Assembly (NCBI RefSeq): GCF_900182555.1
Contig: NZ_FXTH01000011.1
Span: forward strand, 1 to 64,000
Direction of reading: 5' to 3'
DNA: 64,000 nucleotides
DNA from: Fodinibius sediminis
Lineage (GTDB): Bacteria > Bacteroidota > Rhodothermia > Balneolales > Balneolaceae
Shown: one piece after another, positions 1-64,000 of the stretch
How positions within the stretch are numbered: the stretch's first letter is position 1
Layout of the letters: every line of letters starts with the position of its first letter
Position numbers and translations under genes: made by a program
The notes under the pieces: generated by a model
Databases searched by the model: none
Seen by the model: the letters and a program-made list of their open reading frames with translations, nothing else
What the model was told of the DNA's origin: nothing

Positions 1-135
1 TGGCAAAACAACAATCAGGTCGCCAAAGACGTTATGCAATCGGCTGAATCTGATATTGGATTAACCGATGAACAACCAGCTCCGGAAGAGCCAAACTCAG
101 ATGAGATCAACCTGACAACTAAAACCAACTTCTAA
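1..135 (+). CDS. C-terminal 44 residues of an unidentified protein (5' end outside window)
   Basis: Frame 1 is open from the first base to a TAA at 133-135. The visible tail is hydrophilic and acidic, ends in LTTKTNF, and has no domain I recognise. Its last codons lie inside a 57 bp repeat whose inverted copy is at 41318-41374; that copy keeps the same reading frame and would end in LTTKPNF. The 3' end of this gene is therefore part of a dispersed repeat, which fits the end of a mobile element better than an ordinary gene. Whether it is a transposase tail cannot be judged from 44 residues. Confidence 0.55.
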   Translation, partial: WQNNNQVAKDVMQSAESDIGLTDEQPAPEEPNSDEINLTTKTNF

Positions 136-166
136 CGGCTGACTGTCAGATCAAGTCGTGGCTATT
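110..166 (+). repeat. 57 bp dispersed repeat, copy 1
   Basis: By hand alignment this stretch matches the reverse complement of 41318-41374 with 3 mismatches in 57 bases. It covers the last codons and stop of the partial gene and about 30 bp beyond. It contains the small dyad CTGACTGTCAG. It could be the terminal part of an insertion element or a REP-like unit. Confidence 0.85.
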
Positions 167-210
167 ACAACTTATAACGGCTGACTGTCGGATTTCATCG
201 TGGCTATTAC
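133..210 (+). repeat. Two tandem 36 bp units with 42 bp period
   Basis: The unit begins TAACGGCTGACTGTC and ends TCGTGGCTATTAC; it occurs at 133-168 and again at 175-210, with differences confined to the middle. The first unit overlaps the 57 bp dispersed repeat, so this locus has one and a half copies where the 41 kb locus has one. Confidence 0.85.
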
Positions 211-250
211 ACATTATATAACATTTCCTACTCTGACATTATATCTAAAT

Positions 251-272
251 AGGAGGGGCTAATCCCCCTCCC
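251..272 (-). terminator. Hairpin downstream of the DUF3871 gene
   Basis: GGAGGGG at 252-258 pairs with CCCCTCC at 265-271, giving a 7 bp GC-rich stem with a 6 nt loop. It sits about 20 bp past the stop of the minus-strand gene ending at 292. The following T-run is weak (TATTTAGAT), so efficiency is uncertain. Confidence 0.5.
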
Positions 273-291
273 ATTTTACTTCCAAATTCAG

Positions 292-933
292 TCACATCTC
301 TGTATTAGCAGAGAAACCAGGATAGTTACTTACTCTTTTTACGAAATTGAATAACCTGCCCTCCAGAGCCCTTACACTTTCCAACTGATTTGCTATAAGG
401 GTTTCACACGTCTTTATAGCCAGTTGTCTGCTCCTCTTGTCTTCGAAGCCTTCAAAGATTTTAATTATCTCCTCTCCTGGCTTCTTACAATCCGAACTTT
501 GATTGTAGCAGTGGAAACCGCCTATTATATATGTAAGGTTGAACGCCTCTAATTCTGATGTAATGGGTACAGGTATCACTACACGCATGGCATTATAATA
601 GATCGTCTTCTCAAATTCTTGCAACTGGCTATCCGGTTTGCCCTTCGCCTGAGGTATTCTTCCTATAACAGGCTGTTTAACTAAAATATTTGGCTCCAGA
701 TTGCACTGCAATGGGAAGACATGCTCTACTATGCCTATAACAGAATCAACAAACGTTGTGTGAGAAATAAATGGCTTATTCTCTTCTTTGTTTTCTGGGA
801 CTATGTGTAAGAGGTCTAGCTCATAATGCTTGAGTCGTTTGGTTTCGGGAGCTTGAAAATGAAGCTTTTCATCTTTCACAGTCTCCTCTTTCCAGTTTGT
901 GGTTGTATTGAAATTCAATTGATTTGATTCCAT
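292..933 (-). CDS. DUF3871 family protein
   Basis: This 213-residue protein carries the pattern I associate with DUF3871 of Bacteroidota: a central block IGRIPQAKGKPDSQLQEFEK, then TIYYNAMRVVIPVP, then a GG-x-x-CYN segment and IIKIFEGFEDK. The usual family length is around 300 or more, so this copy may be short at the C-terminus; its last 50 residues look unlike the family as I remember it. The function is unknown. Family members are typically found in Bacteroidota mobile elements and plasmids, which fits the replication module 1.2 kb away. The start ATG at 931-933 is the first Met of the open frame. No partner gene is co-oriented with it. Confidence 0.65.
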   Translation of the reverse strand: MESNQLNFNTTTNWKEETVKDEKLHFQAPETKRLKHYELDLLHIVPENKEENKPFISHTTFVDSVIGIVEHVFPLQCNLEPNILVKQPVIGRIPQAKGKPDSQLQEFEKTIYYNAMRVVIPVPITSELEAFNLTYIIGGFHCYNQSSDCKKPGEEIIKIFEGFEDKRSRQLAIKTCETLIANQLESVRALEGRLFNFVKRVSNYPGFSANTEM

Positions 934-1959
934 GATATCATGATTTGATTACGGTTTTAGTGGGGGGGTATTTGAAATCCCGGAACCAAGCGGGGGTGAT
1001 CTGTGGAGATGGTTGCTTTGCGCTTAAACAATTGGCAAAAATGACATTATGACGATAAACTATAGACGAAAAAATCTTAGAAAATTTGTAATTATCTGGA
1101 TAGGGGGGGCAAATTGAATGAGGTCTTTGATGATTTGGTTCCAAGTCTAATCATAGATTTGTCGAGAGCGGACTTCTGTTTATTCAAACCAGCCACTTCA
1201 CAAAAAAGGTACCAACTACAGAGAGGTGAAAAGTTTCTCAAACATACGAAAGAGGTTGCCTGATCCATTTATGTCATATGGTACTGATGAGAAAGAAAAT
1301 AGGATAGCCTAAAGATGGGTAAAATCCCCCGTAACAGGATATACCTGTTCTCTTACAAACAGATTTAAACGACTTGACAGAGGAGTTTTAACGTACATTT
1401 TATGCTCTATGCCTATTAGACAGATGTAAAAGGGGGGGGTATTTAACACAGAGCCTTCAAATCCATACTCTTCTACTTATTTAGCTAATTTCAATGATCA
1501 TGAGTTAGAGATACATTAGAAAGCAACACCCGGAGCCGAGGTGGAGTAATTAGTCGTGATACTACATACTTCTCTCTCCCGTTCCGGAGGACAGACCATT
1601 CCAGTAAGCCGACTTATTCTTATTGTCATATGGCTTTATGGTGATAGATGCATCTAAGAACCTATACTATCATATTGATATACTATACATTGATGGAAAG
1701 TAGCTCCTAAATGGTTTTATATCTTATAGCAAAATAAGATTATAAAATATTTGACAATACCGATTTTAACATTTAGATTAGGCGGTCCATTACTGGAAAA
1801 GAAGACAGACCCTTCAAACGATATTGAAATTGCTCTTTTTCAGGTGGTGACTATTGTAGTGGAAACGATTTCCGCCAATAGCATGTGAGCCGAGGTACTC
1901 ACACTTTTACAGACTCCATTTCCATAGATTACCTTATATATATATATATGACATTTAGT

Positions 1960-1977
1960 GTAAGCGCATGCGCTTAC
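1960..1977. promoter_or_regulatory. 18 bp perfect palindrome upstream of the HTH/RepA-like module
   Basis: GTAAGCGCATGCGCTTAC reads the same on both strands, with no interruption. It lies 109 bp upstream of the HTH gene. A perfect dyad of this length is unlikely by chance in such AT-rich DNA and suggests a dimeric regulator site or an origin element. Confidence 0.6.
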
Positions 1978-2016
1978 CTCTAATTTCATTCGATCTCGCT
2001 TTTACAGACATCCGTA

Positions 2017-2040
2017 TTATATAACTCGGGAGTTATATAA
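2017..2040. promoter_or_regulatory. Inverted repeat immediately upstream of the HTH gene
   Basis: TTATATAACT at 2017-2026 and AGTTATATAA at 2031-2040 form a perfect 10 bp inverted repeat around CGGG, ending 45 bp before the ATG at 2086. The position suits an operator for the HTH protein encoded next to it; that link is inference. Confidence 0.55.
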
Positions 2041-2085
2041 CAAGGGAAAAGCGTCTAATTTTCATATTTCAAATTCAAAACAACT

Positions 2086-2349
2086 ATGAAAACCATAGAC
2101 AAGGGCGAGTTATTATCTCTTATGTACTCAATTGATAATAAGCTAAACACACTCATAAAAGAAAACCTTGCACAAAATAAAACGTGGATGCGCACTTCAG
2201 AAGTTGCAGATTATTTAAATATGTCTGAATCGCAACTTCACGTTCTCAAATCAGAGGGAACCCTTCCATTTACAAAACTGAAAGGGATAATTTATTTCGA
2301 TAAAGAGGATATAAATGAAATTCTTGAGAGTAATAAAAACTGGAGGTAA
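2086..2349 (+). CDS. Small helix-turn-helix protein (MerR/excisionase-like DNA-binding fold)
   Basis: The 87-residue product has an N-terminal helical stretch and, from about residue 33, a winged-helix pattern: a WMRTSEVADYLNMSESQLHVL helix-turn-helix followed by a wing ending in IIYFDKEDINEIL. This is the layout of HTH_17 and excisionase-like proteins. In Bacteroidota mobile elements such a protein is commonly encoded directly before a RepA-like ATPase, as here, where only 5 bp separate the two genes. Likely roles are control of replication or excision. It has no catalytic domain. The gene is AT-rich like its neighbour. Confidence 0.75.
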   Translation: MKTIDKGELLSLMYSIDNKLNTLIKENLAQNKTWMRTSEVADYLNMSESQLHVLKSEGTLPFTKLKGIIYFDKEDINEILESNKNWR

Positions 2350-2354
2350 AAACT

Positions 2355-3446
2355 ATGTCTAATACAACACAATTTGATAACAATACAAAAACAATGTCAA
2401 TGGGTGAAACAGTGAATAAATACAAAGACATGCCAGAACCTGAAACAATATGGAGAGGAATCACAGAAGGAGATTTAGGTTTTGTTGTAGGCCGATCTAA
2501 GAGTGGTAAAACAATCATGTGTGAAAATTTTGGTTTTAACCTTGCAGCACGCAGAGATCAATTCTTGGGATCCAAACTTTACTCCCATGACAAAACTGTT
2601 CTTTTTGTCCCACTTGAGGGCATAGATTTAAACGATCGGAAAAGAAATATCAATCAACTTGAAGGGTATACACAGGAAGAACAACAACTTATTTTTAATA
2701 ACTATTACATTATGGATGAATCTCCATCACATTTAGATACAAATGAAAAAAGAGAGATGCTTATTGATTGCATCAATATGTGTAATGCTAATGTTGTAAT
2801 TATTGACTCCCTTACCAGATTATACTTTGGTGGAAAAATAGAAGAATCAGCAACGGCTCAAAAAGTAATGAGCTCCATTAGTGATATTTCCAAGGCAACA
2901 AATGCAACAATGATAATAATTCATCACACTCCTAAAATACGCAGAGATAAACCCATGTCCATTGAAGATGTGGCCGGTAGTAGAGTAGTTGCTCAAGAAA
3001 ATGGATTTGTTATCGGAATTAACAAATGCATAACGGGAAAAAGATACGTTAAAGACGTTGCATATCGATATAGGAAGGAAGATAGTGACAATGTGCTGTT
3101 ATTTGATATCAATGAAAATAGAAACATTTTTTTGATTGGAGAAACCTCTGAGTATAGAGCTCTTAAAGGAAAAGATGGACGAAGAAATAACACTAACCGT
3201 AATTACATTCTTGACACTATTTTAAATTATATAAAAGAAAACGATATAGAAGGAAATACCGTACAGTCCTCTGACATATACTCTTTGACAGATATTAAAG
3301 ACAAAATGTCCAGAAAGGCATTTCAAGACAATTTTAGACGTCTAACCGATAAAGGATTACTAATCAAAATCAAGAAAGGGGAGTATAAAGTTAATGTAGA
3401 AGAAACAACTACCACACCAATAGATATAAGTCCCGCAACCCACTAA
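2355..3446 (+). CDS. RepA-like AAA ATPase (RecA-fold hexameric helicase family)
   Basis: The 363-residue protein has a Walker A motif GRSKSGKT at residues 46-53, a Walker B stretch VVIIDSLTRL about 100 residues later, and a MIIIHHTPK sensor-type segment, the order seen in the AAA_25/RepA (RSF1010-type) family. Such proteins are replicative helicases of plasmids and integrative elements. The C-terminal 90 residues look like a winged-helix add-on (KGLLIKIKKGEYKV at the end). It forms a two-gene unit with the HTH gene and is followed by tandem repeats and a strong terminator. No initiator protein or integrase is visible nearby, so the element is either incomplete or continues left of the window. 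Confidence 0.75.
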   Translation: MSNTTQFDNNTKTMSMGETVNKYKDMPEPETIWRGITEGDLGFVVGRSKSGKTIMCENFGFNLAARRDQFLGSKLYSHDKTVLFVPLEGIDLNDRKRNINQLEGYTQEEQQLIFNNYYIMDESPSHLDTNEKREMLIDCINMCNANVVIIDSLTRLYFGGKIEESATAQKVMSSISDISKATNATMIIIHHTPKIRRDKPMSIEDVAGSRVVAQENGFVIGINKCITGKRYVKDVAYRYRKEDSDNVLLFDINENRNIFLIGETSEYRALKGKDGRRNNTNRNYILDTILNYIKENDIEGNTVQSSDIYSLTDIKDKMSRKAFQDNFRRLTDKGLLIKIKKGEYKVNVEETTTTPIDISPATH

Positions 3447-3459
3447 CTATAATAACCAC

Positions 3460-3540
3460 AATAACTTCAATATCTATAATAACTTCAATATAGATCATAC
3501 ATATAACTGAAATAGAAGTTATTGAACATATTGAAGGTAA
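3460..3540. repeat. 18 bp tandem repeats plus inverted partial copies, possible iterons
   Basis: AATAACTTCAATATCTAT at 3460-3477 is followed directly by AATAACTTCAATATAGAT at 3478-3495. Inverted partial copies follow (GAAGTTATT at 3515-3523 and ATATTGAAG at about 3528). Short AT-rich repeats in both orientations beside a RepA-like gene resemble origin iterons; replication activity is inference. Confidence 0.5.
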
Positions 3541-3552
3541 TATGTAAGAGTA

Positions 3553-3585
3553 TAGAGCCCATAACTTGTCCGGTTATGGGCTCTA
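3553..3585 (+). terminator. Strong intrinsic terminator of the HTH/RepA-like unit
   Basis: TAGAGCCCATAAC (3553-3565) and GTTATGGGCTCTA (3573-3585) form a perfect 13 bp stem with a 7 nt loop, followed by CTTTATT. It closes the two-gene unit about 110 bp past the stop codon. Confidence 0.8.
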
Positions 3586-4116
3586 CTTTATTCAGTCTAT
3601 TGGTAATGTAAATTAAACTCTATCCGCGTTGTTTATTTCTTAGGGTAACGGTTTAAGTTTAGGCCAGTTGAACTCTTATTCGAGTGTGAGCTCTTGTACG
3701 CTTAAGTCTCATTCATATAGTGGACTTGTTAAATCTCCTTTACTGAACTCATAAAAAATAATTGTTGTAACCGTCCACTTTCGGTTATCCTCACGCAATG
3801 TTAGTTCAAGTAGATGTCTCTCATTTGGTGTGTAAGGCGCTAAAAATGGTTTAATGGGGACTCATATAAGGATACGTTTTTGTTCAAGCGTATGAGGTAC
3901 AGAGGATGGATAAGAATGTTCAGGGATGGGGTACATGAAGAGGAGCCAAACAACCTTGAATTATTGAAATAACGAAATTCAGGTTTCTGTGTTATCTTAG
4001 AACAGTATATAGATTACTTATTTATGCTAACACAAATTTGACTATTTGAAAAGGAACTACTCTCGCTAAGAGCGATTGGAACTTACTTTCTGAACATCCA
4101 TAATAGTGGGGTAAAG
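3586..4116. other. 530 bp gap without recognisable genes
   Basis: No frame of useful length or similarity is visible on either strand. The sequence is AT-rich and shows no further repeat that I could find by eye. Confidence 0.5.
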
Positions 4117-4557
4117 ATGAAATCAATCACGCAGTTACGGGAGGCTATAAACAGCTTCATTGATGCTCATGGTAGTAAGCCTGCCATAAAGATTAGCAAA
4201 GCGTACTGGGAGGATAATGCCAGTGAGATAGCCATGCTTTCAAAAGAGGGCTATGATATTGTAGTGACTGAAGAGCTGGAAAGCAGGAAAAGTTTTCATG
4301 TGGGTCCGTCACCAAATCTATATCCCACCGTCAATACCCTTAATGATCTAAAAGAGCAGGTAGATCGTCTTATTGAGGAGGGAAAAGGTCACTGGCCTGT
4401 AAAGTATCTGCCCCATGATGCCAACTGCTACCTGCAAATTAAACTTTGCCCCATTATACCAGGGAACGCACCATTTGAAGGGTTGGAACTAATGTCCGGT
4501 TTTGCCGATGCTCCAGAAGGGGAACATATTCTAATGCTCGTGGGCAACACAGAATGA
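4117..4557 (+). CDS. Hypothetical protein, 146 residues
   Basis: I do not recognise this protein. It is soluble and slightly acidic, with no signal peptide or membrane segment. It starts with a helical MKSITQLREAINSFI and has a second related-looking helix near residue 75 (TLNDLKEQVDRLIEEG), which hints at an internal duplication of a helix-plus-strand unit. The ATG at 4117 has a weak GGGGTAAAG ahead of it. It stands alone, with 560 bp of non-coding sequence before and 195 bp after it. Confidence 0.5.
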   Translation: MKSITQLREAINSFIDAHGSKPAIKISKAYWEDNASEIAMLSKEGYDIVVTEELESRKSFHVGPSPNLYPTVNTLNDLKEQVDRLIEEGKGHWPVKYLPHDANCYLQIKLCPIIPGNAPFEGLELMSGFADAPEGEHILMLVGNTE

Positions 4558-4752
4558 TCCTATGGTTTGCCCGGACTCTTTATCTTTTGACTGAAATCAG
4601 ATACGTAAACTATAAATAGTCTAATTAAGGTCTTAGAAAGCTCGATCACCAGATAAGGATTAGATTGAAAAAATTAGGTAGTGCCTTTTAAAGTCTTTTC
4701 CAGTAAATTTTATTAGATATAAAGATATCAACGAGAGATCTGTCTAACTACG

Positions 4753-4923
4753 ATGAAGGCCTTAAGCTTATCAGCTATCATAGGTGTAGTCTTGGGATCA
4801 AGCGTAATCTACTGGCTTGAGTTAGATGAAGTGGGAGCAATAGGACTGGTATTGCTACTGTGTTTAAGTTTCACCATCGCAATCGGAAACTTTATTTCGA
4901 GGTCGAATGCCAAAGGGACTTAA
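4753..4923 (+). CDS. Small two-pass membrane protein, 56 residues
   Basis: From ATG 4753 the frame runs to TAA 4921-4923. The product has a hydrophobic segment at about residues 4-20, a short acidic turn (LELDEVG), a second hydrophobic segment at about 29-49 and a basic tail. This hairpin pattern is typical of small inner-membrane proteins. Its end overlaps the start of the following lipoprotein-like gene by 17 bases, which suggests translational coupling. I know no family for it. Confidence 0.45.
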   Translation: MKALSLSAIIGVVLGSSVIYWLELDEVGAIGLVLLLCLSFTIAIGNFISRSNAKGT

Positions 4924-5608
4924 AACATATCATAGAACCTACAATTTATCGTTTATACTTGCGATCCTTTTTATAGTGGTAGGATGCCGGCAGTGGAGTA
5001 AAACAGCCGGGGGTGGCAAAGGACCAAACTTTTATATCCCAACACGGGACTTTTTATTTGAAAATCATTTTGGAAGCGACGGATTGGGAGGATACAGTTA
5101 CTTGCTTTTTACAAGTCGACCGACACCTGATACAGAGGACCGTTACCTGCGCGTATGCAATTCCTTTATTAGTAGCATGAATCTTAGTTCCTATTATCCG
5201 GCTTCCACGACTTACCAGCAGATTGTAACCTATTGGCCTTTGCAAAATAAACCGTTTTCTACCTCAGATTTGAAAAACTGCAGTTGGTTGGTGGAAAACT
5301 ACGATTACGCAAAATCAGAAACCATCCTCTCATACATCCGTATGAATCATGTCAGCGGACCTATACTTGTGGCCTGGGAAAAACCGTTCAATCCAGCTAT
5401 TGTAAATGATAATTTCATTGTATTTAATTTATCAAATTTCGCTGACCATGATATCGCCAGAGCAATAAGCATATGGAAGGGGCAAACAATTAAAGGCCCG
5501 GAGGATTGGGAGGACGGATTTTTATACACCCGAACCAAGGAAGAGCTTCGAAATTTCATTCAGCGGTACGGTAATACCATTTTTGCTTTTGTAACGGGGG
5601 CAGGATAA
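4907..5608 (+). CDS. Putative lipoprotein of unknown function, 233 residues
   Basis: The N-terminus has basic residues, a hydrophobic core (about 14-25) and a cysteine at about residue 27 in IVVGC, a lipobox-like end, so it is probably exported and lipid-anchored. The rest is a Tyr- and Asn-rich globular domain that I cannot assign. It overlaps the small membrane protein gene upstream and converges with the SRAP gene, whose stop is at 5658. Some part of the first 13 residues may not be translated, since no clear ribosome-binding site precedes the ATG at 4907. Confidence 0.5.
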   Translation: MPKGLKTYHRTYNLSFILAILFIVVGCRQWSKTAGGGKGPNFYIPTRDFLFENHFGSDGLGGYSYLLFTSRPTPDTEDRYLRVCNSFISSMNLSSYYPASTTYQQIVTYWPLQNKPFSTSDLKNCSWLVENYDYAKSETILSYIRMNHVSGPILVAWEKPFNPAIVNDNFIVFNLSNFADHDIARAISIWKGQTIKGPEDWEDGFLYTRTKEELRNFIQRYGNTIFAFVTGAG

Positions 5609-5657
5609 AGCTCAATGGTAGGCTTTTTAGCAACCAAAAGTAGTATTCAAAACCTTT

Positions 5658-6431
5658 TCAGTCTCCAAACAGTCCCTTTTGGGTCCCTGGAATCTCGTCC
5701 AGGTCAATGGGATGGTCTACGGGCTTAATGAGCTCTTCGTCATTCTGGCCATAGTCCAAACCCTTGCTTACCTGCCACACCTCCATATCGTCTTCCGGGT
5801 AGGGGACAAAGATGTTCTGATCAAAATAATCTTCGGGGTTCAACGTCTTATCCAGCCAAAAATCATAATCCTCTTTGCGCAGGATGGTCGGCATTCGTTC
5901 TTTTGAATTATGAATTTTTCGGACCACAGGGTTTGGATCGGTGGTGATAATGGAGAAGGATCCTATGGTTTGTCCGGACTCTTTATCCACCCAGTGGTCG
6001 TACAAGCCTGCCAGCCCAAATGCCTGCTGGCTTGACAGGGTAAAGTAATAGGGGATTTTATCCGTGGGCTTCTTGCCACCCGGAATGGAAACTTCCTTGT
6101 CCAGGTGATGGTGCTCATAAAATCCGGCCACTGGTACAATACACCGCTTGCTCTTGAACAGGGGACGCCAAAGGTTGCTGCTCATGAGTTTATCATCCCG
6201 TGCATTCATGGTGCTGTATTGCAACTTTCTATCTTTAGACCAGCTTGGTATGAGTCCAAATTCATGGATGGTGACCTCCCTTTCACCATCTTCGCCCGTT
6301 TTAATAATGAAGGATGGATTAGTGGGCCGGGTATTCCTGCGGCCTTCAAAATTCTTGGGGATATTAAGCTTAGCCCCAAAAAGGTATCCGAGTTTATCAG
6401 GATGAATGTGGCTGTCAAAAAAGGTACACAT
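5658..6431 (-). CDS. SRAP (YedK/HMCES) abasic-site shielding protein
   Basis: The 257-residue product is a SOS-response-associated peptidase family protein. Members crosslink to abasic sites in single-stranded DNA through the alpha-amine of Cys2 and so protect them. Cys2 follows the initiator Met, as the family requires. Asn76 in TMNARDD, Glu106 in VAGFYEHH and His174 in KIHNSKERMP match the YedK active residues in order and spacing. The length is typical. The upstream small gene ends 6 bp before it, and the Y-family polymerase lies upstream on the same strand, so this reads as part of a DNA-damage tolerance unit. Confidence 0.93.
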   Translation of the reverse strand: MCTFFDSHIHPDKLGYLFGAKLNIPKNFEGRRNTRPTNPSFIIKTGEDGEREVTIHEFGLIPSWSKDRKLQYSTMNARDDKLMSSNLWRPLFKSKRCIVPVAGFYEHHHLDKEVSIPGGKKPTDKIPYYFTLSSQQAFGLAGLYDHWVDKESGQTIGSFSIITTDPNPVVRKIHNSKERMPTILRKEDYDFWLDKTLNPEDYFDQNIFVPYPEDDMEVWQVSKGLDYGQNDEELIKPVDHPIDLDEIPGTQKGLFGD

Positions 6432-6437
6432 AGCTAT

Positions 6438-6773
6438 TTAATTTGTTGGCCTAAAATCTTCATTATCTTCAAAAAAGTCAGCCTGACCACTGACATCGAT
6501 GTTCTTTTTTCCCTCTTCTACCGCTTTTACTATCATGACTACATAATTGGCAATAAGCCGGAGATAGTTTGCTGCAGAATAGCCTTCCTTTTTGCTTACA
6601 GCACTAAGATGCTGGATATCATGATACACGTGCGCGGAGTGGGTTACCGTCTCTGGCACTTCTGAATCGATAACGGCTTGTATTTCATGCTGAAACTGAC
6701 TCAGAAATTCAGGATGTGTTTTAGCCCGGCGATAGGCTGCAATCACTTTTGATTTTATCCTGTCCTTATCCAT
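6438..6773 (-). CDS. Hypothetical helical protein between polymerase and SRAP genes, 111 residues
   Basis: I take ATG 6771-6773 (MDKDRIKSKV) as the start. An upstream in-frame Met adds a hydrophobic, Cys-rich leader that looks like non-coding sequence. The product is mostly helical and soluble, with a His-rich middle (THSAHVYHDIQHL). I recognise no family. Its stop is 6 bp from the SRAP start, so the two are probably co-transcribed and the protein may act in the same DNA-repair setting; that is context only. Confidence 0.55.
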   Translation of the reverse strand: MDKDRIKSKVIAAYRRAKTHPEFLSQFQHEIQAVIDSEVPETVTHSAHVYHDIQHLSAVSKKEGYSAANYLRLIANYVVMIVKAVEEGKKNIDVSGQADFFEDNEDFRPTN

Positions 6774-6995
6774 GATCACCGCATGTAATTTTAATAAATG
6801 TAGCAGGAATAACGATAAGCAACAACAGGAAATACAGCTTGTCAGCATTGGTATATGGAGGCTCTGATGCACAGTGATGACTATTAGAGCCTTCTACGGT
6901 GTTATATACGTTAAAACATGGGCTGTTATGCTGGCGAATGTGGAGTATCGTATTTGGAAATAGATCGGGGGACGTGATATAAGGTTCGTTAGAGT

Positions 6996-8336
6996 TTACG
7001 AGCGTTCCAGAAAATGGGTTTTCCCTTGAACTGAGTCCATGATGGAAGCTCGGGTGATGGTTTGGTTGCCAAAAGTGTTGTTAATAGCATCCTGCACCAG
7101 GCAAAATTGTCGTTCCTGGGGGTTTTCCCGGAAGAAGAGTTCCTGCTGGTTGGAATGGTCTACCCCAACAGTACCTACGCCAATGCCCCGGAGGGCATAA
7201 CCGCTGTTCAGCAGTTGTTTCATACGTGGGGCAGCCCCCTTCATACACTCATGATGGATGTAGCCGTCCAGGTTGGTATAGCCCTCAGTATTAAACCGAA
7301 AGCTGACGCCCTTGTGCTCCCGGTGCTGGATACGAAGGTAACAGAAGTACTGCCGGGCCCGGAGGTTATATCCGCGCATCCGGTAGCAAAGCCGGGAGAT
7401 CCCTTTCATGATTTCTCCGCTAATGCAGGCGGGATCGGTGGACTGACTGCTGAAGGTGTGCATATAGTTCAGCTGCTCTTTGGGGCTCAGTTGTTCCGTG
7501 AGTACTTTGGCGCGGTCTTTCCCGGAGATCATCTCATACATGATTTTGCCAAAGTAGGCGCCAAACAGCTGCTGGAAGATGGGATAGCCCCGGTCAATGC
7601 CTTCAGATATAGTATTAAGACCTTCCTTTTGTAGTTTTTCATACCGCTTGCGGCCTATTCCCCAGACTTCATCCAAGGGCAGGGGGCCCAGCAAGTCTTT
7701 GGCTTCCTGTTGGTCCAGTACCAAGGTTAATCCATCCGGCTTGTCAAGGTCACTGGCCAGTTTGCTATAGGTTTTGGAATAGGAGATGCCAATAGAGCAT
7801 ACCAGCCCGATCTCCTGGTAGATCAGGTTACGGAGGGATTGGCCATACTGCTGAATCTCAGCGCGGGAGTGATCCTTTAGGAAATTGATGTCCAGGAAAT
7901 ACTCATCCATGGAGTATTTCTCCATTGTAGGCGCAAAATCGTTGAGCACATCCTCGATCAGGCTGCTGATTCCCTTGTACTTTTCGTAATCAGCCTGCAG
8001 GCCGATGATATACGGGCAGATCTGCTCGGCTTCATAGGCGCTCATGGCGGTCTTGATACCCAGGGCACGAGCCTCATAGGAGCTGGTAGCGACTATGCCC
8101 CGGGGAATCCCTTGTTCGCCCTTGTACCAGCCCCCAATATAGATGGGTAGGCCGTGAAGCTTGTAACACTGCTGTTCCACCTGGGCATAGAAGCAATTCA
8201 TGTCCAAATGCAGGTACAACCGCTCCTTCACAGAGGTATGCTGCATATCCCGGCTCACGCACCGGTAATCGGTGATCTTGTGTACATCTTCATCTGGGCT
8301 GTAGGTTCCGGGATTAATGGAAGGTAGTTTAGGCAT
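6996..8336 (-). CDS. Y-family translesion DNA polymerase (DinB/UmuC group)
   Basis: The 446-residue enzyme copies past damaged template bases. The palm motifs are intact: LHLDMNCFYAQVE with metal-binding Asp45, and YSMDEYFLD with Asp144 and Glu145. Further family segments follow (IGISYSKTYSKLASDLDKP, then a helix-hairpin-helix WGIGRKRYEKL). The first 35 residues before the palm are an unusual extension. The gene is divergent from a small plus-strand gene, and their 79 bp shared upstream region holds a direct repeat also found before lexA. With LexA encoded next door this recalls the umuC/lexA-type SOS arrangement. A plain dinB or umuC label would be a guess. Confidence 0.93.
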   Translation of the reverse strand: MPKLPSINPGTYSPDEDVHKITDYRCVSRDMQHTSVKERLYLHLDMNCFYAQVEQQCYKLHGLPIYIGGWYKGEQGIPRGIVATSSYEARALGIKTAMSAYEAEQICPYIIGLQADYEKYKGISSLIEDVLNDFAPTMEKYSMDEYFLDINFLKDHSRAEIQQYGQSLRNLIYQEIGLVCSIGISYSKTYSKLASDLDKPDGLTLVLDQQEAKDLLGPLPLDEVWGIGRKRYEKLQKEGLNTISEGIDRGYPIFQQLFGAYFGKIMYEMISGKDRAKVLTEQLSPKEQLNYMHTFSSQSTDPACISGEIMKGISRLCYRMRGYNLRARQYFCYLRIQHREHKGVSFRFNTEGYTNLDGYIHHECMKGAAPRMKQLLNSGYALRGIGVGTVGVDHSNQQELFFRENPQERQFCLVQDAINNTFGNQTITRASIMDSVQGKTHFLERS

Positions 8337-8378
8337 GAATAATAAGTTGAAAATAATGGCTTTTATTGCTTAATATAC

Positions 8379-8397
8379 ATGAAAATAAATATGAAAA
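8379..8397 (+). promoter_or_regulatory. Candidate SOS operator, direct repeat ATGAAAA-N5-ATGAAAA
   Basis: ATGAAAA at 8379-8385 and 8391-8397 with a 5 bp spacer lie 43 bp upstream of the polymerase start and 18 bp upstream of the small divergent gene. The same repeat with the same spacer precedes lexA at 9429-9447. A LexA target is the natural reading; binding is inference. Confidence 0.6.
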
Positions 8398-8415
8398 ACA
8401 ATAAATGTATTAGCC

Positions 8416-8760
8416 ATGCAAACCGTGCTCAAGGAAAAGGTGAATGTAGATGCCGTCTTCCGCTCCTTTAAAGAGGATAATACCCGTAACCGGAGTGGGT
8501 GGGAGCATAAACGCATTCAGCCCCGCTATGTCAAACGAAAGAAGGGGGAAGTACTAAAGGTCCGGGAAGTGAGAAGATCATATGTCCAGCGTAAAGGCAA
8601 GCGCGTACAGGTCCATTTTGTTATTCACTGTGAGGAGGACCGGTATTTTCATCTGGTCTATGACTCCGATAAGATTATCTGGATCCTGTTGTACGAATTT
8701 GACGACCAGATGCTCTTTGATGAGCGAAAGGTTGACGTTGACATTCAATGGAAGGGCTAG
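8416..8760 (+). CDS. Hypothetical basic protein divergent from the polymerase, 114 residues
   Basis: The product is small and strongly basic in its first 60 residues (RYVKRKKGEVLKVREVRR), then becomes a beta-rich acidic C-terminal half ending in DVDIQWKG. It could bind nucleic acid, but no known domain is recognisable. It shares a divergent control region and the candidate SOS operator with the Y-family polymerase, and its stop overlaps that of lexA by 4 bases on the opposite strand. Being boxed in by lexA and the polymerase, it is a good candidate for an uncharacterised damage-inducible protein. Confidence 0.65.
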   Translation: MQTVLKEKVNVDAVFRSFKEDNTRNRSGWEHKRIQPRYVKRKKGEVLKVREVRRSYVQRKGKRVQVHFVIHCEEDRYFHLVYDSDKIIWILLYEFDDQMLFDERKVDVDIQWKG

Positions 8761-9404
8761 GCGGATCTAAAGATTAGGCCCCAGTTGCCGCCGGTCTTCC
8801 ATGCTTTACCTACATAGGTTCCAATGACTGTGATCTCTTCCCATTCTTTCGGGGTAATGGTAATGGAATCATAGGCGGGATTCTCCGGGTGCAGGATAAC
8901 GCCACCCGAGGTACGCTCAATGGTTTTCAGGGTAGTCTCTCCACGGTAGTCAATAGCTCCAATTTCCCCATCTCCGGGAGACCGTGGATCTATGATAATG
9001 TAGTCGCCATCCCGAATGTCCGCATCTATCATACTCTCGCCATCGACAATCAAAGCAAAATAGTGATCCGACTTGGCAGGATGAATTTCTACCGGCAGGT
9101 GCCCCAGGTTCTCACTGATAGCCTCATGCATGGCTCCAGCGGTAATGCGCCCCTTTACCGGTATGCCCGGATAAAAGCCTTTGAGTTGTGAGCGCTTGGT
9201 GGGATGAATGGTATAGTTCCCCCTTCCTTCTTTGGACAGGTAATTTTTCTTTTCCAAGGCCCGCAGGTGCTGGAAGATGCTGTTGGTGGAACTGTAGTCC
9301 AGAGCCTCCTGCATGTCCCCGTAGGAAGGGAACTGGTCATGGTCTTCCAGATAGCCGAGGAGGTACTCCCAAACCCCTTGTTGTTTGTCGGTCAGTTCTT
9401 TCAT
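8757..9404 (-). CDS. lexA: LexA-type repressor with S24 self-cleavage domain
   Basis: The 215-residue protein has an N-terminal winged helix (LTDKQQGVWEYLLGYLEDHD at residues 4-23 and onward) and a C-terminal S24 peptidase fold. The Ala89-Gly90 cleavage pair in RITAGAMHE, Ser124 in GESMID and Lys160 in TTLKTIE match the LexA catalytic set, with a Ser-to-cleavage-site distance of 35 as in E. coli LexA. RecA-stimulated autocleavage would induce the neighbouring genes. The gene has its own copy of the ATGAAAA direct repeat 25 bp upstream, suggesting autoregulation. UmuD is the alternative, but the intact DNA-binding domain favours LexA. Confidence 0.92.
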   Translation of the reverse strand: MKELTDKQQGVWEYLLGYLEDHDQFPSYGDMQEALDYSSTNSIFQHLRALEKKNYLSKEGRGNYTIHPTKRSQLKGFYPGIPVKGRITAGAMHEAISENLGHLPVEIHPAKSDHYFALIVDGESMIDADIRDGDYIIIDPRSPGDGEIGAIDYRGETTLKTIERTSGGVILHPENPAYDSITITPKEWEEITVIGTYVGKAWKTGGNWGLIFRSA

Positions 9405-9428
9405 AAGAGCTAATTATACAAAAATAGC

Positions 9429-9447
9429 ATGAAAAAATATATGAAAA
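9429..9447 (+). promoter_or_regulatory. Candidate LexA operator upstream of lexA
   Basis: ATGAAAA at 9429-9435 and 9441-9447, spacer AATAT. The repeat unit, spacing and strand are identical to the site between the polymerase and its divergent gene. Confidence 0.6.
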
Positions 9448-9845
9448 TAATTAACTGTTGATTCTTATTTCAATACCTCTAAGGTGCAATTATTAGGAGA
9501 TATAAGCTAAGAGGTATGCTTATTAGGCGTCGTATTTTAAGCGTACTATCTTGATTAGTTGTGAGCATAAGGTCAGAGAATTCACACAAGTCTTTTATGG
9601 CTTCATGGCAGAAGATAGCACGCAAATGACTATCACAGAGCGGGAAACTTTCCCTGTCCATCAGTTGAAAAAACGTCAAAGATCGTGAAGTACGGATATA
9701 TCCATTCATTGCTCTGTGCAAGGGCTCTATCCAGCTTTATGTTCTGGCAAATGAAAAGTCCGTTATAAGATAATTTTACTAAAGAAGGGGAGAGAACATT
9801 AGCCTTATTATTTAACTATGACCATACATAAGGGGATAAAGGATA
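9448..9845. other. 400 bp gap between lexA and hsdM
   Basis: An 80-codon minus-strand frame at 9479-9721 has no recognisable features or ribosome-binding site, so I leave it uncalled. I see no terminator for hsdM beyond short AT-rich sequence. Confidence 0.45.
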
Positions 9846-11321
9846 CTACTCATCGAGTTCATCCATAATCTGCCTGAAGCTTTCCAGTCCGGCCTCTAAG
9901 TTTTCTACAATGTCACCGGCTAATACTTCCGGTTCCGGAAGATTCTCCAAGTCAGTCAGACTATCATCCTTGATCCAGGTAATATCGAGAGAGGTCTTAT
10001 CCCGGTTGGTAACCTCCTCATAGGTGTATTTACGCCATCTGCCATCCTTGTTATCCTCTGACCATGTTTGTTCCCGCTTATGTCGTTTGCCAGGCTTATA
10101 GCACTGTACGAAAGGTTTCAAGTCCTCATAGGTCATCGGCTTTTGCTTGAGTGTGTGGTGGACATTGGTGCGGTAGTCATAGAACCATATCTCTTTGGTC
10201 TGGGCCTCCTTGGAAGCAGGTTTAGTATCGAAGAAGAGGACATTCGCCTTAACGCCATGTGCATAGAAGATACCGGTAGGCAGGCGCAGAATGGTATGCA
10301 GATCGGTGGTTTGTAAGAGCTTCTTCCTAACGGTCTCACCAGAGCCGCCTTCAAATAGGACATTATCAGGCACTACCACTGCTGCCTGACCATTATTTTT
10401 AAGCAGTGTTCGGATATGCTGCAAAAAGTTGAGCTGCTTGTTGGAGCTTGTGGTCCAGAAGTCCTGTCGGTTGTAGGTCAGCTTCTCCTTACTCTGGCTA
10501 CCATCCTCATTGGTGATGGTAATGCTGCTTTTCTTGCCAAAAGGCGGATTAGCCAGTACATAGTCAAATCGGTCTCTTGGGTCGGATATTAAACTATCTT
10601 CTCGTTCAATGGGTGGCTTGGAGGTAAGATCGCCTATGTTGTGGAGGAATAGGTTCATCAGGCACATACGCGCCGTATTAGCGACAATCTCCCACCCTTT
10701 AAAAGTATCGTACTTTAAAAATTCTTTTTGGGCCTTGTCGAGCTCGTAATTCTCTAATATGTAATCATAAGCGGCCAGGAAGAAACCTCCCGTACCACAG
10801 GCCGGGTCTCCGATTGTTTTCTCTGGTTTTGGAGCTACACACTCCACCATTGCTTTAATCAAGGGACGTGGGGTGAAGTACTGACCGGCTCCGCTTTTGG
10901 TATCTTCGGCATTCTTCTCCAATAGCCCTTCATAAATATCGCCTTTTACATCTGGGCCGAGCATGACCCAATCTTCGCTGTCAATCATCTGGATAAGCTT
11001 GTACAATTTAGCTGGATCAGTAACCTTATTTTGGGCTTTCACAAATATTTGCCCAATCATTCCTTCTTTTTGTCCCAGTTCACGTAGTAGCTTTATGTAG
11101 TGGGTCTCCAGATCGGTACCGCTTTTACTGGTCAGGCTATTCCAGTTGTACTCTTTAGGAATATGGGTTTCCCGGTTATAGGGCGGTTGACTATACTCCC
11201 AAGCCATTTTCAAGAACAGGAGATAAGTGATCTGCTCCAGGTAATCCCCGTAGCCAACCCCATCATCCCTAAGTGTATCGCAAAAATTCCAAACCTTCTG
11301 TATAATTCCGTTTGTCGTCAT
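9846..11321 (-). CDS. hsdM: Type I restriction-modification N6-adenine methyltransferase subunit
   Basis: The 491-residue protein has the HsdM N-terminal helical domain, then the SAM-binding motif DPACGTGGF at residues 172-180 and the catalytic NPPF at 258-261. It methylates adenine in the host recognition sequence as part of the M2S complex. It is the last gene of a six-gene minus-strand operon. Its ATG overlaps the stop of the preceding nuclease-like gene by 4 bases, so the two are translationally coupled. Confidence 0.95.
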   Translation of the reverse strand: MTTNGIIQKVWNFCDTLRDDGVGYGDYLEQITYLLFLKMAWEYSQPPYNRETHIPKEYNWNSLTSKSGTDLETHYIKLLRELGQKEGMIGQIFVKAQNKVTDPAKLYKLIQMIDSEDWVMLGPDVKGDIYEGLLEKNAEDTKSGAGQYFTPRPLIKAMVECVAPKPEKTIGDPACGTGGFFLAAYDYILENYELDKAQKEFLKYDTFKGWEIVANTARMCLMNLFLHNIGDLTSKPPIEREDSLISDPRDRFDYVLANPPFGKKSSITITNEDGSQSKEKLTYNRQDFWTTSSNKQLNFLQHIRTLLKNNGQAAVVVPDNVLFEGGSGETVRKKLLQTTDLHTILRLPTGIFYAHGVKANVLFFDTKPASKEAQTKEIWFYDYRTNVHHTLKQKPMTYEDLKPFVQCYKPGKRHKREQTWSEDNKDGRWRKYTYEEVTNRDKTSLDITWIKDDSLTDLENLPEPEVLAGDIVENLEAGLESFRQIMDELDE

Positions 11322-12982
11322 ATTAACTTAATACCTACTTGTTCTATAATATTTTTTCTAATTAGATCGAAGTTGATATAGCCAAATTTCAATGATAATC
11401 TTTCATTTATATGTTCTATATATTTTTTGATTTCCCTATCAGGATGAATATTTGATACTAAGTAAAGTTCATCAACCTGTTCATTATCAGGGAAGAAGTT
11501 ATAATCAATTAGCTGGCCTAACCCTACATTAAGAGAAGTTTTTAGTGAATTATAGCTCTTTACTTCAAAGATAATTTGTTTCCCTCCATGTACCATATAA
11601 ATATCAAGCTTACGACCGTCTTCAGTGGGGTGCTCTACCTCTAAAATATTTGGATTTAATCTATTATAGAGCCAGTTGCTGAATGATACCTGAATCTGAT
11701 CATGTACATTTTTAAATTCCTTTTTTTCTGTCCTTGTGCTACGAGTAATTTTGGGTTTAAAATCTTTGGGTGAATATTTTTTGTTACCACCTTTTATAGC
11801 ATATGATTTCTCATTCTTGACACTTGACAACCGGTCTCGAATTGCTTTATAACGATCAGAATTTATGGCCTGATATTCTTCCTCCTTCATTGGAACTAAT
11901 TCATCGTGTAGGCTTTCAATTTGGTCTGGACGGAACCGAACATTAAACAAAGAGGTAGGATCATCAATAAACTGATTATTTTTAACAAAAGTGTTCGGAT
12001 CTAAATCGTGCGGTATCAAATCTTTTTTTCTCTGGTCTAACCACCCCTCTGTGTCGAATCTTTCATATGCATATCTACTAATTTCTTTACCAACTATCTC
12101 AATATCATTAATAGCCCCCACCCAATACCGTTGTTTATTTATCCCATCAAATGTATAGAGTTTTACATCTCTCTTTGTGAGACTAAAAGTACTTTTACCG
12201 TTACTATGGAATGGTTGCATGAATCCGTATAAATATCCATCAAGCATCTTTGATTTATCAAAAAGCCACTCCTCAAATCCAAATCCGTACTTTCCCTCAT
12301 GGGTATCCTTATTTTTACTTTTACCTTCTCTTCCGGATGGTAATTCCCAACCATTAGTATTCCATGTTAAGCGAATAATTCTTGTATCCTTGGGCTCAAA
12401 ATAATTATTAAGTACAACCCCCTCGTAAACGGGAATTAATTTATCGAACGTCGATACTATTTCTAATAGTTGATCATCATTTAGGTTGTAATCATCTTGT
12501 TCAAAATAATTGCCAATGAAGATGAAATTACCTTCTCTAATAAATTTATCCTCAATCGGAACGACTTTTTCAAAAACTGTAGCTCCAAATTTATCCTTTT
12601 CATTTATCCAATAGGTTAAATCTTCAAAAATTGTTGGATAGTCATTTATAAACTTGTTAAATCTTTTAATTAGTTTGCCTAATTTATCTGTTGGATTTGG
12701 AATGCTTTGAGTTGCTTTTAAAGAAAATGCAACACCGTATCTCAATACATTGCGTATTCCTAAAGTTTGAATGCCTATATTAAATTGCAACTCATCCAAG
12801 CCCCCCCAGTGAAATGTATATCCATCTCTTTTAAGAGATGGAGATTTATTAAATATTTTATGGTCTCTATGTTTGTAATTTAAGCAGTGCGCACGCCTTC
12901 TTTGAAGTCCCCCAAATGGATGGAGATCATTTTGTTCTAAAATGTCTTCGATTGCTTCGGCAAGATTTATTATGGTATTCAT
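11318..12982 (-). CDS. PD-(D/E)XK nuclease-like protein inserted between hsdS and hsdM
   Basis: The 554-residue protein is not a standard Hsd subunit. Its C-terminal 130 residues carry a PD-(D/E)XK signature: Glu448/Glu450 in ILEVEH, Asp460 in KLDIYMV, Glu473 and Lys475 in IFEVKS, then GQLIDY in the position where family members often have a Gln. The first 400 residues are a large unassigned region with several aromatic-rich strands. The gene overlaps hsdM by 4 bases and follows hsdS by 4 bp, so it is integral to the operon. It may be a second restriction activity or an accessory defence nuclease. It is AT-rich compared with hsdR. Confidence 0.7.
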   Translation of the reverse strand: MNTIINLAEAIEDILEQNDLHPFGGLQRRRAHCLNYKHRDHKIFNKSPSLKRDGYTFHWGGLDELQFNIGIQTLGIRNVLRYGVAFSLKATQSIPNPTDKLGKLIKRFNKFINDYPTIFEDLTYWINEKDKFGATVFEKVVPIEDKFIREGNFIFIGNYFEQDDYNLNDDQLLEIVSTFDKLIPVYEGVVLNNYFEPKDTRIIRLTWNTNGWELPSGREGKSKNKDTHEGKYGFGFEEWLFDKSKMLDGYLYGFMQPFHSNGKSTFSLTKRDVKLYTFDGINKQRYWVGAINDIEIVGKEISRYAYERFDTEGWLDQRKKDLIPHDLDPNTFVKNNQFIDDPTSLFNVRFRPDQIESLHDELVPMKEEEYQAINSDRYKAIRDRLSSVKNEKSYAIKGGNKKYSPKDFKPKITRSTRTEKKEFKNVHDQIQVSFSNWLYNRLNPNILEVEHPTEDGRKLDIYMVHGGKQIIFEVKSYNSLKTSLNVGLGQLIDYNFFPDNEQVDELYLVSNIHPDREIKKYIEHINERLSLKFGYINFDLIRKNIIEQVGIKLI

Positions 12983-12986
12983 ATTC

Positions 12987-14417
12987 CTAACTAATTAGCT
13001 TCCCTTCAAAAGCTTTTTTGAGAATGCTTTGGCGTAGAGCTTTTGCTTTTTGAAGTTCTTGCTCAATTGTTTTTTCAGTCTGATCCACAATAGACAATCG
13101 GGAGTCAATCATATCTGCCACTTTTTTCTGCTCTTGTAAACATGTGAATGGTAATGGATAACCTGAAAGTTTTGTCCCATTTATGTTAGACTGATTAACT
13201 CCATCCGTTTTGACCTTATTACCATAATTTTGAGCTTCATAGCTATTCAGGTAGTAGGTCAAATACCGAGCATCTATTATTGTATTAATTTGATTTAACC
13301 GTATTAAATAACCAGCAAAAATTGCTTTCTTTTTTCCTTTATAAAGAGCTGTTTTCCCAACCAGTTCTGGACTATTAGTTCTATTAAACAACACATCCCC
13401 TGGCTGAAGTAAATACTTCTCAATTTCTTCTGGATCATTTGAATAGACTAAATCGTCCCATACAAACTTCCCATCTTGCATATTTCCCATTCTAAGAACT
13501 GGCATATCACCCGAATCCTCAGATTTTTGAGATGTCCCATACTCCACCCTTGAAACTGTATCACTAATCCTAATCCATTCCCAATTATTTGGTAATTTGG
13601 GTAAACTATCTAATTCTTCATCGAGAGGATCAAATGTTCTCCCTTTCATGGGTTTACGTGGCTTCTTACCGGGCTCTCCCTGTTCTTCCCACTCATCAAC
13701 TTCTTGTTCCCATTCTTTTAGTTGCTTCTGTCGATATTCTTCTTGCTCTTTTTCAATATGTCGTTTCAACTCCTCCGGGGTCGGCAAATCCTCCTGTTGC
13801 TCCCGCCACTGCTTGGTGAATTTCCCTTCAAAGGCGGCTTTGAGGACGGACTGCTTGTAGGTTTCGAGCTGCTGCTTCACTTTTTTGAGGTTTTGGATTC
13901 CGTTATCCAGGTCGGAGAAGAGTTCTTCTATTTTTTCGACGATACGGTGTTGTAATTTAAGTGGAGGAACTAAAATCTCAGTATTTTCAAATTTCTTTTT
14001 AGTCACATGGACCATTCCAGATCCATGTGACTTTGCATATAAATCCCTTATTATTCTTTTCAAATAGTGAAAAAGAAAACGATTATCGATAAAATCTCTT
14101 GGGACTACCTTAAAGATATGCTGATTTAGCCATGCGTTTCCCCCTTTCCAGATGTAAGCATCCAAAGAAGCTGACCAAGCAAATAACAGATCCCCACTCT
14201 GCACCAAATATCTATCCTTAAAATCTTTAGTAGAATAATTATAACTTGCCTCAGGATCGTTCAAATTCTGTATCCTAATTATTGGCAGTCCTTTATTCTC
14301 CCATTCTTCAGGCTTAAATGCTCTTCCATTGAGATATTCAGCTACCTCCCCCAAAGTGTATTTTTCCCATCCCTTGATCTTTTCTTCTGTAATTTCAATT
14401 GTCTCAACTTCACTCAT
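12987..14417 (-). CDS. hsdS: Type I restriction-modification specificity subunit
   Basis: The 476-residue protein has the two-fold HsdS layout. A first target-recognition domain occupies about residues 15-165, a central conserved helix near 165-215 ends in LKAAFEGKFTKQW, a charged linker covers 215-275, a second target-recognition domain lies at about 280-430, and a terminal helix ends in RQSILKKAFEGKL. The two AFEGK segments are the conserved spacer repeats. It sets the bipartite DNA target for HsdM and HsdR. The charged linker, rich in Glu, Lys and Gln, is long for the family. Confidence 0.93.
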   Translation of the reverse strand: MSEVETIEITEEKIKGWEKYTLGEVAEYLNGRAFKPEEWENKGLPIIRIQNLNDPEASYNYSTKDFKDRYLVQSGDLLFAWSASLDAYIWKGGNAWLNQHIFKVVPRDFIDNRFLFHYLKRIIRDLYAKSHGSGMVHVTKKKFENTEILVPPLKLQHRIVEKIEELFSDLDNGIQNLKKVKQQLETYKQSVLKAAFEGKFTKQWREQQEDLPTPEELKRHIEKEQEEYRQKQLKEWEQEVDEWEEQGEPGKKPRKPMKGRTFDPLDEELDSLPKLPNNWEWIRISDTVSRVEYGTSQKSEDSGDMPVLRMGNMQDGKFVWDDLVYSNDPEEIEKYLLQPGDVLFNRTNSPELVGKTALYKGKKKAIFAGYLIRLNQINTIIDARYLTYYLNSYEAQNYGNKVKTDGVNQSNINGTKLSGYPLPFTCLQEQKKVADMIDSRLSIVDQTEKTIEQELQKAKALRQSILKKAFEGKLIS

Positions 14418-14425
14418 ATTATATC

Positions 14426-15160
14426 CTATACTACTGTAAATTCTTGTGGCATATCCGGCATGGCATCATAGGTACGCCCATCCAACTCACGACCAGCCTT
14501 TTTCTTATTACGTCCACCCCATTGTTTAAAAAAGAATGGCACATCGTCTTTTTCACACTGCCGTTTAATATCTATAACCCATTCCGGCTTCATAGGCCGT
14601 GGATTGTGGCCACTTTCGCCTCCAACAATGACCCATTCTATATTATCCAGTGGCATATTAGGTAGTGGTCCTATGAGGGGCTCACAAGAAAGGAATTTAA
14701 CATGTGCTTTTGTTTTACGCAGTGTATTTATACGGTGCATCACATCTTCATTTTCGACAGATACACCCATCCAGATGTTGTCAGCCCAATCAAGGTAACC
14801 GACTTGGTCATACTCTAATAATACTTCGGGCCGCTTGGTCAATATCTGAAAAACGTGGCGCCGGTTATCATTCATAACCTTGAATACGTCCTGTATGAAC
14901 TCGACCGGAATTTTTTCATGAAATAGATCGCTCATGGAATTGACAAATACCACTCGGGACTTCTTCCAGGAATAGGGCTCATCCAGCGTATCGGGATGTG
15001 TTGTTACCTCAAACTCATTGCGGTATTTTTCTACGCCCATTGCTTTCAGGCGCTTGGCCATTACTTCTGCATAACAGAACTTACAGCCCTGAGATACCTT
15101 GTTGCACCCGGTTACGGGATTCCAAGTCATCTCGGTCCATTCAATGGATGATTGTGCCAT
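14426..15160 (-). CDS. Gp37/Gp68-type (DUF5131) three-Cys-motif protein
   Basis: The 244-residue protein starts with the SSIEWTEMTWNPVTGC signature of the phage Gp37/Gp68 family and has Cys19, Cys26 and Cys29 (C-x6-C-x2-C), the three-Cys motif that gives its partner family its name. The cluster and later VGGESG resemble a radical-SAM fold, although the spacing is not the classic C-x3-C-x2-C. The next gene upstream encodes the expected partner TcmP. Both sit between hsdR and hsdS, so they share one transcript with the restriction genes. The biochemical activity is not established. Confidence 0.85.
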   Translation of the reverse strand: MAQSSIEWTEMTWNPVTGCNKVSQGCKFCYAEVMAKRLKAMGVEKYRNEFEVTTHPDTLDEPYSWKKSRVVFVNSMSDLFHEKIPVEFIQDVFKVMNDNRRHVFQILTKRPEVLLEYDQVGYLDWADNIWMGVSVENEDVMHRINTLRKTKAHVKFLSCEPLIGPLPNMPLDNIEWVIVGGESGHNPRPMKPEWVIDIKRQCEKDDVPFFFKQWGGRNKKKAGRELDGRTYDAMPDMPQEFTVV

Positions 15161-15171
15161 GTTGCGCCTAA

Positions 15172-16281
15172 TTATACTTTATAGTTAACTATATTCTTCT
15201 TTTTGAAGACATTATCATAAGTAATACCTGGTGTTCTTCCTTCATAGTCAATTATACCGTCCTTTTTCAACATCCTTAAGTACTTATTTGCAATCTGTCG
15301 TGAATTTCCAGTTTCGTAAGTAAATTGTAAAGCCTCTTTGTTATTGGTAATTGAACCTTCAACTATTTTTTCTTCTAATTCCTTTTTGAATTTTTCAATT
15401 TTAGTCAATTTTTCATTGTCAAATAAGTCAGTTTGCCTTTTTGAAGTGTCATCATCAATGTCAAAGTTAGCTTCACCATTCTGTTTATTTTTCTTCCATG
15501 ATATATATAGGAATTTATCAACTGCGAGGGGATGACTTGCTCCAAATATTATACCGTAAATATTTGCACCCTTTTTGATTGAAAATGGATGCAGCTTTAG
15601 CTGACTGTCTAAAGACAAGCTTTCCCTTAACTTGTCAACTATAACCCGGTGAATATTTGCCCATTCTATTTCATTTAGCTCCTTTTTTGAGAATTTTAGC
15701 ACATTCTGGAATTCATCAGTCATGCCAAACCTTTTGAAATAGGATGAAGAACCAAAAAACAAAAAATCTGTGGTATTTAACTTTTCAAGTTCTGACAAAT
15801 ATTGATCTGATATAAACTTAATACCATTCTGATCCAAGAATACCAAGGATGGATAATTTTTCATTATTGGTAGTAACTCATTTAAAAGTGACCCAGCATC
15901 CTTGTTATAGAATTTAAGTTCTAAGCAATACTTAAATTTTTCATGCTCATCGACAAAATTTTTACAGTTTTCTTTAAGCATTTCAAATTTTTTTTGATCA
16001 CTTTTATTTGGCTCAAATTCATTGAGATGTAAGGTTATTTGTGTTTTTTTGTTAAGAATATTACCAAGGTGATCAACAATCTTTTTTAAAATTCGAATAG
16101 GGCTCCCAGCTATCCCATTCACATCATATCCCGGTCCGGCAAACAAATCAAAAATATGAATTTGTTGTATCCCACTCATTACAAATGGTGGTATCCAAGC
16201 TTCGGCATAATCCTCGAATATCTCTAACTTAGAAAGAGTGGCCTCATCGAAAGGCTCAAGATGCAAATCTTTATATCCCAT
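15172..16281 (-). CDS. tcmP: Three-Cys-motif partner protein TcmP
   Basis: The 369-residue protein shows the TcmP pattern: an N-terminal region with IHIFDLFAGPGYD (a SAM-methyltransferase-like motif I, about residues 42-54), then SLVFLDQNGIKF, the phenylalanine-rich FLFFGSSSYFKRF, and a C-terminal winged-helix-like domain with GNSRQIANKYLRMLKKDG. TcmP genes occur beside the three-Cys Gp37/Gp68 protein, as here. The Rossmann-type motif suggests a nucleotide or SAM cofactor. Its role in a type I restriction operon is unknown to me. It is AT-rich relative to hsdR, hinting at separate acquisition. Confidence 0.85.
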   Translation of the reverse strand: MGYKDLHLEPFDEATLSKLEIFEDYAEAWIPPFVMSGIQQIHIFDLFAGPGYDVNGIAGSPIRILKKIVDHLGNILNKKTQITLHLNEFEPNKSDQKKFEMLKENCKNFVDEHEKFKYCLELKFYNKDAGSLLNELLPIMKNYPSLVFLDQNGIKFISDQYLSELEKLNTTDFLFFGSSSYFKRFGMTDEFQNVLKFSKKELNEIEWANIHRVIVDKLRESLSLDSQLKLHPFSIKKGANIYGIIFGASHPLAVDKFLYISWKKNKQNGEANFDIDDDTSKRQTDLFDNEKLTKIEKFKKELEEKIVEGSITNNKEALQFTYETGNSRQIANKYLRMLKKDGIIDYEGRTPGITYDNVFKKKNIVNYKV

Positions 16282-16345
16282 TAAGGTTTCTCCTGATATT
16301 TAATTAAGGCCGGTGACAACACTATGACATCCCCTATTGTGCATT

Positions 16346-19090
16346 TTAAGCCACCAACTCTTCATTCATCTCTTCAATAATTTCATCCATCTCATCCCCA
16401 AAGACTTTATACATCCCCCCGATGCCTCCCTTGGCATCAAACGGGGCATAGTCCAGATCATCCCTAGTGAAGTGTATGGAAGTAGCGATATGATCCTTGA
16501 TCATGTGCAGCCATTCCATCTGCTCTTCATTGAATTTCAGGGCACCGGCCTGTTTATCGAAGACCCATTCCTGGAAGTTCCGGTTTACCGTGGAATCAAA
16601 CGGTCGGAGCTCCTCATCCAGTCCACACACCTTTCGGATCAAGGCCACCAAAGCCGTTAATTCCGATTTTGGATTTCTGCCTTCATACTTCTCCAGCTGG
16701 GAATAGCCCTGCCAAACATGCATCGGTGCCAGATTGGGTTTTTCCTGCCGGATCTTGTCGGCCAGTTCCTTTATCATCTGGTAGGTAACCTCTTTCAACC
16801 GATGGGGCTGATCGTAAAAGATGGATAAGGCTGTAATTTCATCCTTATGCTCTTTGATATAGGCCTTAAAATCTTCAACAAGTGTTTCAGACTGCTGTTT
16901 CTGTTCTTTGTCCCACCCAGCGTAGGTGACCTCATCAATATTGACCACATCAAGAATCTGCTCGTGGGTCTTCTTCGCCTGGTCCAGAAACTCAATCAGT
17001 TCCCCCGTAAAATTGGAGGCGGCCTTCTCCCGTAACTTTCTCTTTGCCGCTTCCTCATCCCCTCCGGTTCCTCCTTCTTCCTGCGGCTTACCGGCCAATT
17101 CCTGGACTTTATCGGGATTGGTTGCATCCAGCAACTCGTTGGTAACAGTGTTAATGGATTTCCCGGTCACCTCCTTGAAATGCTCTTTCTCTCTGCCATC
17201 AAGCAGTTTATTTAGTCGTGCCAGGCGATTGGCTGCCGAATCAAAAAAGTCTTCGTCCGCACTGCCCATCATAATGTGATGCAATAGATCCTTAAAAGGA
17301 ACAGTGCGGTTTCGCTCTAAGGGACGGCTGTCGGTTTTCAGACTCTTGGTAACCCCAACCGCATCCACAACCACAAAATGGGTCTTATCCGTTTTTGCGG
17401 AGGGCGTGACCTTTTCCAGATCCTCTTTCTGCAGGGTACGGGTACCCCTTCCTTTCATCTGTTCAAAGTAATTCCGGCTCTTCACATCCCGCATGAACAT
17501 CAGACACTCAATGGGTTTCACGTCGGTACCGGTAGCAATCATATCCACCGTTACGGCAATGCGGGGATAAAATTCATTGCGGAACTGTTGCAATACCGAT
17601 TTGGGATCTTCTTCGGTCTTATAGGTCACCTTTTTACAAAAATCATTGCCCTCGGCAAACTCTTCACGGACCGTTTTAATAATATCATCACAATGACTGT
17701 CCGTCTTGGCAAAAATCAGTGTTTTGGGCACTTCCTCCCGATGCGGGAAAATAGTCGGTAGGCTGTCTCGATATGTTTTAATGATATTGCGGATCTGGCT
17801 GGGATTGACGACATCTTTATCCAGCTGTTTGGCCGTATAATCCACATCTTCATCCAACTGCTCCCAACGCTTCTTGCGGGTGAGCTTCTCCCGCTTCTCA
17901 ACATACTCCTTTGCCTTAATTTCCTTGCCATTCTTGGAAATCTCCGTTTCAATCGTAAAGACATCGTACCCAACGTTCACACCATCTGCTACAGCCTGCT
18001 CGTGTTTATATTCGCTGACCACGTTCTCTTTGAAATACCCATAGGTGCGCTTATCCGGGGTGGCAGTCAGCCCCACCTGAAAGGCGTCAAAATAGTCTAA
18101 TACTTGCTTCCATAAATTATAGATAGAGCGATGGCACTCATCTATAACGATGAAATCGAAGAACTCAATCGGTACCTCTTCATTGTACTCAACCGGAACC
18201 GGTTCCTTCGGCTGGTACTGCTCGTTGGGATTCTCTTCCTCACTACTTTCTTCCAGCTCATCTCCCTGCAGGATGGAGTACATTCGTTGTATGGTGCTGA
18301 TACATACCTTGCTATCAGGTGCGATGTAGCTGGACCGCAGTAATTGAACTGGATAGATCTCGGTGAACTTTCGATTTTCCCCGGTGGGCGTATACTTCAT
18401 AAACTCCTGTTCGGCCTGTTCCCCCAGGTTTTTGGTATCCACCAGAAAGAGAATGCGCTTGGCATCGGCATGTTTCAGCAAGCGGTAAATCGAGGTAATG
18501 GCCGTAAACGTCTTACCAGCACCGGTAGCCATCTGAATCAAAGCACGTGGCCGACCCTCCTTAAAGGATTGCTCCAGATTTCTAATCGCACTGATCTGGC
18601 AATCCCGCAGGCCTTTGGTTTGAAGGTCCGGAATCTCCTGTAGGCGGGCTCTTAGTGTCTTGTCCTTTTCCATCCATCCCTGCAACGTTTCCGGGCGGTG
18701 AAAGGAAAATACTTCACGGGACCTCGGTTTGGGGTCTCTTAAGTCGGTAAATCGGGTTATTTCCCCATTGCTTTCATAAATGAAGGGGAGGGATGCTTGT
18801 CCAATATACTGTAGATCGCTTGCCGAATACCGGTTAGACTGAGCCTCAGCCTGTAGAAGTCGGTGTCCTTCTTCCTCTCGTTTTGCTTCTATAATGGCTG
18901 CGGGTCGTTTTTGTACAAAAGAAATGTAATCTGCAGGACCGGAGTCGGTATGGTACTCACGGATAGTGACCCCATCTGATACAGAAAAATCTATGCTTTC
19001 CTTATTTTGAATATCCCAACCTGACTGTTTAAGTCTCTCATCAATTTTTTTTCTGGCCTCTTGTTCAGGCGTAAGGTTATTACTACTCAT
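16346..19090 (-). CDS. hsdR: Type I restriction endonuclease subunit with SF2 motor
   Basis: The 914-residue protein is the first gene of the operon. The N-terminal nuclease domain has Asp54 and Glu68-x-Lys70 in AIIEAKR with a downstream Gln-rich helix (AEAQSNRYS). The SF2 motor has Walker A in MATGAGKTFTA near residue 190, a DECH box in VIDECHRS near 320, motif III GLTATP and motif VI in MKGRGTRTL. The C-terminal third fits the EcoEI-type HsdR end that docks on the methyltransferase. It translocates and cuts unmodified DNA. All motifs are intact, so the system looks functional. Confidence 0.94.
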   Translation of the reverse strand: MSSNNLTPEQEARKKIDERLKQSGWDIQNKESIDFSVSDGVTIREYHTDSGPADYISFVQKRPAAIIEAKREEEGHRLLQAEAQSNRYSASDLQYIGQASLPFIYESNGEITRFTDLRDPKPRSREVFSFHRPETLQGWMEKDKTLRARLQEIPDLQTKGLRDCQISAIRNLEQSFKEGRPRALIQMATGAGKTFTAITSIYRLLKHADAKRILFLVDTKNLGEQAEQEFMKYTPTGENRKFTEIYPVQLLRSSYIAPDSKVCISTIQRMYSILQGDELEESSEEENPNEQYQPKEPVPVEYNEEVPIEFFDFIVIDECHRSIYNLWKQVLDYFDAFQVGLTATPDKRTYGYFKENVVSEYKHEQAVADGVNVGYDVFTIETEISKNGKEIKAKEYVEKREKLTRKKRWEQLDEDVDYTAKQLDKDVVNPSQIRNIIKTYRDSLPTIFPHREEVPKTLIFAKTDSHCDDIIKTVREEFAEGNDFCKKVTYKTEEDPKSVLQQFRNEFYPRIAVTVDMIATGTDVKPIECLMFMRDVKSRNYFEQMKGRGTRTLQKEDLEKVTPSAKTDKTHFVVVDAVGVTKSLKTDSRPLERNRTVPFKDLLHHIMMGSADEDFFDSAANRLARLNKLLDGREKEHFKEVTGKSINTVTNELLDATNPDKVQELAGKPQEEGGTGGDEEAAKRKLREKAASNFTGELIEFLDQAKKTHEQILDVVNIDEVTYAGWDKEQKQQSETLVEDFKAYIKEHKDEITALSIFYDQPHRLKEVTYQMIKELADKIRQEKPNLAPMHVWQGYSQLEKYEGRNPKSELTALVALIRKVCGLDEELRPFDSTVNRNFQEWVFDKQAGALKFNEEQMEWLHMIKDHIATSIHFTRDDLDYAPFDAKGGIGGMYKVFGDEMDEIIEEMNEELVA

Positions 19091-19730
19091 TATGCGGTAG
19101 ATAGACTATGATAAGATGAAACCCAACGTAAATCATTAAATTGGTTATAAGGTAACAAAATGTTGTAAAAGAGCAAGGAGTAGAAGGAGGTGGCTTGTTA
19201 GCAGTAAGAAAAAGAAATCCCATGGCATCCAAACATTTGTAACGATCCAATGCCTCGGACTACTTATAGTTGCATTGTGGTTGAGTTGGTTTTTTTCTTA
19301 CGGTAAAATGATCCTGGATAACAAATAACTGATCGAGTAGAGTGTCAATGTTTAGTAAAATCAATAGGATAGCTTAACTATTCCTGGTGTACAGAATTTC
19401 TGGTGGGAAGACTTTTCAGAGGAAGAAAACAAGGGGCCTCAAGGCTTCCGAAGAAGGCCGGACCTGTATCAGAGAAGAAATTTGGAGCGACTCTGAGCAA
19501 TGCCTTTGATATAATATTGTTAAACATAATATATTTTCTGTCGATCAGACGTGGAAGAACTTTTTTAGCTGAAATTTGCGGTTGCCTCTTTGCGAGTAGA
19601 CTTATGAATCCAAGTTGAAAAAGGAAATAGCTAATTTGCGAGTAGGAAAAATCGGTGATATATTAGATTTTTGATTTGAACCCTCGATCCTTGATGATCG
19701 AGAAATTTAGTGAACCTATGGGTGACCATA
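19091..19730. other. 640 bp gap upstream of hsdR
   Basis: I see no supported gene. A ribosome-binding-like AAGGAGG occurs near 19184 and is followed by a short hydrophobic frame without a good start, which could be a decayed membrane-protein fragment. CCTATGG-GTGA-CCATAGG near 19715-19732 is a perfect 7 bp hairpin just before the tRNA-like sequence. The hsdR promoter should lie in the first 100 bp but shows no clear consensus. Confidence 0.4.
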
Positions 19731-19812
19731 GGAATTGAGCGGTCAAAATCGGTTTCTGTGTACTGTAAAGCCACAAATTAGAGAAGGTTCAAAATCCTCT
19801 CTCTCCGCTCTC
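19731..19812 (+). tRNA. Degenerate tRNA-like remnant, probable attachment site (not a functional tRNA)
   Basis: The stretch has features of a class II tRNA lacking its 5' acceptor arm: a D-loop-like GAGCGGTCAAA, an anticodon-loop-like CTGTAAA (GTA, Tyr), and a T-arm and 3' acceptor GGTTCAAAATCCTCTCTCTCC. The last part closely resembles the 3' end of many tRNA-Ser genes. No GGAGAGA arm is found in front to pair with TCTCTCC, and the anticodon stem does not pair well. A terminator follows at once. Integrated elements leave such 3' tRNA fragments at their distal end. Confidence 0.45.
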
Positions 19813-19853
19813 AAAGCCCTGATATAGGTTCTGCTCCTGCATCAGGGCTTTTT
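19813..19853 (+). terminator. Intrinsic terminator after the tRNA remnant
   Basis: AAAGCCCTGAT (19813-19823) and ATCAGGGCTTT (19841-19851) form a perfect 11 bp stem followed by T residues. It is the kind of terminator that follows a tRNA gene. Confidence 0.8.
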
Positions 19854-20070
19854 ATGTGCCGCACAGGCGGCAGAGCATACCAACTGGAAACCAGAGGCAG
19901 CGCCTCTTTGGAGAGGCGGCAGCAAGCCTTGCGCATTTGCCTTAGTCCTTGTAGCAAAAGCCCCGGGCAGATTATCTGTTGATGTACAATACCTCCGCTT
20001 CCGGCTGCCGGGCTATGGGGTTTCAGGGTAGCGGAAGCAGGAGCTGCCGTCACTGCACAGCCCCATCCCC

Positions 20071-20400
20071 TTAAATCGCCCTGCTGTACTGGAATTGTTC
20101 CCTGACTTCGTAGTGCTGGGATCGATTATCATACCGCTTGAGAATTTTTCTCTCCACAGCCGATACATAGGATCTCTTAAAATTTTGCCCGGCAAATTCC
20201 TTTACCGATTCCCAGGAGTCAAACCACATGATGGTGATGAATTCTACCTCATCCCCGTGGTTTTTTCGAAATAGCTGAATGCTTTTATAGCCCCTGACCT
20301 GCCTGTCGGCAATGGTCGGGAAAATTTTCTCCCGAAGGAGGTTTTCGTATTCATCAGCATCTTCCATGGTGGTCCATCCACGCCAAATTCTACTAATCAT
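20071..20400 (-). CDS. ABM-domain (antibiotic biosynthesis monooxygenase-like) protein
   Basis: The 109-residue product has the ferredoxin-like ABM pattern: MISRIWRGWTT at the start, a helix with YENLLREKIFPTI, the strand GYKSIQLFRK, and EFITIMWFDSWESVKEFAG near residues 54-72. ABM proteins are small dimeric oxygenases, haem-degrading enzymes or simply stress proteins, so the substrate cannot be named. The start ATG at 20400 opens directly with the conserved strand. It stands alone, upstream of a 770 bp gap. Confidence 0.8.
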   Translation of the reverse strand: MISRIWRGWTTMEDADEYENLLREKIFPTIADRQVRGYKSIQLFRKNHGDEVEFITIMWFDSWESVKEFAGQNFKRSYVSAVERKILKRYDNRSQHYEVREQFQYSRAI

Positions 20401-21171
20401 AACATATGACAGCTTATTATCGGTTATTGCCCTATTTAAATTTTATCTGCCTGCCAAAGTTCCGGATCGTATAAAAAAGAGGGGTAATCGGCTGAAATTA
20501 GTCTCTTTCCGGTCATATTGTGCCTTTTCGACCGGTGATTAATCTCCGGGCGGCATGCACCCACCCGGTGCCCTGAGGGAAGTCCCGGGGAAGGCTGTGG
20601 GGGAGAAGCAGCTGAATAGGGCCGCCCTCTCCGAGAGAGCAGGTTGCTTCTGCATTCGGGGCCATGAGGGCCGGATGCTGATAATACAATGGTTTTTTCA
20701 ACCGCTGACACACAAGAGTTTTGGGAGTAGTTCGTTAGGAGTTTTATACACCGGTACTGCGTGGTAAGTGCCGGTCGTCATTTTACACCTACACTAACAG
20801 TAACCTAAAAGAACAATAAAGCCTGCGAGTCCTGCACGAATATAACGTGCAGGACTCCAAAGGCTTCGGAGAGTGCTTCCAAAGGTTTGGGTATCACAGC
20901 ATCCGGTCTTTCGGTTAGACCATTTCGCCGGTGTTGGGAGGCTTTTGAAACGGATAATGCATGGGGGCAACTGTTTTGATGGTCGGCCTGTGCCGCATAA
21001 AGTCAACAAGCATGGCAAAAGGATGAACCATGGGATATTTCGGAATAATCTGACAAGTAATCTTTAGCACAGACTGGAGGCTGCGATACTTTTGATGGAT
21101 AATGATACGGTAAATTGATAAGATGATTGGAAAAAGCTGTTTTTTTGCTTTTCTATCCTTAGCTTTTACAT
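20401..21171. other. 770 bp gap with a perfect hairpin
   Basis: No gene is supported; short frames on both strands are low in conserved features. The notable element is a perfect 12 bp inverted repeat, GAGTCCTGCACG (20827-20838) and CGTGCAGGACTC (20846-20857), with a 7 nt loop. On the minus strand it is followed by a T-rich stretch, but no minus-strand gene ends there, so a regulatory or transcript-structure role is as likely as termination. Confidence 0.5.
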
Positions 21172-23070
21172 ATGGTTAGGGGTTGTGCAATTGTCATACT
21201 GTTAGTGTCATTGATGGGAGGCGTTCCCGACAGGGGAGGTGCGCAATTCAGCCTGGACCGCGACAGCTTGCGGATTCTGCTGGATGAATCCAGCGGCAAA
21301 GAGCGGCTGACCCTGCTTCATCAATTGAGTGAACGGCTGCAGCAGTCAAGTCTGGATTCTGCCCTGGGGTATGCCAATGAGGCGCTGATTCTTGCCCAGG
21401 ATATGGAGTCACCGTCCCTTCGGGCCGAAAGTCATTGGCGACTGGGTCGGCTGTTATCCCGAAGCGGCGCCCATACCGAAGCCCTGTCCCATTTGCTGGA
21501 GGCAAAAAGGACGTTTGAGCAGCTTGGAGACCTGGCCAGCGAGGCGGCTGCACTTGGTAGTCTGGGAGCCTTGTACCGGCGCCAAAGCAATTACAATACT
21601 GCCCTCGAACACTTTTTTAGTTCCCTGAACTTGTGGGAACAAGTTGAAAATGTTCGGGGAGCGGCAAATATCCTTCACCAGATTGGGATTGTCAATGAAC
21701 GGATGGGACAATTATCGCAGGCTGCTACTTTTTATGAGAGAGCTTTACGCCTGAGTGAAGATATCCGGGATTTCAGTGATATGGCGGTCAATGCCACCCA
21801 GCTGGGCAGGGTATATGGAGAACTCGGAGAAAACGAGAAAGCTTTTGAACTGATGAGACGGGCACTGGATGCCTCGGAGCATTTGCCGGGTAAACATGCT
21901 ACGGCATCCATTTTACTGGAGCTGAGTGCGTTATATGAAGAAAAGCAGGCCTATGATGATGCCATCATGGCAAATCGCCAGGCACTGGCGCTGGCTGATT
22001 CAATGGAAAACCCTGTATTGAAGTCACTGAGTTTGCAAAATATAGCTGCCGTATCTGCCGAGATGGGAGCCTATAAGGAAGCAAATGAACACTTGCAGCG
22101 GGCACTTTGGCTGCTCGAAACAACAGGTGTTAAGCAGGAATATATCAAGGTGTTGAACCGAATGGCCCGCAACTTTCTCCATTTGGATCTACTGGCAGAA
22201 GCTGTGGATGCGGCTGAACGGGCGCTGGATGAAGCTATGGCGATGAAGGCGTATGAATTGAGCCAGCAGTCTCTGTTTATCTTAACGGAAGCTTACGAGC
22301 GGGAAGGAGATTTCGAGCAGGCACTGGATACCCAGAAACGTCTTAATGCCATCAAAGACAGTATCTTTGACCGGGAACAAGCCCGGCAGATAGCCAACAT
22401 GCAGGCGCGATACGAAATGGACCAGAAACAACAGGAGATTGCCCTTCTGGAGGAGCAACAAAGTCGGGCAGAGCTGGTTCGCAATGTCTCTATGGGGGGA
22501 GTCGTTCTGATAGTGGTTATAGGATTCCTGATTTATAACCGGCAGCGTCTCAAGATAAAGAAGAACAAAGCAGAACTTGAAAATACACAACTGAAAGAAC
22601 AACAGCTCGAGAAGGATCTGGCCTACAAAAACAAGCAGCTGACCAGTCATTCACTTCATCTGGTGCAAAAGAATGAAGCCATGAAGGAATTAATGGATAA
22701 TATTGACCGGCTCAGTCAGAGCCGGGGAGGAACATTGAGTCATGAGCTGCAGGAGCTGAGAAACCTGGTAGATTACAGCTTTAACCTTGATGAGGATTGG
22801 GAACAGTTCCGGCTCTATTTTGAAGAGGTTCATTCCGGTTTTTTCAATATTCTAAAAGAGCGGTATCCCGATCTTACCCCCAATGAACTACGCCTTTCGG
22901 CCCTGGCCAAATTGAACCTTTCTATCAAAGAGACGGCTACCATTATGGGCATAACACCCAACAGCGTGAAGACCGCCCGTTATCGGTTGCGCAAGAAACT
23001 TAATATGGATACCAGCGAAAATCTCAATGAATTTATGATGGCTGTCGAAAAAACGGCCAGCGACCGATAG
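21172..23070 (+). CDS. TPR-transmembrane-HTH regulator
   Basis: The 632-residue protein has an N-terminal signal-like segment (residues 1-24), about eight to nine tetratricopeptide repeats over residues 50-400, a coiled coil, one transmembrane helix at about 443-463 (GGVVLIVVIGFLIYN), a second coiled coil, and a C-terminal LuxR-like helix-turn-helix with LRLSALAKLNLSIKETATIM near 580-600. This is a common Bacteroidota/Balneolota architecture in which periplasmic TPRs sense something and the cytoplasmic HTH acts on DNA. The ligand and target are unknown. It is followed by mddA-like and crystallin-like genes on the same strand after a 271 bp gap. Confidence 0.85.
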   Translation: MVRGCAIVILLVSLMGGVPDRGGAQFSLDRDSLRILLDESSGKERLTLLHQLSERLQQSSLDSALGYANEALILAQDMESPSLRAESHWRLGRLLSRSGAHTEALSHLLEAKRTFEQLGDLASEAAALGSLGALYRRQSNYNTALEHFFSSLNLWEQVENVRGAANILHQIGIVNERMGQLSQAATFYERALRLSEDIRDFSDMAVNATQLGRVYGELGENEKAFELMRRALDASEHLPGKHATASILLELSALYEEKQAYDDAIMANRQALALADSMENPVLKSLSLQNIAAVSAEMGAYKEANEHLQRALWLLETTGVKQEYIKVLNRMARNFLHLDLLAEAVDAAERALDEAMAMKAYELSQQSLFILTEAYEREGDFEQALDTQKRLNAIKDSIFDREQARQIANMQARYEMDQKQQEIALLEEQQSRAELVRNVSMGGVVLIVVIGFLIYNRQRLKIKKNKAELENTQLKEQQLEKDLAYKNKQLTSHSLHLVQKNEAMKELMDNIDRLSQSRGGTLSHELQELRNLVDYSFNLDEDWEQFRLYFEEVHSGFFNILKERYPDLTPNELRLSALAKLNLSIKETATIMGITPNSVKTARYRLRKKLNMDTSENLNEFMMAVEKTASDR

Positions 23071-23341
23071 CAGCAGACTGTCCCTGTTGTTAAATGCCGT
23101 CTGGCAGCACGGCATTTTCTCTTCCGTTCTGCATGTTTACCTGTTATCTACGTAATAATTCCTGATGTATACTCATTGTTGACCCCTGCTGGCTTGTGCC
23201 TTCAGCCCCCCTCATGATAGTTTTTTGCGTATCAGGGACGATAAACCTTCTGGCTGAAGGGAACTGTGGAATTCCATTTCATCATGGGAAAGTAACCCCG
23301 TGGCAAACCTGTGACAATTACAAACAAAATATGATAAGACA

Positions 23342-24115
23342 ATGAAAAGAATACTGGCGTTCATCTACGGTATATTAAGTTACGTGATATTTCTGGCTTC
23401 TTTTTGCTATGCGATTGCTTTTGTGGGCGATTTTTGGGTACCGAAGACCATCAACAGCGGTGCAACAAGCGCCCTGGTGCCGGCCCTTCTGGTTAATATG
23501 GCGCTGCTGGGGGCATTTGCCATTCAGCACAGCGGTATGGCCCGCAGGGGCTTCAAAAGATGGTGGACGAACATCATCCCCAAACCCATTGAGCGAAGCA
23601 CCTATGTACTCATATCCAGTATGATACTGATCCTGCTGATGTGGTTCTGGCAGCCCATACCGGCAACAGTCTGGAGCGTAGAAAGCGAGCTTGGCCGGTG
23701 GCTTTTGTGGGGCGTGGCCGCGCTGGGCTGGCTGATCGTGCTTGTTACAACCTATCTGATCAGTCACGCTCACCTGTTCGGCCTGCAGCAGGTCTACGAT
23801 TTTCTGCAGGCCCGCGACTTGTGGTATCCCCGGTTTCAAACACCCGGGCTGTACCGCTATATCCGGCATCCCATGATGCTGGGATTTTTTCTGGCTTTCT
23901 GGGCCACCCCCGAGATGACGGGCGGGCATCTGCTGTTTGCTGTTGCCACTTCGGGCTATATCCTGGTCGCTCTTCGTTTTGAGGAGCAGGACCTTATTCG
24001 GGTATTTGGAGACCAGTACCGGAAATACCGGAAGCGGGTGCCGATGTTATTACCGGGCATAAAGGGGAGAAAGGCTGTCAGCAAAAACAGGAACGTCAAG
24101 GTCCCGTCTGAATAG
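23342..24115 (+). CDS. mddA: Methanethiol S-methyltransferase-like membrane protein (MddA/NnrU-isoprenylcysteine methyltransferase family)
   Basis: The 257-residue integral membrane protein has about five or six hydrophobic helices. It carries the family signature in its C-terminal half: GLYRYIRHPMMLGFFLAFW (about 177-195) and a terminal EEQDLIRVFGDQYRKYRKRV segment, which together form the SAM-binding site. The sequence around IQHSGMARRGFKRW and TPEMTGGHLLFA fits MddA, which methylates methanethiol to dimethyl sulfide. Closely related membrane methyltransferases exist, so the substrate is likely rather than proven. It is followed after 46 bp by a crystallin-like gene with a strong ribosome-binding site. 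Confidence 0.72.
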   Translation: MKRILAFIYGILSYVIFLASFCYAIAFVGDFWVPKTINSGATSALVPALLVNMALLGAFAIQHSGMARRGFKRWWTNIIPKPIERSTYVLISSMILILLMWFWQPIPATVWSVESELGRWLLWGVAALGWLIVLVTTYLISHAHLFGLQQVYDFLQARDLWYPRFQTPGLYRYIRHPMMLGFFLAFWATPEMTGGHLLFAVATSGYILVALRFEEQDLIRVFGDQYRKYRKRVPMLLPGIKGRKAVSKNRNVKVPSE

Positions 24116-24161
24116 GGAAGAATAACAAGCTGAAATATTGCACTCAAAAGGAGGAAGCATT

Positions 24162-25133
24162 ATGAGCACAAACATCGACAAAGCACTGCATGCCGCTCTT
24201 GAAGGTCCCGAAATACAGCGACTGAAAGTGTATGGCCACCACTGGAACGTCAAACCCGCAGATGTGCTGCGAAGAGAAGGTACACGGGTTCGCGTGGAGG
24301 GCCAGCTTGATCACAGCGTGCGCATGTGGGATGATGACCATCTTTTTTACAAGTTTACCTTTAAAAACGGCAAGCTTGAAGAGCAGGATCTTCAGATTAA
24401 AGAGAAGGGACTCGGGCAAATAGCGGGAATAGTAGCCAATGCGGTTGGCAAATTCGTTGATATGCCCATCCCGCCCGAGGAGATATCGAAGATTGGTAAT
24501 AAACTTGAAAATATGGCGCATAATGAGTGGCAGTATGCCATTCAAAAACTGGCGCTGCGCATTGGACTGGAAGGGTACAGGCGAATGCACAGCATTACGG
24601 CCTATACGAAACCCCGCTTCGGGGGAGTATCCCAGGTTTTTTCGCCCGGGGTCTATGAAGCCAGCGACTTCTGGGCCGTGGGCAACGATCGCATCGCTTC
24701 GCTGAGGGTGCCGCCCCGTATGAAGGTGCTGGTTTGCAAGCACCGCCCGGGGGTGGGCCGTCCCGAAGAATGCAAGACATACACCAAGGATCGTCCTGCG
24801 CTTGACGAAGAGGTGATGGGCGTGTCTTACTTGAGTGTGGAAGACCTGGACAACCCCGGCCATACGCTTGTCATTGACGGTACAGAGGCACAGCGTGCCG
24901 AGTATACGGTTCGCCTGAAGGAAGGCAGCGGCTGGCTTCGGAAGGACGCCCACCGGGGGTCGATACAGCGAAGCGACAAAATATCCGACGACCGAACCAC
25001 GGCGCGCGGCATTGTGGGCGGCGGGAAGGACGCCTATCAGTTTACCGGCGACCTTGAGGAGGTACGGCTCAGCGGTGACGAGCAGCAGGTCGTGATTAAA
25101 GTAGACGGGGAACCCGTCGAGGCCCTGCACTAA
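24162..25133 (+). CDS. Protein with a beta/gamma-crystallin-like domain
   Basis: I choose ATG 24162 because AAAGGAGGAAGC stands just ahead of it, which gives 323 residues. The first 150 residues are unassigned, with an amphipathic middle. Residues about 160-230 contain VYEASDFWAVGNDRIASLRV followed by strands, which resembles a beta/gamma-crystallin calcium-binding motif (Tyr corner plus N-D-x-I-x-S-L). The C-terminal 80 residues are charged. There is no signal peptide. It follows the methyltransferase gene on the same strand. The crystallin assignment rests on one motif. A long open frame on the opposite strand is a codon-bias shadow. Confidence 0.6.
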   Translation: MSTNIDKALHAALEGPEIQRLKVYGHHWNVKPADVLRREGTRVRVEGQLDHSVRMWDDDHLFYKFTFKNGKLEEQDLQIKEKGLGQIAGIVANAVGKFVDMPIPPEEISKIGNKLENMAHNEWQYAIQKLALRIGLEGYRRMHSITAYTKPRFGGVSQVFSPGVYEASDFWAVGNDRIASLRVPPRMKVLVCKHRPGVGRPEECKTYTKDRPALDEEVMGVSYLSVEDLDNPGHTLVIDGTEAQRAEYTVRLKEGSGWLRKDAHRGSIQRSDKISDDRTTARGIVGGGKDAYQFTGDLEEVRLSGDEQQVVIKVDGEPVEALH

Positions 25134-25263
25134 GCGGTAGTCTGATCTATAGGTTGAAAAATACCGGTCCTTGCCCGCGGCCCTTATTTTTTGCCTGTGG
25201 CAACGGGTTGTGGGGTCGGGCCTGTGAGATCAAAGGCAAAGCCGATATCGAGGTCCTGCGGCC

Positions 25264-26937
25264 TCACTGCTGCGATCGGGCATCAGCTGCCTGCAGTGCC
25301 CTGAATACATTCACCACACCGTCGGATACGGACAGTTCACTGAAAGGTACGGTCCGGGCCTCCTGGGTGGGTTTGTGCGGGATGGTGACGGTCTGTTCGG
25401 GATAGGTCACCACGCTTTGCATAATGATTTCACGGACCCCGGCAGCCGTTAACTCCGGGTAGTAGTTCATAAGCAGGGCAGCTGTTCCGCTGACGACCGG
25501 GGCAGCCATGCTGGTGCCCTGCTGCCGCTCATATTCGTTGTCCGGCATGGTGGAGTAGATGTCAACGCCCGGAGCAAAAAGATCCACGGTTTGATCGCCG
25601 TAGTTGCTGAACCCGCCAACAAATTCATTTCCCGGCTTCCATGAACTTGCACCAACGGTGAGCCAAAGTTCAATGGAGGGTCCTCCTTCTTCAGGTCCGA
25701 GAGTATCGGTGGGGTAACTGGTATCCTCATCGGAATTCTCGGACGAGTTGCCTGCCGCGTGAACCATCAATACGCCGTTTTCCTGGGCATGCCTGACTGC
25801 ATCATCGACAATCGGCTTGTGGGGCGAGTAGGATTTCCCAAAACTCATGTTGATGATATCGGCCCCGTTGTCGACAGCGTAGCGGATGGCGTTGGCCACA
25901 TCTTTGTCTCGTTCGTCGCCATCGGGTACCGCACGGACAGGCATGATACGCACGCTGCTGGCAATGCCTTTGATGCCAATACTGTTTTCCCGTACGGCAC
26001 CGATGATGCCGGCAACATGCGTGCCGTGGGTGGGATCGGGACCGGCTACGTCATTGTTGCCGTAAAACCGTTCTGTCTTGTCTTCGTAGTTGTCTCCCAC
26101 AATATCACGCGGCGAAAAATCGGGGTTGTAGCCGTACTTGGCAAAATTATAGATCTGTTCTTTTTGATCGGCGATGAGCGTAGAATCAATATCATTCTCC
26201 ATAACATAGCTCATCACATTCTGTGCAAAATACGTCTGCTGATCCTGAGGCTGTAGATTCTGTACCTCCTCGTATGTATAGTCGCCTTCAAAATACTGTT
26301 TCAGGATCCGGTCGGCACGCTGCATGTTCTGTTCAAGCGACTGGATGTTGCTGTACTGTCTCAGTAGTTTTTCTATTTCATAGCGGTATGCACTCAAAAT
26401 ATCCTGGTAATACCGGTATTTTTTTAGTTCTTGTGAATTCAGAACGGTCGTATCCACATCACTGTATTCCGGATGGAGTTTTGCATAAATGCGGGTAAGC
26501 TCAAAGGTGTCATGATTGACATTTTTACCGTCCGGTCCGCCGATGAAATTCCATCCATTGACATCATCGACATAACCGTTTCCGTCGTCATCCTTCCCGT
26601 TGCCGGCAATTTCATCATCATTGGTCCAGATATTGGACTGAAGGTCTTCATGATTGATATCAACTCCACCGTCGATTACGGCGACGACCACCTCTTTTTG
26701 GGCGGATCGCTTGCTGAGAACATATTCATAGGCCAGTTCGCTGCTGATGCCGCGGAACTGCGTGAATTCCTCGTCCAGCAGGTGCCAGTCCTCGGGTGGT
26801 TCCAGCATGGAAGAAAAGTCAACAGAATCCGCCGGCTGTGGAGGGGTGGGACGTACAATCTTCTGTGTGGTCGAGCAGCCATATGTTAATAGTATTGCGG
26901 AAAAGAAAAGAAGAATGCGGGATTTCATAGAAGTCAT
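25264..26937 (-). CDS. Subtilisin-like (S8) serine protease, lipoprotein
   Basis: The 557-residue protease has a lipobox ending LTYGC21, so it is likely tethered in the cell envelope. The catalytic triad is intact: Asp89 in VAVIDGGVD, His304 in THGTHVAG and Ser476 in GTSMAAPV, with the oxyanion Asn397 in AAGNS. A roughly 200-residue insert rich in Asp, Asn, Tyr and Gln lies between Asp and His, much longer than in typical subtilisins, and includes a calcium-binding-like DDDGNGYVDDVNG. No prodomain is evident. It lies 30 bp downstream of a secreted DUF2059-like gene on the same strand. Confidence 0.92.
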   Translation of the reverse strand: MTSMKSRILLFFSAILLTYGCSTTQKIVRPTPPQPADSVDFSSMLEPPEDWHLLDEEFTQFRGISSELAYEYVLSKRSAQKEVVVAVIDGGVDINHEDLQSNIWTNDDEIAGNGKDDDGNGYVDDVNGWNFIGGPDGKNVNHDTFELTRIYAKLHPEYSDVDTTVLNSQELKKYRYYQDILSAYRYEIEKLLRQYSNIQSLEQNMQRADRILKQYFEGDYTYEEVQNLQPQDQQTYFAQNVMSYVMENDIDSTLIADQKEQIYNFAKYGYNPDFSPRDIVGDNYEDKTERFYGNNDVAGPDPTHGTHVAGIIGAVRENSIGIKGIASSVRIMPVRAVPDGDERDKDVANAIRYAVDNGADIINMSFGKSYSPHKPIVDDAVRHAQENGVLMVHAAGNSSENSDEDTSYPTDTLGPEEGGPSIELWLTVGASSWKPGNEFVGGFSNYGDQTVDLFAPGVDIYSTMPDNEYERQQGTSMAAPVVSGTAALLMNYYPELTAAGVREIIMQSVVTYPEQTVTIPHKPTQEARTVPFSELSVSDGVVNVFRALQAADARSQQ

Positions 26938-26967
26938 GGTAGACGGATGGATTTTAGAGATGGTAAT

Positions 26968-27804
26968 CTAGTTGCTTTGGGTGCTGACGGCCTCTAAAAA
27001 ACGGTCGGATGCTCGCTCATAGGCTGTGTACATACTTTTGCCAATAGCCTGGTCCAGCAGCTGACCTGTCTCGGATTGCATCAGGGCGAGATAGCTCTCA
27101 AGAGTATTGATGTCTACATTGTAATAGGTAATCATGAGCTGATCATGGGTTTGCTGAGACGCACCCGCCTGCATCTGTGTTCTAAAGTTGGCAGCCACGG
27201 CATCAATTTGCTGGTCGGTAAAACTGTGTTGCGCACTCAGATTTCCAAGAGCCTTGATGACCGAACGCAAAATAACAATGGAAGACTCAACCGATCCGGC
27301 AGCTGCCGAGGTTGTATCAACAAGCGTTTGTATAATCTCAACGCGTTCAGGGGCGGGGGGCTGTTGTTCCATTTCGTACTGGGTGACTATCCTCTTGCGT
27401 TTTCCCTGAAGGCTGTAGAATTCCTTGTGGGCCTCAGTAACATGCTGTATGGGAGGACTCCCCAGCGTATTGGTTATTTTGTTGATCTGCTGGCTGCTCA
27501 GCCGCTGTTGCAGGGCGGTCTTGAAATCTTCCAGCAGGCGATCACTTCGGTATGCATCCGAGAACAACTCCAGCATCAGCTCATTTTTGTCGGCTGCCAG
27601 GTTGAGCGGGTTTTGTTCAAACTGCATGCGGATATTTTCAGGCGCTTTTCCCAATTGTTGCTCCAGGGCCAGCTGCTCAATGAGCTGATCGACGGGAGAC
27701 TGACCACTGCCGGTGGATTGTCCCGGCAAAGGGAAAGGCAGGATGGCAAACAGCAGAAAAAAAACAGTGAGGCGTTTATCGAGTTGCATTGTCAGATTCA
27801 TCAA
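26968..27804 (-). CDS. Secreted DUF2059-like protein
   Basis: The 278-residue protein has a signal peptide (about residues 10-29, ending at LPGQS). The mature part is all-helical, rich in Gln and Leu, and contains the tail segment YYNVDINTLESYLALMQSETG typical of DUF2059-type periplasmic proteins. The start could be the ATG at 27804 or the second or third in-frame Met, since the leader begins MMNLTMQ. It precedes the subtilase by 30 bp. The function of the family is unknown. Confidence 0.65.
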   Translation of the reverse strand: MMNLTMQLDKRLTVFFLLFAILPFPLPGQSTGSGQSPVDQLIEQLALEQQLGKAPENIRMQFEQNPLNLAADKNELMLELFSDAYRSDRLLEDFKTALQQRLSSQQINKITNTLGSPPIQHVTEAHKEFYSLQGKRKRIVTQYEMEQQPPAPERVEIIQTLVDTTSAAAGSVESSIVILRSVIKALGNLSAQHSFTDQQIDAVAANFRTQMQAGASQQTHDQLMITYYNVDINTLESYLALMQSETGQLLDQAIGKSMYTAYERASDRFLEAVSTQSN

Positions 27805-27882
27805 AAGTGATTTGATTTCAAGATTAGGGATAAGCTACTAATTATTTTCAGGCCGAAAAAATAAATAAGAGAACAGGACGCT

Positions 27883-28677
27883 TCAGTGTGCAGAAGTTGA
27901 ATCCTGATCCCGGGTCATAGGTACAAAACGCACCGGCAGCTCGCGGCTGATCCGTACCTTGCCCTCTTTGCTTTTTGTTACTCTTGTAAGCGTCTGTATT
28001 TGGCCTGCAGCACCAACCGGAGCAACCAGTACTCCGCCCGGTTTAAGTTGATCAATAAGAGGCTGGGGGATGGTTTCAGGCGCTGCCGTCATGATAATGG
28101 CATCGAAAGGGGCCTGTTTGGGCCATCCCCTGTATCCGTCCCCTATTTTTGTTTGAATAGTGCTGTACCCCAACTGATCGAACCGGGACCGGGCCTGTTG
28201 ACCCAGTGGAGCCACTATTTCGATGGTGAAGACATGCGGCGTAATTTCAGACAGCACCGCGGCCTGATAGCCGCTGCCTGTTCCGATCTCCAGGACTTTC
28301 TCACCTGCTTGCAGATCCAGCATCTGGGTCATGTACCCCACAATGAAAGGCTGTGAGATGGTTTGCGCGTGGCCGATGGGCAGGGGGCGGTCGTCATAGG
28401 CAAACTCCTGGTACTGGCCCGGCACGAACTCGTGCCGGGGGACGTGCCGCATGGCATCCAGAACCCTGGAATCTGAGACTCCCCTCCGTGCGATGTCTTC
28501 CTTTACCATCTGGTGCCGTTCGTCCCGCCGTTCTTCGAAACGGGGCGGTTTCCATTCAGCCTCCGACTGGCTTATTTGGGCCTGGGAGACCATAGGGGAA
28601 GCGTTGGTGGCGGGAAGGAGCAGGAATACCGAGCAGCTGAGAACGGCTGTGCATAGTATGTTAAAAACGACTTTCAT
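27883..28677 (-). CDS. pcm: Protein-L-isoaspartate O-methyltransferase with signal peptide
   Basis: The 264-residue enzyme methylates isoaspartyl residues for protein repair. The diagnostic segments are present: RHEFVPGQYQEFAYDDRPLP, GHAQTISQPFIVGYM and the SAM motif VLEIGTGSGYQAAVLSE. An N-terminal hydrophobic leader (about 8-26, ending at ATNAS) suggests export, unlike the cytosolic E. coli enzyme. SAM would not be expected in the periplasm, so the leader may be a membrane anchor or mis-annotated; a later start without it is not obvious. It lies about 80 bp upstream of the DUF2059-like gene on the same strand. Confidence 0.93.
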   Translation of the reverse strand: MKVVFNILCTAVLSCSVFLLLPATNASPMVSQAQISQSEAEWKPPRFEERRDERHQMVKEDIARRGVSDSRVLDAMRHVPRHEFVPGQYQEFAYDDRPLPIGHAQTISQPFIVGYMTQMLDLQAGEKVLEIGTGSGYQAAVLSEITPHVFTIEIVAPLGQQARSRFDQLGYSTIQTKIGDGYRGWPKQAPFDAIIMTAAPETIPQPLIDQLKPGGVLVAPVGAAGQIQTLTRVTKSKEGKVRISRELPVRFVPMTRDQDSTSAH

Positions 28678-28852
28678 GGCATCAACTTTTAATCAGGAGT
28701 TAATTAAAACATGATGGAGGAGCTGTTTAGTTCATTTTTTGTGTAGGGCGCAGGGGGATTTTACGGTACAATAAAAGTTGCCTGATTCTGCGTTAACAAA
28801 TAAGATGTTAATAACCTTACGTTTCACCGTTATCAATTATGCAGGAGATCTC

Positions 28853-29578
28853 ATGGAAAAACCGTCGCTTACTGTTCAGCTTTTTACGGAAGCCACATCC
28901 GATTTTGAAACCTCACAATATAGAATTCTGGCAGCGCTGAAAATTATTTCAGATGACTTTCAGAAAAACAAGATCTATCCCCATCTCAGCCACCTCGTCG
29001 AACTTTATGCAACCCTCGGCAATGTGCTGGACCGGCTGCAGGATGCAAGGAAAAAATTCCCAAAGCGGATCAAGAGAATTGATTTTGTCAACCAGGTTAT
29101 TGAGCATGAAGTGGTTTTTGTACCGGGTTCAGATCTAACCAAGACAGAGGATCTTATCGAATGGGCCCTTCCCTATATACGGGCAAAAATTGAAGAGGGT
29201 CGTACCATCTATGAATTCGCGAGCGAAGAGATCAAGCTGCAGGAGGTGGGGATCATACCGAATTATACCGATGAGGGATATCTTTTTGTCCCTGATAATG
29301 AACGTTCCAGGTTGCTTCTTTTTCAGTATGAGGTTTCTGTTTTTGAAAGTTCAACGGCCAAGTACCGCTCGTTAAAAACCTCCTTCCTCAAGGCGATTAA
29401 CAAAGGCCGGGCCCACCGGTCGCCGAATGCTATTAAACTCAATTTAATCAGCGAACATGGCGTGCTGCCCAACCCGGCCACCTATGCCTTCAACACCCGG
29501 CTCCAGTTTCCCTTCCAGGAAACCATTTTTCCGATTACCAAACGCAAGTTGATGCAGCAGCTGTATGATGAGCGCTGA
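28853..29578 (+). CDS. Conserved-looking hypothetical protein, 241 residues
   Basis: I start at ATG 28853, preceded by AGGAG at a good distance; an upstream in-frame ATG lacks such a site. The product is a soluble helical/beta protein with a basic middle (DARKKFPKRIKRID) and an ordered C-terminal half (GIIPNYTDEGYLFVPDNERS). It has no motif I know. It is divergent from pcm and convergent with the hotdog thioesterase. Its well-behaved composition and start make it a real gene. Confidence 0.7.
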   Translation: MEKPSLTVQLFTEATSDFETSQYRILAALKIISDDFQKNKIYPHLSHLVELYATLGNVLDRLQDARKKFPKRIKRIDFVNQVIEHEVVFVPGSDLTKTEDLIEWALPYIRAKIEEGRTIYEFASEEIKLQEVGIIPNYTDEGYLFVPDNERSRLLLFQYEVSVFESSTAKYRSLKTSFLKAINKGRAHRSPNAIKLNLISEHGVLPNPATYAFNTRLQFPFQETIFPITKRKLMQQLYDER

Positions 29579-29640
29579 TTCCAGTGGGGGAGGCGGCTTG
29601 TTTGGAATTGGAGAGAATGGCGGTGGTTTCAATGTCACGG

Positions 29641-30072
29641 TTATGAACTGTCTACAACCGTCAGGGTACATCGCGAGATGCAAACCAGCTTCTGGCTGGG
29701 GGTATGGATCTTTGTCTCCCAGACCTGGATGCGCCGCCCCCGCTGCACGGGAACAGCGGTACCTGTTACGCTATCCCCCTTCTTTACCGACCGGATGTGA
29801 TTGGCGTTGATTTCGATACCTACAGCGGTTTTACCTTCCTCCCTGATGTTTAGCCAGGCGCCGATGGAAGCCAGCGTTTCTGCCAATGCCACCGAAGCGC
29901 CGCCATGTAAAATGCCGAAGGGCTGAATCGTGCGTTCATCTACAGGCATGGTGGCTTTGATTTCATCTTTCTTGAAGGAGACGAAGCTGATGCCGAGGGC
30001 ATTACCCATGTTGGCCTGACCGGAATCAAAAAAATCTTGTACGCGTTTTTGAATATCAGATTGGATATACAT
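29641..30072 (-). CDS. PaaI-type hotdog-fold acyl-CoA thioesterase
   Basis: The 143-residue protein fits the PaaI/DHNA-CoA thioesterase group: a conserved TIQPFGILHGGASVALAETL segment at about residues 46-65 holds the HGG and the downstream Glu catalytic region. It hydrolyses an acyl-CoA thioester; aromatic or naphthoyl substrates are usual. It is divergent from the acyl-CoA ligase gene, starting 130 bp away, so it may serve the same fatty-acid block. Confidence 0.88.
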   Translation of the reverse strand: MYIQSDIQKRVQDFFDSGQANMGNALGISFVSFKKDEIKATMPVDERTIQPFGILHGGASVALAETLASIGAWLNIREEGKTAVGIEINANHIRSVKKGDSVTGTAVPVQRGRRIQVWETKIHTPSQKLVCISRCTLTVVDSS

Positions 30073-30201
30073 AAATATTATTTTACCATTAATAGAGCTT
30101 TCTGCATAATAGGAACAGCCAGAGAGAAATAAAATTATGCTTTCAAGTGAGTTATAATCAATTATATTGATGCTATAACCGCCAGCAAACGAGGGAATAT
30201 C

Positions 30202-31995
30202 ATGGATTATCAGCCGACAACTATTCTAAGTGAAGTTGACAAAGGGTTGCAAAAACATGACAAGGAGGTTCTTTTTGCAACGAAACGAGAAGGGGACTGG
30301 GTTGATATTGGGAAAGAAGAATTCCAGGAAAAGGTTCGTCACTTTGCACTGGGTCTCTATGAACTGGGTGTGCGCCGCGGCGACCGTGTCAGCCTGCATT
30401 CCGAGAATAGTGCTGAATGGCTGATCTGTGATCAGGCGATACTGTCGATTGGGGCTGTTGACGTGCCTATCTACCTGACACAACCGGGAAAACAGATACA
30501 GTACATCCTTGAGAACGCCGAGGTGAAAGTTCACATTGTATCCACCGATAAGCTGTGGAAGGATACACGCTCGCGCATAGAGAAAGTGGAAAATATTGAG
30601 GCAGTCATCAGTATCCTGGGTACTGAACAGAAGGAAGTGATGAGTTTCGAGGATATTCTTGAGAAGGGAGCCCGTAGAAATGAAGAAGATCCAGGGCTTA
30701 TCGAGCGTCTAAAGTCGGAAGTGGACCCCGATGACCTGGCAACCTTCATTTATACCTCGGGAACCACGGGTGCTCCCAAAGGGGTGATGCTCACCCACTG
30801 GAACATCGCCTCCAATCTGCTGGCCTCCCTGGAGCGGGTACCCTTCGGGGACGATGTGCAGGAAGACCAGCGGATGCTTTCTTATCTGCCGCTTTCTCAC
30901 GTCTTCGAACGGTTGATAACCTACCTGTACATCCGGCTGGGGTATCCCATCTATTATATCGAGGAGGTGGATCAGATCCGGGATGATTTTGAATACGTGA
31001 AGCCCTATTACCTGGCGACCGTCCCGCGCCTGCTGGAGAAAATACACACGGGTATCAAAGTAAGAGGGCAGGACATGAGTGGCCTTAAAAAACAGCTCTA
31101 TTACTGGGCGATCAACAGGGCAGAGGAATATGATCCGGAGCATCCGCCCACCGGCTTGGCAGCCCTCAAGCATAAGATTGCCGATAAGCTGGTTTACAGC
31201 AAGATACGGGCACTTTTTGGCGGGAAACTGCTGGGCGTAGTGAGTGGGGGAGCTGCCCTTTCACCCACGCTCTTTCGCTTTATGAATGCCCTCGGGATCA
31301 TATGCCTGCAGGGGTATGGGCTGACGGAAACTTCGCCGGTGCTGTCGGTTCACGACAAGGATCACATGCGCGTGGGCAGCGCGGGCCTTCCCCTCTCCAA
31401 TGTGAATATAAAGATTGCAGAAGACGGGGAAATTCTGGCCAAGGGCCCCAACATTATGAAAGGATACTACCGCAACGAGGAGAAAACGAAGGAGGTATTT
31501 AACGAGGACGGCTGGCTGAAAACGGGAGATGTAGGCAAGCTGGAGGACCATTATCTCTTTATTACGGATCGTAAAAAATCAGTGTTTAAACTTTCCACGG
31601 GTAAGTATATTGCCCCGCAGATCATTGAGAACCGGTTGATAGAAAGCGGCTTTATTGAACAGGCGATGGTTGTTGGTTACAAGCGGAAGTTCTGTGCCGC
31701 CCTGCTTGTACCGAATTACGAGAATATAGAGAAGCGGCTAAAGGGACGGGGAGAGTCGATATCCAAAGAACCAAGCAAGGAGCCCAAGGTTCGCAAGCTT
31801 ATCCAGCGGGAAGTTGACAAGGTGAATAAAAACCTCTCGCCCTGGGAAACCGTCAAAAAGTTTGTACTCCTGAAGGATCCTTTTACGATTGAGTCGGGTG
31901 AACTGACCCCCACGCTGAAGGTCAAACGTCCCCAGGTGAAGGAACATTACGAAGAGGAAATCAATTCTATGTATGAAGAGGAGGAAGAGGAATAA
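30202..31995 (+). CDS. fadD: Long-chain-fatty-acid-CoA ligase
   Basis: The 597-residue AMP-dependent synthetase has the P-loop-like YTSGTTGAPKGVMLTH (about residues 184-199), the GYGLTETSP adenylation motif and the LKTGDVGKL hinge region. It activates long-chain fatty acids with ATP and CoA. The C-terminal Lys-rich end (PTLKVKRP) fits the long-chain subgroup, and the last residues are an acidic tail of Glu. The FadN-type gene starts 54 bp downstream on the same strand, so an operon is likely. Confidence 0.9.
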   Translation: MDYQPTTILSEVDKGLQKHDKEVLFATKREGDWVDIGKEEFQEKVRHFALGLYELGVRRGDRVSLHSENSAEWLICDQAILSIGAVDVPIYLTQPGKQIQYILENAEVKVHIVSTDKLWKDTRSRIEKVENIEAVISILGTEQKEVMSFEDILEKGARRNEEDPGLIERLKSEVDPDDLATFIYTSGTTGAPKGVMLTHWNIASNLLASLERVPFGDDVQEDQRMLSYLPLSHVFERLITYLYIRLGYPIYYIEEVDQIRDDFEYVKPYYLATVPRLLEKIHTGIKVRGQDMSGLKKQLYYWAINRAEEYDPEHPPTGLAALKHKIADKLVYSKIRALFGGKLLGVVSGGAALSPTLFRFMNALGIICLQGYGLTETSPVLSVHDKDHMRVGSAGLPLSNVNIKIAEDGEILAKGPNIMKGYYRNEEKTKEVFNEDGWLKTGDVGKLEDHYLFITDRKKSVFKLSTGKYIAPQIIENRLIESGFIEQAMVVGYKRKFCAALLVPNYENIEKRLKGRGESISKEPSKEPKVRKLIQREVDKVNKNLSPWETVKKFVLLKDPFTIESGELTPTLKVKRPQVKEHYEEEINSMYEEEEEE

Positions 31996-32049
31996 CAGGG
32001 AAACGATCAACACCCCTGCAGCTCCAATGCTAACACCAAAATTATTTAT

Positions 32050-34422
32050 ATGAGTCAGGCTAAATATTCTATTCAAAAAGTTGCAGTACTGGGATCGGGA
32101 ACAATGGGGAGCCAAATTGCCGCACACTGTGTGAATGCCGGTTTGGATGTTTGGCTGCTGGACCTCAAGGATGAGGAGAGTGAGAACCCGAACCGGCAGG
32201 TGGTCGAAAATATCAAAAAACTCAGGGAGATGAATCCCTCGCCACTTGGGCGGCCCGACTATGCCGATCGCATCACGCCGGGCAACTTTTCCGATGACCT
32301 GGATATGCTTTCAGAAATGGACTGGATCTGTGAGGCGGTGATTGAGAAAATGGATATTAAAAAGGATTTACTGGCCCGGGTTGAGGAGGTGCGATCGGAG
32401 GGCTCCGTCGTCAGCTCAAATACTTCGGGGCTGCCGATCGGGGAGATCAGCGAAGACTGCTCGGATGAGTTCAGGGCCCATTTCCTGGGAACCCATTTTT
32501 TCAATCCCCCGCGGTACATGAAGCTGATGGAGGTGATTCCCACGGCTGATACGGCCGGGGAAGTCATCAATGCGATGAGCCGCTTCTGTGAGCGGCAGCT
32601 GGGCAAAGGAGTGGTGAAGTGCAAGGATACACCCAACTTCATTGCCAACCGCATTGGTATTTTCTCCATCGCCAGCATTATGCCCTATTTTTTTGACGGC
32701 ACTTTCCGGGCTGAAGAGATTGACTTTCTGCTTGGTACCCTCACTGGTTATTCCAAGGCTGCTACCTTCCGCACCGCCGACATGTCCGGCCTGGATGTAA
32801 TTCATCATGTGGCTGCCAATCTGTATCCGGCCATACCCGGGGATGAGCGTCGGGAGGTGTTCGATCTGCCCGAGACCTTTGAAAAGATGGTGGAAGAGGG
32901 ACGGCATGGCAACAAGGCGGGACAGGGCTTCTACAAGAAAGTGAAAACCGACTCCGGTAAAGAGTACAAGGTGATCAATCCGGAGACCATGGGTTATGAG
33001 TCACAGGTCAAACCCGAATTCGAAACTGCTGCCGTGGCCAAAAAAAGGTTCAAGAGGGCCGGAGAGCGGCTGCACTTCCTGGTGAACGAGGATGATAAAG
33101 TAGGGGAATTTTTGTGGAAGGTTCAATGCGACCTGATGCTGTATGCAGCACATCGCATCCCGGAGATAACAGACTCGGTGGAAGCCATCGACCGGGCCAT
33201 GAAGTGGGGCTTCAACTGGGAGCTTGGGCCCTTTGAACGCTGGGATGCCATTGGTGTGAAGGAGGTCGTTGCACGTATGCAGGATGAAGGCCGGGAGGTA
33301 CCGCAATCGGTGCTGGAAATGCTTGAACAGGGTCGAGATCAGTTTTATAACCGGGAGGAAGGTACCGTCTACAACCTGGCAACAGGCGAGGTGGAGCAAT
33401 TGAGTGCACCGGCGCGCGGGGCTGTGCGGGTTTCGGATCTCAAGTCTGAGAATAAAGAGGTATTTGGCAACGACAGTGCGGGGTTGTATGACCTGGGACA
33501 AGGAGTGGCCCTTTTCGAGTTTCGAACCAAACAGTATACCCTCGGTTTTGAGCTTGTACAGTCGCTGCAAAAAGCCTGTGATGTCGTTGAGGAGCAGTTT
33601 GATGCCCTGGTTATCAGCCATGACGGGGAGAATTTTACCTATGGGGCCAACCTCATGGAAGCGATGGGAGCCTGGCAGGAGGGGGACAAAGAGCGGGTGA
33701 GGCAGGCGGTGAAAAATTTTCAGCAGACTGCCGTCGGATTGCGTTATCGTCCGTTTCCAGTGGTAGTGGCGCCTTTTGGGCGTTCGCTGGGCGGCGGTGT
33801 GGAGTTTATCCTTCATGCTGACAAGGTTGTTGCGCACCATGAGTTGTATGCCGGCCTGGTGGAGGCAGGCGTGGGCCTGTTGCCTGCGGGAGGCGGGACT
33901 AAAGAGATGCTTCACCGGACGATGCAGAAACTGATGCAGGATGAGCAGATCGATCCCCTGCCCAACGTAAAGGAGACGTTCAAGACCATAGGCATGGCCA
34001 GAGTCTCTGACGGGGCACCGAATGCACAGGAGCTCGGTTACCTCGGGGCATCCGACGTTATCGTGATGAACCGTGATCTTTTGATTGCCGAGGCCCGGGC
34101 GGAAGCCCGCCGTCTGGCAGACAGGGGGTATCATCCTCCGGCCAAACCGCGGGTGAGGGTGCTTGGCAATCAAGCACTGAGCTCTCTGAAGATCATGCTC
34201 TACATTATGCACGAGGGTGGCTTTATTACCGATTATGACCAGGTGGTGGCTGATAAAATTGCCTTTGTACTGAGTGGCGGTGATCTGAGTGAACCCCAGG
34301 AGGTCCCGGAGCATTACCTGCTCAGGCTTGAGCGCGAGGCGTTCATGGAGCTGCTGGAGGATGAGCGAACCCAGGCCCGCATTGAGCACATGCTTAAGAA
34401 GGGAAAACCGCTAAGGAATTAA
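32050..34422 (+). CDS. fadN: 3-hydroxyacyl-CoA dehydrogenase/enoyl-CoA hydratase fusion (FadN type)
   Basis: The 790-residue protein places the dehydrogenase first: a Rossmann motif LGSGTMGSQIAAH near residues 15-27, the HFFNPPRYMKLME segment near 150, and two C-terminal dehydrogenase repeats. The enoyl-CoA hydratase fold follows from about residue 480 (ISHDGENFTYGANL, GGGVEFILHAD). That order and length match Bacillus FadN, whereas E. coli FadB has the hydratase first. It performs hydration and NAD-linked oxidation in beta-oxidation. Confidence 0.93.
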   Translation: MSQAKYSIQKVAVLGSGTMGSQIAAHCVNAGLDVWLLDLKDEESENPNRQVVENIKKLREMNPSPLGRPDYADRITPGNFSDDLDMLSEMDWICEAVIEKMDIKKDLLARVEEVRSEGSVVSSNTSGLPIGEISEDCSDEFRAHFLGTHFFNPPRYMKLMEVIPTADTAGEVINAMSRFCERQLGKGVVKCKDTPNFIANRIGIFSIASIMPYFFDGTFRAEEIDFLLGTLTGYSKAATFRTADMSGLDVIHHVAANLYPAIPGDERREVFDLPETFEKMVEEGRHGNKAGQGFYKKVKTDSGKEYKVINPETMGYESQVKPEFETAAVAKKRFKRAGERLHFLVNEDDKVGEFLWKVQCDLMLYAAHRIPEITDSVEAIDRAMKWGFNWELGPFERWDAIGVKEVVARMQDEGREVPQSVLEMLEQGRDQFYNREEGTVYNLATGEVEQLSAPARGAVRVSDLKSENKEVFGNDSAGLYDLGQGVALFEFRTKQYTLGFELVQSLQKACDVVEEQFDALVISHDGENFTYGANLMEAMGAWQEGDKERVRQAVKNFQQTAVGLRYRPFPVVVAPFGRSLGGGVEFILHADKVVAHHELYAGLVEAGVGLLPAGGGTKEMLHRTMQKLMQDEQIDPLPNVKETFKTIGMARVSDGAPNAQELGYLGASDVIVMNRDLLIAEARAEARRLADRGYHPPAKPRVRVLGNQALSSLKIMLYIMHEGGFITDYDQVVADKIAFVLSGGDLSEPQEVPEHYLLRLEREAFMELLEDERTQARIEHMLKKGKPLRN

Positions 34423-34533
34423 TAGCAAGAAAAAAGTAGAAGGTAGAGAGTCATAAGTACAGATCGTTTTGATAATATCATCGTGATTTACGGCTCTACA
34501 CCTGAGTGTATTTGGTTAAAATATCAGTTGATT

Positions 34534-34883
34534 ATGAATAATTTTAGAGATCTTCAGGTTTGGCAAAAAGCCGTAAATCTGGTAACTCATGTCTATCAAT
34601 TGACTGAGAACGTTCCAAAAACAGAACAATATGGTTTAACAAACAAAATTAGAAGAAGCGTTATTTCAATAAGCTCAAATATAGCGGAAGGAGCTGGTAG
34701 AAAATCTAAAAAAGGATTTAAGCAATTCCTTTACATCTCCACAGGGTCATGTTATGAATTAGAAACTCAGCTTACCATTTCGCAAAACTTGAACCTTGTG
34801 GATGAGAGTGAATATGAAGCTGTCAAAAGGAATTGATTGAGATTCAGAAAATGATATATGCTCTGCGAAAAAGCTTGCAATGA
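34534..34883 (+). pseudogene. Four-helix-bundle (S23/IVP-like) protein gene with a one-base frameshift
   Basis: From MNNFRDLQVWQKAVNLV the reading frame encodes a typical four-helix bundle protein (RRSVISISSNIAEGAGR near residues 47-63), then stops early at 34834-34836 after AAAAGGAATTGA. Reading on in the shifted frame restores the usual family ending, ELIEIQKMIYALRKSLQ, with a stop at 34881-34883. One missing A in the run at about 34824-34827 would explain it. It is either a real mutation or a homopolymer sequencing error. The gene sits as a solitary insert between fadN and the thiolase. Upstream in-frame residues from 34483 lack family similarity. Confidence 0.8.
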
Positions 34884-34920
34884 TATAAGAAAATAACTTT
34901 TTACTTTAAACTTTTTGCTT

Positions 34921-36108
34921 ATGACTACCAAGGAAGCCGTAATTGTAGCCGCTGCTCGAACACCTACTGGAAAAGCGAACAAAGGTTCACTCCGTTTTAC
35001 CCCGCCCGATACGCTTGGAGGGGAGATCATAAAATCACTGCTGGAACGGGCTCCAAACCTCCAGCCCGAAATGATTGACGATGTGATTATGGGGTGCGCA
35101 TTCCCGGAAGCGGCACAGGGACTGAATATCGCCCGCCAGTGTGCGGCCCTGGGAGGCCTTCCACCATCGGTTCCGGCGGCGACGATGAATCGTTTTTGTT
35201 CGTCGGGACTGCAGACTATCGCTCAGGCTGCTGAACGAATTATGGTGGGCGGGGCGGATGTGATTGTTGCCGGAGGAGTTGAGTCCATGTCGCTGGTTCC
35301 CATGGGCGGTTATGTTTCGCGGCTTAATCCGGAACTGGTGGATAATTACCCGGAAATCTATATTAACATGGGACTTACAGCCGAGAAGGTGGCTGATAAC
35401 TATGAGGTGAGCCGTGAAGCCCAGGATGCCTTTGCCTACCGCAGTCACCAGCGAGCGATTAAGGCCTGGGAGCAAGGATATTTTGAGGATCAGGTTGTGC
35501 CGATCCAGGTAAAAGAAAAGAAGGTGACGGCCGGCGGAGAGGTGGAGGAAAACGAATTCTTGTTTGATACGGATGAGGGACCCCGCCGCGATACCTCTGA
35601 AGAGATATTGGCAAAGCTGAATCCGGCATTCAAGCAGGGCGGAACGGTCACGGCGGGCAATTCTTCGCAGATGAATGACGCGGCGGCGGCCGTTGTGGTG
35701 ATGAGCCGGGAGAAGGCGGAAGCACTTGAGCTGAAACCGATGGCTAAATACCATGCCTTTGCTGTGGCGGGAGTGCCCCCTGAAATTATGGGCATCGGTC
35801 CGGTGGAAGCGGTACCGAAAGTTCTGGAACAGACCGGCATGGAACTGGCTGATATGGATCTTATTGAGCTTAATGAAGCTTTTGCCGCACAGTCCGTCGC
35901 CGTCATACGCGAGCTGAATATGGATGAGGAAATTGTCAACATCAACGGCGGTGCGATTGCGATGGGGCACCCCCTGGGATGTACCGGGGCAAAGCTGACT
36001 ACCCAGATTCTGCATGATCTCCAGCGACTTGATAAACAGTTTGGCATGGTGACCATGTGTGTGGGCGGGGGAATGGGGGCCGCCGGCATTTTTGAAAATT
36101 TGGCATAG
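34921..36108 (+). CDS. fadA: Acetyl-CoA C-acyltransferase (thiolase)
   Basis: The 395-residue thiolase cleaves 3-ketoacyl-CoA in the last beta-oxidation step. Cys93 in NRFCSSGLQT is the acyl-carrying nucleophile, GGAIAMGHPLGCTGA supplies the His, and MCVGGGMGAA the second Cys. I use ATG 34921 (MTTKEAVIVAAARTP); a TTG two codons earlier is the only alternative. With the FadN-type gene it forms the two halves of the beta-oxidation complex, now separated by the four-helix-bundle insert. Confidence 0.94.
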   Translation: MTTKEAVIVAAARTPTGKANKGSLRFTPPDTLGGEIIKSLLERAPNLQPEMIDDVIMGCAFPEAAQGLNIARQCAALGGLPPSVPAATMNRFCSSGLQTIAQAAERIMVGGADVIVAGGVESMSLVPMGGYVSRLNPELVDNYPEIYINMGLTAEKVADNYEVSREAQDAFAYRSHQRAIKAWEQGYFEDQVVPIQVKEKKVTAGGEVEENEFLFDTDEGPRRDTSEEILAKLNPAFKQGGTVTAGNSSQMNDAAAAVVVMSREKAEALELKPMAKYHAFAVAGVPPEIMGIGPVEAVPKVLEQTGMELADMDLIELNEAFAAQSVAVIRELNMDEEIVNINGGAIAMGHPLGCTGAKLTTQILHDLQRLDKQFGMVTMCVGGGMGAAGIFENLA

Positions 36109-36171
36109 CTTTGTCCATCAGCGGGCTGTTTCTATTGTCACTATTATTCAATCTACCAATGCTATTGACCT

Positions 36172-37032
36172 ATGTTTACCTCAGATACCCTCAAGGACGA
36201 AACCATCCTGATTACCGGCGGAGGCAGTGGCCTGGGACTGGCCATGGCCAGAAAATGTGCTTCTCTTGGCAGTAATATTGCCATATGTGGCCGAACCGAG
36301 GAAAAACTTCAAAAGGGGGCTGAGAAAATTAAAGAGATGGGATCGGGAGGAACCGTTCGCTATTATGTAGCGGATGTCCGGGATTACGATCGGGTCAAGG
36401 AGATGATGAGACAGATCATAGCCGATTTTGGCAAGATGACCGGTTTGGTGAATAATGCCGCGGGAAATTTCCTGTCGGCTTCCGAAGATCTGAGCCCCGG
36501 CGGATTCAAGGCTGTCGTGGACATCGTACTCCATGGATCCTTTAACTGCACGCATGTGTTTGGAAACTACCTGATCGGGGAGGAGCGGGCAGGCAACATA
36601 CTTAATATGGTAACAACCTACGCTGAATCTACGGGGTCGGCCTTTGTGCTCCCTTCCGCCTGCGGAAAGGCGGGCGTACTGGCTATGACGCGATCACTGG
36701 CCTACGAATGGGCTACCTACGGTATTCGCTTGAATGCGATTGCGCCCGGACCCTTTCCCACAGAGGGGGCGTGGGAGCGCTTGATGCCCGATGAAAGCGC
36801 AGAGAAAAAATTCCTGTCAAAAATACCGGCCGGCCGATATGGTGATAAAGAGGAGCTGGCCAACCTAGCTGTCTTCTTAATGTCGGATATGGCTTCCTAC
36901 ATCACCGGCGAGTGTGTAGTGATTGATGGGGGCGAACGCCTGGCGGCCGGGCAGTTTAATTTCATTGACAAGCTGGCCCCCCGCGAAAAGCTAAAGGAAT
37001 TTTTCAAGAGCATGCATAAAAGGGAAGGATAA
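36172..37032 (+). CDS. 2,4-dienoyl-CoA reductase (SDR family)
   Basis: The 286-residue SDR has the nucleotide motif TGGGSGLGLAMARKCASLG and NNAAGNF. The usual Tyr-x3-Lys is replaced by Ser-x3-Lys (PSACGKAGV), with a Tyr about 14 residues upstream in TTYAESTGSAFVLPS. That exact arrangement is the hallmark of mammalian-type 2,4-dienoyl-CoA reductase. It would clear double bonds of polyunsaturated acids for beta-oxidation, fitting its position 63 bp after the thiolase. It is unrelated to E. coli FadH, so I leave the symbol empty. Confidence 0.88.
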   Translation: MFTSDTLKDETILITGGGSGLGLAMARKCASLGSNIAICGRTEEKLQKGAEKIKEMGSGGTVRYYVADVRDYDRVKEMMRQIIADFGKMTGLVNNAAGNFLSASEDLSPGGFKAVVDIVLHGSFNCTHVFGNYLIGEERAGNILNMVTTYAESTGSAFVLPSACGKAGVLAMTRSLAYEWATYGIRLNAIAPGPFPTEGAWERLMPDESAEKKFLSKIPAGRYGDKEELANLAVFLMSDMASYITGECVVIDGGERLAAGQFNFIDKLAPREKLKEFFKSMHKREG

Positions 37033-37110
37033 GGGGAGAGACACCAACCTTGGGCAGGGGGGGAGGTTCGATCCCTTTTTTCATGCTGCCATCCACCTTG
37101 CTGTTTGTTT

Positions 37111-37965
37111 CTACACTCTGTTCAAACGCCGGTCGATCTTGTCGAGTGTTTTATTAAGCTCCATGAGATGATAGCCGTTATATATGGTTGGACGCTTTAG
37201 CTGTATGGACTTAATAAATTCCATGGCAGCAAGTTCGGCAGACTTGGAGGCATCAAACGACTGGCGTTTGAAATAAAGATGGCTGCTATCGTGCTCTTCG
37301 GCCAGGCGCACCGTTTGTTCCAGCGCATTACAGTCGGCAAGGTAGTTGTGATCGGCTGCCACGCGGTGGTGACTGGCGGTTTGGGAAGCCGCATTGAGAT
37401 AGATATTGGCCGTAGCGCCGCTGTCAAATCGAATAAAAAGGTGCAGGGCGTGCGGATTTTGACTATTGAGTGTTACACTTTTCAGATCAGTATGATGTAC
37501 CGCCCCGTTAATCCATCGCAGGCAGAAGGCCAGCTCATTGATCCACAGGTAATCGAAGCTGGAGTCGGACTCCGTGCGCTGGGCATGGGGCATCTCACGA
37601 ACGACCTGCATGAAGGTGGGCTTGATTATTTTTTTAGCCATCCATTTGGAGGCGGGATTCAGCGTCGGCCAGTGCGAAAACTGGATCCGTACATTCGCTT
37701 CCTCGGCAGCATGGTATACTTTTTTAATGAGCTTAGTATTGCCGGTGGGCAGTGGTCCCACCAGAAAGGTATGCAATCCCATCTTTACAGTTTCCAGCAG
37801 GTGCTCAAGTCGATTTGGTGTATCATCGAGAAGAAAACAGGCATCAATGGGACCGATACTGGAGAGTTTGGCAGCAATAGTAACTTCAGACACCGATTGG
37901 TGAGTTCGCAAATGCTTTTCCCAGGCGATGGCCCTTTCGGCAGACCCGACGATTCCAATTTTCAT
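37111..37965 (-). CDS. Gfo/Idh/MocA-like oxidoreductase, degenerate N-terminal motif
   Basis: The 284-residue protein starts with a shortened Rossmann strand MKIGIVGSAERAIAWEKHL, where Gly-x-Gly-x2-Gly is incomplete, and continues with the typical KMGLHTFLVGPLPTGN segment. The canonical E-K-P is replaced by V-G-P and no clear catalytic Lys is visible. It may be a non-catalytic or sugar-binding relative. It is convergent with the dienoyl-CoA reductase and upstream of no obvious operon partner. Confidence 0.75.
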   Translation of the reverse strand: MKIGIVGSAERAIAWEKHLRTHQSVSEVTIAAKLSSIGPIDACFLLDDTPNRLEHLLETVKMGLHTFLVGPLPTGNTKLIKKVYHAAEEANVRIQFSHWPTLNPASKWMAKKIIKPTFMQVVREMPHAQRTESDSSFDYLWINELAFCLRWINGAVHHTDLKSVTLNSQNPHALHLFIRFDSGATANIYLNAASQTASHHRVAADHNYLADCNALEQTVRLAEEHDSSHLYFKRQSFDASKSAELAAMEFIKSIQLKRPTIYNGYHLMELNKTLDKIDRRLNRV

Positions 37966-38056
37966 AAGCAGGAGCTTCTATAGTAATTAATACAGCATAA
38001 TTATGAAATTGGAATCTAATTTCAAAACGGTTTATCAATTCCAGCACTTACCAGTC

Positions 38057-38239
38057 TCAATCGGGCATAACAAGCGCCAGAATGAAATAGAGCAGTATGG
38101 GACTTCCCCATCCGAGAAAGGTTGTGATGACGAAAATAATACGTATGATGGTCGGGTCCCAGCCAACATACTCTGCAATTCCACCACAAACTCCTGAGAT
38201 CATTCGATCACTGTGTGACTTTTTTAATCGAGCTGCCAT
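38057..38239 (-). CDS. PspC-domain membrane protein, 60 residues
   Basis: The whole protein is one PspC domain: a basic start MAARLKKSHSDRMISGVCGG, then GIAEYVGWDPTIIRIIFV and a hydrophobic helix ending in ILALVMPD. PspC-type proteins sit in the inner membrane and take part in envelope-stress signalling. It is monocistronic and lies between the oxidoreductase and the Pcs-like gene. Confidence 0.9.
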   Translation of the reverse strand: MAARLKKSHSDRMISGVCGGIAEYVGWDPTIIRIIFVITTFLGWGSPILLYFILALVMPD

Positions 38240-38293
38240 AAATATTCAGTTCATTTACTTGGTTGTCCTTTGAAGGTAGATCATACGCAACTT

Positions 38294-39025
38294 CTAGGAG
38301 GATGTTTCAGCTGTCTTAACGTTCAAGTAAAAAGAGAGTCCGAAGTAGTAGCAGGGGAATAATAAGGAGCTGTAAAGCAGGAGCGGGGAGGCACGGTCAT
38401 AAAAGTAGATCAAAGCCAGGAAATGAATGACAAAGAATGAGCCGAGCAGCAGGGTGGTTTTCCGCAGAAAAAGGGTACGGGTCGGATAAACATATTTGAC
38501 GGGTAAAAAAGTAGCGACTGCGAAGGCCAGCATAATCAGGGTTGCCCAAAAGACGGAAAGCTGGAGAAGAAAAATATAAACGACGACAATATTCCAGTAG
38601 GAGGGAAAGCCCAGAAAGAAGTGATCACTGGTCTTGGCCTCTGTATTGGAGAACCCAAGTGCACTGGCCGCTGCACAGACCAACAGCACCCAGAGCGGCA
38701 GGTGCATCGTAGCATAGATCCAAAACAGGGGGATGGCTGTCCAGGTGAGATAATCAACAATATTGTCCAGCAGCGCGCCGTCGATGGCGGCCGCATGTTT
38801 TTTTGTTTGAACCAGCCGTGCGAGGGCGCCGTCCACCGAGTCGATGAGTACCGTTCCGGCAAGCGCCCAGAGCGCCATTTGATAGGATTCCTCGAAGATG
38901 AGAACCAGGGCCCACAGGGCTAAGGCAGCCCCGGAAGCCGTGAACAGGTGAACCCCATAGGCGGCTATTTTTTTCACAGGCGGATTGTTTTGGACGTTAC
39001 GATTTCCATGGCTACGGCAACCCAC
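38294..39025 (-). CDS. pcs: CDP-alcohol phosphatidyltransferase, phosphatidylcholine synthase-like
   Basis: The 243-residue membrane protein has the CDP-alcohol signature DSVDGALAR with a 12-residue spacer before G-x3-D-x3-D (GALLDNIVD), the spacing typical of phosphatidylcholine synthase (Pcs). VHLFTASGAALALWAL at the start and GFPSYWNIVV in the middle are also Pcs-like. It would make phosphatidylcholine from CDP-diacylglycerol and choline. The frame opens with GTG 39025, and an internal GTG at 38977 is a plausible alternative, since conservation begins there. However, a diverged copy at 43447-43541 keeps the longer N-terminus in frame, which supports GTG 39025. Confidence 0.82.
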   Translation of the reverse strand: MGCRSHGNRNVQNNPPVKKIAAYGVHLFTASGAALALWALVLIFEESYQMALWALAGTVLIDSVDGALARLVQTKKHAAAIDGALLDNIVDYLTWTAIPLFWIYATMHLPLWVLLVCAAASALGFSNTEAKTSDHFFLGFPSYWNIVVVYIFLLQLSVFWATLIMLAFAVATFLPVKYVYPTRTLFLRKTTLLLGSFFVIHFLALIYFYDRASPLLLYSSLLFPCYYFGLSFYLNVKTAETSS

Positions 39026-39057
39026 AATAAAATAAAAAAAGCGGAACCGATGAAGTT
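38928..39057 (-). repeat. 130 bp direct repeat, left copy (start of Pcs-like gene)
   Basis: Matches 43447-43573 in the same orientation with about a dozen substitutions and one 3-base gap. It covers the first 32 codons of the Pcs-like gene and its upstream hairpin, ending exactly at GAAGTT, within the right arm of that hairpin. Together the copies bracket a 4.4 kb AT-rich insert. Confidence 0.9.
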
Positions 39058-39114
39058 ATTAATTGAACAGATAATACCGATCAAACGGTATAAAAGGCAA
39101 TTTGAACAATTAAA

Positions 39115-39222
39115 ATGATAAGTCTCGCCCCAAATCATACCCAAATTCAACTAACACCAGAATGGATTGCCACGGTTAATGAAGACGGTTCATACTACGA
39201 TACCGTCGAAAAAGTGGGGTAA
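39115..39222 (+). CDS. Short ORF or gene remnant, 35 residues
   Basis: ATG 39115 to TAA 39220-39222 encodes a peptide ending LTPEWIATVNEDGSYYDTVEK plus two residues. It looks like real protein sequence, with balanced composition and aromatic residues, and may be the tail of a longer lost gene. It lies at the very left of the 4.4 kb insert. No family is recognised. Confidence 0.3.
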   Translation: MISLAPNHTQIQLTPEWIATVNEDGSYYDTVEKVG

Positions 39223-39558
39223 TCGCTGGTTGTATCGCTTTAGGCATCACTACCAGCGATCCCCTTATTAGATATTATCTGTCAGCATTATGTGTATTCA
39301 TGGTCCTGAAATTATACATATAAGGTAGCCTATTTTAATTTTAACAGTATAGGCGTGGGAAATCGTTTGCAGGCATTCTTTCTGTATAAATAAGGTCATG
39401 TTAAACCTATCCTTTAGTACCTTGTATTTTACGTAAATATTTTAAGTGTTCATTCAGATCATTGATATATCAATATTTTATTTAAAAAGTTATATTGTTA
39501 AGTAGCATTTATATTTTCCTGCCAATCAATGTGTTATTGCTAATAATAAAATAGGCTA
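39223..39558. other. AT-rich leader of the histidine kinase gene
   Basis: I see no gene in these 336 bases. The last 150 are very AT-rich, and the kinase promoter should lie here. Confidence 0.4.
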
Positions 39559-41322
39559 ATGCCTCATAATAATATTGACCTTTACTTCGAAGAGAATCCC
39601 AATCCCATGTGGATCTTTGAAAGGGATACCTTAAGAATTATTGATGTAAATGAGTCTGCATTATCATTATATGGGTATCACAGGGAAGAAATGTTGTCAC
39701 TCAGGATTACGGACCTGAGAACAAAAGAAGAGATTCCTAAACTTCTCGAATCTGTCACGACAGAAATACAGTCTTTTCAAGATGCTGGTGTTTGGAGGCA
39801 TAAGACAAAAGCAGGGGATGAAATTTATGTCAACATCTTATCTTATCCGATAAAGGTAGAAGAAAAAAAATGTGAACTGGTCTTGGCCAAAGATATAACA
39901 GAGCTTAAGAAGACCCAGGAAAAGCTTGATAGAAGAGAGAAAATCTTCGAGATCTTGTCAGAAAATGTGGCTGGAACCTTTTTTGTCTTTGATTCAAATG
40001 GGAAGATGTTACAATGGAATAATTATGTAGAGGAAATTACCAATTATACTGCAAAAGAAATCTCTGAAATGAATGCCCTGGATTTTGTTGACGATGGAGA
40101 AAAGGAAAAGATTTCTGATGCTATTCTGGAAACTCTTCAATCGGGATTTGTAGAAGTTCAGGGTAAATTAAAAGGGAAGTTTGGGAAAGAAACTCCATTA
40201 CTCTTTAAAGCAAGCTGTGTAGAGATTGATAACAGAAGTTGTATAGTCGGAATAGGGATAGATATCTCAAACTTATTAAAAGCTCAGAAAGACGCTCAGG
40301 AACATCTTGAACTTCTTCAAACTATTATTGATAACTCAGAATCAGTCATGTATCTAAAGGACAACCAAAACAGGCTGGCTTTTGTTAACGATGCTTTTGC
40401 TGAGCTATTTGATATCAACAAAAATGAGGTGATTGGGAAAAAAGACACCGGATTAATTGGTCCAGAACAGGCAAAAAAAGTAAAAGAAAACGATGATTTG
40501 GTTCGGTATAACGGGCATGCAAAAAATTTTGAAGAAGTGCTCGAAATTGATGGAGAAACTCGAACATTTTTGAGTACCAAAACAGTAATTAATGGAATTC
40601 AAAAATATGATGGTTTCATTTTTGGGATTTCTACCGATATAACAGAAAAAAAGCAAACAGAACATGAATTAGAAAAGACGATTAAAGAAAAGAATACACT
40701 TCTATCAGAAGTTCATCATCGAGTTAAAAATAATCTTGCGATCATTTCTGGCCTGATAGAGCTTGAAGTGATGGATGCCGATAATGAGCAAATAATTAGA
40801 AAACTCAAGGATAGTCAGTCTCGTATAAATTCAATTGCGTTGACACATGAACTTCTATACCAGGAACAACATTTTTCTGATATTAACTATGGTGATAATG
40901 TCAAAAAATTAGTTGCCCAGGTAACCGATACTCTTGGCACTGAAATAGAAATTAGATTTGATGTGGATCCTTTAAAGCTCAATATAAATCAAGCATTACC
41001 CTGTTCACTTATTATTAATGAAATTGTAACGAATGCTATAAAACACGCCTACAGGGGAATAGATGAGCCGGAACTATATGTGGTAGTTAAGGATAGGGAT
41101 GGAACCATAAATCTAAGAATTGAGGATAACGGTATCGGCCTACCTGAAGGATGTGATATTAACTCACCAAACGCCCTTGGAATGCAACTTATCAATACGC
41201 TGATTAAACAACTTGAAGCTGACATAGAAGTCACAGTTGAGGATGGGAGTAGTTTTGAAATTTGGTTCAAGAAACAGGATGTGAAAGGTACAGGTAGTTC
41301 GATACTTAATAATATCGAATAG
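39559..41322 (+). CDS. PAS-containing histidine kinase with HisKA_2-type phosphoacceptor
   Basis: The 587-residue protein has three PAS-like domains (about residues 1-115, 125-240 and 250-365), no transmembrane segment, a HisKA_2/HWE-like dimerisation region with His386/His387 in LLSEVHHRVKNNLAII, and a C-terminal ATPase with NEIVTNAIKHAY and IEDNGIGLP. It is a cytosolic sensor kinase of the LovK/PdtaS type. PAS ligands are unknown; no LOV Cys motif is visible. No response regulator gene is adjacent, so the partner is encoded elsewhere. AT-richness and flanking repeats mark it as acquired. Confidence 0.9.
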   Translation: MPHNNIDLYFEENPNPMWIFERDTLRIIDVNESALSLYGYHREEMLSLRITDLRTKEEIPKLLESVTTEIQSFQDAGVWRHKTKAGDEIYVNILSYPIKVEEKKCELVLAKDITELKKTQEKLDRREKIFEILSENVAGTFFVFDSNGKMLQWNNYVEEITNYTAKEISEMNALDFVDDGEKEKISDAILETLQSGFVEVQGKLKGKFGKETPLLFKASCVEIDNRSCIVGIGIDISNLLKAQKDAQEHLELLQTIIDNSESVMYLKDNQNRLAFVNDAFAELFDINKNEVIGKKDTGLIGPEQAKKVKENDDLVRYNGHAKNFEEVLEIDGETRTFLSTKTVINGIQKYDGFIFGISTDITEKKQTEHELEKTIKEKNTLLSEVHHRVKNNLAIISGLIELEVMDADNEQIIRKLKDSQSRINSIALTHELLYQEQHFSDINYGDNVKKLVAQVTDTLGTEIEIRFDVDPLKLNINQALPCSLIINEIVTNAIKHAYRGIDEPELYVVVKDRDGTINLRIEDNGIGLPEGCDINSPNALGMQLINTLIKQLEADIEVTVEDGSSFEIWFKKQDVKGTGSSILNNIE

Positions 41323-41374
41323 CCACGACTTGATCTGACAGTCAACCGTTAGAAGTTGGGTTTAGTAGTCAGGT
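41318..41374 (-). repeat. 57 bp dispersed repeat, copy 2 (inverted)
   Basis: Overlaps the stop codon of the histidine kinase gene by 5 bases and matches the reverse complement of 110-166 at 54 of 57 positions. On the minus strand it still encodes a short open tail ending LTTKPNF, the counterpart of the LTTKTNF end at the window's left edge. Confidence 0.85.
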
Positions 41375-41440
41375 AATCTTCTTGGTCTTTCGAAGATTAT
41401 GCATATGTCCTATTCGATTTATATGTTCTCCCGTTTATAC

Positions 41441-42400
41441 TTATCGATTTTCCACATTTATCGCTTCAGTGCCATCAAAGCTTACTATTGATGTCCCAAA
41501 GTTTGGGCTTGCGTCACTTCGAAGGCAGAAAAGAAATTGAATATATCCAAGATTTCCGGAAGGCGTAATTCTCACTTCCATTAATCTTCTGTCATCCAGG
41601 TAATCTTTTGTCAAGTATTTTCGTATTTCCTGAAGAAAAATTCTCTCTGCATCCCGGGTTACATAGCCCATAATAACGGGAAGCAACTTTTCGATGGTTT
41701 TTGCAACCGTTGCACTATGCCCGAGGGAAATGATATCCTCGAGCCAATGGAAATTGGCATTTTCATCGGATTCAATTCTGACTTCCAATGAGGTTTCATT
41801 ATCATCGTCCAGTTCCGCTCTAATATAGAGCTCAAGAGTTATATCAAGATCCCCATTAAAAAAATTATTTATAACGATTTCTAAGGGTAACTTATATTCA
41901 ATTCGGTTGTTATGCCACGTTGATTCGATATCAGATCGAAATCTCAGGTATCGAATACCATTGATCTCTTTGTTCATTTGTCTAAAGGCCAGACTATCAA
42001 TCACTGATTGTGAGATATCCCGGATCTGGTTTTCTCCTTCAACAGCAATCTGGCGTGGTTCACCGATGGGGGACCACAAGTTCCCACTATTTAATCTTCG
42101 TGCCAACAGTGATAAAGAAGTATCTTTGAAGACAGAAAAATCTTCTGATCCTCTGGCTGGAATATCGTTGTTAATGTTTGCGTAATGAACACGAAGCCTG
42201 AACTGAAAGTCACTTAGGTTAACATTATTTTGCTTCGCTCTTATTTCCCAGTTTGCCTGAATCTCTTCACAGGGGCTTACTGTTGATTTGGAAACTTCAA
42301 ATTCAGCTACTTCAAGAACTTCTCGAAGATCTGGTATTGTCGGTGGAGGAAGGATAACACCATCATCTCGAATCAGATTTGGGTCGAGTTTAATTTTCAT
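41441..42400 (-). CDS. Hypothetical protein, 319 residues
   Basis: I recognise no family. The protein is soluble and acidic, and its first 60 residues look like a proline-rich lead-in followed by a beta-sandwich-like stretch (EIQANWEIRAKQNNVNLSDF). The C-terminal 100 residues are helical (KTIEKLLPVIMGYVTRDAER). There is no signal peptide. It converges with the histidine kinase and sits inside the 4.4 kb insert. Its AT-rich composition is unlike the genes outside the insert. Confidence 0.55.
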   Translation of the reverse strand: MKIKLDPNLIRDDGVILPPPTIPDLREVLEVAEFEVSKSTVSPCEEIQANWEIRAKQNNVNLSDFQFRLRVHYANINNDIPARGSEDFSVFKDTSLSLLARRLNSGNLWSPIGEPRQIAVEGENQIRDISQSVIDSLAFRQMNKEINGIRYLRFRSDIESTWHNNRIEYKLPLEIVINNFFNGDLDITLELYIRAELDDDNETSLEVRIESDENANFHWLEDIISLGHSATVAKTIEKLLPVIMGYVTRDAERIFLQEIRKYLTKDYLDDRRLMEVRITPSGNLGYIQFLFCLRSDASPNFGTSIVSFDGTEAINVENR

Positions 42401-42798
42401 TTTTCCCTCTTATTATTAGACTGATTTCCAATCCATGATAAATGGAATGACCTTTTATGACTCTGTTAGTTCACTTCAACCAGATGAGTAATTGATTGAA
42501 GATCAATTAGGTACGACCAGAAATCAGTAGTTTAATCCCTTGTTTTTAAAAATACTTAGGCATGATGACTAAATATTATTATTAGTTTAATATAGTTAGG
42601 GTTGATAACCAAGGAATTAATTCATTAATATGGTCGGGTTTGAAAAAAGAAGCGATGGGTATAAGCTTAATTAGAGAAGCGGATAAACCTATGTGGCCTA
42701 AGCTTTGGTTGTAGTTTCATTACATTTAATCATCGATGATGGAAAACCTCGTACTTAATAATGTTATGATTATTAGTTATGACAACCGGTGAAAGTGT
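42401..42798. other. 400 bp AT-rich gap inside the insert
   Basis: I see nothing convincing here: no gene, no hairpin with a T-run, no repeat. Confidence 0.4.
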
Positions 42799-43221
42799 AT
42801 GTATGAAAAAAGACCTATGAATCAACTGGAAACTCTTTCTTTTTTACTGATAATAGCGATTTTTAGTGGTTGTTCCATTTTGGTTAGCGATACTCAAACA
42901 TCACAAATTGTCGGAAAATGGGAATGGATTCGTTCAACTGGTGGAGTTATCGGAGAAACTGTTAACTCTGATTCTGCTGGTATTGCTAATCGTCAGATTG
43001 TATTTAAATCTAATTCTGCGTTTTCCTTTTTTCGAGGGGATACATTAGTAATTGCAGGGACGTATTCGTTTCACAAAAGTGAGGGTGAAACGGTAATCAA
43101 TTATGATACAGAAACGGGAAGCTTCATAGATCAACGCCTTCGATTCCAAGGGGAGGATACGCTCATATTGGCTGATGAATGCTATGACTGTTTCATTAAT
43201 TACTACAGCCGAGAGGAGTAA
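42799..43221 (+). CDS. Small lipocalin-like lipoprotein
   Basis: The 140-residue product has a leader with a lipobox ending FSGCS (Cys about residue 25), then a beta-rich domain opening with VGKWEWIRSTGG and containing GTYSFHKSEGE. Such small calycin-like lipoproteins are frequent in Bacteroidota, and their function is generally unknown. The start could instead be the Met seven codons in (MNQLETL). It is the last gene of the 4.4 kb insert. Confidence 0.65.
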   Translation: MYEKRPMNQLETLSFLLIIAIFSGCSILVSDTQTSQIVGKWEWIRSTGGVIGETVNSDSAGIANRQIVFKSNSAFSFFRGDTLVIAGTYSFHKSEGETVINYDTETGSFIDQRLRFQGEDTLILADECYDCFINYYSREE

Positions 43222-43446
43222 ATTCTTCGAGACTAAATAATAAAGGGGATATATTTCGCTATGTTTGAAACCTGTAGCCTTTCAATCCTTTGTTGTTTAC
43301 TCTGGTACCTCAATAATTTATAAAAGACTGGAGAGATGAGATGCCACAATTAACAAAGGTTGCGCTTGAGCATGATTCAGTTTGATATAATCCCCTGAAA
43401 ATAAAACCGGGAGATCATCTAAATATTCCGTTTACCCCCCATAAAC

Positions 43447-43541
43447 GCCCCCGAGGCTGTAAACAGGTGAACCCCATAGGCGGCTTTTTTCACAGGTGGA
43501 TTGTTATGGACGTTATGATTTGCATGGCTATGACAATCCAT
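43447..43541 (-). pseudogene. N-terminal fragment of a second Pcs-like gene
   Basis: From ATG 43541 the minus strand reads MDCHSHANHNVHNNPPVKK and onward through YGVHLFTASGA, parallel to the start of the intact gene, then leaves homology. The 3-base gap relative to the intact gene preserves the frame (one Ile lost), and many differences are substitutions, so this fragment seems to come from a related but distinct gene copy, not from a fresh duplication. Confidence 0.85.
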
Positions 43542-43573
43542 AATAAAATAAAAAAAGCGGAACCGATGAAGTT
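43447..43573 (-). repeat. 127 bp direct repeat, right copy
   Basis: Right-hand counterpart of 38928-39057. Here the terminator hairpin is complete, which indicates that this junction keeps the ancestral link to the blaR1-like gene on its right. Confidence 0.9.
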
Positions 43574-43580
43574 CCGCTTT
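43554..43580 (-). terminator. Terminator of the blaI/blaR1-like operon
   Basis: AAAGCGGAAC (43554-43563) pairs with GTTCCGCTTT (43571-43580), a perfect 10 bp stem with a 7 nt loop, 25 bp past the peptidase stop and followed on the minus strand by TTTTTTATTTTATT. Confidence 0.88.
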
Positions 43581-43604
43581 GAAAGGATAACAGCTTATTG
43601 AAAA

Positions 43605-45626
43605 TTACTCAATAGTGACCGTCCCTTCTGATGGTTGATAGCCAACGTAGCTGACTGTCAGGCTGTGGGTTCCCTGGTTTAGTCCCGGGATTGAAAATTT
43701 GCCGTTTTGGTCGGTGGAAGAGCCCTTGCTTGTCCCTGCAATAACCACATTGGCACCAGCAAGAGGAGTGTTGTCTTTTGTGGAAATGACTTTCCCCGTG
43801 AGCGTACCAATCTTGCTAGCTTTAACATCTTGAAGTGTCATCTGGGAGGTTTCAACTTCGGGAGACTCTAACTGCGTATATCCTACAACTGCTACTTCAT
43901 CCAAGCTGTTTACCCTTTTTTCATTTTCATCACTTGCTGACGAAGCAGATTGCTCGTCAGAACCATCTCCGCTCCCTGCAAGTCTGAAAATCATGGGCAG
44001 CGAGTATTGTACGCGAACCGGCTGGCCGCGCTGTCTTCCTGGTTTGAATTTTGCTTGCTTGACAACTCGTAATGCCTCTTGATCCAATGATTCACTTACA
44101 CCGCGAATAATTTCTGGATTTTCAACTTCTCCCTCTTCATTCACAATGAACCTAATGATCACTCTTCCTTGATCGCCGGCTTCTCTTGCTTCTTCCGGAT
44201 AGTTAATTTTTGTCTGAAGTTCTCCGAGGCCGCCAATAAGCCGCGGCATCTGTTCGACGGCAACGAAGAAGTCTTCCTGTGCCTTGGAGTTAGGGTTAAC
44301 CTTTGATGCAGATGCTGGTTTTAAGTCTGACAATACTGTTTGTACATCAATGCCCTCATGGAGCTGAATTTTAACAACTCCATTTTGACCAGAATTACCA
44401 TACGCATCAGTAGCATCTTGTCCTTTTAAAATGTTAACGGAGGAAATATACTCTGACTTGAGTCGTGATAGGGCATTGGGTGCATCCACTTCGTTTTCAG
44501 AGATAATTTCCCCATTTATTATATAAAGAGGCTGATCTTTGTCAGCTTGCAGATTCAGTTGAGACTGCGCCTCCTGGAACTCAGTGTTGGTGATACCATC
44601 GTCGCTGCTAAGGTCGCTGCAGGAGATCGTCAGCACGACGAGGGTGGCGGTTGCGAGTGTCAGCAGAAAGCTGGATCGAAAGGTAGCAGTTGAGATGTTT
44701 TGGGTAGACATAACCTGGATACGTTTTTTTAATGATGAAGGATTAACAGCCATGCTCATGGCAAGATTGCTGTTTTGGTATTCGCGCTCAGCAAGTTCGA
44801 AAAGGAGGTTGGCATATCGTTTCCTGGAAAATTGCGTATCGGCCAGTACCTGTCCGTCGCAGGTAATTTCGCGGTACTCCTGGCTGCTTCGGTACAGGTA
44901 ATGGGAGAGGGGATGAAACCAGAATAAGGCTTTCACGACCATTAACACGCCATTGAGCAGGAAGTCCCGGTGTTTGATGTGCATGAGCTCATGACGTACG
45001 GCCATGGCGGTTTTTTCCGGATCCGTTTTAAGCTCGGCCGGAATGACAATCCGGGTTTTGAGCCATCCGTAGGTGAACGGTACACTGGCCTGTGCTGAAA
45101 AAGCGATGAGGGGATTGATATGCTGAAATTTTTTGTCGCCTGATGGAATATAGGGTTCGTCCATCTGCTTCAGCCTGCTAAATGACAGCTGTTGCCCAAT
45201 TTGTTTAAGCTGAATAGCGTTGACGCCCAGCTTGCACAGGTGATACAGTGCTCCCAGAATGAACAGTGTGCTGAAGAATCCAATCCAAAGCATGGGGCTG
45301 GAAAGGGTTTGCCAGAAAGTAGGCGTGGCAGGAGCTGCGGACACCACAATGGGGTTTTGGATGACGATGAGTTTAGCTGTGGCTCCTTCAGATGAAACCA
45401 GGAGTTGTCCCAATGCTTCGACCCCGTAAGATCCTATAATGCCCAGAGGCAGGGCAAGCAGAAGTGCCACCCGGCTGTGATATTGATAGACAGGCTGCCA
45501 GCTATCTTTCCGGCGTAAAAACAAGATGACCGGGATCGCAACGATGGTCCATATCACAACCGGAAACCAAAAGGGCTGCAACAGGGCCGTTCCCATCCAT
45601 TGTAAAAAATCGGTTAACGCATACAT
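43605..45626 (-). CDS. M56 (BlaR1-type) metallopeptidase with TonB and regulatory domains
   Basis: The 673-residue membrane protein starts with BlaR1-type transmembrane helices and a zinc protease motif HELMH at residues 212-216. After another helix near 315-335 it continues outside with three modules: a TonB-receptor plug-like segment (PLYIINGEIISENEVD to GQNGVVKIQL, about 375-425), a TonB C-terminal domain (about 455-550, PRLIGGLGELQTKINYPEEA), and a carboxypeptidase-regulatory-like beta domain (about 600-673, GANVVIAGTSKGSSTDQNG). No penicillin-binding sensor domain is present. It is the classic second gene after blaI, with 2 bp between them, and probably cleaves the repressor. Confidence 0.9.
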   Translation of the reverse strand: MYALTDFLQWMGTALLQPFWFPVVIWTIVAIPVILFLRRKDSWQPVYQYHSRVALLLALPLGIIGSYGVEALGQLLVSSEGATAKLIVIQNPIVVSAAPATPTFWQTLSSPMLWIGFFSTLFILGALYHLCKLGVNAIQLKQIGQQLSFSRLKQMDEPYIPSGDKKFQHINPLIAFSAQASVPFTYGWLKTRIVIPAELKTDPEKTAMAVRHELMHIKHRDFLLNGVLMVVKALFWFHPLSHYLYRSSQEYREITCDGQVLADTQFSRKRYANLLFELAEREYQNSNLAMSMAVNPSSLKKRIQVMSTQNISTATFRSSFLLTLATATLVVLTISCSDLSSDDGITNTEFQEAQSQLNLQADKDQPLYIINGEIISENEVDAPNALSRLKSEYISSVNILKGQDATDAYGNSGQNGVVKIQLHEGIDVQTVLSDLKPASASKVNPNSKAQEDFFVAVEQMPRLIGGLGELQTKINYPEEAREAGDQGRVIIRFIVNEEGEVENPEIIRGVSESLDQEALRVVKQAKFKPGRQRGQPVRVQYSLPMIFRLAGSGDGSDEQSASSASDENEKRVNSLDEVAVVGYTQLESPEVETSQMTLQDVKASKIGTLTGKVISTKDNTPLAGANVVIAGTSKGSSTDQNGKFSIPGLNQGTHSLTVSYVGYQPSEGTVTIE

Positions 45627-45628
45627 AA

Positions 45629-46006
45629 TCAGTCCTCCATGTCATCTATCATATTCTTGATTTCATCCAGATCCTTTTCAGTAAGATCTTTGCTCTTAAC
45701 CAGCGTCTGAACCAGTTCCTTGGGTGATCCCTTGAACACTTTATTGATCAGATCTCCAATCAGGTTGGAGCGCACGGAGTCCGGTTGTTGGGCAGGGCTA
45801 TAGACATAGGTGACTCCGTCTTTTCGGTATTTCAGATAGCCCTTTTCAGCCAAATTCTTCATGACCGTCATAATGGTGGTATAGGCGACCTCGCGTTCTT
45901 CCAGAATGCGCTTGCGGACTTGTTTAACAGTGGCTTCTTCCAGGTCCCACACATGATGCAGTACTTCCATCTCGGTTTCTCCCAGGGGAGTAAGTGATTT
46001 TTTCAT
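45629..46006 (-). CDS. BlaI/MecI/CopY-family repressor
   Basis: The 125-residue winged-helix repressor has LGETEMEVLHHVWDLEEATV at its start and the recognition helix region YTTIMTVMKNLAEKGYLKY, both typical of BlaI/MecI. Its stop is 2 bp from the M56 peptidase start, the normal signalling pair. A 26 bp dyad lies 44 bp upstream and is a likely operator for autoregulation. Confidence 0.92.
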   Translation of the reverse strand: MKKSLTPLGETEMEVLHHVWDLEEATVKQVRKRILEEREVAYTTIMTVMKNLAEKGYLKYRKDGVTYVYSPAQQPDSVRSNLIGDLINKVFKGSPKELVQTLVKSKDLTEKDLDEIKNMIDDMED

Positions 46007-46049
46007 AGTAGTAGACAGTTAATCGTTGGGTTCAAACTAGTTTTATATC

Positions 46050-46075
46050 CTTAGTACTAATATAATAGTATTAAG
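46050..46075 (-). promoter_or_regulatory. Candidate operator of the BlaI-type repressor
   Basis: CTTAGTACTA at 46050-46059 and TAGTATTAAG at 46066-46075 form a 26 bp dyad with only two mismatched pairs, centred about 56 bp upstream of the repressor start. The position fits a site overlapping the promoter. Specific binding is inference. Confidence 0.6.
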
Positions 46076-46484
46076 GGTTATGTCAAATATTTTTTGATTT
46101 TGGTAACAATATATCCTGAATGTTTACCCTAGGGAGGATGCCCTTTAATAGAAGAAGAGTTATTGTCGATTAATGGCTCATGGACTTAGAATTGGATGAT
46201 TCAGGTGTTCCAGGCTATGGGGTATTTGTGGCATTTTCTTGTGGACCTCATTCATGAAGTTTCAAAACAGGTTTTGTTATTGCCCGACAGGCAGGGTATC
46301 AATTTGCACTTTTGGACTTTTCAGGAGCTATGACCCCGGGTATAAGGCCCTACCAATCTATTTGTCAGGACCTCTAACAGGAGGTGTTATAACTTTTGGT
46401 GATTGAAATGAAGCGGAGCAATCTCCAATGATCAGGAAATAGTGTAAATGAAGGCTTATTTACACGTATTTATTAAAAATAAAA
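46076..46484. other. 410 bp gap with a small inverted repeat
   Basis: No gene is visible. GTGTAAAT (46442-46449) and ATTTACAC (46458-46465) form a perfect 8 bp inverted repeat with an 8 nt loop, just before the terminator at 46485. Confidence 0.45.
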
Positions 46485-46516
46485 AAGGCTTCCCCGCCGG
46501 TGAGCAGGAAAGCCTT
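46485..46516 (-). terminator. Terminator left behind by a decayed gene
   Basis: AAGGCTTCC (46485-46493) pairs with GGAAAGCCTT (46507-46516) with a one-base bulge; the minus strand continues into a T-rich run. It would end transcripts from the minus-strand oxidoreductase remnant at 46736-46966. Confidence 0.7.
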
Positions 46517-46735
46517 AACTGCCAGGAGATACAGTGATTAAGTAGATAGAAGTCGTTTTAAAGACAATTTGAATTAAATCGTAAATAAGTCAATCCTCCT
46601 GTCCTCCTTCTCCAAAGCTTGTCCCGAAAACTATTGGCAGAGGAACTCCTGGCTTACGTTTACGTACAGGATGGCTAACGTCCCTCTTGAAGGAAAGGGA
46701 CTTAGGGAGAGTTAACTCTCATCTAAAACTTTCTT

Positions 46736-46966
46736 TCAAATTGTTTCTCTTAAAGGATTTACTGTTTGGGTCAGCGCAAACTCCGGCCCGTGCTTGATCG
46801 CACCACCATCCATGGCCGATTCATGGGCCAGTAGAGCCACACAGGTCCATTTGGCCACCTGTATGGCACTGGGATAGGGATCCCGGTCTTTCCGTATCGC
46901 TGCAACAGATTCATGCGCGAGGTGCAGGTGTGATCCATCGTGACCACCGCCCTGAATGAACGACAA
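46736..46966 (-). pseudogene. C-terminal remnant of a Gfo/Idh/MocA oxidoreductase gene
   Basis: The minus-strand frame encodes FIQGGGHDGSHLHLAHESV, then RDPYPSAIQVAKWTCVALLAH and ESAMDGG, the characteristic C-terminal block of sugar-type Gfo/Idh/MocA oxidoreductases. The rest of a normal 400-residue protein is missing, and the next 300 bases upstream carry only broken frames. The remnant next to the arabinose locus and the terminator downstream suggest a sugar gene that was lost. Confidence 0.7.
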
Positions 46967-47483
46967 GTGTGCATGCTCCTCGGCGTCATAGCCCCTTCCT
47001 GGGTAAATTCCTGAATCGCATCAGGCCGCAGATCTCTGAGCAGCCTGCCGACTCGATAAAGAACCATTCATCCGGCAGGCGGTATATGCTGATTGATGAT
47101 GCTTCTCTTGACCGTGCTTTGCGCGCGAAAAATACCAGGCATTTTTTTGGAAGGATGGAGCGACAGGAGGATGACTTTTTATAAGCAGCGGGCGGCGGGT
47201 TTGTCTGCTCTTTCTTTTCCCTCCCTCTGTCAAGGAAATTCCATAGCGCTGTCAGGCTTGAGAAAACCATTTGCATTATATGGTTGGAATGCTTAAAAAT
47301 AAGAAGTGTATTAATAACACTTGGGAAATGCCATATTTATAACACTCAGGACGGCTAATTACCATGCAGAGCGCGGGACAGGGGGCACACTTTCGTTGGA
47401 CATCAGGTAGTACTGAAGCCTGAAATACCTTGTTTCCAAAATGAGAAGTCAATCAATTAGAACAGCCAATTAATCATCAAACA
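46967..47483. other. Decayed intergenic region upstream of the arabinose locus
   Basis: No intact gene is visible. Fragments of protein-like sequence appear in several frames (for example a short plus-strand tail ending RMERQEDDFL near 47180), suggesting further gene remnants. The galM promoter region must lie in the last 150 bases. Confidence 0.4.
47304..47322 (+). promoter_or_regulatory. Candidate AraR operator upstream of the arabinose genes
   Basis: AAGTGT (47304-47309) and ACACTT (47317-47322) flank ATTAATA. A partially similar TGTTATAACA palindrome occurs before the AraR gene at 50288-50297, and TTATAACAC at 47337-47345. Assignment to AraR is inference. Confidence 0.35.
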
Positions 47484-48662
47484 ATGAAACCATTATTATT
47501 TTTGTACGAGGGCATCAGCTGCTGGGGATGGAGCGGGGCGGTTTGTAGCCTTTTTATGCTATTTACCCTGGTTGGATGTGCCGGAGAAAAGTCCGAATCG
47601 CCGGATGAGGAACCGTCGGTTGCTGAACCTGCCCGTATTGTGGAAGAAGCTTTCGGGACCCTCGAAGATGGGCGGAAGGTACAGCTGTATACACTCACTA
47701 ATGCGAATGACATGGTAGTACAGATCACAAATTACGGGGGGATTGTCACAGCCATACGTACGCCAGACAAGGAGGGAACTGTTGAAAATGTTGCTCTTGG
47801 TTTTGATTCACTTGAAGAATACCTGAGCGGACACCCGAATTTTGGGGCGCTTATTGGGCGCTATGGCAATCGAATTGCTGAAGGCCGTTTTGAGCTCAAC
47901 GGCGAGAGCTATAGTCTCGCTCAAAATGACGGTGACAATCACTTGCACGGTGGAGAGGTCGGTTTTGACGATGTATTGTGGTCGGCCCGGATGACGGATG
48001 ATGATGCCCTGGAACTCACCTATACCAGTGAGGATATGGAGGAAGGTTATCCCGGTCAACTTGATGTGAAGGTGACATACAGCCTGACGGATGATAATGA
48101 GCTGAAAATAGATTACGAGGCAACCACCACCAAAGCCACCCCGGTTAACCTGACCAATCACAGTTATTTTAATTTGACGGGAGACCCTTCCCGGGATATA
48201 CTGTCTCATGTACTTGAGCTCAACGCAAGTCGGTATACCCCGGTCGATGAGGAGTTGATTCCGACCGGAGACATTGCAGCCGTTGAGGGGACACCTTTTG
48301 ATTTTACCAAGCCCAAACCCATTGGCAGAGATATTGAGGAAACCGAAGGGGGATATGATCACAATTTTGTACTTAATCAACACCGGGATAGCCTGCAGCT
48401 GGCTGCAACAGTTTATTCGCCAGACAGCGGCCGGGAGATGAAAGTATTTACCACCGAACCCGGTGTACAGTTTTATACAGGTAATTTCCTGGATGGATCG
48501 CTCGAAAGCTCGCAGGGGATCCCCTTTGACCGCCACGCCGGATTTTGCCTGGAGACCCAGCATTTCCCGAACGCTCCCAATGAGCCTGATTTTCCTTCCA
48601 CCATCCTCCATCCCGGTGAACAATACCGGACAACGACCATCTATCAATTTTCCACACGATAA
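47484..48662 (+). CDS. galM: Aldose 1-epimerase (mutarotase), exported lipoprotein
   Basis: The 392-residue protein has a leader ending in the lipobox LVGC (Cys about 32), then an acidic linker and the GalM beta-sandwich: FGALIGRYGNRIAEGRF, the catalytic-site NDGDNHLHGG, TNHSYFNLTG and a Glu near EPGVQFYTGN. It interconverts alpha and beta anomers of aldoses, here probably L-arabinose released outside the cell. The gene opens the arabinose cluster, 14 bp before the first possible start of the arabinofuranosidase gene. The leader is long; a start at a later Met is possible. Confidence 0.93.
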   Translation: MKPLLFLYEGISCWGWSGAVCSLFMLFTLVGCAGEKSESPDEEPSVAEPARIVEEAFGTLEDGRKVQLYTLTNANDMVVQITNYGGIVTAIRTPDKEGTVENVALGFDSLEEYLSGHPNFGALIGRYGNRIAEGRFELNGESYSLAQNDGDNHLHGGEVGFDDVLWSARMTDDDALELTYTSEDMEEGYPGQLDVKVTYSLTDDNELKIDYEATTTKATPVNLTNHSYFNLTGDPSRDILSHVLELNASRYTPVDEELIPTGDIAAVEGTPFDFTKPKPIGRDIEETEGGYDHNFVLNQHRDSLQLAATVYSPDSGREMKVFTTEPGVQFYTGNFLDGSLESSQGIPFDRHAGFCLETQHFPNAPNEPDFPSTILHPGEQYRTTTIYQFSTR

Positions 48663-48706
48663 CCTAATTAATACAGATGACTGTCAATAGCCTTGAGAAC
48701 CCGGTA

Positions 48707-50251
48707 ATGCGTACTATTTTCCTCGTTGTATTTGTGCTTGGCCTGAGCGGTCCCGTATCGCTTCAGGCGCAGAACACCATGACGATCAATGCCGACCAGC
48801 CCCGGAACAAGATAAGCCGGCACATTTACGGCCAGTTTTCAGAACACCTGGGAACAGGTGTATACGGGGGACTCTGGGTGGGGAAAGATTCAGACATCCC
48901 CAATACCGATGGTTTCCGGAATGACGTGGTGGAGGCCTTGAAAGAACTGGAGATTCCAAATTTAAGGTGGCCGGGGGGATGCTTTGCCGACGAGTATCAC
49001 TGGCGAGACGGCATCGGCCCGCAGGAGGATCGCCCGACCCGCATCAACACGCACTGGGGTATGGTGGAAGAAAAAAATGAAGTGGGAACTCACGAGTTTA
49101 TGCGTCTGACAGAACTATTGGATACAGAACCCTATATTTCAGCCAATGTGGGGAGCGGCACAGTGCAGGAAATGGCCAGCTGGGTTGAATATATGACCTA
49201 CAATGGAACCAGCACGCTTGCAAACCTGCGCCGGGAAAATGGACAGGAAAAAGCATGGGAGGTCAAGTTCTGGGGTATCGGGAACGAGAGCTGGGGCTGT
49301 GGCGGTAACATGCAGGCTGATTATTATGCAGACCTCTATCGACGATATGCCACCTTCGCAAAAGACTACAGCGGCAACGAGCTCTACAAAATAGCCAGTG
49401 GCTTCTCGGACGACAACTACGACTGGACAGAGACCGTGGTAAAGAATGCGGGGAGGATGATGGATGCCATTTCTCTGCACTATTACACCATTCCCACAGG
49501 CAACTGGGGGCAAAAGGGGCCATCCATGAATTTTGAAGAGGAGATGTATTTTTCCGGTCTCAGGCAGGGACTGAAGATGGACGAATATGTTTCTCGTCAT
49601 TCAGCTATCATGGACCAGTATGATCCTGAGAAACGTATCGCACTGGCCGTGGACGAGTGGGGGATCTGGACGGATCCATTGCCGGGCAGTAACCCGGGCT
49701 TTTTGCAGCAGCAGAATTCCATCCGGGATGCGCTGATAGCTTCTACTACACTCGATATCCTGAACAAACACAGCGACCGCGTGCGTATTGCCAATATTGC
49801 TCAGACGGTGAATGTACTGCAGGCCATGATCCTAACAGAGGGTCCGGAAATGCTTAAGACCCCTACCTACCATGTGTTTGACTTTTATACCGTTCATCAT
49901 GATGCCATGCTGTTGCCACTGCACATCGAAACTGAGGATTATAGCCATGGAGGTGAAAGTATTCCGTCGATTAGTGCAACGGCTTCCAAAGATAAAACGG
50001 GGGCCGTACACCTTACGGTGACGAACCTGCATGCCACGGAAGACAAGGAGGTTAGCCTGAATATCCGTGGCATGGATGTCGAAACGGCCGGCGAGGGACG
50101 TATTCTGACCGCCGATGCGGTCGATGCTGTTAATACCTTTGATAATCCGGACAGAGTATCGCCCGGACCCTTTGACAATTACACCCTGGAGGGGAACCAA
50201 CTGATATTGCGCTTGCCTTCAAAATCTGTTATCGTCATACGCATAGAGTAA
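48707..50251 (+). CDS. abfA: GH51 alpha-L-arabinofuranosidase, secreted
   Basis: Starting at ATG 48707 the protein has 514 residues and a clean signal peptide (MRTIFLVVFVLGLSGPVS, cleaved near QAQ). GH51 signatures follow: IYGQFSEHLGTGVYGG, LRWPGGCFADEYHWRDGIGP, the acid/base Glu in GIGNESWGCGG and the nucleophile Glu in AVDEWGIW. It removes terminal arabinofuranose from arabinan or arabinoxylan. An upstream in-frame ATG at 48677 would bury the signal peptide and is less likely. It is a clear partner of the downstream catabolic genes. Confidence 0.95.
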   Translation: MRTIFLVVFVLGLSGPVSLQAQNTMTINADQPRNKISRHIYGQFSEHLGTGVYGGLWVGKDSDIPNTDGFRNDVVEALKELEIPNLRWPGGCFADEYHWRDGIGPQEDRPTRINTHWGMVEEKNEVGTHEFMRLTELLDTEPYISANVGSGTVQEMASWVEYMTYNGTSTLANLRRENGQEKAWEVKFWGIGNESWGCGGNMQADYYADLYRRYATFAKDYSGNELYKIASGFSDDNYDWTETVVKNAGRMMDAISLHYYTIPTGNWGQKGPSMNFEEEMYFSGLRQGLKMDEYVSRHSAIMDQYDPEKRIALAVDEWGIWTDPLPGSNPGFLQQQNSIRDALIASTTLDILNKHSDRVRIANIAQTVNVLQAMILTEGPEMLKTPTYHVFDFYTVHHDAMLLPLHIETEDYSHGGESIPSISATASKDKTGAVHLTVTNLHATEDKEVSLNIRGMDVETAGEGRILTADAVDAVNTFDNPDRVSPGPFDNYTLEGNQLILRLPSKSVIVIRIE

Positions 50252-50312
50252 TATACAGGGATAGTTGGTGACGGGTTATTCCCAGATTGTTATAACATTA
50301 AAGAGATTTTTT

Positions 50313-51017
50313 ATGCAAAGCTATTATGAAGAGCACGATCGAATTCTCGTGGCGCTGGATTGCATCATTTTTGGATTTGATCGGAATGGACTGAAATTGC
50401 TGTTGATTAAGAGAGATTTTGAACCCGAAAAGAGCAACTGGTCGCTGATGGGGGGATTCCTGAAGCGCGATGAAAGCCTTGATGAAGCCGCTGACCGGAT
50501 TCTTTATACATTAACCGGATTGGAGGATGTTTACCTGGAACAGCTTTATGGGTTTGGGGAGGTGGACCGTGATCCCGTGGAGCGGACCGTCTCCATTGCC
50601 TATTATGCCCTGATCAATATTCGGGAGCACGATCGTGAGCTTTTGGAGAAGTACGGTGCCCGCTGGTTTCCGATCAATGAACTGCCCGACCTTATTTTTG
50701 ATCATCCGCAAATGGTGGAGGCAGCCAAATCACGACTCCGGTACAGGGCGTCTCACGAACCGGTTGGCTTTGAACTGCTGCCCGAAAAATTTACGATGCC
50801 TGAGCTTCAGATTTTGTATGAAGCGATTTATGAGACAAAGCTTGACAAGAGAAATTTCCGGCGCCGGATTCTTTCCATGGATGTGCTGGAGAAAACAGAT
50901 GAGAAGCAGAAGAAATATTCCAAGAAAGGAGCCTATTTTTATACGTTCAACCAGGAAAAATACCGGGCAAAAATTAACAACGGAGACAGCCTGGTATTCA
51001 AGCCCATTAAGCTGTAA
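50313..51017 (+). CDS. araR: Nudix-type transcriptional regulator AraR
   Basis: The 234-residue protein joins an N-terminal Nudix-like fold (LDCIIFGFDRNGLKLLLIKR, then GGFLKRDESLDEAADRIL) to a C-terminal winged helix (TMPELQILYEAIYE, FRRRILSMDVLEKT). The Nudix box lacks the full R-E-x2-E-E catalytic pattern, so it probably senses a ligand and does not hydrolyse it, as in the NrtR/AraR regulators. The context with araB, araD and araA identifies the effector as L-arabinose. I start at ATG 50313 (MQSYYEEHDRI); an upstream start would add unconserved residues. Confidence 0.9.
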   Translation: MQSYYEEHDRILVALDCIIFGFDRNGLKLLLIKRDFEPEKSNWSLMGGFLKRDESLDEAADRILYTLTGLEDVYLEQLYGFGEVDRDPVERTVSIAYYALINIREHDRELLEKYGARWFPINELPDLIFDHPQMVEAAKSRLRYRASHEPVGFELLPEKFTMPELQILYEAIYETKLDKRNFRRRILSMDVLEKTDEKQKKYSKKGAYFYTFNQEKYRAKINNGDSLVFKPIKL

Positions 51018-51106
51018 CCGGGCAAAGATTCAGGCGGCTGCAGCTGTATGTTTATCACCTGCACCGGTGGTTGCAGTTTTGACTTCAAAATTTGGGAACA
51101 AAGAGG

Positions 51107-52798
51107 ATGGAAGCAGACAAAAATTATATTATTGGTGTTGACTTTGGAACCGATTCCGTGCGTTCGGTGCTGGTCGATGCAGCTGGAGAGCTGCATGCCG
51201 AGGCGGTACATCAGTATGAGCGATGGGCCGACGGGTTATACTGCAACAGCAGGAAAAATCAGTTTCGACACCATCCACTTGATTATCTGGAGGGACTGGA
51301 AAACACCCTGAAGGAAGTGGTCGCAAGCGTTTCAGCTGCGATGGCCGGGCAGGTGTGTGGAATTGCCGTGGATACCACGGGATCCACGCCTGTTGCAGTA
51401 GACAAAAAGGGAAAACCATTGGCCCTGAGTGAGCCCTTCATGGAGAATCCCAACGCCATGTTTATCCTGTGGAAAGATCATACGGCCGTGCAGGAAGCTC
51501 AGGAGATTACCGACCTGGCAAAATCATGGGATGGGCCCGATTATACCAAATATGTGGGGGGCGTCTACTCCTCTGAATGGTTCTGGGCCAAGATGCTGCA
51601 TACCATCAGGGAGGACAAAGCCGTGGGCGAGGCCGCTTATTCATGGGTTGAACTCTGCGACTGGATCCCTTTTGAACTAACGGGTGGGCAGAATGTGCAT
51701 GCAATGAAACGAAGTCGCTGTGCAGCAGGGCACAAGGCCATGTGGAATGAGGAGTTTGGCGGATTGCCCGCAAAGGAATATCTGGAGCAGCTGGACCCGG
51801 AATTGGCGGATGTGCGCGATCGCCTGTATGAAAAAACCCATACCTCCGATGAAGCGGCGGGGACCCTCTCTGGGAGATGGGCCGAACAGCTTGGCTTGCC
51901 TGCGGATGTAACGGTGGCTGTCGGGGCTTTTGATGCACATATGGGAGCCGTGGGGGGGGAAATCGCCCCCTACTATTTAAGCCGGGTGATGGGGACTTCC
52001 ACCTGTGATATTTTAGTCGCTCCCTACGAGGACATTCAGGATAATCTGGTACAGGGCATCTGTGGACAGGTGGATGGATCGGTCATCCCCGGTATGGTTG
52101 GACTGGAAGCCGGTCAATCGGGCTTCGGGGATGTTTATGCCTGGTTTAAAGACGTGATATACGAGCCTGTGGAAACCATCCTCATGCAAAGCACATTACT
52201 CCCTGATGAGCTGAAACAGGCGTTGACTGAAGAATTAGATCAGAAACTGTTGAAGACGCTGTCGGATCAGGCCGCTGCACTGGAAGAGACAGATACGGGT
52301 ATTATTGCCCTCGACTGGCTCAACGGCCGCCGAACCCCCGACGCCAACCAGCTGCTCAAGGGAGCCATCGAGGGACTTGACCTGGGGAGTGATGCTCCCC
52401 GTATTTTCAAGGCGTTGGTTGAAGCAACATGCTTCGGGGCCCGTGCTATCGTAGAACGGTTTCGTGAGGAGGGGATTCCTATTGAGGGTGTCATTGGCCT
52501 GGGAGGGGTGGCTAAAAAATCGCCTTTTGTCATGCAGACACTTTCCAATGTGCTGGGGATGGATATTAAAATTGTTAAGTCGGAGCAGGTCTGTGCCAGG
52601 GGCGCAGCCATGTTTGCCGCCACGGCGGCCCAACTTTTTGATGATGTGACCGAAGCTATGAAAGAGATGGGCAACGGCTTTGGAAAGGTTTATTCACCGG
52701 AAAAGAAAAAAACAGCGGTATATAACCAGTTATATTCGCAGTATAAGTCGCTTGGTGAGATTGTAGAAGAGCGCATTGAAAGAGAATCAACAAGGTGA
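51107..52798 (+). CDS. araB: Ribulokinase (FGGY family)
   Basis: The enzyme phosphorylates L-ribulose. The N-terminal phosphate-binding loop IIGVDFGTDSVRSVLVDA starts at residue 8, and the C-terminal ATP site GLGGVAKKSPFVMQTLSNVL lies near 465-485. The length (563 residues) fits AraB. A TTG at 51092 would add five residues; ATG 51107 follows AAGAGG closely, so the choice is not certain. It is followed by araD, with only 10 bp between the stop and the araD ATG I prefer. Confidence 0.94.
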   Translation: MEADKNYIIGVDFGTDSVRSVLVDAAGELHAEAVHQYERWADGLYCNSRKNQFRHHPLDYLEGLENTLKEVVASVSAAMAGQVCGIAVDTTGSTPVAVDKKGKPLALSEPFMENPNAMFILWKDHTAVQEAQEITDLAKSWDGPDYTKYVGGVYSSEWFWAKMLHTIREDKAVGEAAYSWVELCDWIPFELTGGQNVHAMKRSRCAAGHKAMWNEEFGGLPAKEYLEQLDPELADVRDRLYEKTHTSDEAAGTLSGRWAEQLGLPADVTVAVGAFDAHMGAVGGEIAPYYLSRVMGTSTCDILVAPYEDIQDNLVQGICGQVDGSVIPGMVGLEAGQSGFGDVYAWFKDVIYEPVETILMQSTLLPDELKQALTEELDQKLLKTLSDQAAALEETDTGIIALDWLNGRRTPDANQLLKGAIEGLDLGSDAPRIFKALVEATCFGARAIVERFREEGIPIEGVIGLGGVAKKSPFVMQTLSNVLGMDIKIVKSEQVCARGAAMFAATAAQLFDDVTEAMKEMGNGFGKVYSPEKKKTAVYNQLYSQYKSLGEIVEERIERESTR

Positions 52799-52808
52799 AA
52801 CAGTCAGT

Positions 52809-53513
52809 ATGAGTGATTTTAAAGCATTGAAACAGAAGGTCTATGAAGCTAATATGCGGCTTCCGGAGCTTGGCCTGGTATTGTTTACGTTCGGCAATGC
52901 CAGCGCAGCGGACCGCAAGCGTGAAGTATTTGCTATCAAGCCCAGCGGAGTACCCTACGACGAGCTCAGTCCTGAGGACATGGTGATTGTTGATTTTGAC
53001 GGCAAGGTGTTAGAAGGAGAGATGCGACCTTCTTCCGATACCGAGACGCATGCGGTCTTGTACAAACACTGGGAGCATATAGGAGGAGTCGTGCACACAC
53101 ATTCAACCTATGCTACCGCCTGGGCGCAGGCTCAGAAAGATATCCCCATTATGGGGACAACCCATGCCGATCATCTGACCACGGATATCCCGTGTGCTGC
53201 GCCGATGAGCGATGATATGATTCAGGGAGATTATGAAGAACAGACCGGGTACCAGATTCTCAATGCCCTTGAAGATCGGGGTTTGTCATACGAAGAAACT
53301 GAGATGATTCTGGTGGGCAGCCATGCGCCCTTCACCTGGGGAAAATCAGCAGAGAAAGCTGTGTATAACAGCGCGGTGTTGGAGGAAGTGGCAAAAATGG
53401 CCTGCCTGTCGCTGCAGATAAATCCCGGAGCTCCCCGGCTTAAGGATACGCTCATAAAAAAGCACTGGGAGCGGAAGCATGGCGACGACGCATACTATGG
53501 ACAAGGAAATTAA
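52809..53513 (+). CDS. araD: L-ribulose-5-phosphate 4-epimerase
   Basis: The 234-residue class II aldolase-like enzyme makes D-xylulose 5-phosphate. Zinc ligands are seen in GGVVHTHSTYA (two His) and VGSHAPFTWG (third His); SSDTETHAVLYKHW supplies the catalytic-site segment. I use ATG 52809 because MSDFKALKQKV begins the conserved N-terminus. It lies between araB and araA. Confidence 0.95.
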   Translation: MSDFKALKQKVYEANMRLPELGLVLFTFGNASAADRKREVFAIKPSGVPYDELSPEDMVIVDFDGKVLEGEMRPSSDTETHAVLYKHWEHIGGVVHTHSTYATAWAQAQKDIPIMGTTHADHLTTDIPCAAPMSDDMIQGDYEEQTGYQILNALEDRGLSYEETEMILVGSHAPFTWGKSAEKAVYNSAVLEEVAKMACLSLQINPGAPRLKDTLIKKHWERKHGDDAYYGQGN

Positions 53514-53546
53514 CAGCATCCTATAATTAATTAAGATTACCAGCTA

Positions 53547-54947
53547 ATGATTGAACAGCGCAAGCCCAGGATAGGGCTATTGGGAATAATGCAGGAACTG
53601 TATGATGATGACATTCCAGGCATTACCGAACATCAGGAGGATTATGCCCGCAAGGTTTGTACACAACTCAGCGATATAGCCCACTGGGAGTTTCCGCGGG
53701 CCGCCCGCAACCGGAGCGATATTGAGGAAATACTGGGTGATTTCAACTACAAAAATCTGGATGGCGTCATGATCGTTATGCTCACCTATGGTCCGGCCAT
53801 GCGTGCGGTTCGCGCTCTTCAGCATAACAACTTGCCGCTGTTGCTGGCCAATATTCAGCCGGTTCCCGAAGTGACGACCGACTGGGATATGGATGATTTG
53901 ACCTATAACCAGGGGATCCACGGCGTGCAGGACATGGCCAATGCGATGCTTCGAACCACCGGTGATCGCTTTGAGGTTATTTCGGCCGACTGGAAGAGTG
54001 AAGAGTTTGAAACATTTGTAGGCGATTGGGCCCGTGCAGCCCAGGCGGCATCGGAGCTGAAAAAGATGAAAATAGCATCCATCGGGAAAATGCACGGCAT
54101 GGGTGATACACTTACCGACGAGGCGGCCTTTACCCGGGTTATTGGCCCGGAGGTCAATCGTGAGTACATAGGCCAGGTAGTTCGAAATATGGAGGCCATT
54201 TCCAGAAAAGAAGTCGAGGAACAGATGGCCATTGATCGCGAACGCTTTGAGGTGGATGAGGATATGCCGGAAAAAAACTTTCGATATGCCGTCCGCATGT
54301 ATCTCGGGTTTAAACAGTTTCTCGTGGAAGGCGGCTACCGGGGATTTTCGGCCCACTTTGATACCTTTAAGGGCGACGGCCGGTTTAATCAGATCAACAT
54401 GCTGACTGCCTCCAACCTGTTGGCTGATGGGTATGGCTATGCGGCCGAAGGGGATACGAATACGGCCAGTATGGTAGCTGCAGGTCATGTTTTAGGCGGT
54501 GATGCACACTTCACCGAAATGTACGCCATGGATTTTAAACAGGAATCAATGTTGATGAGCCATATGGGGGAGGGCAACTGGAAAGTGGCCCGTAAGGATG
54601 AACCCATACGACTGGCTAACCGTGAGTTGGGGATAGGAGATCTGAATAATCCTCCGACGACGGTATTCAGGGCCGAGCCGGGACCTGCCACCATCGTATC
54701 ACTGGTGCACCTGGAAGGTGAGAAATTTCGTCTGGTTGCTGCACAAGGTGAGATCCTGGATACTCAGCAGTACCCCGCCATTGAAATGCCATATTTCCAT
54801 TTCAGGCCCGATAGCGGCGTGCGAACATGCAATGATGGATGGCTGAAGGCAGGAGGGACGCATCATCAAACGCTGTTGTTGGGTGATCAGCGGCAGAAAT
54901 GGCAAATGCTGTGCAAGATTCTGGGTATTGATTATATGGAGGTGTAA
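53547..54947 (+). CDS. araA: L-arabinose isomerase
   Basis: The 466-residue enzyme converts L-arabinose to L-ribulose. The metal-site residues are seen in YAAEGDTNTASM (Glu), HFTEMYAMDF (Glu) and LMSHMGEGNW (His), and a C-terminal GGTHHQTLLLG supplies the last His. It is shorter and more divergent than E. coli AraA (500 residues), resembling the AraA-like forms of Bacteroidota. It is the fourth catabolic gene in line, 33 bp after araD. Confidence 0.93.
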   Translation: MIEQRKPRIGLLGIMQELYDDDIPGITEHQEDYARKVCTQLSDIAHWEFPRAARNRSDIEEILGDFNYKNLDGVMIVMLTYGPAMRAVRALQHNNLPLLLANIQPVPEVTTDWDMDDLTYNQGIHGVQDMANAMLRTTGDRFEVISADWKSEEFETFVGDWARAAQAASELKKMKIASIGKMHGMGDTLTDEAAFTRVIGPEVNREYIGQVVRNMEAISRKEVEEQMAIDRERFEVDEDMPEKNFRYAVRMYLGFKQFLVEGGYRGFSAHFDTFKGDGRFNQINMLTASNLLADGYGYAAEGDTNTASMVAAGHVLGGDAHFTEMYAMDFKQESMLMSHMGEGNWKVARKDEPIRLANRELGIGDLNNPPTTVFRAEPGPATIVSLVHLEGEKFRLVAAQGEILDTQQYPAIEMPYFHFRPDSGVRTCNDGWLKAGGTHHQTLLLGDQRQKWQMLCKILGIDYMEV

Positions 54948-55181
54948 CAGAAATGGCACTTGTCAGGAAGCTTTTTCATTATTAAACATAAAGGAGGGCA
55001 TGCTGCATTTGTCTTTCAATCATAAACTGTTATCATAGGTCAGCTTAGGGAAGCCGTGCCGGGGCATTATCCAACCGGCTAAGGGATAAATTTGACCGCT
55101 GCCGTGCACGGACCTGAAGCAGCCGGGATGAGTGTACGGCCTGATGGAATTCACAGTAATATAAACGATAAAAGGAGTTTT

Positions 55182-56936
55182 ATGGGAACACTTGCACTGG
55201 TGGACTGGATGGTCATCGGCCTGTATTTTCTGCTTATTGCTGGATTAGCCTGGTGGGTGATCAATCAGAAGACGGATACGACAACCGACTACTTTTTGGC
55301 CGGCCGGCATTTGGGATGGATTATCGTGGGCACCTCTATCTTTGCTTCCAATATCGGATCGGAACACCTGGTGGGACTGACCGGCACGGGGGCAACCGAC
55401 GGGGTGGCCATGGCGCATTACGAACTGCATGCCTGGTGCCTGCTGGTGCTGGGATGGGTAATGCTTCCCTTTTATATCCGATCCAGGGTATTTACGATGC
55501 CTGAATTTTTGGAGAAGCGATTTTCTCCGTTGGCCCGTACACTCCTGTCCGGGATATCACTTATTGCCTATATACTCACCAAGATAGCGGTGGGTATTTT
55601 TGCGGGGGGCATTGTGTTCAGTGTTCTCATGCCTGAGCTCTCATTCATGGGAATGAACAGCTTTTGGATCGGATCGATCCTGGTGATTGTTTTTACCGGT
55701 CTTTATACCGTGCTGGGTGGACTTCGGGCCGTTGCCTATACCGAAGCCGTGCAAACTCTGGTGCTTATTTTTGGATCTGTGATGGTCCTGTATTACGGAC
55801 TGGATGCCATCGGGGGATGGGGACGGTTATATGAAATTGCAGGGCCCGAGATGTTTGATTTATGGAAACCCATAGTTCCGGAAGGGGTCGATGCCACCTG
55901 GGCACCAGTCATGCAGGAGGGACAAATGGCATGGTACTTTAACAGTAATTATCCCTGGGTGGGAATGCTTTTTGCAGCGCCTATTGTGGGATTGTGGTAC
56001 TGGACTACGGATCAGTACATCGTTCAGCGTGCGCTGGGGGCTCCCAATGAGAAAGAAGGTCGCCGGGGAACCATTGCAGCGGCATTTTTAAAACTTCTGC
56101 CTGTATTTCTTTTCATCATTCCCGGCATTATCGCCTTTGCCCTGGCCAAATCGGGAGAGATGGCTATCCTGCAGCAGGAATTGATGAATGAGCAGGGCGA
56201 GATTATCAATCAGAATGCACAGGCCTCTTTCCCGCTTCTGGTAGCCCATATCTTGCCGGTGGGCATCCGGGGTATCGTGGTAGCGGGACTCCTGGCCGCC
56301 CTTATGAGTTCATTGGCCGGCGTTTTCAATGCTTCCTCCACACTTTTCACCATGGACTTTTACAGCAAGTTCAAGCCCGGTGCTTCTGAACAGCATCTTG
56401 TTTGGATGGGACGGCTGGCAACGGTTGTCATGGTAATTATCGGACTGCTCTGGATACCGGTGATACAGGGTAGCAGGGGATTGTATGACTACCTTCAGGG
56501 GGTACAGGCCTATCTGGCTCCCCCGATATTTGTGGTTTTTTTCTTTGGCATCTTCTTCAAGCGGCTTAACAAGCAGGGGGCGCTATCGGCCCTTTTTATC
56601 GGTTTGTTCCTTGGAATATTCCGCCTGGCCGTCGATACGCCTGTAATGCTGGGTGACGGCTTTACCTATGCCGAAGGATCTTTCTTCTGGATTATTAATA
56701 ATATTTTCTTTCAGTATTACAGCCTGTTTATTTTCCTGGTCTGTATTGCTGTGATGTTCGGGGTAAGCTATATGACGGATCCGCCCAAATATGAAAAGAT
56801 TTCCGGCTTGACCTACGGAACCCTTACGGATGAGGATAAGCGGCTGTCGCGCGAGAGCTGGAACTGGGTGGATGTGTCACTTTCGGTTCTGCTTGTGGCT
56901 GTTATTGGTTTTATTTACATCTATTTTAGTGGATAA
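55182..56936 (+). CDS. araT: Sodium/solute symporter (SSS family), probable arabinose importer
   Basis: From ATG 55182, which has AAAGGAG at the right distance, the protein has 584 residues and about 14 hydrophobic helices. TTDYFLAGRHLGWIIVGTS and SNIGSEHLVGLTGTGA match the sodium-glucose-transporter core, and SAELS-like GLLAALMSSLAGVFNASSTL fits helix 8-9. It imports a sugar with Na+; arabinose is inferred from the neighbours. An upstream start at 55092 would add a hydrophilic stretch without a signal. Confidence 0.87.
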   Translation: MGTLALVDWMVIGLYFLLIAGLAWWVINQKTDTTTDYFLAGRHLGWIIVGTSIFASNIGSEHLVGLTGTGATDGVAMAHYELHAWCLLVLGWVMLPFYIRSRVFTMPEFLEKRFSPLARTLLSGISLIAYILTKIAVGIFAGGIVFSVLMPELSFMGMNSFWIGSILVIVFTGLYTVLGGLRAVAYTEAVQTLVLIFGSVMVLYYGLDAIGGWGRLYEIAGPEMFDLWKPIVPEGVDATWAPVMQEGQMAWYFNSNYPWVGMLFAAPIVGLWYWTTDQYIVQRALGAPNEKEGRRGTIAAAFLKLLPVFLFIIPGIIAFALAKSGEMAILQQELMNEQGEIINQNAQASFPLLVAHILPVGIRGIVVAGLLAALMSSLAGVFNASSTLFTMDFYSKFKPGASEQHLVWMGRLATVVMVIIGLLWIPVIQGSRGLYDYLQGVQAYLAPPIFVVFFFGIFFKRLNKQGALSALFIGLFLGIFRLAVDTPVMLGDGFTYAEGSFFWIINNIFFQYYSLFIFLVCIAVMFGVSYMTDPPKYEKISGLTYGTLTDEDKRLSRESWNWVDVSLSVLLVAVIGFIYIYFSG

Positions 56937-57030
56937 CAGATAATTCCCTCCTTACCTATGCCTTTGGATGAGAGCATAACCCCAGAGGTTTGACGCATAT
57001 GCAGCTGGGAAATTAACTTTTCAGGGGATA

Positions 57031-57957
57031 CTACGTCACGGCAAAGAGCTTGGCCAGCAGTACCGACAGGGGTAGCAAGAGCAGAACCAGCAGGCCTGTA
57101 AAGAATCCGCCAAAGCCGGCTGCAATAGCAGCGTTCATCAGGATAAGGGAGAGGACACCGCGCTTAATAGCTTTCTTTATCAACTGCGGCTTGGGCTGAA
57201 GGGCTGCTTTTCCAAAAGGAGGGAGGACCATGGCACCGAAGAGCAGGATGAACGGAATAGCAAGAATAATGCTGTATCCGCGGAGAAAACCGAGCAGCAG
57301 CAGCCCGGCGATCACCAGCAGGATCAGTCCCAGGGCAGCAATTCCGGACTTTTTGCTGCCGCCGTGTATTTCTCCCTGGCTTACCAGTGTAATGCTCCCG
57401 ATGTAAGTGACCGGCAGAAGGCCCAGAAACCAGAGGCTGCCCAGGGTAGCGGGCAGGATGCTGCATCCCAGTAAAAGATTGCCGCCCCGGCATCCACCCA
57501 TAAAAAGGGGCCCCCACAGGGAAGAGTGTTTCGCCCAATAATCGTAAAGCAGGGCTCCGCCGCTGATAGCTGTGGCCAGAAGACCGGCCGTTGTATTGAC
57601 CCGGAAAGCCGCGGCAATTCCGACCCCCAGAAGCATGAGTCCCATTAGTATGGCTCCGTCCCTGGAGGCCCGACCACTGGGGATAGCCCGCTCGGGACGT
57701 TCCCGCGCATCCAGTTCAGCGTCAAAAACATCGTTGAACACAACGCCGCCTCCATAGAGCCCAAAAGTGGAAAGAAGCAGCCATCCCAGGGCAGGAGGGT
57801 TGAGCGAGAACTCCATGCTGGAGAGGGCGACGGATCCTCCAGCTGCTGCATAACCCGCCATAATATCGGCAAAGGCCGTTATGATGTTGGCCGGCCGCAA
57901 CAGCTCGCCATAAGCTCGAAGCCGGGAAACAAGGGAATGATCAGTTTGTTTTTTCAA
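57031..57957 (-). CDS. eboC: EboC, UbiA-family prenyltransferase
   Basis: The 308-residue membrane protein has about eight or nine hydrophobic helices and the UbiA first Asp-rich motif FNDVFDAELDARERPERAIP near residues 75-95. The second Asp-rich region is weak (YDYWAKHSSLWGP), as in EboC proteins. In the ebo cluster this subunit probably handles a prenyl or polyprenyl substrate in the membrane. It is the last of three minus-strand ebo genes; a 169 bp gap separates it from eboB. Confidence 0.9.
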   Translation of the reverse strand: MKKQTDHSLVSRLRAYGELLRPANIITAFADIMAGYAAAGGSVALSSMEFSLNPPALGWLLLSTFGLYGGGVVFNDVFDAELDARERPERAIPSGRASRDGAILMGLMLLGVGIAAAFRVNTTAGLLATAISGGALLYDYWAKHSSLWGPLFMGGCRGGNLLLGCSILPATLGSLWFLGLLPVTYIGSITLVSQGEIHGGSKKSGIAALGLILLVIAGLLLLGFLRGYSIILAIPFILLFGAMVLPPFGKAALQPKPQLIKKAIKRGVLSLILMNAAIAAGFGGFFTGLLVLLLLPLSVLLAKLFAVT

Positions 57958-58126
57958 GGAATGAAATTCAACTTGTAAGTCAGACAGTCAGCGGATCAAC
58001 ATGTTATCCGGAGCAACTACGAGGGATTCAAAATCTCAAAGACGTAAAGATCAGGCATCAGTGGATCCCTGAAAGCCGAAATTGTGAGATTCCCTGTGTC
58101 ATAGTCAATGGCTGTTCCAGCCGGGT

Positions 58127-59062
58127 CTATTCGATGATGATATCGTCTTCGTCCGGATGTTCCTTTTCGATAAACGGTTTTGAACCGCCTCGTAATACCG
58201 TATTGCCCCCGTATGTTTTGCTTTGGTCGATCAGCGGACGATCCAGCCAGTCTTCCTCTTTCATCTGCCCGCTCTGTTTATAGGCATCGAGAGCATTCTG
58301 GTAACAGACTATTTGGACATCCTCTTTGCTGATGCCGCGATCCAGCATCAATTGGGCTGTTTTGGGAACCCCGAGAGGATCGCTCTTGCCCCAGTCTGCG
58401 GCACTGTCTACAAAAATTCGTTCGGTCCCATACTGCTTGACAATATCGACCATGCGCTCGTTGCCCATCTTGGTACCCGGGTAGATGGTGAAGGCGGTCC
58501 AGTAACCTCGGTCGAGTACTTCTTCAACAGTTTCCTCATTGTTGTGATCAACAATAACCCTGGAAGGATCGAGGCCGTGTTCCTCGCACAGGTCCATGCT
58601 TCGACTGGTTCCCTGCTTCTTATTGCGGTGGGGGGTATGAATGAGAACCAGCTTATCCATTTTCTTGGCGAGTTCAAGCTGCAGGTGAAAATATTTTTCT
58701 TCGAGATCCGTCATGTCGTCATAGCCGATTTCACCAATGGCAACGACCCCTTCTTTGTTGGCAAAACGAGGGAGCAGTTCCATCACATCCTCTGCCAGCT
58801 GTTCATTATTGGCTTCTTTGGCATTCAGGCCAATGGTGCAATAGTGCCGCACGCCGAACTGCTCAGCGCGAAATCGCTCCCAGCCTACGATCATGCTGAA
58901 ATAGTCAAGCATGGAACTGGCATCTGTTCGGGGCTGTCCCAGCCAGAAAGCCGGTTCAATGACGGCAACCACACCGGCCTGGCGCATTGCCTCATAGTCA
59001 TCGGTTGTTCGGGAAACCATGTGAACATGCGGGTCGATAAATTTCATTTCATCAATAGACAT
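58127..59062 (-). CDS. eboB: EboB, TatD-like metal hydrolase
   Basis: The 311-residue protein has the amidohydrolase/TatD barrel: FIDPHVHM metal ligands at its start, GEIGYDD in the middle, LVLIHTPH and VDHNNEETV, and a late Asp in IFVDSAADWGKSD. These are the expected metal-binding positions. Its natural substrate in the ebo pathway is unknown. It starts 59 bp downstream of eboA on the same strand; a start at Met6 (MKFIDPH) is possible. Confidence 0.93.
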   Translation of the reverse strand: MSIDEMKFIDPHVHMVSRTTDDYEAMRQAGVVAVIEPAFWLGQPRTDASSMLDYFSMIVGWERFRAEQFGVRHYCTIGLNAKEANNEQLAEDVMELLPRFANKEGVVAIGEIGYDDMTDLEEKYFHLQLELAKKMDKLVLIHTPHRNKKQGTSRSMDLCEEHGLDPSRVIVDHNNEETVEEVLDRGYWTAFTIYPGTKMGNERMVDIVKQYGTERIFVDSAADWGKSDPLGVPKTAQLMLDRGISKEDVQIVCYQNALDAYKQSGQMKEEDWLDRPLIDQSKTYGGNTVLRGGSKPFIEKEHPDEDDIIIE

Positions 59063-59121
59063 AGTGATAAGATACTTTGTTTCAAATTATGTAGAATATT
59101 CTGCAGCTAGTGCAATTGCTT

Positions 59122-60024
59122 TTACTTCTTATTAAACCGGACCCCAATCGTGTTCCAGTCAATTCCGGCCTCCTTAACTTTGTCAACCGTTTCCGGATGT
59201 TCATCGAGCAGCGCTTGGGCTTGGTCCGAGGGGCTGGCCGACAAGGCTAACACTGCGGCCTGCTGCTGAAGTTCATCATCATGGGTCAGTACCTTTTTGA
59301 GATCATCAATCGTATCCCCTTTGGCAAAAGGTCCCACCGGTCGCCAGAGCTCCGGTGATACGCTTCGGTCGGCTGCCCAGCGCTCGTGAGCATAGTCTGC
59401 GAGCATCCCGGCCAGCTTTTCATTTGCCCTCCGGTCGATGCCGTCGATAAGGTAGAGGGGGCTTTCAACAAACAGGGCCTTCAGAACGACCTGATTCCAC
59501 GCGCCATCATCCATAAAATCGGCCGGATAGGGATTGCGAAGGGCTACAGCATTGAATACGGAGGTTATATTACTGCGAATTCCTTCGGCAGCCCGCTTGG
59601 TCAGATCTTCGGGATGAGGCAGAACCGGCAGGCTCTGGTACAGAGCGATGGCCTCATTCATGTCGCTGGAGATAAATGTTTTTTCCAGGATATCCAGAAA
59701 GTCGTCCTTTCCCTTGTTCGCTATACTCAACACCAGGTACGTCCGGCCCAGCTGATCCACCGACCAGTGTTCCGGCTGCCAGCCCCTGCGCAAATTTTCT
59801 GCTTGTTTGCCCTCTTGTTCGGAGAGCTCAAGCAGTTCTTTTCCCGTTTTTTGGGGCACGCCGCTGAAGGATGCGAAGAACTCCCAGTCTTCAGTTCCCA
59901 TTTCGAGTTTTTCACTTGTCTCAGTTATCCAGGTCAGTGCTTCGCTGCTCAGCCGGTTCTCAAGCCACGTATGAATGGTTGAACGCAAGGTGGAAAAGTT
60001 AATTTGCTGTTGAGAGTTGGCCAT
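59122..60024 (-). CDS. eboA: EboA family protein
   Basis: The 300-residue protein is all-helical and soluble, with the EboA pattern of an N-terminal helical repeat and the conserved WSVDQLGRTYLVLS, then DFMDDGAWNQVVLKALFV. The function of EboA is not known. It is the first gene of the minus-strand arm, divergent from eboD across 247 bp. It assigns the cluster unambiguously together with eboB and eboC. Confidence 0.9.
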   Translation of the reverse strand: MANSQQQINFSTLRSTIHTWLENRLSSEALTWITETSEKLEMGTEDWEFFASFSGVPQKTGKELLELSEQEGKQAENLRRGWQPEHWSVDQLGRTYLVLSIANKGKDDFLDILEKTFISSDMNEAIALYQSLPVLPHPEDLTKRAAEGIRSNITSVFNAVALRNPYPADFMDDGAWNQVVLKALFVESPLYLIDGIDRRANEKLAGMLADYAHERWAADRSVSPELWRPVGPFAKGDTIDDLKKVLTHDDELQQQAAVLALSASPSDQAQALLDEHPETVDKVKEAGIDWNTIGVRFNKK

Positions 60025-60271
60025 CGTACTATTTTTTTTCTTGGGTTTAATGTGAGAATACAGCCTGATTTTTTGCGAAGATCAACGGTCCCTGAGACTT
60101 GCCGCCGGGAACCTACTGTAAGGATGATTTCAAAGAAATTCCACTCAAAATTATCGGATTTCACATAATATTACCATCTTTGCATCGGTTTTATAAAAAA
60201 ATGCAAAACCTCCTTTTTTTACAATCGATTTTTGTTGCACTTATAGCGCTATTTAAATAGGTTCGCTTATT
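60025..60271. promoter_or_regulatory. Divergent control region of the two ebo arms
   Basis: The 247 bp between eboA and eboD starts must hold both promoters. On the minus strand TAATTTTG fits the Bacteroidota minus-7 consensus, but no matching TTG stands at the usual distance. The 10 bp palindrome ATAGCGCTAT at 60243-60252 lies 20 bp before the eboD start. No known operator is recognised. Confidence 0.4.
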
Positions 60272-61453
60272 ATGAAAATTATAGAGCAAAAAGTACCTGT
60301 TTCCTTTACCTACAATGTTCACTTCACCGAGGGGATTTTTGATAATGGCAACCCACTCTTTTCAGATATTATCCAAAAAGCCTCGCCGGAAGTAGCGCGC
60401 AATGTCTTGTTTGTCATCGATGCCGGAGTCGTTGACCACCATCCCGGGCTGCCAAATAAAATCAAGGCTTATGCCCATGCCCATGCCGGGGCCTTTAAAC
60501 TGGTGCCGGAACTGCAGATCATTCCCGGCGGTGAGGCCGCAAAAAATGATCCGGAAATCATCGAAGAGCTGCATGAGGCTATTCATGAGGCTAACCTGGA
60601 CCGTCATTCTTATGTGACCGCCATTGGAGGAGGGGCGGTATTGGATGCTGTTGGCTATGCCGCCGGCACTGCCCACCGGGGCATACGATTGATCAGGGTA
60701 CCTACGACCGTGCTGGCTCAGAACGATGCAGGAATAGGAGTGAAAAATGGGGTTAACGCTTTTGGGAAAAAGAATTTTCTGGGCATTTTTGCTCCTCCCT
60801 TTGCGGTGTTGAATGATTCGGCTTTTTTACAGACACTCGACCAGCGCGACTGGCGTTCCGGGATATCGGAAGCCGTCAAGGTGGCCTTGCTTAAAGACGC
60901 TGTTTTCTTCGAATTCCTGGAAGATCAGGCGGCGGTACTGGACGGCCGCAATGAGGAGGCGATGGATCATCTCATCTATCGTTGTGCCGAGCTGCATATG
61001 GAGCATATCGCCACTTCGGGCGATCCTTTTGAAATGGGGTCCTCCCGCCCCCTTGATTTCGGACACTGGTCGGCCCACAAGCTTGAACAGCTGACCAACT
61101 ATCATTTGCGCCACGGGGAGGCGGTGGCTATCGGGCTGGCACTGGATTGCATCTATTCCACCTTCGCCGGCATGCTGTCGGCTGCTGCGTGCCAGCGCAT
61201 CTTACACATGCTGAAAGGAGCCGGCTTCCGCTTGTTTATTCCCGAGCTGACCCATGAGGTGGATGATCCCGAAAATCCGGAATCGATTTTCCACGGCCTG
61301 GAAGAATTTCGCGAGCACCTGGGCGGTGAGTTGACCATCATGCTGCTGGATGAGATAGGCAAGGGGCGCGAGGTGCACGAAGTCGATTATGGCCTCTATC
61401 GTAAGGCGATTGCAGAATTGCAGTCCTTTGAAGAGCAGGGAGTTGAAGCTTAG
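60272..61453 (+). CDS. eboD: EboD, 3-dehydroquinate synthase-like protein
   Basis: The 393-residue protein belongs to the dehydroquinate synthase fold: an NAD site in SYVTAIGGGAVLDAVGYAAG, metal-binding region SEAVKVALLKDAVFF and DFGHWSAHKLEQLTNYHLRHGEAV, which includes two His of the metal site. It is the DHQ-synthase-like Ebo subunit rather than AroB, as its genes on both sides are ebo genes. The substrate is unknown but presumably a phosphorylated sugar. It is followed by eboE after 100 bp. Confidence 0.93.
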   Translation: MKIIEQKVPVSFTYNVHFTEGIFDNGNPLFSDIIQKASPEVARNVLFVIDAGVVDHHPGLPNKIKAYAHAHAGAFKLVPELQIIPGGEAAKNDPEIIEELHEAIHEANLDRHSYVTAIGGGAVLDAVGYAAGTAHRGIRLIRVPTTVLAQNDAGIGVKNGVNAFGKKNFLGIFAPPFAVLNDSAFLQTLDQRDWRSGISEAVKVALLKDAVFFEFLEDQAAVLDGRNEEAMDHLIYRCAELHMEHIATSGDPFEMGSSRPLDFGHWSAHKLEQLTNYHLRHGEAVAIGLALDCIYSTFAGMLSAAACQRILHMLKGAGFRLFIPELTHEVDDPENPESIFHGLEEFREHLGGELTIMLLDEIGKGREVHEVDYGLYRKAIAELQSFEEQGVEA

Positions 61454-61552
61454 AGCTGTTGGCTGTTCATAGTCATATGTGTTCTCCTGACGTTATCTGA
61501 GATATAACAAACCTCCAGTGATCAACAGCGAAAATATAAGTAACCTACAGCA

Positions 61553-62773
61553 ATGCAGCTAAAGAACTATCCGTCGTATCACATTACCTATTGCACCAAT
61601 ATCCATCCCGGTGAACAGTGGAATGATGTTTTCGAGCAGCTCAAAACTCATGTACCCGAGCTCAAGCGACGGCTGTCGCCGGACAGGGACTTTGGCATTG
61701 GACTTCGCCTGTCGGCCCGGGCCGCCCGGCAGTTGCAGGATGCTCACCTGGAAGAGTTTAAACAGTGGCTGAACCAGCGGCAGTGCTATGTGTTTACTAT
61801 GAACGGCTTTCCATATGGTGATTTTCACCACCAGCGCGTCAAGGACCTCGTGTATGCACCCGACTGGCGAACCGAAGAACGCCTAAATTATACGATAAAT
61901 TTGGCTCATATTCTGGCTGAGCTGCTACCTGAAGGAATGGACGGTGGCATTTCAACTTCTCCGGTATCCTACAAATACTGGCTGCAGCAGCCGTCGCTGA
62001 AGGAACAGGCCTGCCGGAAAGGAAGCAAAAATCTGGCCCGTGTGGCCTGGGCCCTGGCCAAAATCCGGGAGGAAAGCGGCAAAATTCTTCATGTTGATAT
62101 CGAGCCCGAGCCCGATTGCCTGATAGAGAATACCCCGGAAACCATTGACTTTTTCAACCGCTGGCTGTTGCCAATAGGCAGTACGTTTTTGGAAAACAGC
62201 TGCGGAATCAGCCTGGAAGAAGCCGAAACCATTCTTAGAGACCACGTCAGGCTGTGCTATGATACCTGTCACTTTGCTCTGGAGTATGAAAATCCCCGGC
62301 AGGCCCTCAGGCAATTTGAAGAGGCTGGCATCAAGATAGGAAAGACACAGGTTAGCGCGGCCCTGAAGGCCGTATTGCCCGAGACGACGGTGGGGCGTCG
62401 CCAGATCAGGGATGAGCTGCGTAAGTTCGTGGAATCCACCTACCTGCACCAGGTGATAGAACGCCGGGAAGATGGCTCTTTCAGGCAGTACCGCGACCTT
62501 GATCAGGCACTGCCGCATATATTTGATGAACAGGCCCGGGAGTGGCGGATTCATTACCATGTTCCCATATTTGTGGATTCCTTTGAACAACTCAACGCCA
62601 CCCAGCGGGATATCACGCAGAGCCTGGAGGTTTTAAAGGCTACCGGTCAGTGCCGGCATTTTGAAATTGAAACCTATACCTGGGAGATTCTCCCGGAAGA
62701 ACTCAAAAAAGACTCACTGGAATCCATAGCCCGGGAGTTTGAGTGGGTTATTGCGGCATTCGGGGATCATTGA
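61553..62773 (+). CDS. eboE: EboE, sugar-phosphate isomerase/epimerase-like protein
   Basis: The 406-residue TIM-barrel protein begins with YPSYHITYCTNIHPGEQWND, the hallmark EboE N-terminus, and later shows VFTMNGFPYGDFHH, the metal-type segments LHVDIEPEPDCLIE, LCYDTCHFALEYE and a C-terminal HFEIETYTWEILP. These resemble the xylose-isomerase-like (AP2Ec) family. It likely acts on a sugar-containing intermediate. It lies between eboD and eboF. Confidence 0.93.
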   Translation: MQLKNYPSYHITYCTNIHPGEQWNDVFEQLKTHVPELKRRLSPDRDFGIGLRLSARAARQLQDAHLEEFKQWLNQRQCYVFTMNGFPYGDFHHQRVKDLVYAPDWRTEERLNYTINLAHILAELLPEGMDGGISTSPVSYKYWLQQPSLKEQACRKGSKNLARVAWALAKIREESGKILHVDIEPEPDCLIENTPETIDFFNRWLLPIGSTFLENSCGISLEEAETILRDHVRLCYDTCHFALEYENPRQALRQFEEAGIKIGKTQVSAALKAVLPETTVGRRQIRDELRKFVESTYLHQVIERREDGSFRQYRDLDQALPHIFDEQAREWRIHYHVPIFVDSFEQLNATQRDITQSLEVLKATGQCRHFEIETYTWEILPEELKKDSLESIAREFEWVIAAFGDH

Positions 62774-62872
62774 GATTGCTCTGCCCGAGGTTAATTTCCC
62801 GGGGTAAGCGCTGCTCTGTCCGGTGATTTTTCGTTTAACAGATAATACCATGGACCATAAAAGCAGATAGAC

Positions 62873-64000
62873 ATGAACAAGACGGCTGTATTGAATGTAG
62901 TGGGGCTTACGCCCGATCTGATTGGCGAACATACCCCCTTTTTGAAACAGTGGTTTGAGAAGGGGAAATCGGTTACCGTACGATCAATGCTGCCTGCCGT
63001 GACCTGCTCTGTACAGGCGACTTATTTGACGGGGACCATGCCTGGCGAACACGGCATCGTTGGAAACGGGTGGTACTTCAGGGATACCAGCGAAGTCCGA
63101 TTCTGGATGCGTTCAGGAAAGCTGATTCAGCAGCCGGCGGTCTGGGACCTGGCCCGGCAGCGTAATCCGGACTTTACCTGTGCCAACCTCTTCTGGCGAT
63201 ATGCCACCTATTCGGGTGCCGATTATGTTGCTATTGAACGCCCGATGTACCGCAAGGACGGGGTGAAGGTGCCGGATGTCTATGCCCGGCCGATGACCAT
63301 GAGAGACAAGCTGCAGGATAGGCTGGGACCGTTTCCCCTGTTCAATTTCTGGGGACCCAATACCACTATTGCCTCCAGCAAGTGGATTGCGGAGGCGGCG
63401 AAAATGGTTGCCGGGGAATATGACCCCACCCTCAGCCTTGTTTATCTGCCCCATCTGGATTACTGCCTGCAGCGGATAGGTCCGGATCTTTCCAAAATAA
63501 AAAAAGATCTCAGGGAAATTGACCAGGTTTGTGAAGATTTGATCACTTATTACGAAGAGCGGGATACCCAGGTCATGGTCCTTTCTGAATACGGCATTGC
63601 CTCGGTTAACCAGCCTGTTTCCCTGAACCGCGTATTGCGGGAAGAAGGATTCATCACCGTGCGCGAAGAGCTGGGGGGAGAAGTATTGGATGCCGGGGCC
63701 AGCCGTGCATTTGCCGTGGCAGATCACCAGGTTGCGCATATCTACATTGAAGATCCCACAGACATTGAGCCGGTGAAAAGGATGCTGGAAGAAGTACCCG
63801 GTGTGGAAACCATTTTAGGCAAAAAGGAAAAAAATAAATACCATCTTGACCATCAGCGGTCGGGTGAGCTGATAGCTGTTGCAGAGCCGGAAGCCTGGTT
63901 TACCTATTACTATTGGCTGGATGATGCCAAGGCACCCGATTTTGCACCTACCGTTGATATTCATGCCAAGCCCGGCTATGATCCCGCAGAGATGCTTCTG
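62873..64000 (+). CDS. eboF: EboF, nucleotide pyrophosphatase/alkaline phosphatase family protein (3' end outside window)
   Basis: From ATG 62873 the frame stays open to the last base (376 codons seen). The visible part has MLPAVTCSVQATYLTGTMPG with the catalytic Thr, GNGWYFRD, and VYLPHLDYCLQ in the expected metal-binding position, all typical of the type I phosphodiesterase/nucleotide pyrophosphatase fold in EboF. It probably hydrolyses a phosphodiester. It completes the eboA-F set and is the last gene of the plus-strand arm. Confidence 0.93.
   Translation, partial: MNKTAVLNVVGLTPDLIGEHTPFLKQWFEKGKSVTVRSMLPAVTCSVQATYLTGTMPGEHGIVGNGWYFRDTSEVRFWMRSGKLIQQPAVWDLARQRNPDFTCANLFWRYATYSGADYVAIERPMYRKDGVKVPDVYARPMTMRDKLQDRLGPFPLFNFWGPNTTIASSKWIAEAAKMVAGEYDPTLSLVYLPHLDYCLQRIGPDLSKIKKDLREIDQVCEDLITYYEERDTQVMVLSEYGIASVNQPVSLNRVLREEGFITVREELGGEVLDAGASRAFAVADHQVAHIYIEDPTDIEPVKRMLEEVPGVETILGKKEKNKYHLDHQRSGELIAVAEPEAWFTYYYWLDDAKAPDFAPTVDIHAKPGYDPAEMLL

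Follow-up and report, generated by a model that had tools for sequence, protein, structure and literature searches.

The two ATGAAAA-N5-ATGAAAA boxes in the window, by which we mean the whole 64,000-nucleotide stretch of DNA from the salt-loving Fodinibius sediminis analysed here, are very probably operators of the LexA protein encoded at 8757-9404 (LexA1), controlling lexA1 itself, a Y-family DNA polymerase and an ImuB-C-like gene (Table 1). On the same explanation, which rests on sequence comparison, the box would be a diverged version of the direct repeat published for Balneolota LexA, and LexA1 would control essentially only its own cassette, with recA out of its regulon. As the initial annotation had it, both copies are exact (8379-8397 and 9429-9447, + strand), and each occupies one of the two intergenic control regions that the three-gene block has: the first lies between the divergent starts of the polymerase (8336, -) and the 114-aa gene (8416, +), the second 25 bp before the lexA start (9404, -), while lexA1 and the 114-aa gene share 4 bp at their 3' ends. 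The full repeat is longer than first described: on the lexA strand it extends over 22 bp as TTTTCATRTnTTTTTTCATRT, a direct repeat of period 12.

Table 1. Genes and predicted operators in and beside the lexA1 cassette (window positions).
Feature	Position	Strand	Description
lexA1 LexA operator (predicted)	9426..9447	-	TTTTCATATATTTTTTCATGCT, direct repeat TTTTCAT, period 12
Operator common to divergent polymerase and imuB-C-like genes (predicted)	8376..8397	-	TTTTCATATTTATTTTCATGTA
lexA1	8757..9404	-	LexA wHTH PF01726 and S24 peptidase PF00717
114-aa beta-rich protein, probable stand-alone ImuB-C	8416..8760	+	Divergent pair with polymerase
Y-family DNA polymerase, DinB-like	6996..8336	-	
SRAP (YedK/HMCES-type) gene	5658..6431	-	Downstream of polymerase, same strand

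The box is conserved with lexA1 throughout the genus. All 12 Fodinibius genomes carry a lexA1 orthologue and the box before it (13 genes), at -40 to -44, so that relatives with the orthologous lexA do keep the motif, the copies of G009 and G012 being diverged (8.6 and 15.2 bits, respectively); a leave-one-genome-out matrix gives p<=0.006 for 12 of the 13 lexA1 promoters, that of G009 being degenerate. The aligned promoters yield the consensus tTTTCATGTnTTTTTTCATgTn, whose columns correlate with themselves at 0.95 for a shift of 12 and at no more than 0.14 for other shifts, with a best palindrome value of 0.54; the lexA1 box is therefore a true direct repeat. Trained on lexA promoters without the tested genome, the matrix also finds the box in each of the seven lexA1-type small gene/polymerase promoters tested in Fodinibius, the window included, as well as in that of G037 from another genus (p-values 0.002-0.004 for the seven and G037). 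Genome-wide scans, made as pattern searches and not with matrices, returned 35 matches with up to two mismatches across the 12 genomes. All 12 matches with at most one mismatch fall upstream of lexA1 or in the small gene/polymerase interval, as do four of those with two mismatches; two overlapping two-mismatch matches precede a decayed lexA1 remnant in G019, and the remaining 17 show no excess over the 26 of a reversed-pattern control, those inspected lying inside genes or before unrelated genes. Outside the lexA1 and small gene/polymerase promoters the box thus occurs only at the chance rate in about 45 Mb, and neither of the two refutations named at the outset, the motif being as frequent in random intergenic regions or missing before lexA in close relatives, came about. 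With matches so confined, the box marks the lexA1 cassette and little else. The G019 remnant (contig C12 near 39819, L199) keeps an intact, doubled operator.

These findings together suggest, as was first proposed, that the box is the operator of this LexA: it stands before orthologous lexA genes, is common to the polymerase/small gene promoter and is at chance frequency elsewhere. The window LexA shares 75-82% of its residues with the LexA proteins of Fodinibius salsisoli, F. roseus, F. halophilus and Aliifodinibius salipaludis, and it has an N-terminal wHTH (PF01726, E=4.4e-10, 39.6 bits vs a cut-off of 23.7) and an S24 peptidase domain (PF00717, E=7.9e-23), with an Ala-Gly cleavage site and a Ser/Lys dyad that align with E. 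coli LexA and solved LexA structures. Against the NCBIfam equivalog TIGR00498 it scores 107.9 bits, just under the cut-off of 110.95, and its own promoter carries the operator, by sequence. We infer that a LexA1 dimer would bind both TTTCATRT half-sites, 12 bp apart, and so repress lexA1 as well as the promoter region from which the polymerase and the ImuB-C-like gene diverge; since the box before lexA directly precedes a conserved TATAAT-like element, repression by blocking the access of RNA polymerase is likely. After DNA damage, RecA-ssDNA filaments would provoke LexA1 to cut itself at the Ala-Gly bond; this would free the polymerase and the ImuB-C-like gene together with lexA1 and turn the translesion module on.

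The initial annotation considered that the box would be a new LexA motif and that direct repeats with fixed spacing were known mainly from Alphaproteobacteria; neither view is borne out, as a Balneolota (Balneolaeota) LexA bound the direct repeat TTACACATATTTTWTACATA in vitro in a study published in 2020 (PMC7739468), and the Fodinibius box appears to be a diverged relative of it. The two systems belong to the same phylum and share canonical LexA domains, a CAT core and a direct-repeat operator before lexA and translesion polymerases. They differ in that the published motif has a period of 11 and the half-site ACACAT, whereas the Fodinibius box has a period of 12 and the half-site TTTCATRT (TTTCAT vs ACACAT), and in that the published regulon (lexA, recA, translesion polymerases, a helicase, a radical SAM gene and SRAP; PMC7739468) includes recA, while Fodinibius recA is without a box. 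In the F. sediminis genome the best match to period-11 TTACACATATTTTWTACATA has three mismatches, at a single site. Likeness of the half-sites and homology of the proteins point to a relation between the two motifs. Among the sampled Balneolaceae genera outside Fodinibius, the published motif precedes lexA (period 11, correlation 0.87) and, in most of 32 genomes, recA: 17 at p<0.02, with many further recA promoters visibly sharing TACATATATTGAACATA. Our literature search found no paper naming both 'LexA' and 'Fodinibius'.

A motif search through the genome and its relatives, suggested at the outset with recA among the promoters to be looked for, recovered the lexA and small gene/polymerase promoters but not recA, which is without the box in the 12 Fodinibius: by the lexA1 matrix none of the 12 recA promoters scores (p>=0.06), nor does any carry the ancestral Balneolota motif. 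The idea of a wider regulon gained nothing from the inspected genome-wide matches, among which no other repair-gene promoter was recognised. Degenerate sites do escape pattern searches, and LexA1 might control a wider SOS regulon through weaker sites of this kind; we consider this unlikely, given the silence of the matrix at recA and given that matches with three mismatches in the F. sediminis genome fall mostly inside genes or are unrelated. A LexA1 confined to its cassette predicts a translesion cassette inducible through LexA, with recA not under LexA control. A separate element lies about 72 bp before recA, where the palindrome TGACACTAYGTTGTCA is kept in all 12 Fodinibius (L035, L127-L137) and recurs less strictly in many other Balneolaceae, with only one exact copy in the F. 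sediminis genome; this palindrome may be a candidate site of a second recA regulator (site sequence TGACACTATGTTGTCA).

The LexA1 cassette is one of several. A second lexA-small gene-polymerase cassette of the same genome, on contig C13 (L032:2926-5317), encodes proteins that are 39% (LexA), 36% (small protein) and 66% (polymerase) identical to those of the window, and its two promoters have in common TAGTATYATTTTATATA, unlike the window box. Second cassettes are frequent in Fodinibius genomes, their LexA being about 40% identical to LexA1, and in most cassettes the element that the two promoters share best is the cassette's own box, boxes differing between paralogs. In the second cassettes of G009, G010, G015 and G017, and in G034 from another genus, the two promoters share a palindrome; such palindromic boxes read TATGTAC-N4-GTACATA or TATGTGT-N4-ACACATA, and the LexA paralogs that go with them are L079, L080, L083, L084, L085 and L102, all but L102 in Fodinibius. 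The palindrome half-site ATGTGT/ACACAT is the ancestral direct-repeat half-site turned round. Recognition helices differ as well (SSTNSIFQHLRAL in the window lexA1, SPNSVTQNIQAL in the ancestral LexA, SANSSVQYHRAL in the palindrome type), and we infer that cassette LexAs and their boxes may be orthogonal. With three S24 repressor-like proteins encoded in the genome, the window box could be bound by another regulator, be it the second LexA, the HTH-S24 protein of contig C20 or a shared global factor. This is very unlikely, as the box tracks lexA1, being present in every Fodinibius with lexA1 and even at the lexA1 remnant, whereas the C13 cassette has its own shared element and the C20 gene is preceded by a different palindrome. 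The C20 gene (L033:3154-3846) encodes the third of these S24 repressors; its HTH is of phage type, and the palindrome upstream of the gene resembles TACACTGTTAAGTGTA.

That the boxes are a general promoter element (-35 like) or an A/T-rich coincidence, as the A/T-rich runs they share with promoters and their place directly upstream of the TATAAT-like element might suggest, is highly improbable and was rejected: such an element should recur before many genes, while good matches in the 12 genomes occur only at lexA1 and small gene/polymerase promoters, non-cassette matches stay at the control rate, and the leave-one-genome-out result also speaks against it. An origin by chance is rejected by window shuffles, genus-wide specificity and leave-one-genome-out matrices alike. 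Within the window, four box matches with up to two mismatches compare with 1.4 expected, and none of 100 shuffles reaches four; the box matrix scores the two boxes at 28.7 and 27.5 bits and finds no further site above 9.3 bits, and a matrix built from the lexA promoters of other genomes, F. sediminis left out, recovers both at 21.8 bits each (p=0.002). The exact pattern occurs three times in the whole 4.43-Mb genome, the third copy overlapping the start codon of a LacI-type regulator gene, where it is probably due to chance because ATGAAAA is a common gene start.

LexA is known to change its binding site in evolution. For such change a duplication-divergence-loss model has been put forward (PMC8565304), and in the sister phylum Bacteroidetes, where a non-canonical LexA likewise controls SOS genes, duplication is tied to a change of motif; that LexA differs in having a CI-like HTH and the palindromes GGA-N5-TCC or CTAA-N5-TTAG, as against the canonical wHTH (PF01726) of LexA1 (PMC8565304). 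In other Balneolaceae genera lexA lies mostly in one gene neighbourhood, adjoining an rplU-like gene (named by eye from sequence), and Fodinibius lexA1 lies in several different ones; the tree splits a lexA1 clade (99/99) from the ancestral group. The simplest history would be that the ancestral LexA and its regulon were lost and a diverged, cassette-linked LexA persisted. A fuller scenario, plausible but tentative, would have the ancestral chromosomal LexA lost and damage-induced mutagenesis run by several self-contained, moving LexA-ImuB-C-polymerase cassettes, each with a non-cross-reacting operator of its own, the operator flipping between direct repeat and palindrome on a related half-site, and recA passing under another regulator at TGACA-N6-TGTCA. 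What is new here is that Fodinibius appears to have lost the family's usual lexA locus and the LexA box of recA, that the lexA1 regulon appears to have shrunk to its cassette, and that direct-repeat and palindromic LexA specificities coexist within one genus. Fodinibius appears to be caught mid-change, with paralogs of both kinds in the genus and some in the same genome, accompanied by differing recognition helices and a recA outside the regulon, and the switch from direct repeat to palindrome is thereby open to direct test.

The 114-residue gene, at first called unknown, is not a complete unknown, and its nomination as damage-inducible stands as a prediction, because it shares its operator with the polymerase. 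Its family adjoins a Y-family polymerase in most Balneolota loci found, often together with SRAP, and comes in single-domain and two-domain (203-aa) forms. In profile comparison the family matches, at E=1.9e-4, a small protein encoded between lexA and polY on a Geobacter plasmid, which is assigned as ImuB-C by that place, and the single-sequence score of this match is reached by none of 203 unrelated ORFs and none of 150 shuffles; when a Pelobacter homologue is added, hhalign gives E=7e-6 (probability 84.5%) over 80 columns vs an 84-column Geobacter plus Pelobacter profile. The predicted model is almost all-beta (pLDDT 79.5), W89 is invariant and R76 nearly so, in which the protein resembles ImuB-C as described (beta-rich, with a conserved C-terminal Trp and positive residues). 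Taken together, the profile match, the lexA-imuB-C-polY gene order and the beta-rich fold with its Trp indicate that the protein is probably a stand-alone ImuB-C and likely serves the polymerase as an accessory subunit. Searches of Pfam, NCBIfam, PHROGs and PADLOC assigned it to no family, matches to DUF6504 are weak (best E 0.02, 5 of 23 members) and are not relied on, the C-terminal domain of the one Manganitrophus ImuB compared does not match it, a fold search with the model turned up nothing clearly related (Foldseek best E 0.32, VIA-align best Z 5.1), and a plasmid search for the small protein found none. SRAP also stands directly behind the polymerase in two other cassettes and may be co-regulated with the window cassette.

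A close parallel is the Geobacter lexA-imuB-C-polY operon, with the same set of LexA, small stand-alone ImuB-C and Y-family polymerase, the last of which is active (PMC3765255, PMC6511836). However, in Geobacter this is one co-directional operon under a palindromic GGTT-N10-AACC (PMC8565304), and in the window block the genes are convergent or divergent with two direct-repeat boxes. The lexA-imuA-imuB-dnaE2 and Deinococcus lexA-imuY-imuB-C-dnaE2 arrangements (PMC8072749) likewise place a lexA of their own within a mutagenesis cassette, and such cassettes can be present more than once in a genome, as in Fodinibius; unlike these, the window block is without a dnaE2 or imuA gene and its polymerase is DinB-like. 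Beyond the cassette, the window holds a Type I restriction-modification operon (9846-19090) of hsdM, hsdS and hsdR. A DUF5131 gene sits with its PDC-M30A partner between hsdS and hsdR, and the operon also includes a 554-aa gene that belongs to no known family (11318-12982); a relative of hsdM also lies near the lexA1 cassette of F. roseus (L037).

Follow-up and report, generated by a model that had tools for sequence, protein, structure and literature searches.

The window analysed here, a 64,000-nucleotide stretch of the Fodinibius sediminis contig NZ_FXTH01000011.1, carries six intact minus-strand ORFs within positions 9846-19090, each running from ATG to stop (Table 1). The gene order had been read from the letters alone as hsdR, tcmP, a gene for a three-Cys protein (DUF5131), hsdS, a gene for a 554-residue PD-(D/E)XK-like protein (P0005) and hsdM, and this sequence-only reading was borne out in its ORFs, their order and their packing. 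From hsdR to hsdM, the intergenic gaps are 64, 11, 8 and 4 bp, and the final junction, P0005/hsdM, is a 4-bp overlap. HsdR, HsdM and HsdS, all with Pfam matches, are encoded together, and by gene content the operon is a type I restriction-modification operon. The other three genes lie in two intervals of this operon, referred to below as slots 1 and 2.

Table 1. Genes and slots of the operon in the window
Feature	Description	Position	Strand	Basis
hsdR (P0001)	Type I restriction translocase/nuclease subunit, 914 aa	16346..19090	-	HSDR_N, ResIII, EcoEI_R_C (Pfam)
tcmP (P0002)	Predicted SAM methyltransferase of class I, winged helix at the C-terminus, 369 aa; slot 1 cargo; PDC-M30A	15172..16281	-	TIGR04474, PADLOC, AlphaFold
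DUF5131 (Gp37/Gp68, three-Cys; P0003)	Probable Fe-S/radical-SAM-like enzyme, 244 aa; slot 1 cargo; PDC-M30B	14426..15160	-	PF07505, PADLOC
hsdS (P0004)	DNA specificity subunit, 476 aa, with two stretches for target recognition	12987..14417	-	Methylase_S, two stretches (Pfam)
P0005	Uncatalogued modular predicted nuclease, 554 aa; slot 2 cargo	11318..12982	-	Relatives, modularity, fold matches
hsdM (P0006)	N6-adenine methyltransferase subunit, 491 aa	9846..11321	-	N6_Mtase 238 bits, HsdM_N 51.8 bits (Pfam)
Slot 1 (hsdR^hsdS)	Exchanged tcmP-DUF5131 cassette	14426..16281	-	No DNA homology to L119, L169
Slot 2 (hsdS^hsdM)	Exchanged P0005 cassette	11322..12986	-	No DNA homology to L119, L169, L122, L123

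Conserved frame and exchanged slots in related operons

Two operons from the same genus, L169 (genome G007) and L119 (genome G011), were compared with the window at the DNA level. Homology covers hsdR (73-74%) and hsdM (76-79%) together with short stretches of hsdS, limited to positions 13954-13643 and, in L119, also 13074-12992; these stretches apart, it breaks off at the end of hsdR and resumes at the start of hsdM. Neither L119 nor L169 shares DNA homology with the stretch separating hsdR from hsdS, and none of L119, L169, L122 and L123 does so with the stretch separating hsdS from hsdM. The window HsdM is 90% identical to the HsdM of two same-genus operons.

A set of 28 complete related operons was drawn by HsdM similarity (HsdM identity of at least 50%), an operon being complete when the hsdR end, hsdS and hsdM lie on one contig; L186, L217 and L218 were counted with only the hsdR end, and L217 and L218 with only the hsdM start. 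Loci that entered the analysis in a different way (the window, L119, L039 and L079) stand outside this count, as do L203-L205 under the identity requirement and the loci in which the hsdR end or hsdS was not located by the rule (L171, L175, L178, L180, L185, L193, L194, L195, L196, L199 and L219), while L069, which has the same layout as L189, was counted once as L189. L175, among those dropped, looks complete and cargo-free.

Of the 28 operons, 6 have a closed slot 1 (<50 bp) and 10 a closed slot 2. DUF5131 occupies slot 1 in 11 of them, with a TcmP-labelled ORF in nine of these (in the other two, L187 and L192, no TcmP label stands next to DUF5131), and the order hsdR-tcmP-DUF5131-hsdS-hsdM recurs in related operons. 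A gene order unique to this genome was therefore rejected. The order hsdR-[DUF5131]-hsdS-hsdM is common to these 11 relatives, but its combination with a full-length P0005-type nuclease and the pair was seen only in the window among the loci read. HsdR and HsdM identities correlate across 26 operons (r=0.91), and the presence or absence of DUF5131 requires at least seven changes on the HsdM tree. The contents of slots 1 and 2 differ independently between related operons, and one genome (G459) carries two operons with differing cargo, both cut by contig ends. At the sequence level, the comparison shows hsdR and hsdM to be a conserved frame in which slots 1 and 2 are replaced wholesale between related operons.

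Cargo identification, which took in a chosen part of 80 slot ORFs, found Septu PtuA/PtuB in L039, PDC-M62A/B with DRT2 in L079, PDC-M68A/B in L191, SoFic in L169 and, in L217, PDC-S60 with an HEC-06-type GmrSD that sits in slot 2; nine more cargo ORFs are Pfam Fic proteins. Judged by eye, the slots also contain transposase-like ORFs and ORFs without an assignment. Near kin of the window operon carry decay-like cargo: tcmP is split into two ORFs in L183, tcmP and DUF5131 are both missing from L188, and DUF5131 is short (148-150 aa) in L187 (150 aa) and L193.

The TcmP/DUF5131 pair in slot 1

TcmP matches TIGR04474 (tcm_partner) at 106.1 bits (cut-off 53), and DUF5131 matches PF07505 at 333.2 bits (gathering cut-off 28.9). 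In PADLOC-DB 2.0.0, the two adjoining ORFs match both models of PDC-M30 (M30A, 470 bits; M30B, 417 bits), and DUF5131 also matches PDC-M41B (423 bits). The pair is thus already catalogued as PDC-M30, itself a defence candidate, named via guilt-by-embedding; what sets the window pair apart from PDC-M30 as catalogued is the additional uncatalogued nuclease in its operon. In one study of 100 P. aeruginosa strains, PDC-M30 was predicted in 32, and 68.8% of these 32 were phage-resistant (PMC10855318). Among the matches listed in a literature search, no functional study of TcmP or DUF5131 was found, and a BREX survey makes no mention of them.

For the closest DUF5131 relatives, 80 loci were kept. 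TcmP lies directly upstream of DUF5131 in 75 of them; in 7, two or more kinds of hsd gene are found on the same strand no further than 6 kb away (flanks are shorter than this at 32 of the 80 loci). The nearest four TcmPs (62, 56, 56 and 47% identity) have no same-strand hsd gene nearby; at L063, the locus of one of them, a weak HsdM-labelled ORF lies on the opposite strand. The earlier claim that the pair is locked into the restriction operon is not supported by these numbers, and dependence of the pair on restriction was rejected because it mostly occurs without hsd neighbours. DUF5131 is also present in 161 phage records, and the pair could therefore be of use to phages. TcmP types are exchanged under a conserved DUF5131, with a median identity of 19% for TcmP versus 67% for DUF5131.

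The canonical radical SAM cluster motif is CX3CX2C, whereas 80 of 80 DUF5131 relatives have CX6CX2C, and DUF5131 scores 84.7 bits against TIGR04471 (rSAM_mob_pairA), whose cut-off is 355, placing it outside the canonical radical SAM definition. DUF5131 is a probable Fe-S/radical-SAM-like enzyme, with radical SAM taken as a working resemblance only. For TcmP, a second look at its AlphaFold model (pLDDT 88.7) against the PDB gave RlmJ as the best row (Z 15.6, rmsd 3.3 over 203 aa), with RlmJ-family rows on top at Z 14.8-15.6, the next row at 13.0 and Trm1 rows at 12.3-12.8, and residues 274-349 match GMT-wHTH at 24.1 bits, under its 27-bit cut-off in this member. In its model, TcmP has the fold of a class I methyltransferase, with RlmJ nearest, and carries an added winged helix.

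RlmJ, the 23S rRNA m6A2030 methyltransferase (PMC3814359), has the fold closest to the TcmP model among the solved structures in that second look, but the likeness is one of fold: the sequence profiles show no link (hhalign probability 0.43%), motif IV is DQNG in TcmP and DPPY at 164 in RlmJ, and TcmP adds the winged helix and the DUF5131 partner. Membership of TcmP in the RlmJ family was rejected on these grounds. The invariant K18 and D150 of TcmP resemble the catalytic K18 and D164 of RlmJ, an equivalence that we infer. DQNG is found in the TcmP clade of the window, and other TcmPs have DP[FYW]; catalysis may be altered or lost in this clade. Sequence searches of the PDB with P0002, P0003, P0005 and alignments A2 and A3 returned no real match.

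P0005, an uncatalogued predicted nuclease in slot 2

P0005 comprises an N-terminal domain (~1-195), a central 'WNTNGW..PSG..GKS' domain (~205-360) and a C-terminal PD-(D/E)XK domain (~417-554). It has no Pfam or NCBIfam match at E<=1 and no PHROG family, and in PADLOC only LmuA was hit, weakly (E 0.074, 9.8 bits over 54 residues), the LmuA fold matching the nuclease domain at Z 8.3. Identification as GmrSD, which is defined by DUF262 and DUF1524 domains, or as another catalogued defence protein was rejected, no real match being found in Pfam, NCBIfam, PADLOC or PHROG. A phage gene was likewise rejected, with no match at E<=0.01 in 50,697 phage records and none confirmed in viral contigs.

The P0005 model is middling (pLDDT 61.3, pTM 0.37). 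Residues 2-195 match the fold of the DUF1054 proteins 2a8e (Z 10.4) and 3mqz (Z 8.2); in searches with the whole model, nothing matched the central domain and no domain matched a known modified-base reader. Residues ~417-554 share the PD-(D/E)XK fold with XisH, Can2/Card1, McrC and LmuA (Z 8.3-10.6), whose other domains have no match in the N-terminal and central parts of P0005. The residues D460, E473 and K475 were read from alignments of relatives: in the eight-row alignment A1, D460 aligns with D in the seven rows other than L012, and the E473 and K475 columns are invariant, the agreement of L012, an HNH protein, being an alignment artefact. By fold and by these residues, the C-terminus belongs to the PD-(D/E)XK superfamily, with catalysis predicted. 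P0005 is probably a restriction nuclease, and by analogy it could be a modification-dependent one, which we suggest with some reserve.

Distant P0005-family proteins occupy slot 2 in L119 and L217, relatives without a labelled hsd neighbour occur in L117, L118, L220 and L221, and one family member is a Vibrio integron cassette (L014). P0005-type cargo is rare, being present in 1 of the 28 operons of the HsdM draw (L217) and in L119, itself found through P0005. Two points speak for the sequence-only reading: the nuclease is uncatalogued, and distant family members recur in slot 2 of two other operons.

The operon as a candidate carrier of defence cargo

Related operons fill the same slots with other defence genes, so the window operon looks like a carrier rather than one new machine. 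Precedent for this is provided by TgvAB and DarTG2, both embedded in type I operons. TgvAB, within the type I operon of V. cholerae VPI-2, is reported to restrict phages with modified DNA without HsdR activity (PMC11411939); as in the window, additional defence genes are embedded there in a type I operon, but TgvAB is GmrSD-like (DUF262/DUF1524), whereas P0005 has no Pfam match and is PD-(D/E)XK-like. DarTG2 is described between hsdS and hsdR in an EPEC type I operon of the RptR island (PMC12255303), resembling the window in having cargo between these genes and differing in being a toxin-antitoxin with its own repressor. In Campylobacter jejuni, rloA/rloB are placed inside the restriction region (PMC2928727) and RloF between hsdR and hsdS (PMC11411939), the same kind of slot as in the window, although RloF is a DUF262 protein, unlike the window cargo.

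We consider it fairly likely that the type I operon is a carrier for interchangeable defence cargo, whose predicted activities would be independent of HsdRMS and complementary to it. HsdRMS would methylate and restrict by sequence, and the operon would supply the cargo with expression and joint transfer. P0005 would act as a single-chain restriction nuclease: DNA would be selected by its N-terminal and central domains and cleaved by its C-terminal PD-(D/E)XK domain, the most likely substrate being DNA that resists the type I enzyme, for instance modified phage DNA. TcmP and DUF5131 would form a two-enzyme nucleic-acid modification module, in which TcmP, as a winged-helix methyltransferase resembling RlmJ, picks the target and transfers a methyl group and DUF5131, presumed to be an Fe-S enzyme, performs a shared second step; this two-step modification is a tentative proposal. 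In a bolder version, which seems to us unlikely, nucleic-acid hypermodification would be modular, with exchangeable RlmJ-like winged-helix methyltransferases directing one conserved Fe-S enzyme to its targets, in the way that HsdS subunits are exchanged on HsdM; P0005 would be the founding member of a new family of restriction nucleases that are single-chain, have shuffled domains and are traded through the same operon slots. The close packing is also compatible with functional coupling of the cargo to HsdRMS.

The sequence-only reading had argued for a defence role or a new DNA modification feature, and had seen here a candidate for an undescribed composite. The defence role is supported as probable by association, but the composite is not, since slot contents vary independently and the pair is already PDC-M30. 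An integrated six-gene system, for example with HsdS-HsdM recruiting P0005 as an extra nuclease and with a methyl mark changed by TcmP, would account for the tight one-directional packing (gaps of 4 to 64 bp and one overlap) and for the P0005-family members sharing slot 2 in L119 and L217; we nevertheless find it improbable, as L119 has a different slot 1 gene beside its P0005 relative, the 28 complete relatives include 11 with DUF5131, one (L217) with a P0005 relative and none with both, and the pair and the P0005 family each exist elsewhere without hsd genes. Nor do we expect the inserted genes to be selfish or decaying passengers in a safe landing site, conferring no defence benefit: the transposase-like ORFs, the DUF5131 of phages and the decay-like near kin would suit such passengers, but catalogued defence genes repeatedly occupy the slots, and conservation holds for the catalytic-type residues in relatives of P0005 as well as for the cysteines of DUF5131.

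For the pair itself, modification of RNA (tRNA, rRNA or mRNA), giving translation-level defence or resistance to nuclease toxins, would agree with the lead of the RlmJ-family rows, the Trm1 rows and the RlmJ-like K18 and D150; yet fold does not reveal substrate, and with the changed motif IV and the absent profile link we rate this option as rather unlikely. Another reading is that the pair places a protective hypermodification on host DNA as a second self-mark, with P0005 or HsdR cutting unmarked DNA. The SAM methyltransferase and winged helix modelled for TcmP, the three-Cys motif of DUF5131 and the type I context speak for it; but most loci with the pair have neither hsd genes nor P0005, and the nearest fold, RlmJ, acts on rRNA, and we hold this reading to be improbable as well.

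Under the carrier reading that we prefer, one restriction frame has two slots that are repeatedly filled by defence genes, and it can be used as bait for new ones. P0005 marks an uncatalogued family of predicted nucleases, and the obscure TcmP/DUF5131 pair gains a concrete, testable chemistry together with a pattern of partner swapping under a conserved enzyme.

Frame and slot contents of the type I operon

The six-gene operon of the window is real: in the 4.43-Mb, 50-contig assembly of G000, in which the window lies on contig C11, the six minus-strand ORFs are present in the order reported by the sequence-only reading, and profile matches confirmed their families. Neighbouring genes are separated by 64, 11, 8 and 4 bp along the operon, except for the last two, which share 4 bp. 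An SOS-like gene pair lies downstream of hsdM.

Features located in the window and in compared loci
Feature	Location	Coordinates	Strand	Description
Six-gene operon	window	9846-19090	minus	hsdR, tcmP, DUF5131, hsdS, P0005, hsdM
LexA/S24 peptidase protein	window	8757-9404	minus	
Y-family polymerase	window	6996-8336	minus	ImpB/MucB/SamB
TPR-repeat protein	window	21172-23070	plus	632 aa; C-terminus resembling sigma-70 region 4, 25.8 bits against a cut-off of 25.7
Slot 1 gene	L119 (G011)	5980-7335		451 aa
P0005 N-domain relative and GmrSD gene	L217 (G459:C50)	4694-7221		stand-alone N-domain relative directly upstream of GmrSD gene
P0005-family gene	L014 (Vibrio plasmid p1ST2)	2350-3372		flanked by ~120-bp repeats
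DUF5131 and TIGR04474 TcmP genes	L235 (Gordonia phage Jablanski)	3483-5352		convergent, between integrase and immunity repressor genes

A search with HsdM of 395 genomes from the window's phylum yielded related operons, of which the 28 complete ones (hsdR end, hsdS and hsdM on one contig; the window, L119, L039 and L079 left out) were counted. Their gene order is hsdR-[slot 1]-hsdS-[slot 2]-hsdM. Slot 1, which holds tcmP-DUF5131 in the window, contains DUF5131 in 11 of the 28, with a TcmP-labelled ORF alongside in nine (split in L183), and is closed (<50 bp) in six; slot 2, which holds the 554-residue PD-(D/E)XK-like protein P0005 in the window, is closed in ten. In the same-genus locus L119, a 532-aa P0005 relative (26%) in slot 2 accompanies a different slot 1 gene. 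BLASTN against the same-genus genomes G007 and G011 showed homology over hsdR, short stretches of hsdS, and hsdM, stopping about ten bases or less from the hsdR end and the hsdM start; even so, slot 2 of G011 holds a distant P0005 relative. Across 26 operons, HsdM identities correlate with those of HsdR at 0.91 and with those of HsdS at 0.67. The operon forms a frame with two slots.

On an HsdM tree of 35 rows (16 with DUF5131, including L039 and L079, picked because they bear it, and 19 without), the distribution of DUF5131 requires a minimum of 7 changes, below the mean of about 12 in shuffles, suggesting that DUF5131 was inherited in the slot for some time and then changed. G459 carries two such operons with differing contents, both cut by contig ends.

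Cargo was identified for a chosen part of the slot ORFs. In slot 1 this comprises SoFic in the same-genus L169 (375 bits), PDC-M68A/B in L191, PDC-S60 in L217 and a weakly Ppl-like protein in L218, and in slot 2 Septu PtuA/PtuB in L039, PDC-M62A/B with DRT2 in L079 and GmrSD of the HEC-06 type in L217. A relative of the L191 PDC-M68 cargo is held by L185, whose contig is without hsdR. All ten of ten clustered cargo ORFs, some from incomplete operons, are Pfam Fic proteins; further slots hold unassigned ORFs or ORFs judged by eye to be transposase-like. The slot 1 gene of L119, in the same operon frame, has no match in Pfam, PADLOC or PHROG and represents a further uncatalogued cargo.

Restriction context and partners of the TcmP-DUF5131 pair

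The pair is a catalogued candidate, since the window's TcmP matches PADLOC entry PDC-M30A (470 bits) and its DUF5131 protein matches PDC-M30B (417 bits), the latter also matching PDC-M41B (423 bits). By the account in PMC10855318, PDC entries are candidates named via 'guilt-by-embedding', and 32 of 100 P. aeruginosa strains have a predicted PDC-M30, 68.8% of these being resistant. Our literature search found no functional study of TcmP or DUF5131; a Sinorhizobium expression table groups a TcmP gene with hna (PMC12445080).

A scan of the genome contigs with the window's DUF5131 protein (P0003) confirmed at least 584 stretches, of which the best 80 were kept; the nearest named relative among the matches listed is from a Balneolaceae MAG (77%). 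Within these best 80, TcmP lies directly upstream of DUF5131 in 75, a contig end cuts one of the other five, and the three-Cys motif is CX6CX2C in all 80. The hsd profiles were built from relatives of the window and could miss divergent genes, so that neighbour counts are lower bounds: a same-strand hsd gene of any kind was found within 6 kb of DUF5131 in 11 of the best 80, and at least two kinds in seven (L038, L039, L047, L069, L079, L101 and L102), while 44 of the 48 loci with full 6-kb flanks showed no same-strand hsd gene. The TcmPs closest to the window's among those compared are in L121 (62%), L057 (56%), L044 (56%) and L063 (47%). In these loci blastp gave no match to any Hsd subunit of the window, but L063 carries a single weak HsdM-labelled ORF on the opposite strand. 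The pair is not tied to restriction genes, and with at least two hsd kinds near only seven of 80 relatives, the proposal that it is locked into a restriction operon was not upheld.

Among 72 pairs chosen for similar DUF5131, which narrows the DUF5131 range, median identity is 67% for DUF5131 and 19% for TcmP (r=0.12). In L122 (G028) and L123 (G066), DUF5131 is 92% identical and the adjacent TcmPs 21%, pointing to an exchange of the TcmP partner within one bacterial family. On the DUF5131 tree, with 26 of 69 inner branches open, TcmP types T1-T3 need at least 21 changes (minimum 2), against a shuffled mean of 31, and the type labels are therefore still partly clustered; counting just the starred branches, the three types are forced to change 9, 11 and 5 times. 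TcmP looks to have been exchanged more freely than HsdS. DUF5131 occurs in 161 phage records, and the neighbourhood was read in one, the temperate phage Jablanski, whose pair sits in the integrase-immunity repressor region; a search of phage records with the window's TcmP (P0002) gave zero matches.

Predicted folds and the P0005 family

K18, D45, F47, G49, G51, P61 and D150 are invariant across 26 aligned TcmPs, 23 of which match a GMT-like winged helix at E<=1. Of 89 distinct TcmP ORFs (>=220 aa), 83 contain DxFxGxG, and a simple motif IV pattern turned up in only 33 of the 83. In the TcmP model (pLDDT 88.7), DxFxGxG follows strand 40-45 and D150 follows strand 145-149, a predicted placement as in class I methyltransferases. 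A structural second look ranked RlmJ top, with Z 15.6 and 3.3 A over 203 aa against 13.0 for the family after it, and the best Foldseek E-values fell on chains from GRAS-domain proteins and O-methyltransferases, which share the same general fold. RlmJ catalysis requires K18 and D164 (PMC3814359), and we infer, short of a residue-level superposition, that K18 and D150 of TcmP are their counterparts. Although the folds are alike in the model, hhalign gave 0.43% for TcmP versus RlmJ, and the window's clade has DQ at the motif IV site where other TcmPs have DP, both of which count against the correspondence.

P0005 represents an uncatalogued family. It gave zero matches to 50,697 phage records, and no relatives were confirmed in viral contigs. 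Counting its own genome, relatives occur in 4 of 195 genomes by single-sequence search; profile searches of overlapping sets found them in 10 of 395 genomes and in 6 of 244. Relatives occur in 6 of 72,556 plasmid records. No labelled hsd gene adjoins the relative in L117, L118, L220 or L221. The family is modular, with N-domain and nuclease in L013, L014 and L210, central domain and nuclease in L117, L137 and L209, central domain and HNH_2 in L012, a different N-terminus in L118 and L119, and N-domain, central domain and nuclease all present in P0005. In its model (pLDDT 61.3), residues ~417-554 match PD-(D/E)XK folds (XisH, Z 10.6; Can2, 9.6; McrC, 9.5; LmuA, 8.3) and residues 3-195 match DUF1054 (Z 10.4); Foldseek alone gave zero matches at E<=0.001.

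The P0005-family gene of L014 is an integron cassette; its flanking repeats, which we take to be attC, have a 28-nt end that recurs 13 times between genes along the stretch. This cassette adjoins a TIR-domain gene. In slot 2 of L217, the 181-aa relative of the P0005 N-domain (31%) is possibly a recognition partner of GmrSD.

Standing of the slot cargo

TgvAB, embedded in a type I operon, is described as acting against phages with modified DNA without HsdR activity (PMC11411939), and toxin-antitoxin cargo as occupying such operon slots (PMC12255303). Because of these precedents we favour, as fairly probable, cargo that would be independent of HsdRMS and complementary to it; TcmP-DUF5131 may modify a nucleic acid, and P0005 may recognize a particular target. 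The undescribed composite defence system first proposed was not demonstrated. The architecture is a variant of a known arrangement in which a type I operon carries embedded defence cargo. The useful leads are the swapping of TcmP and its RlmJ-like model.
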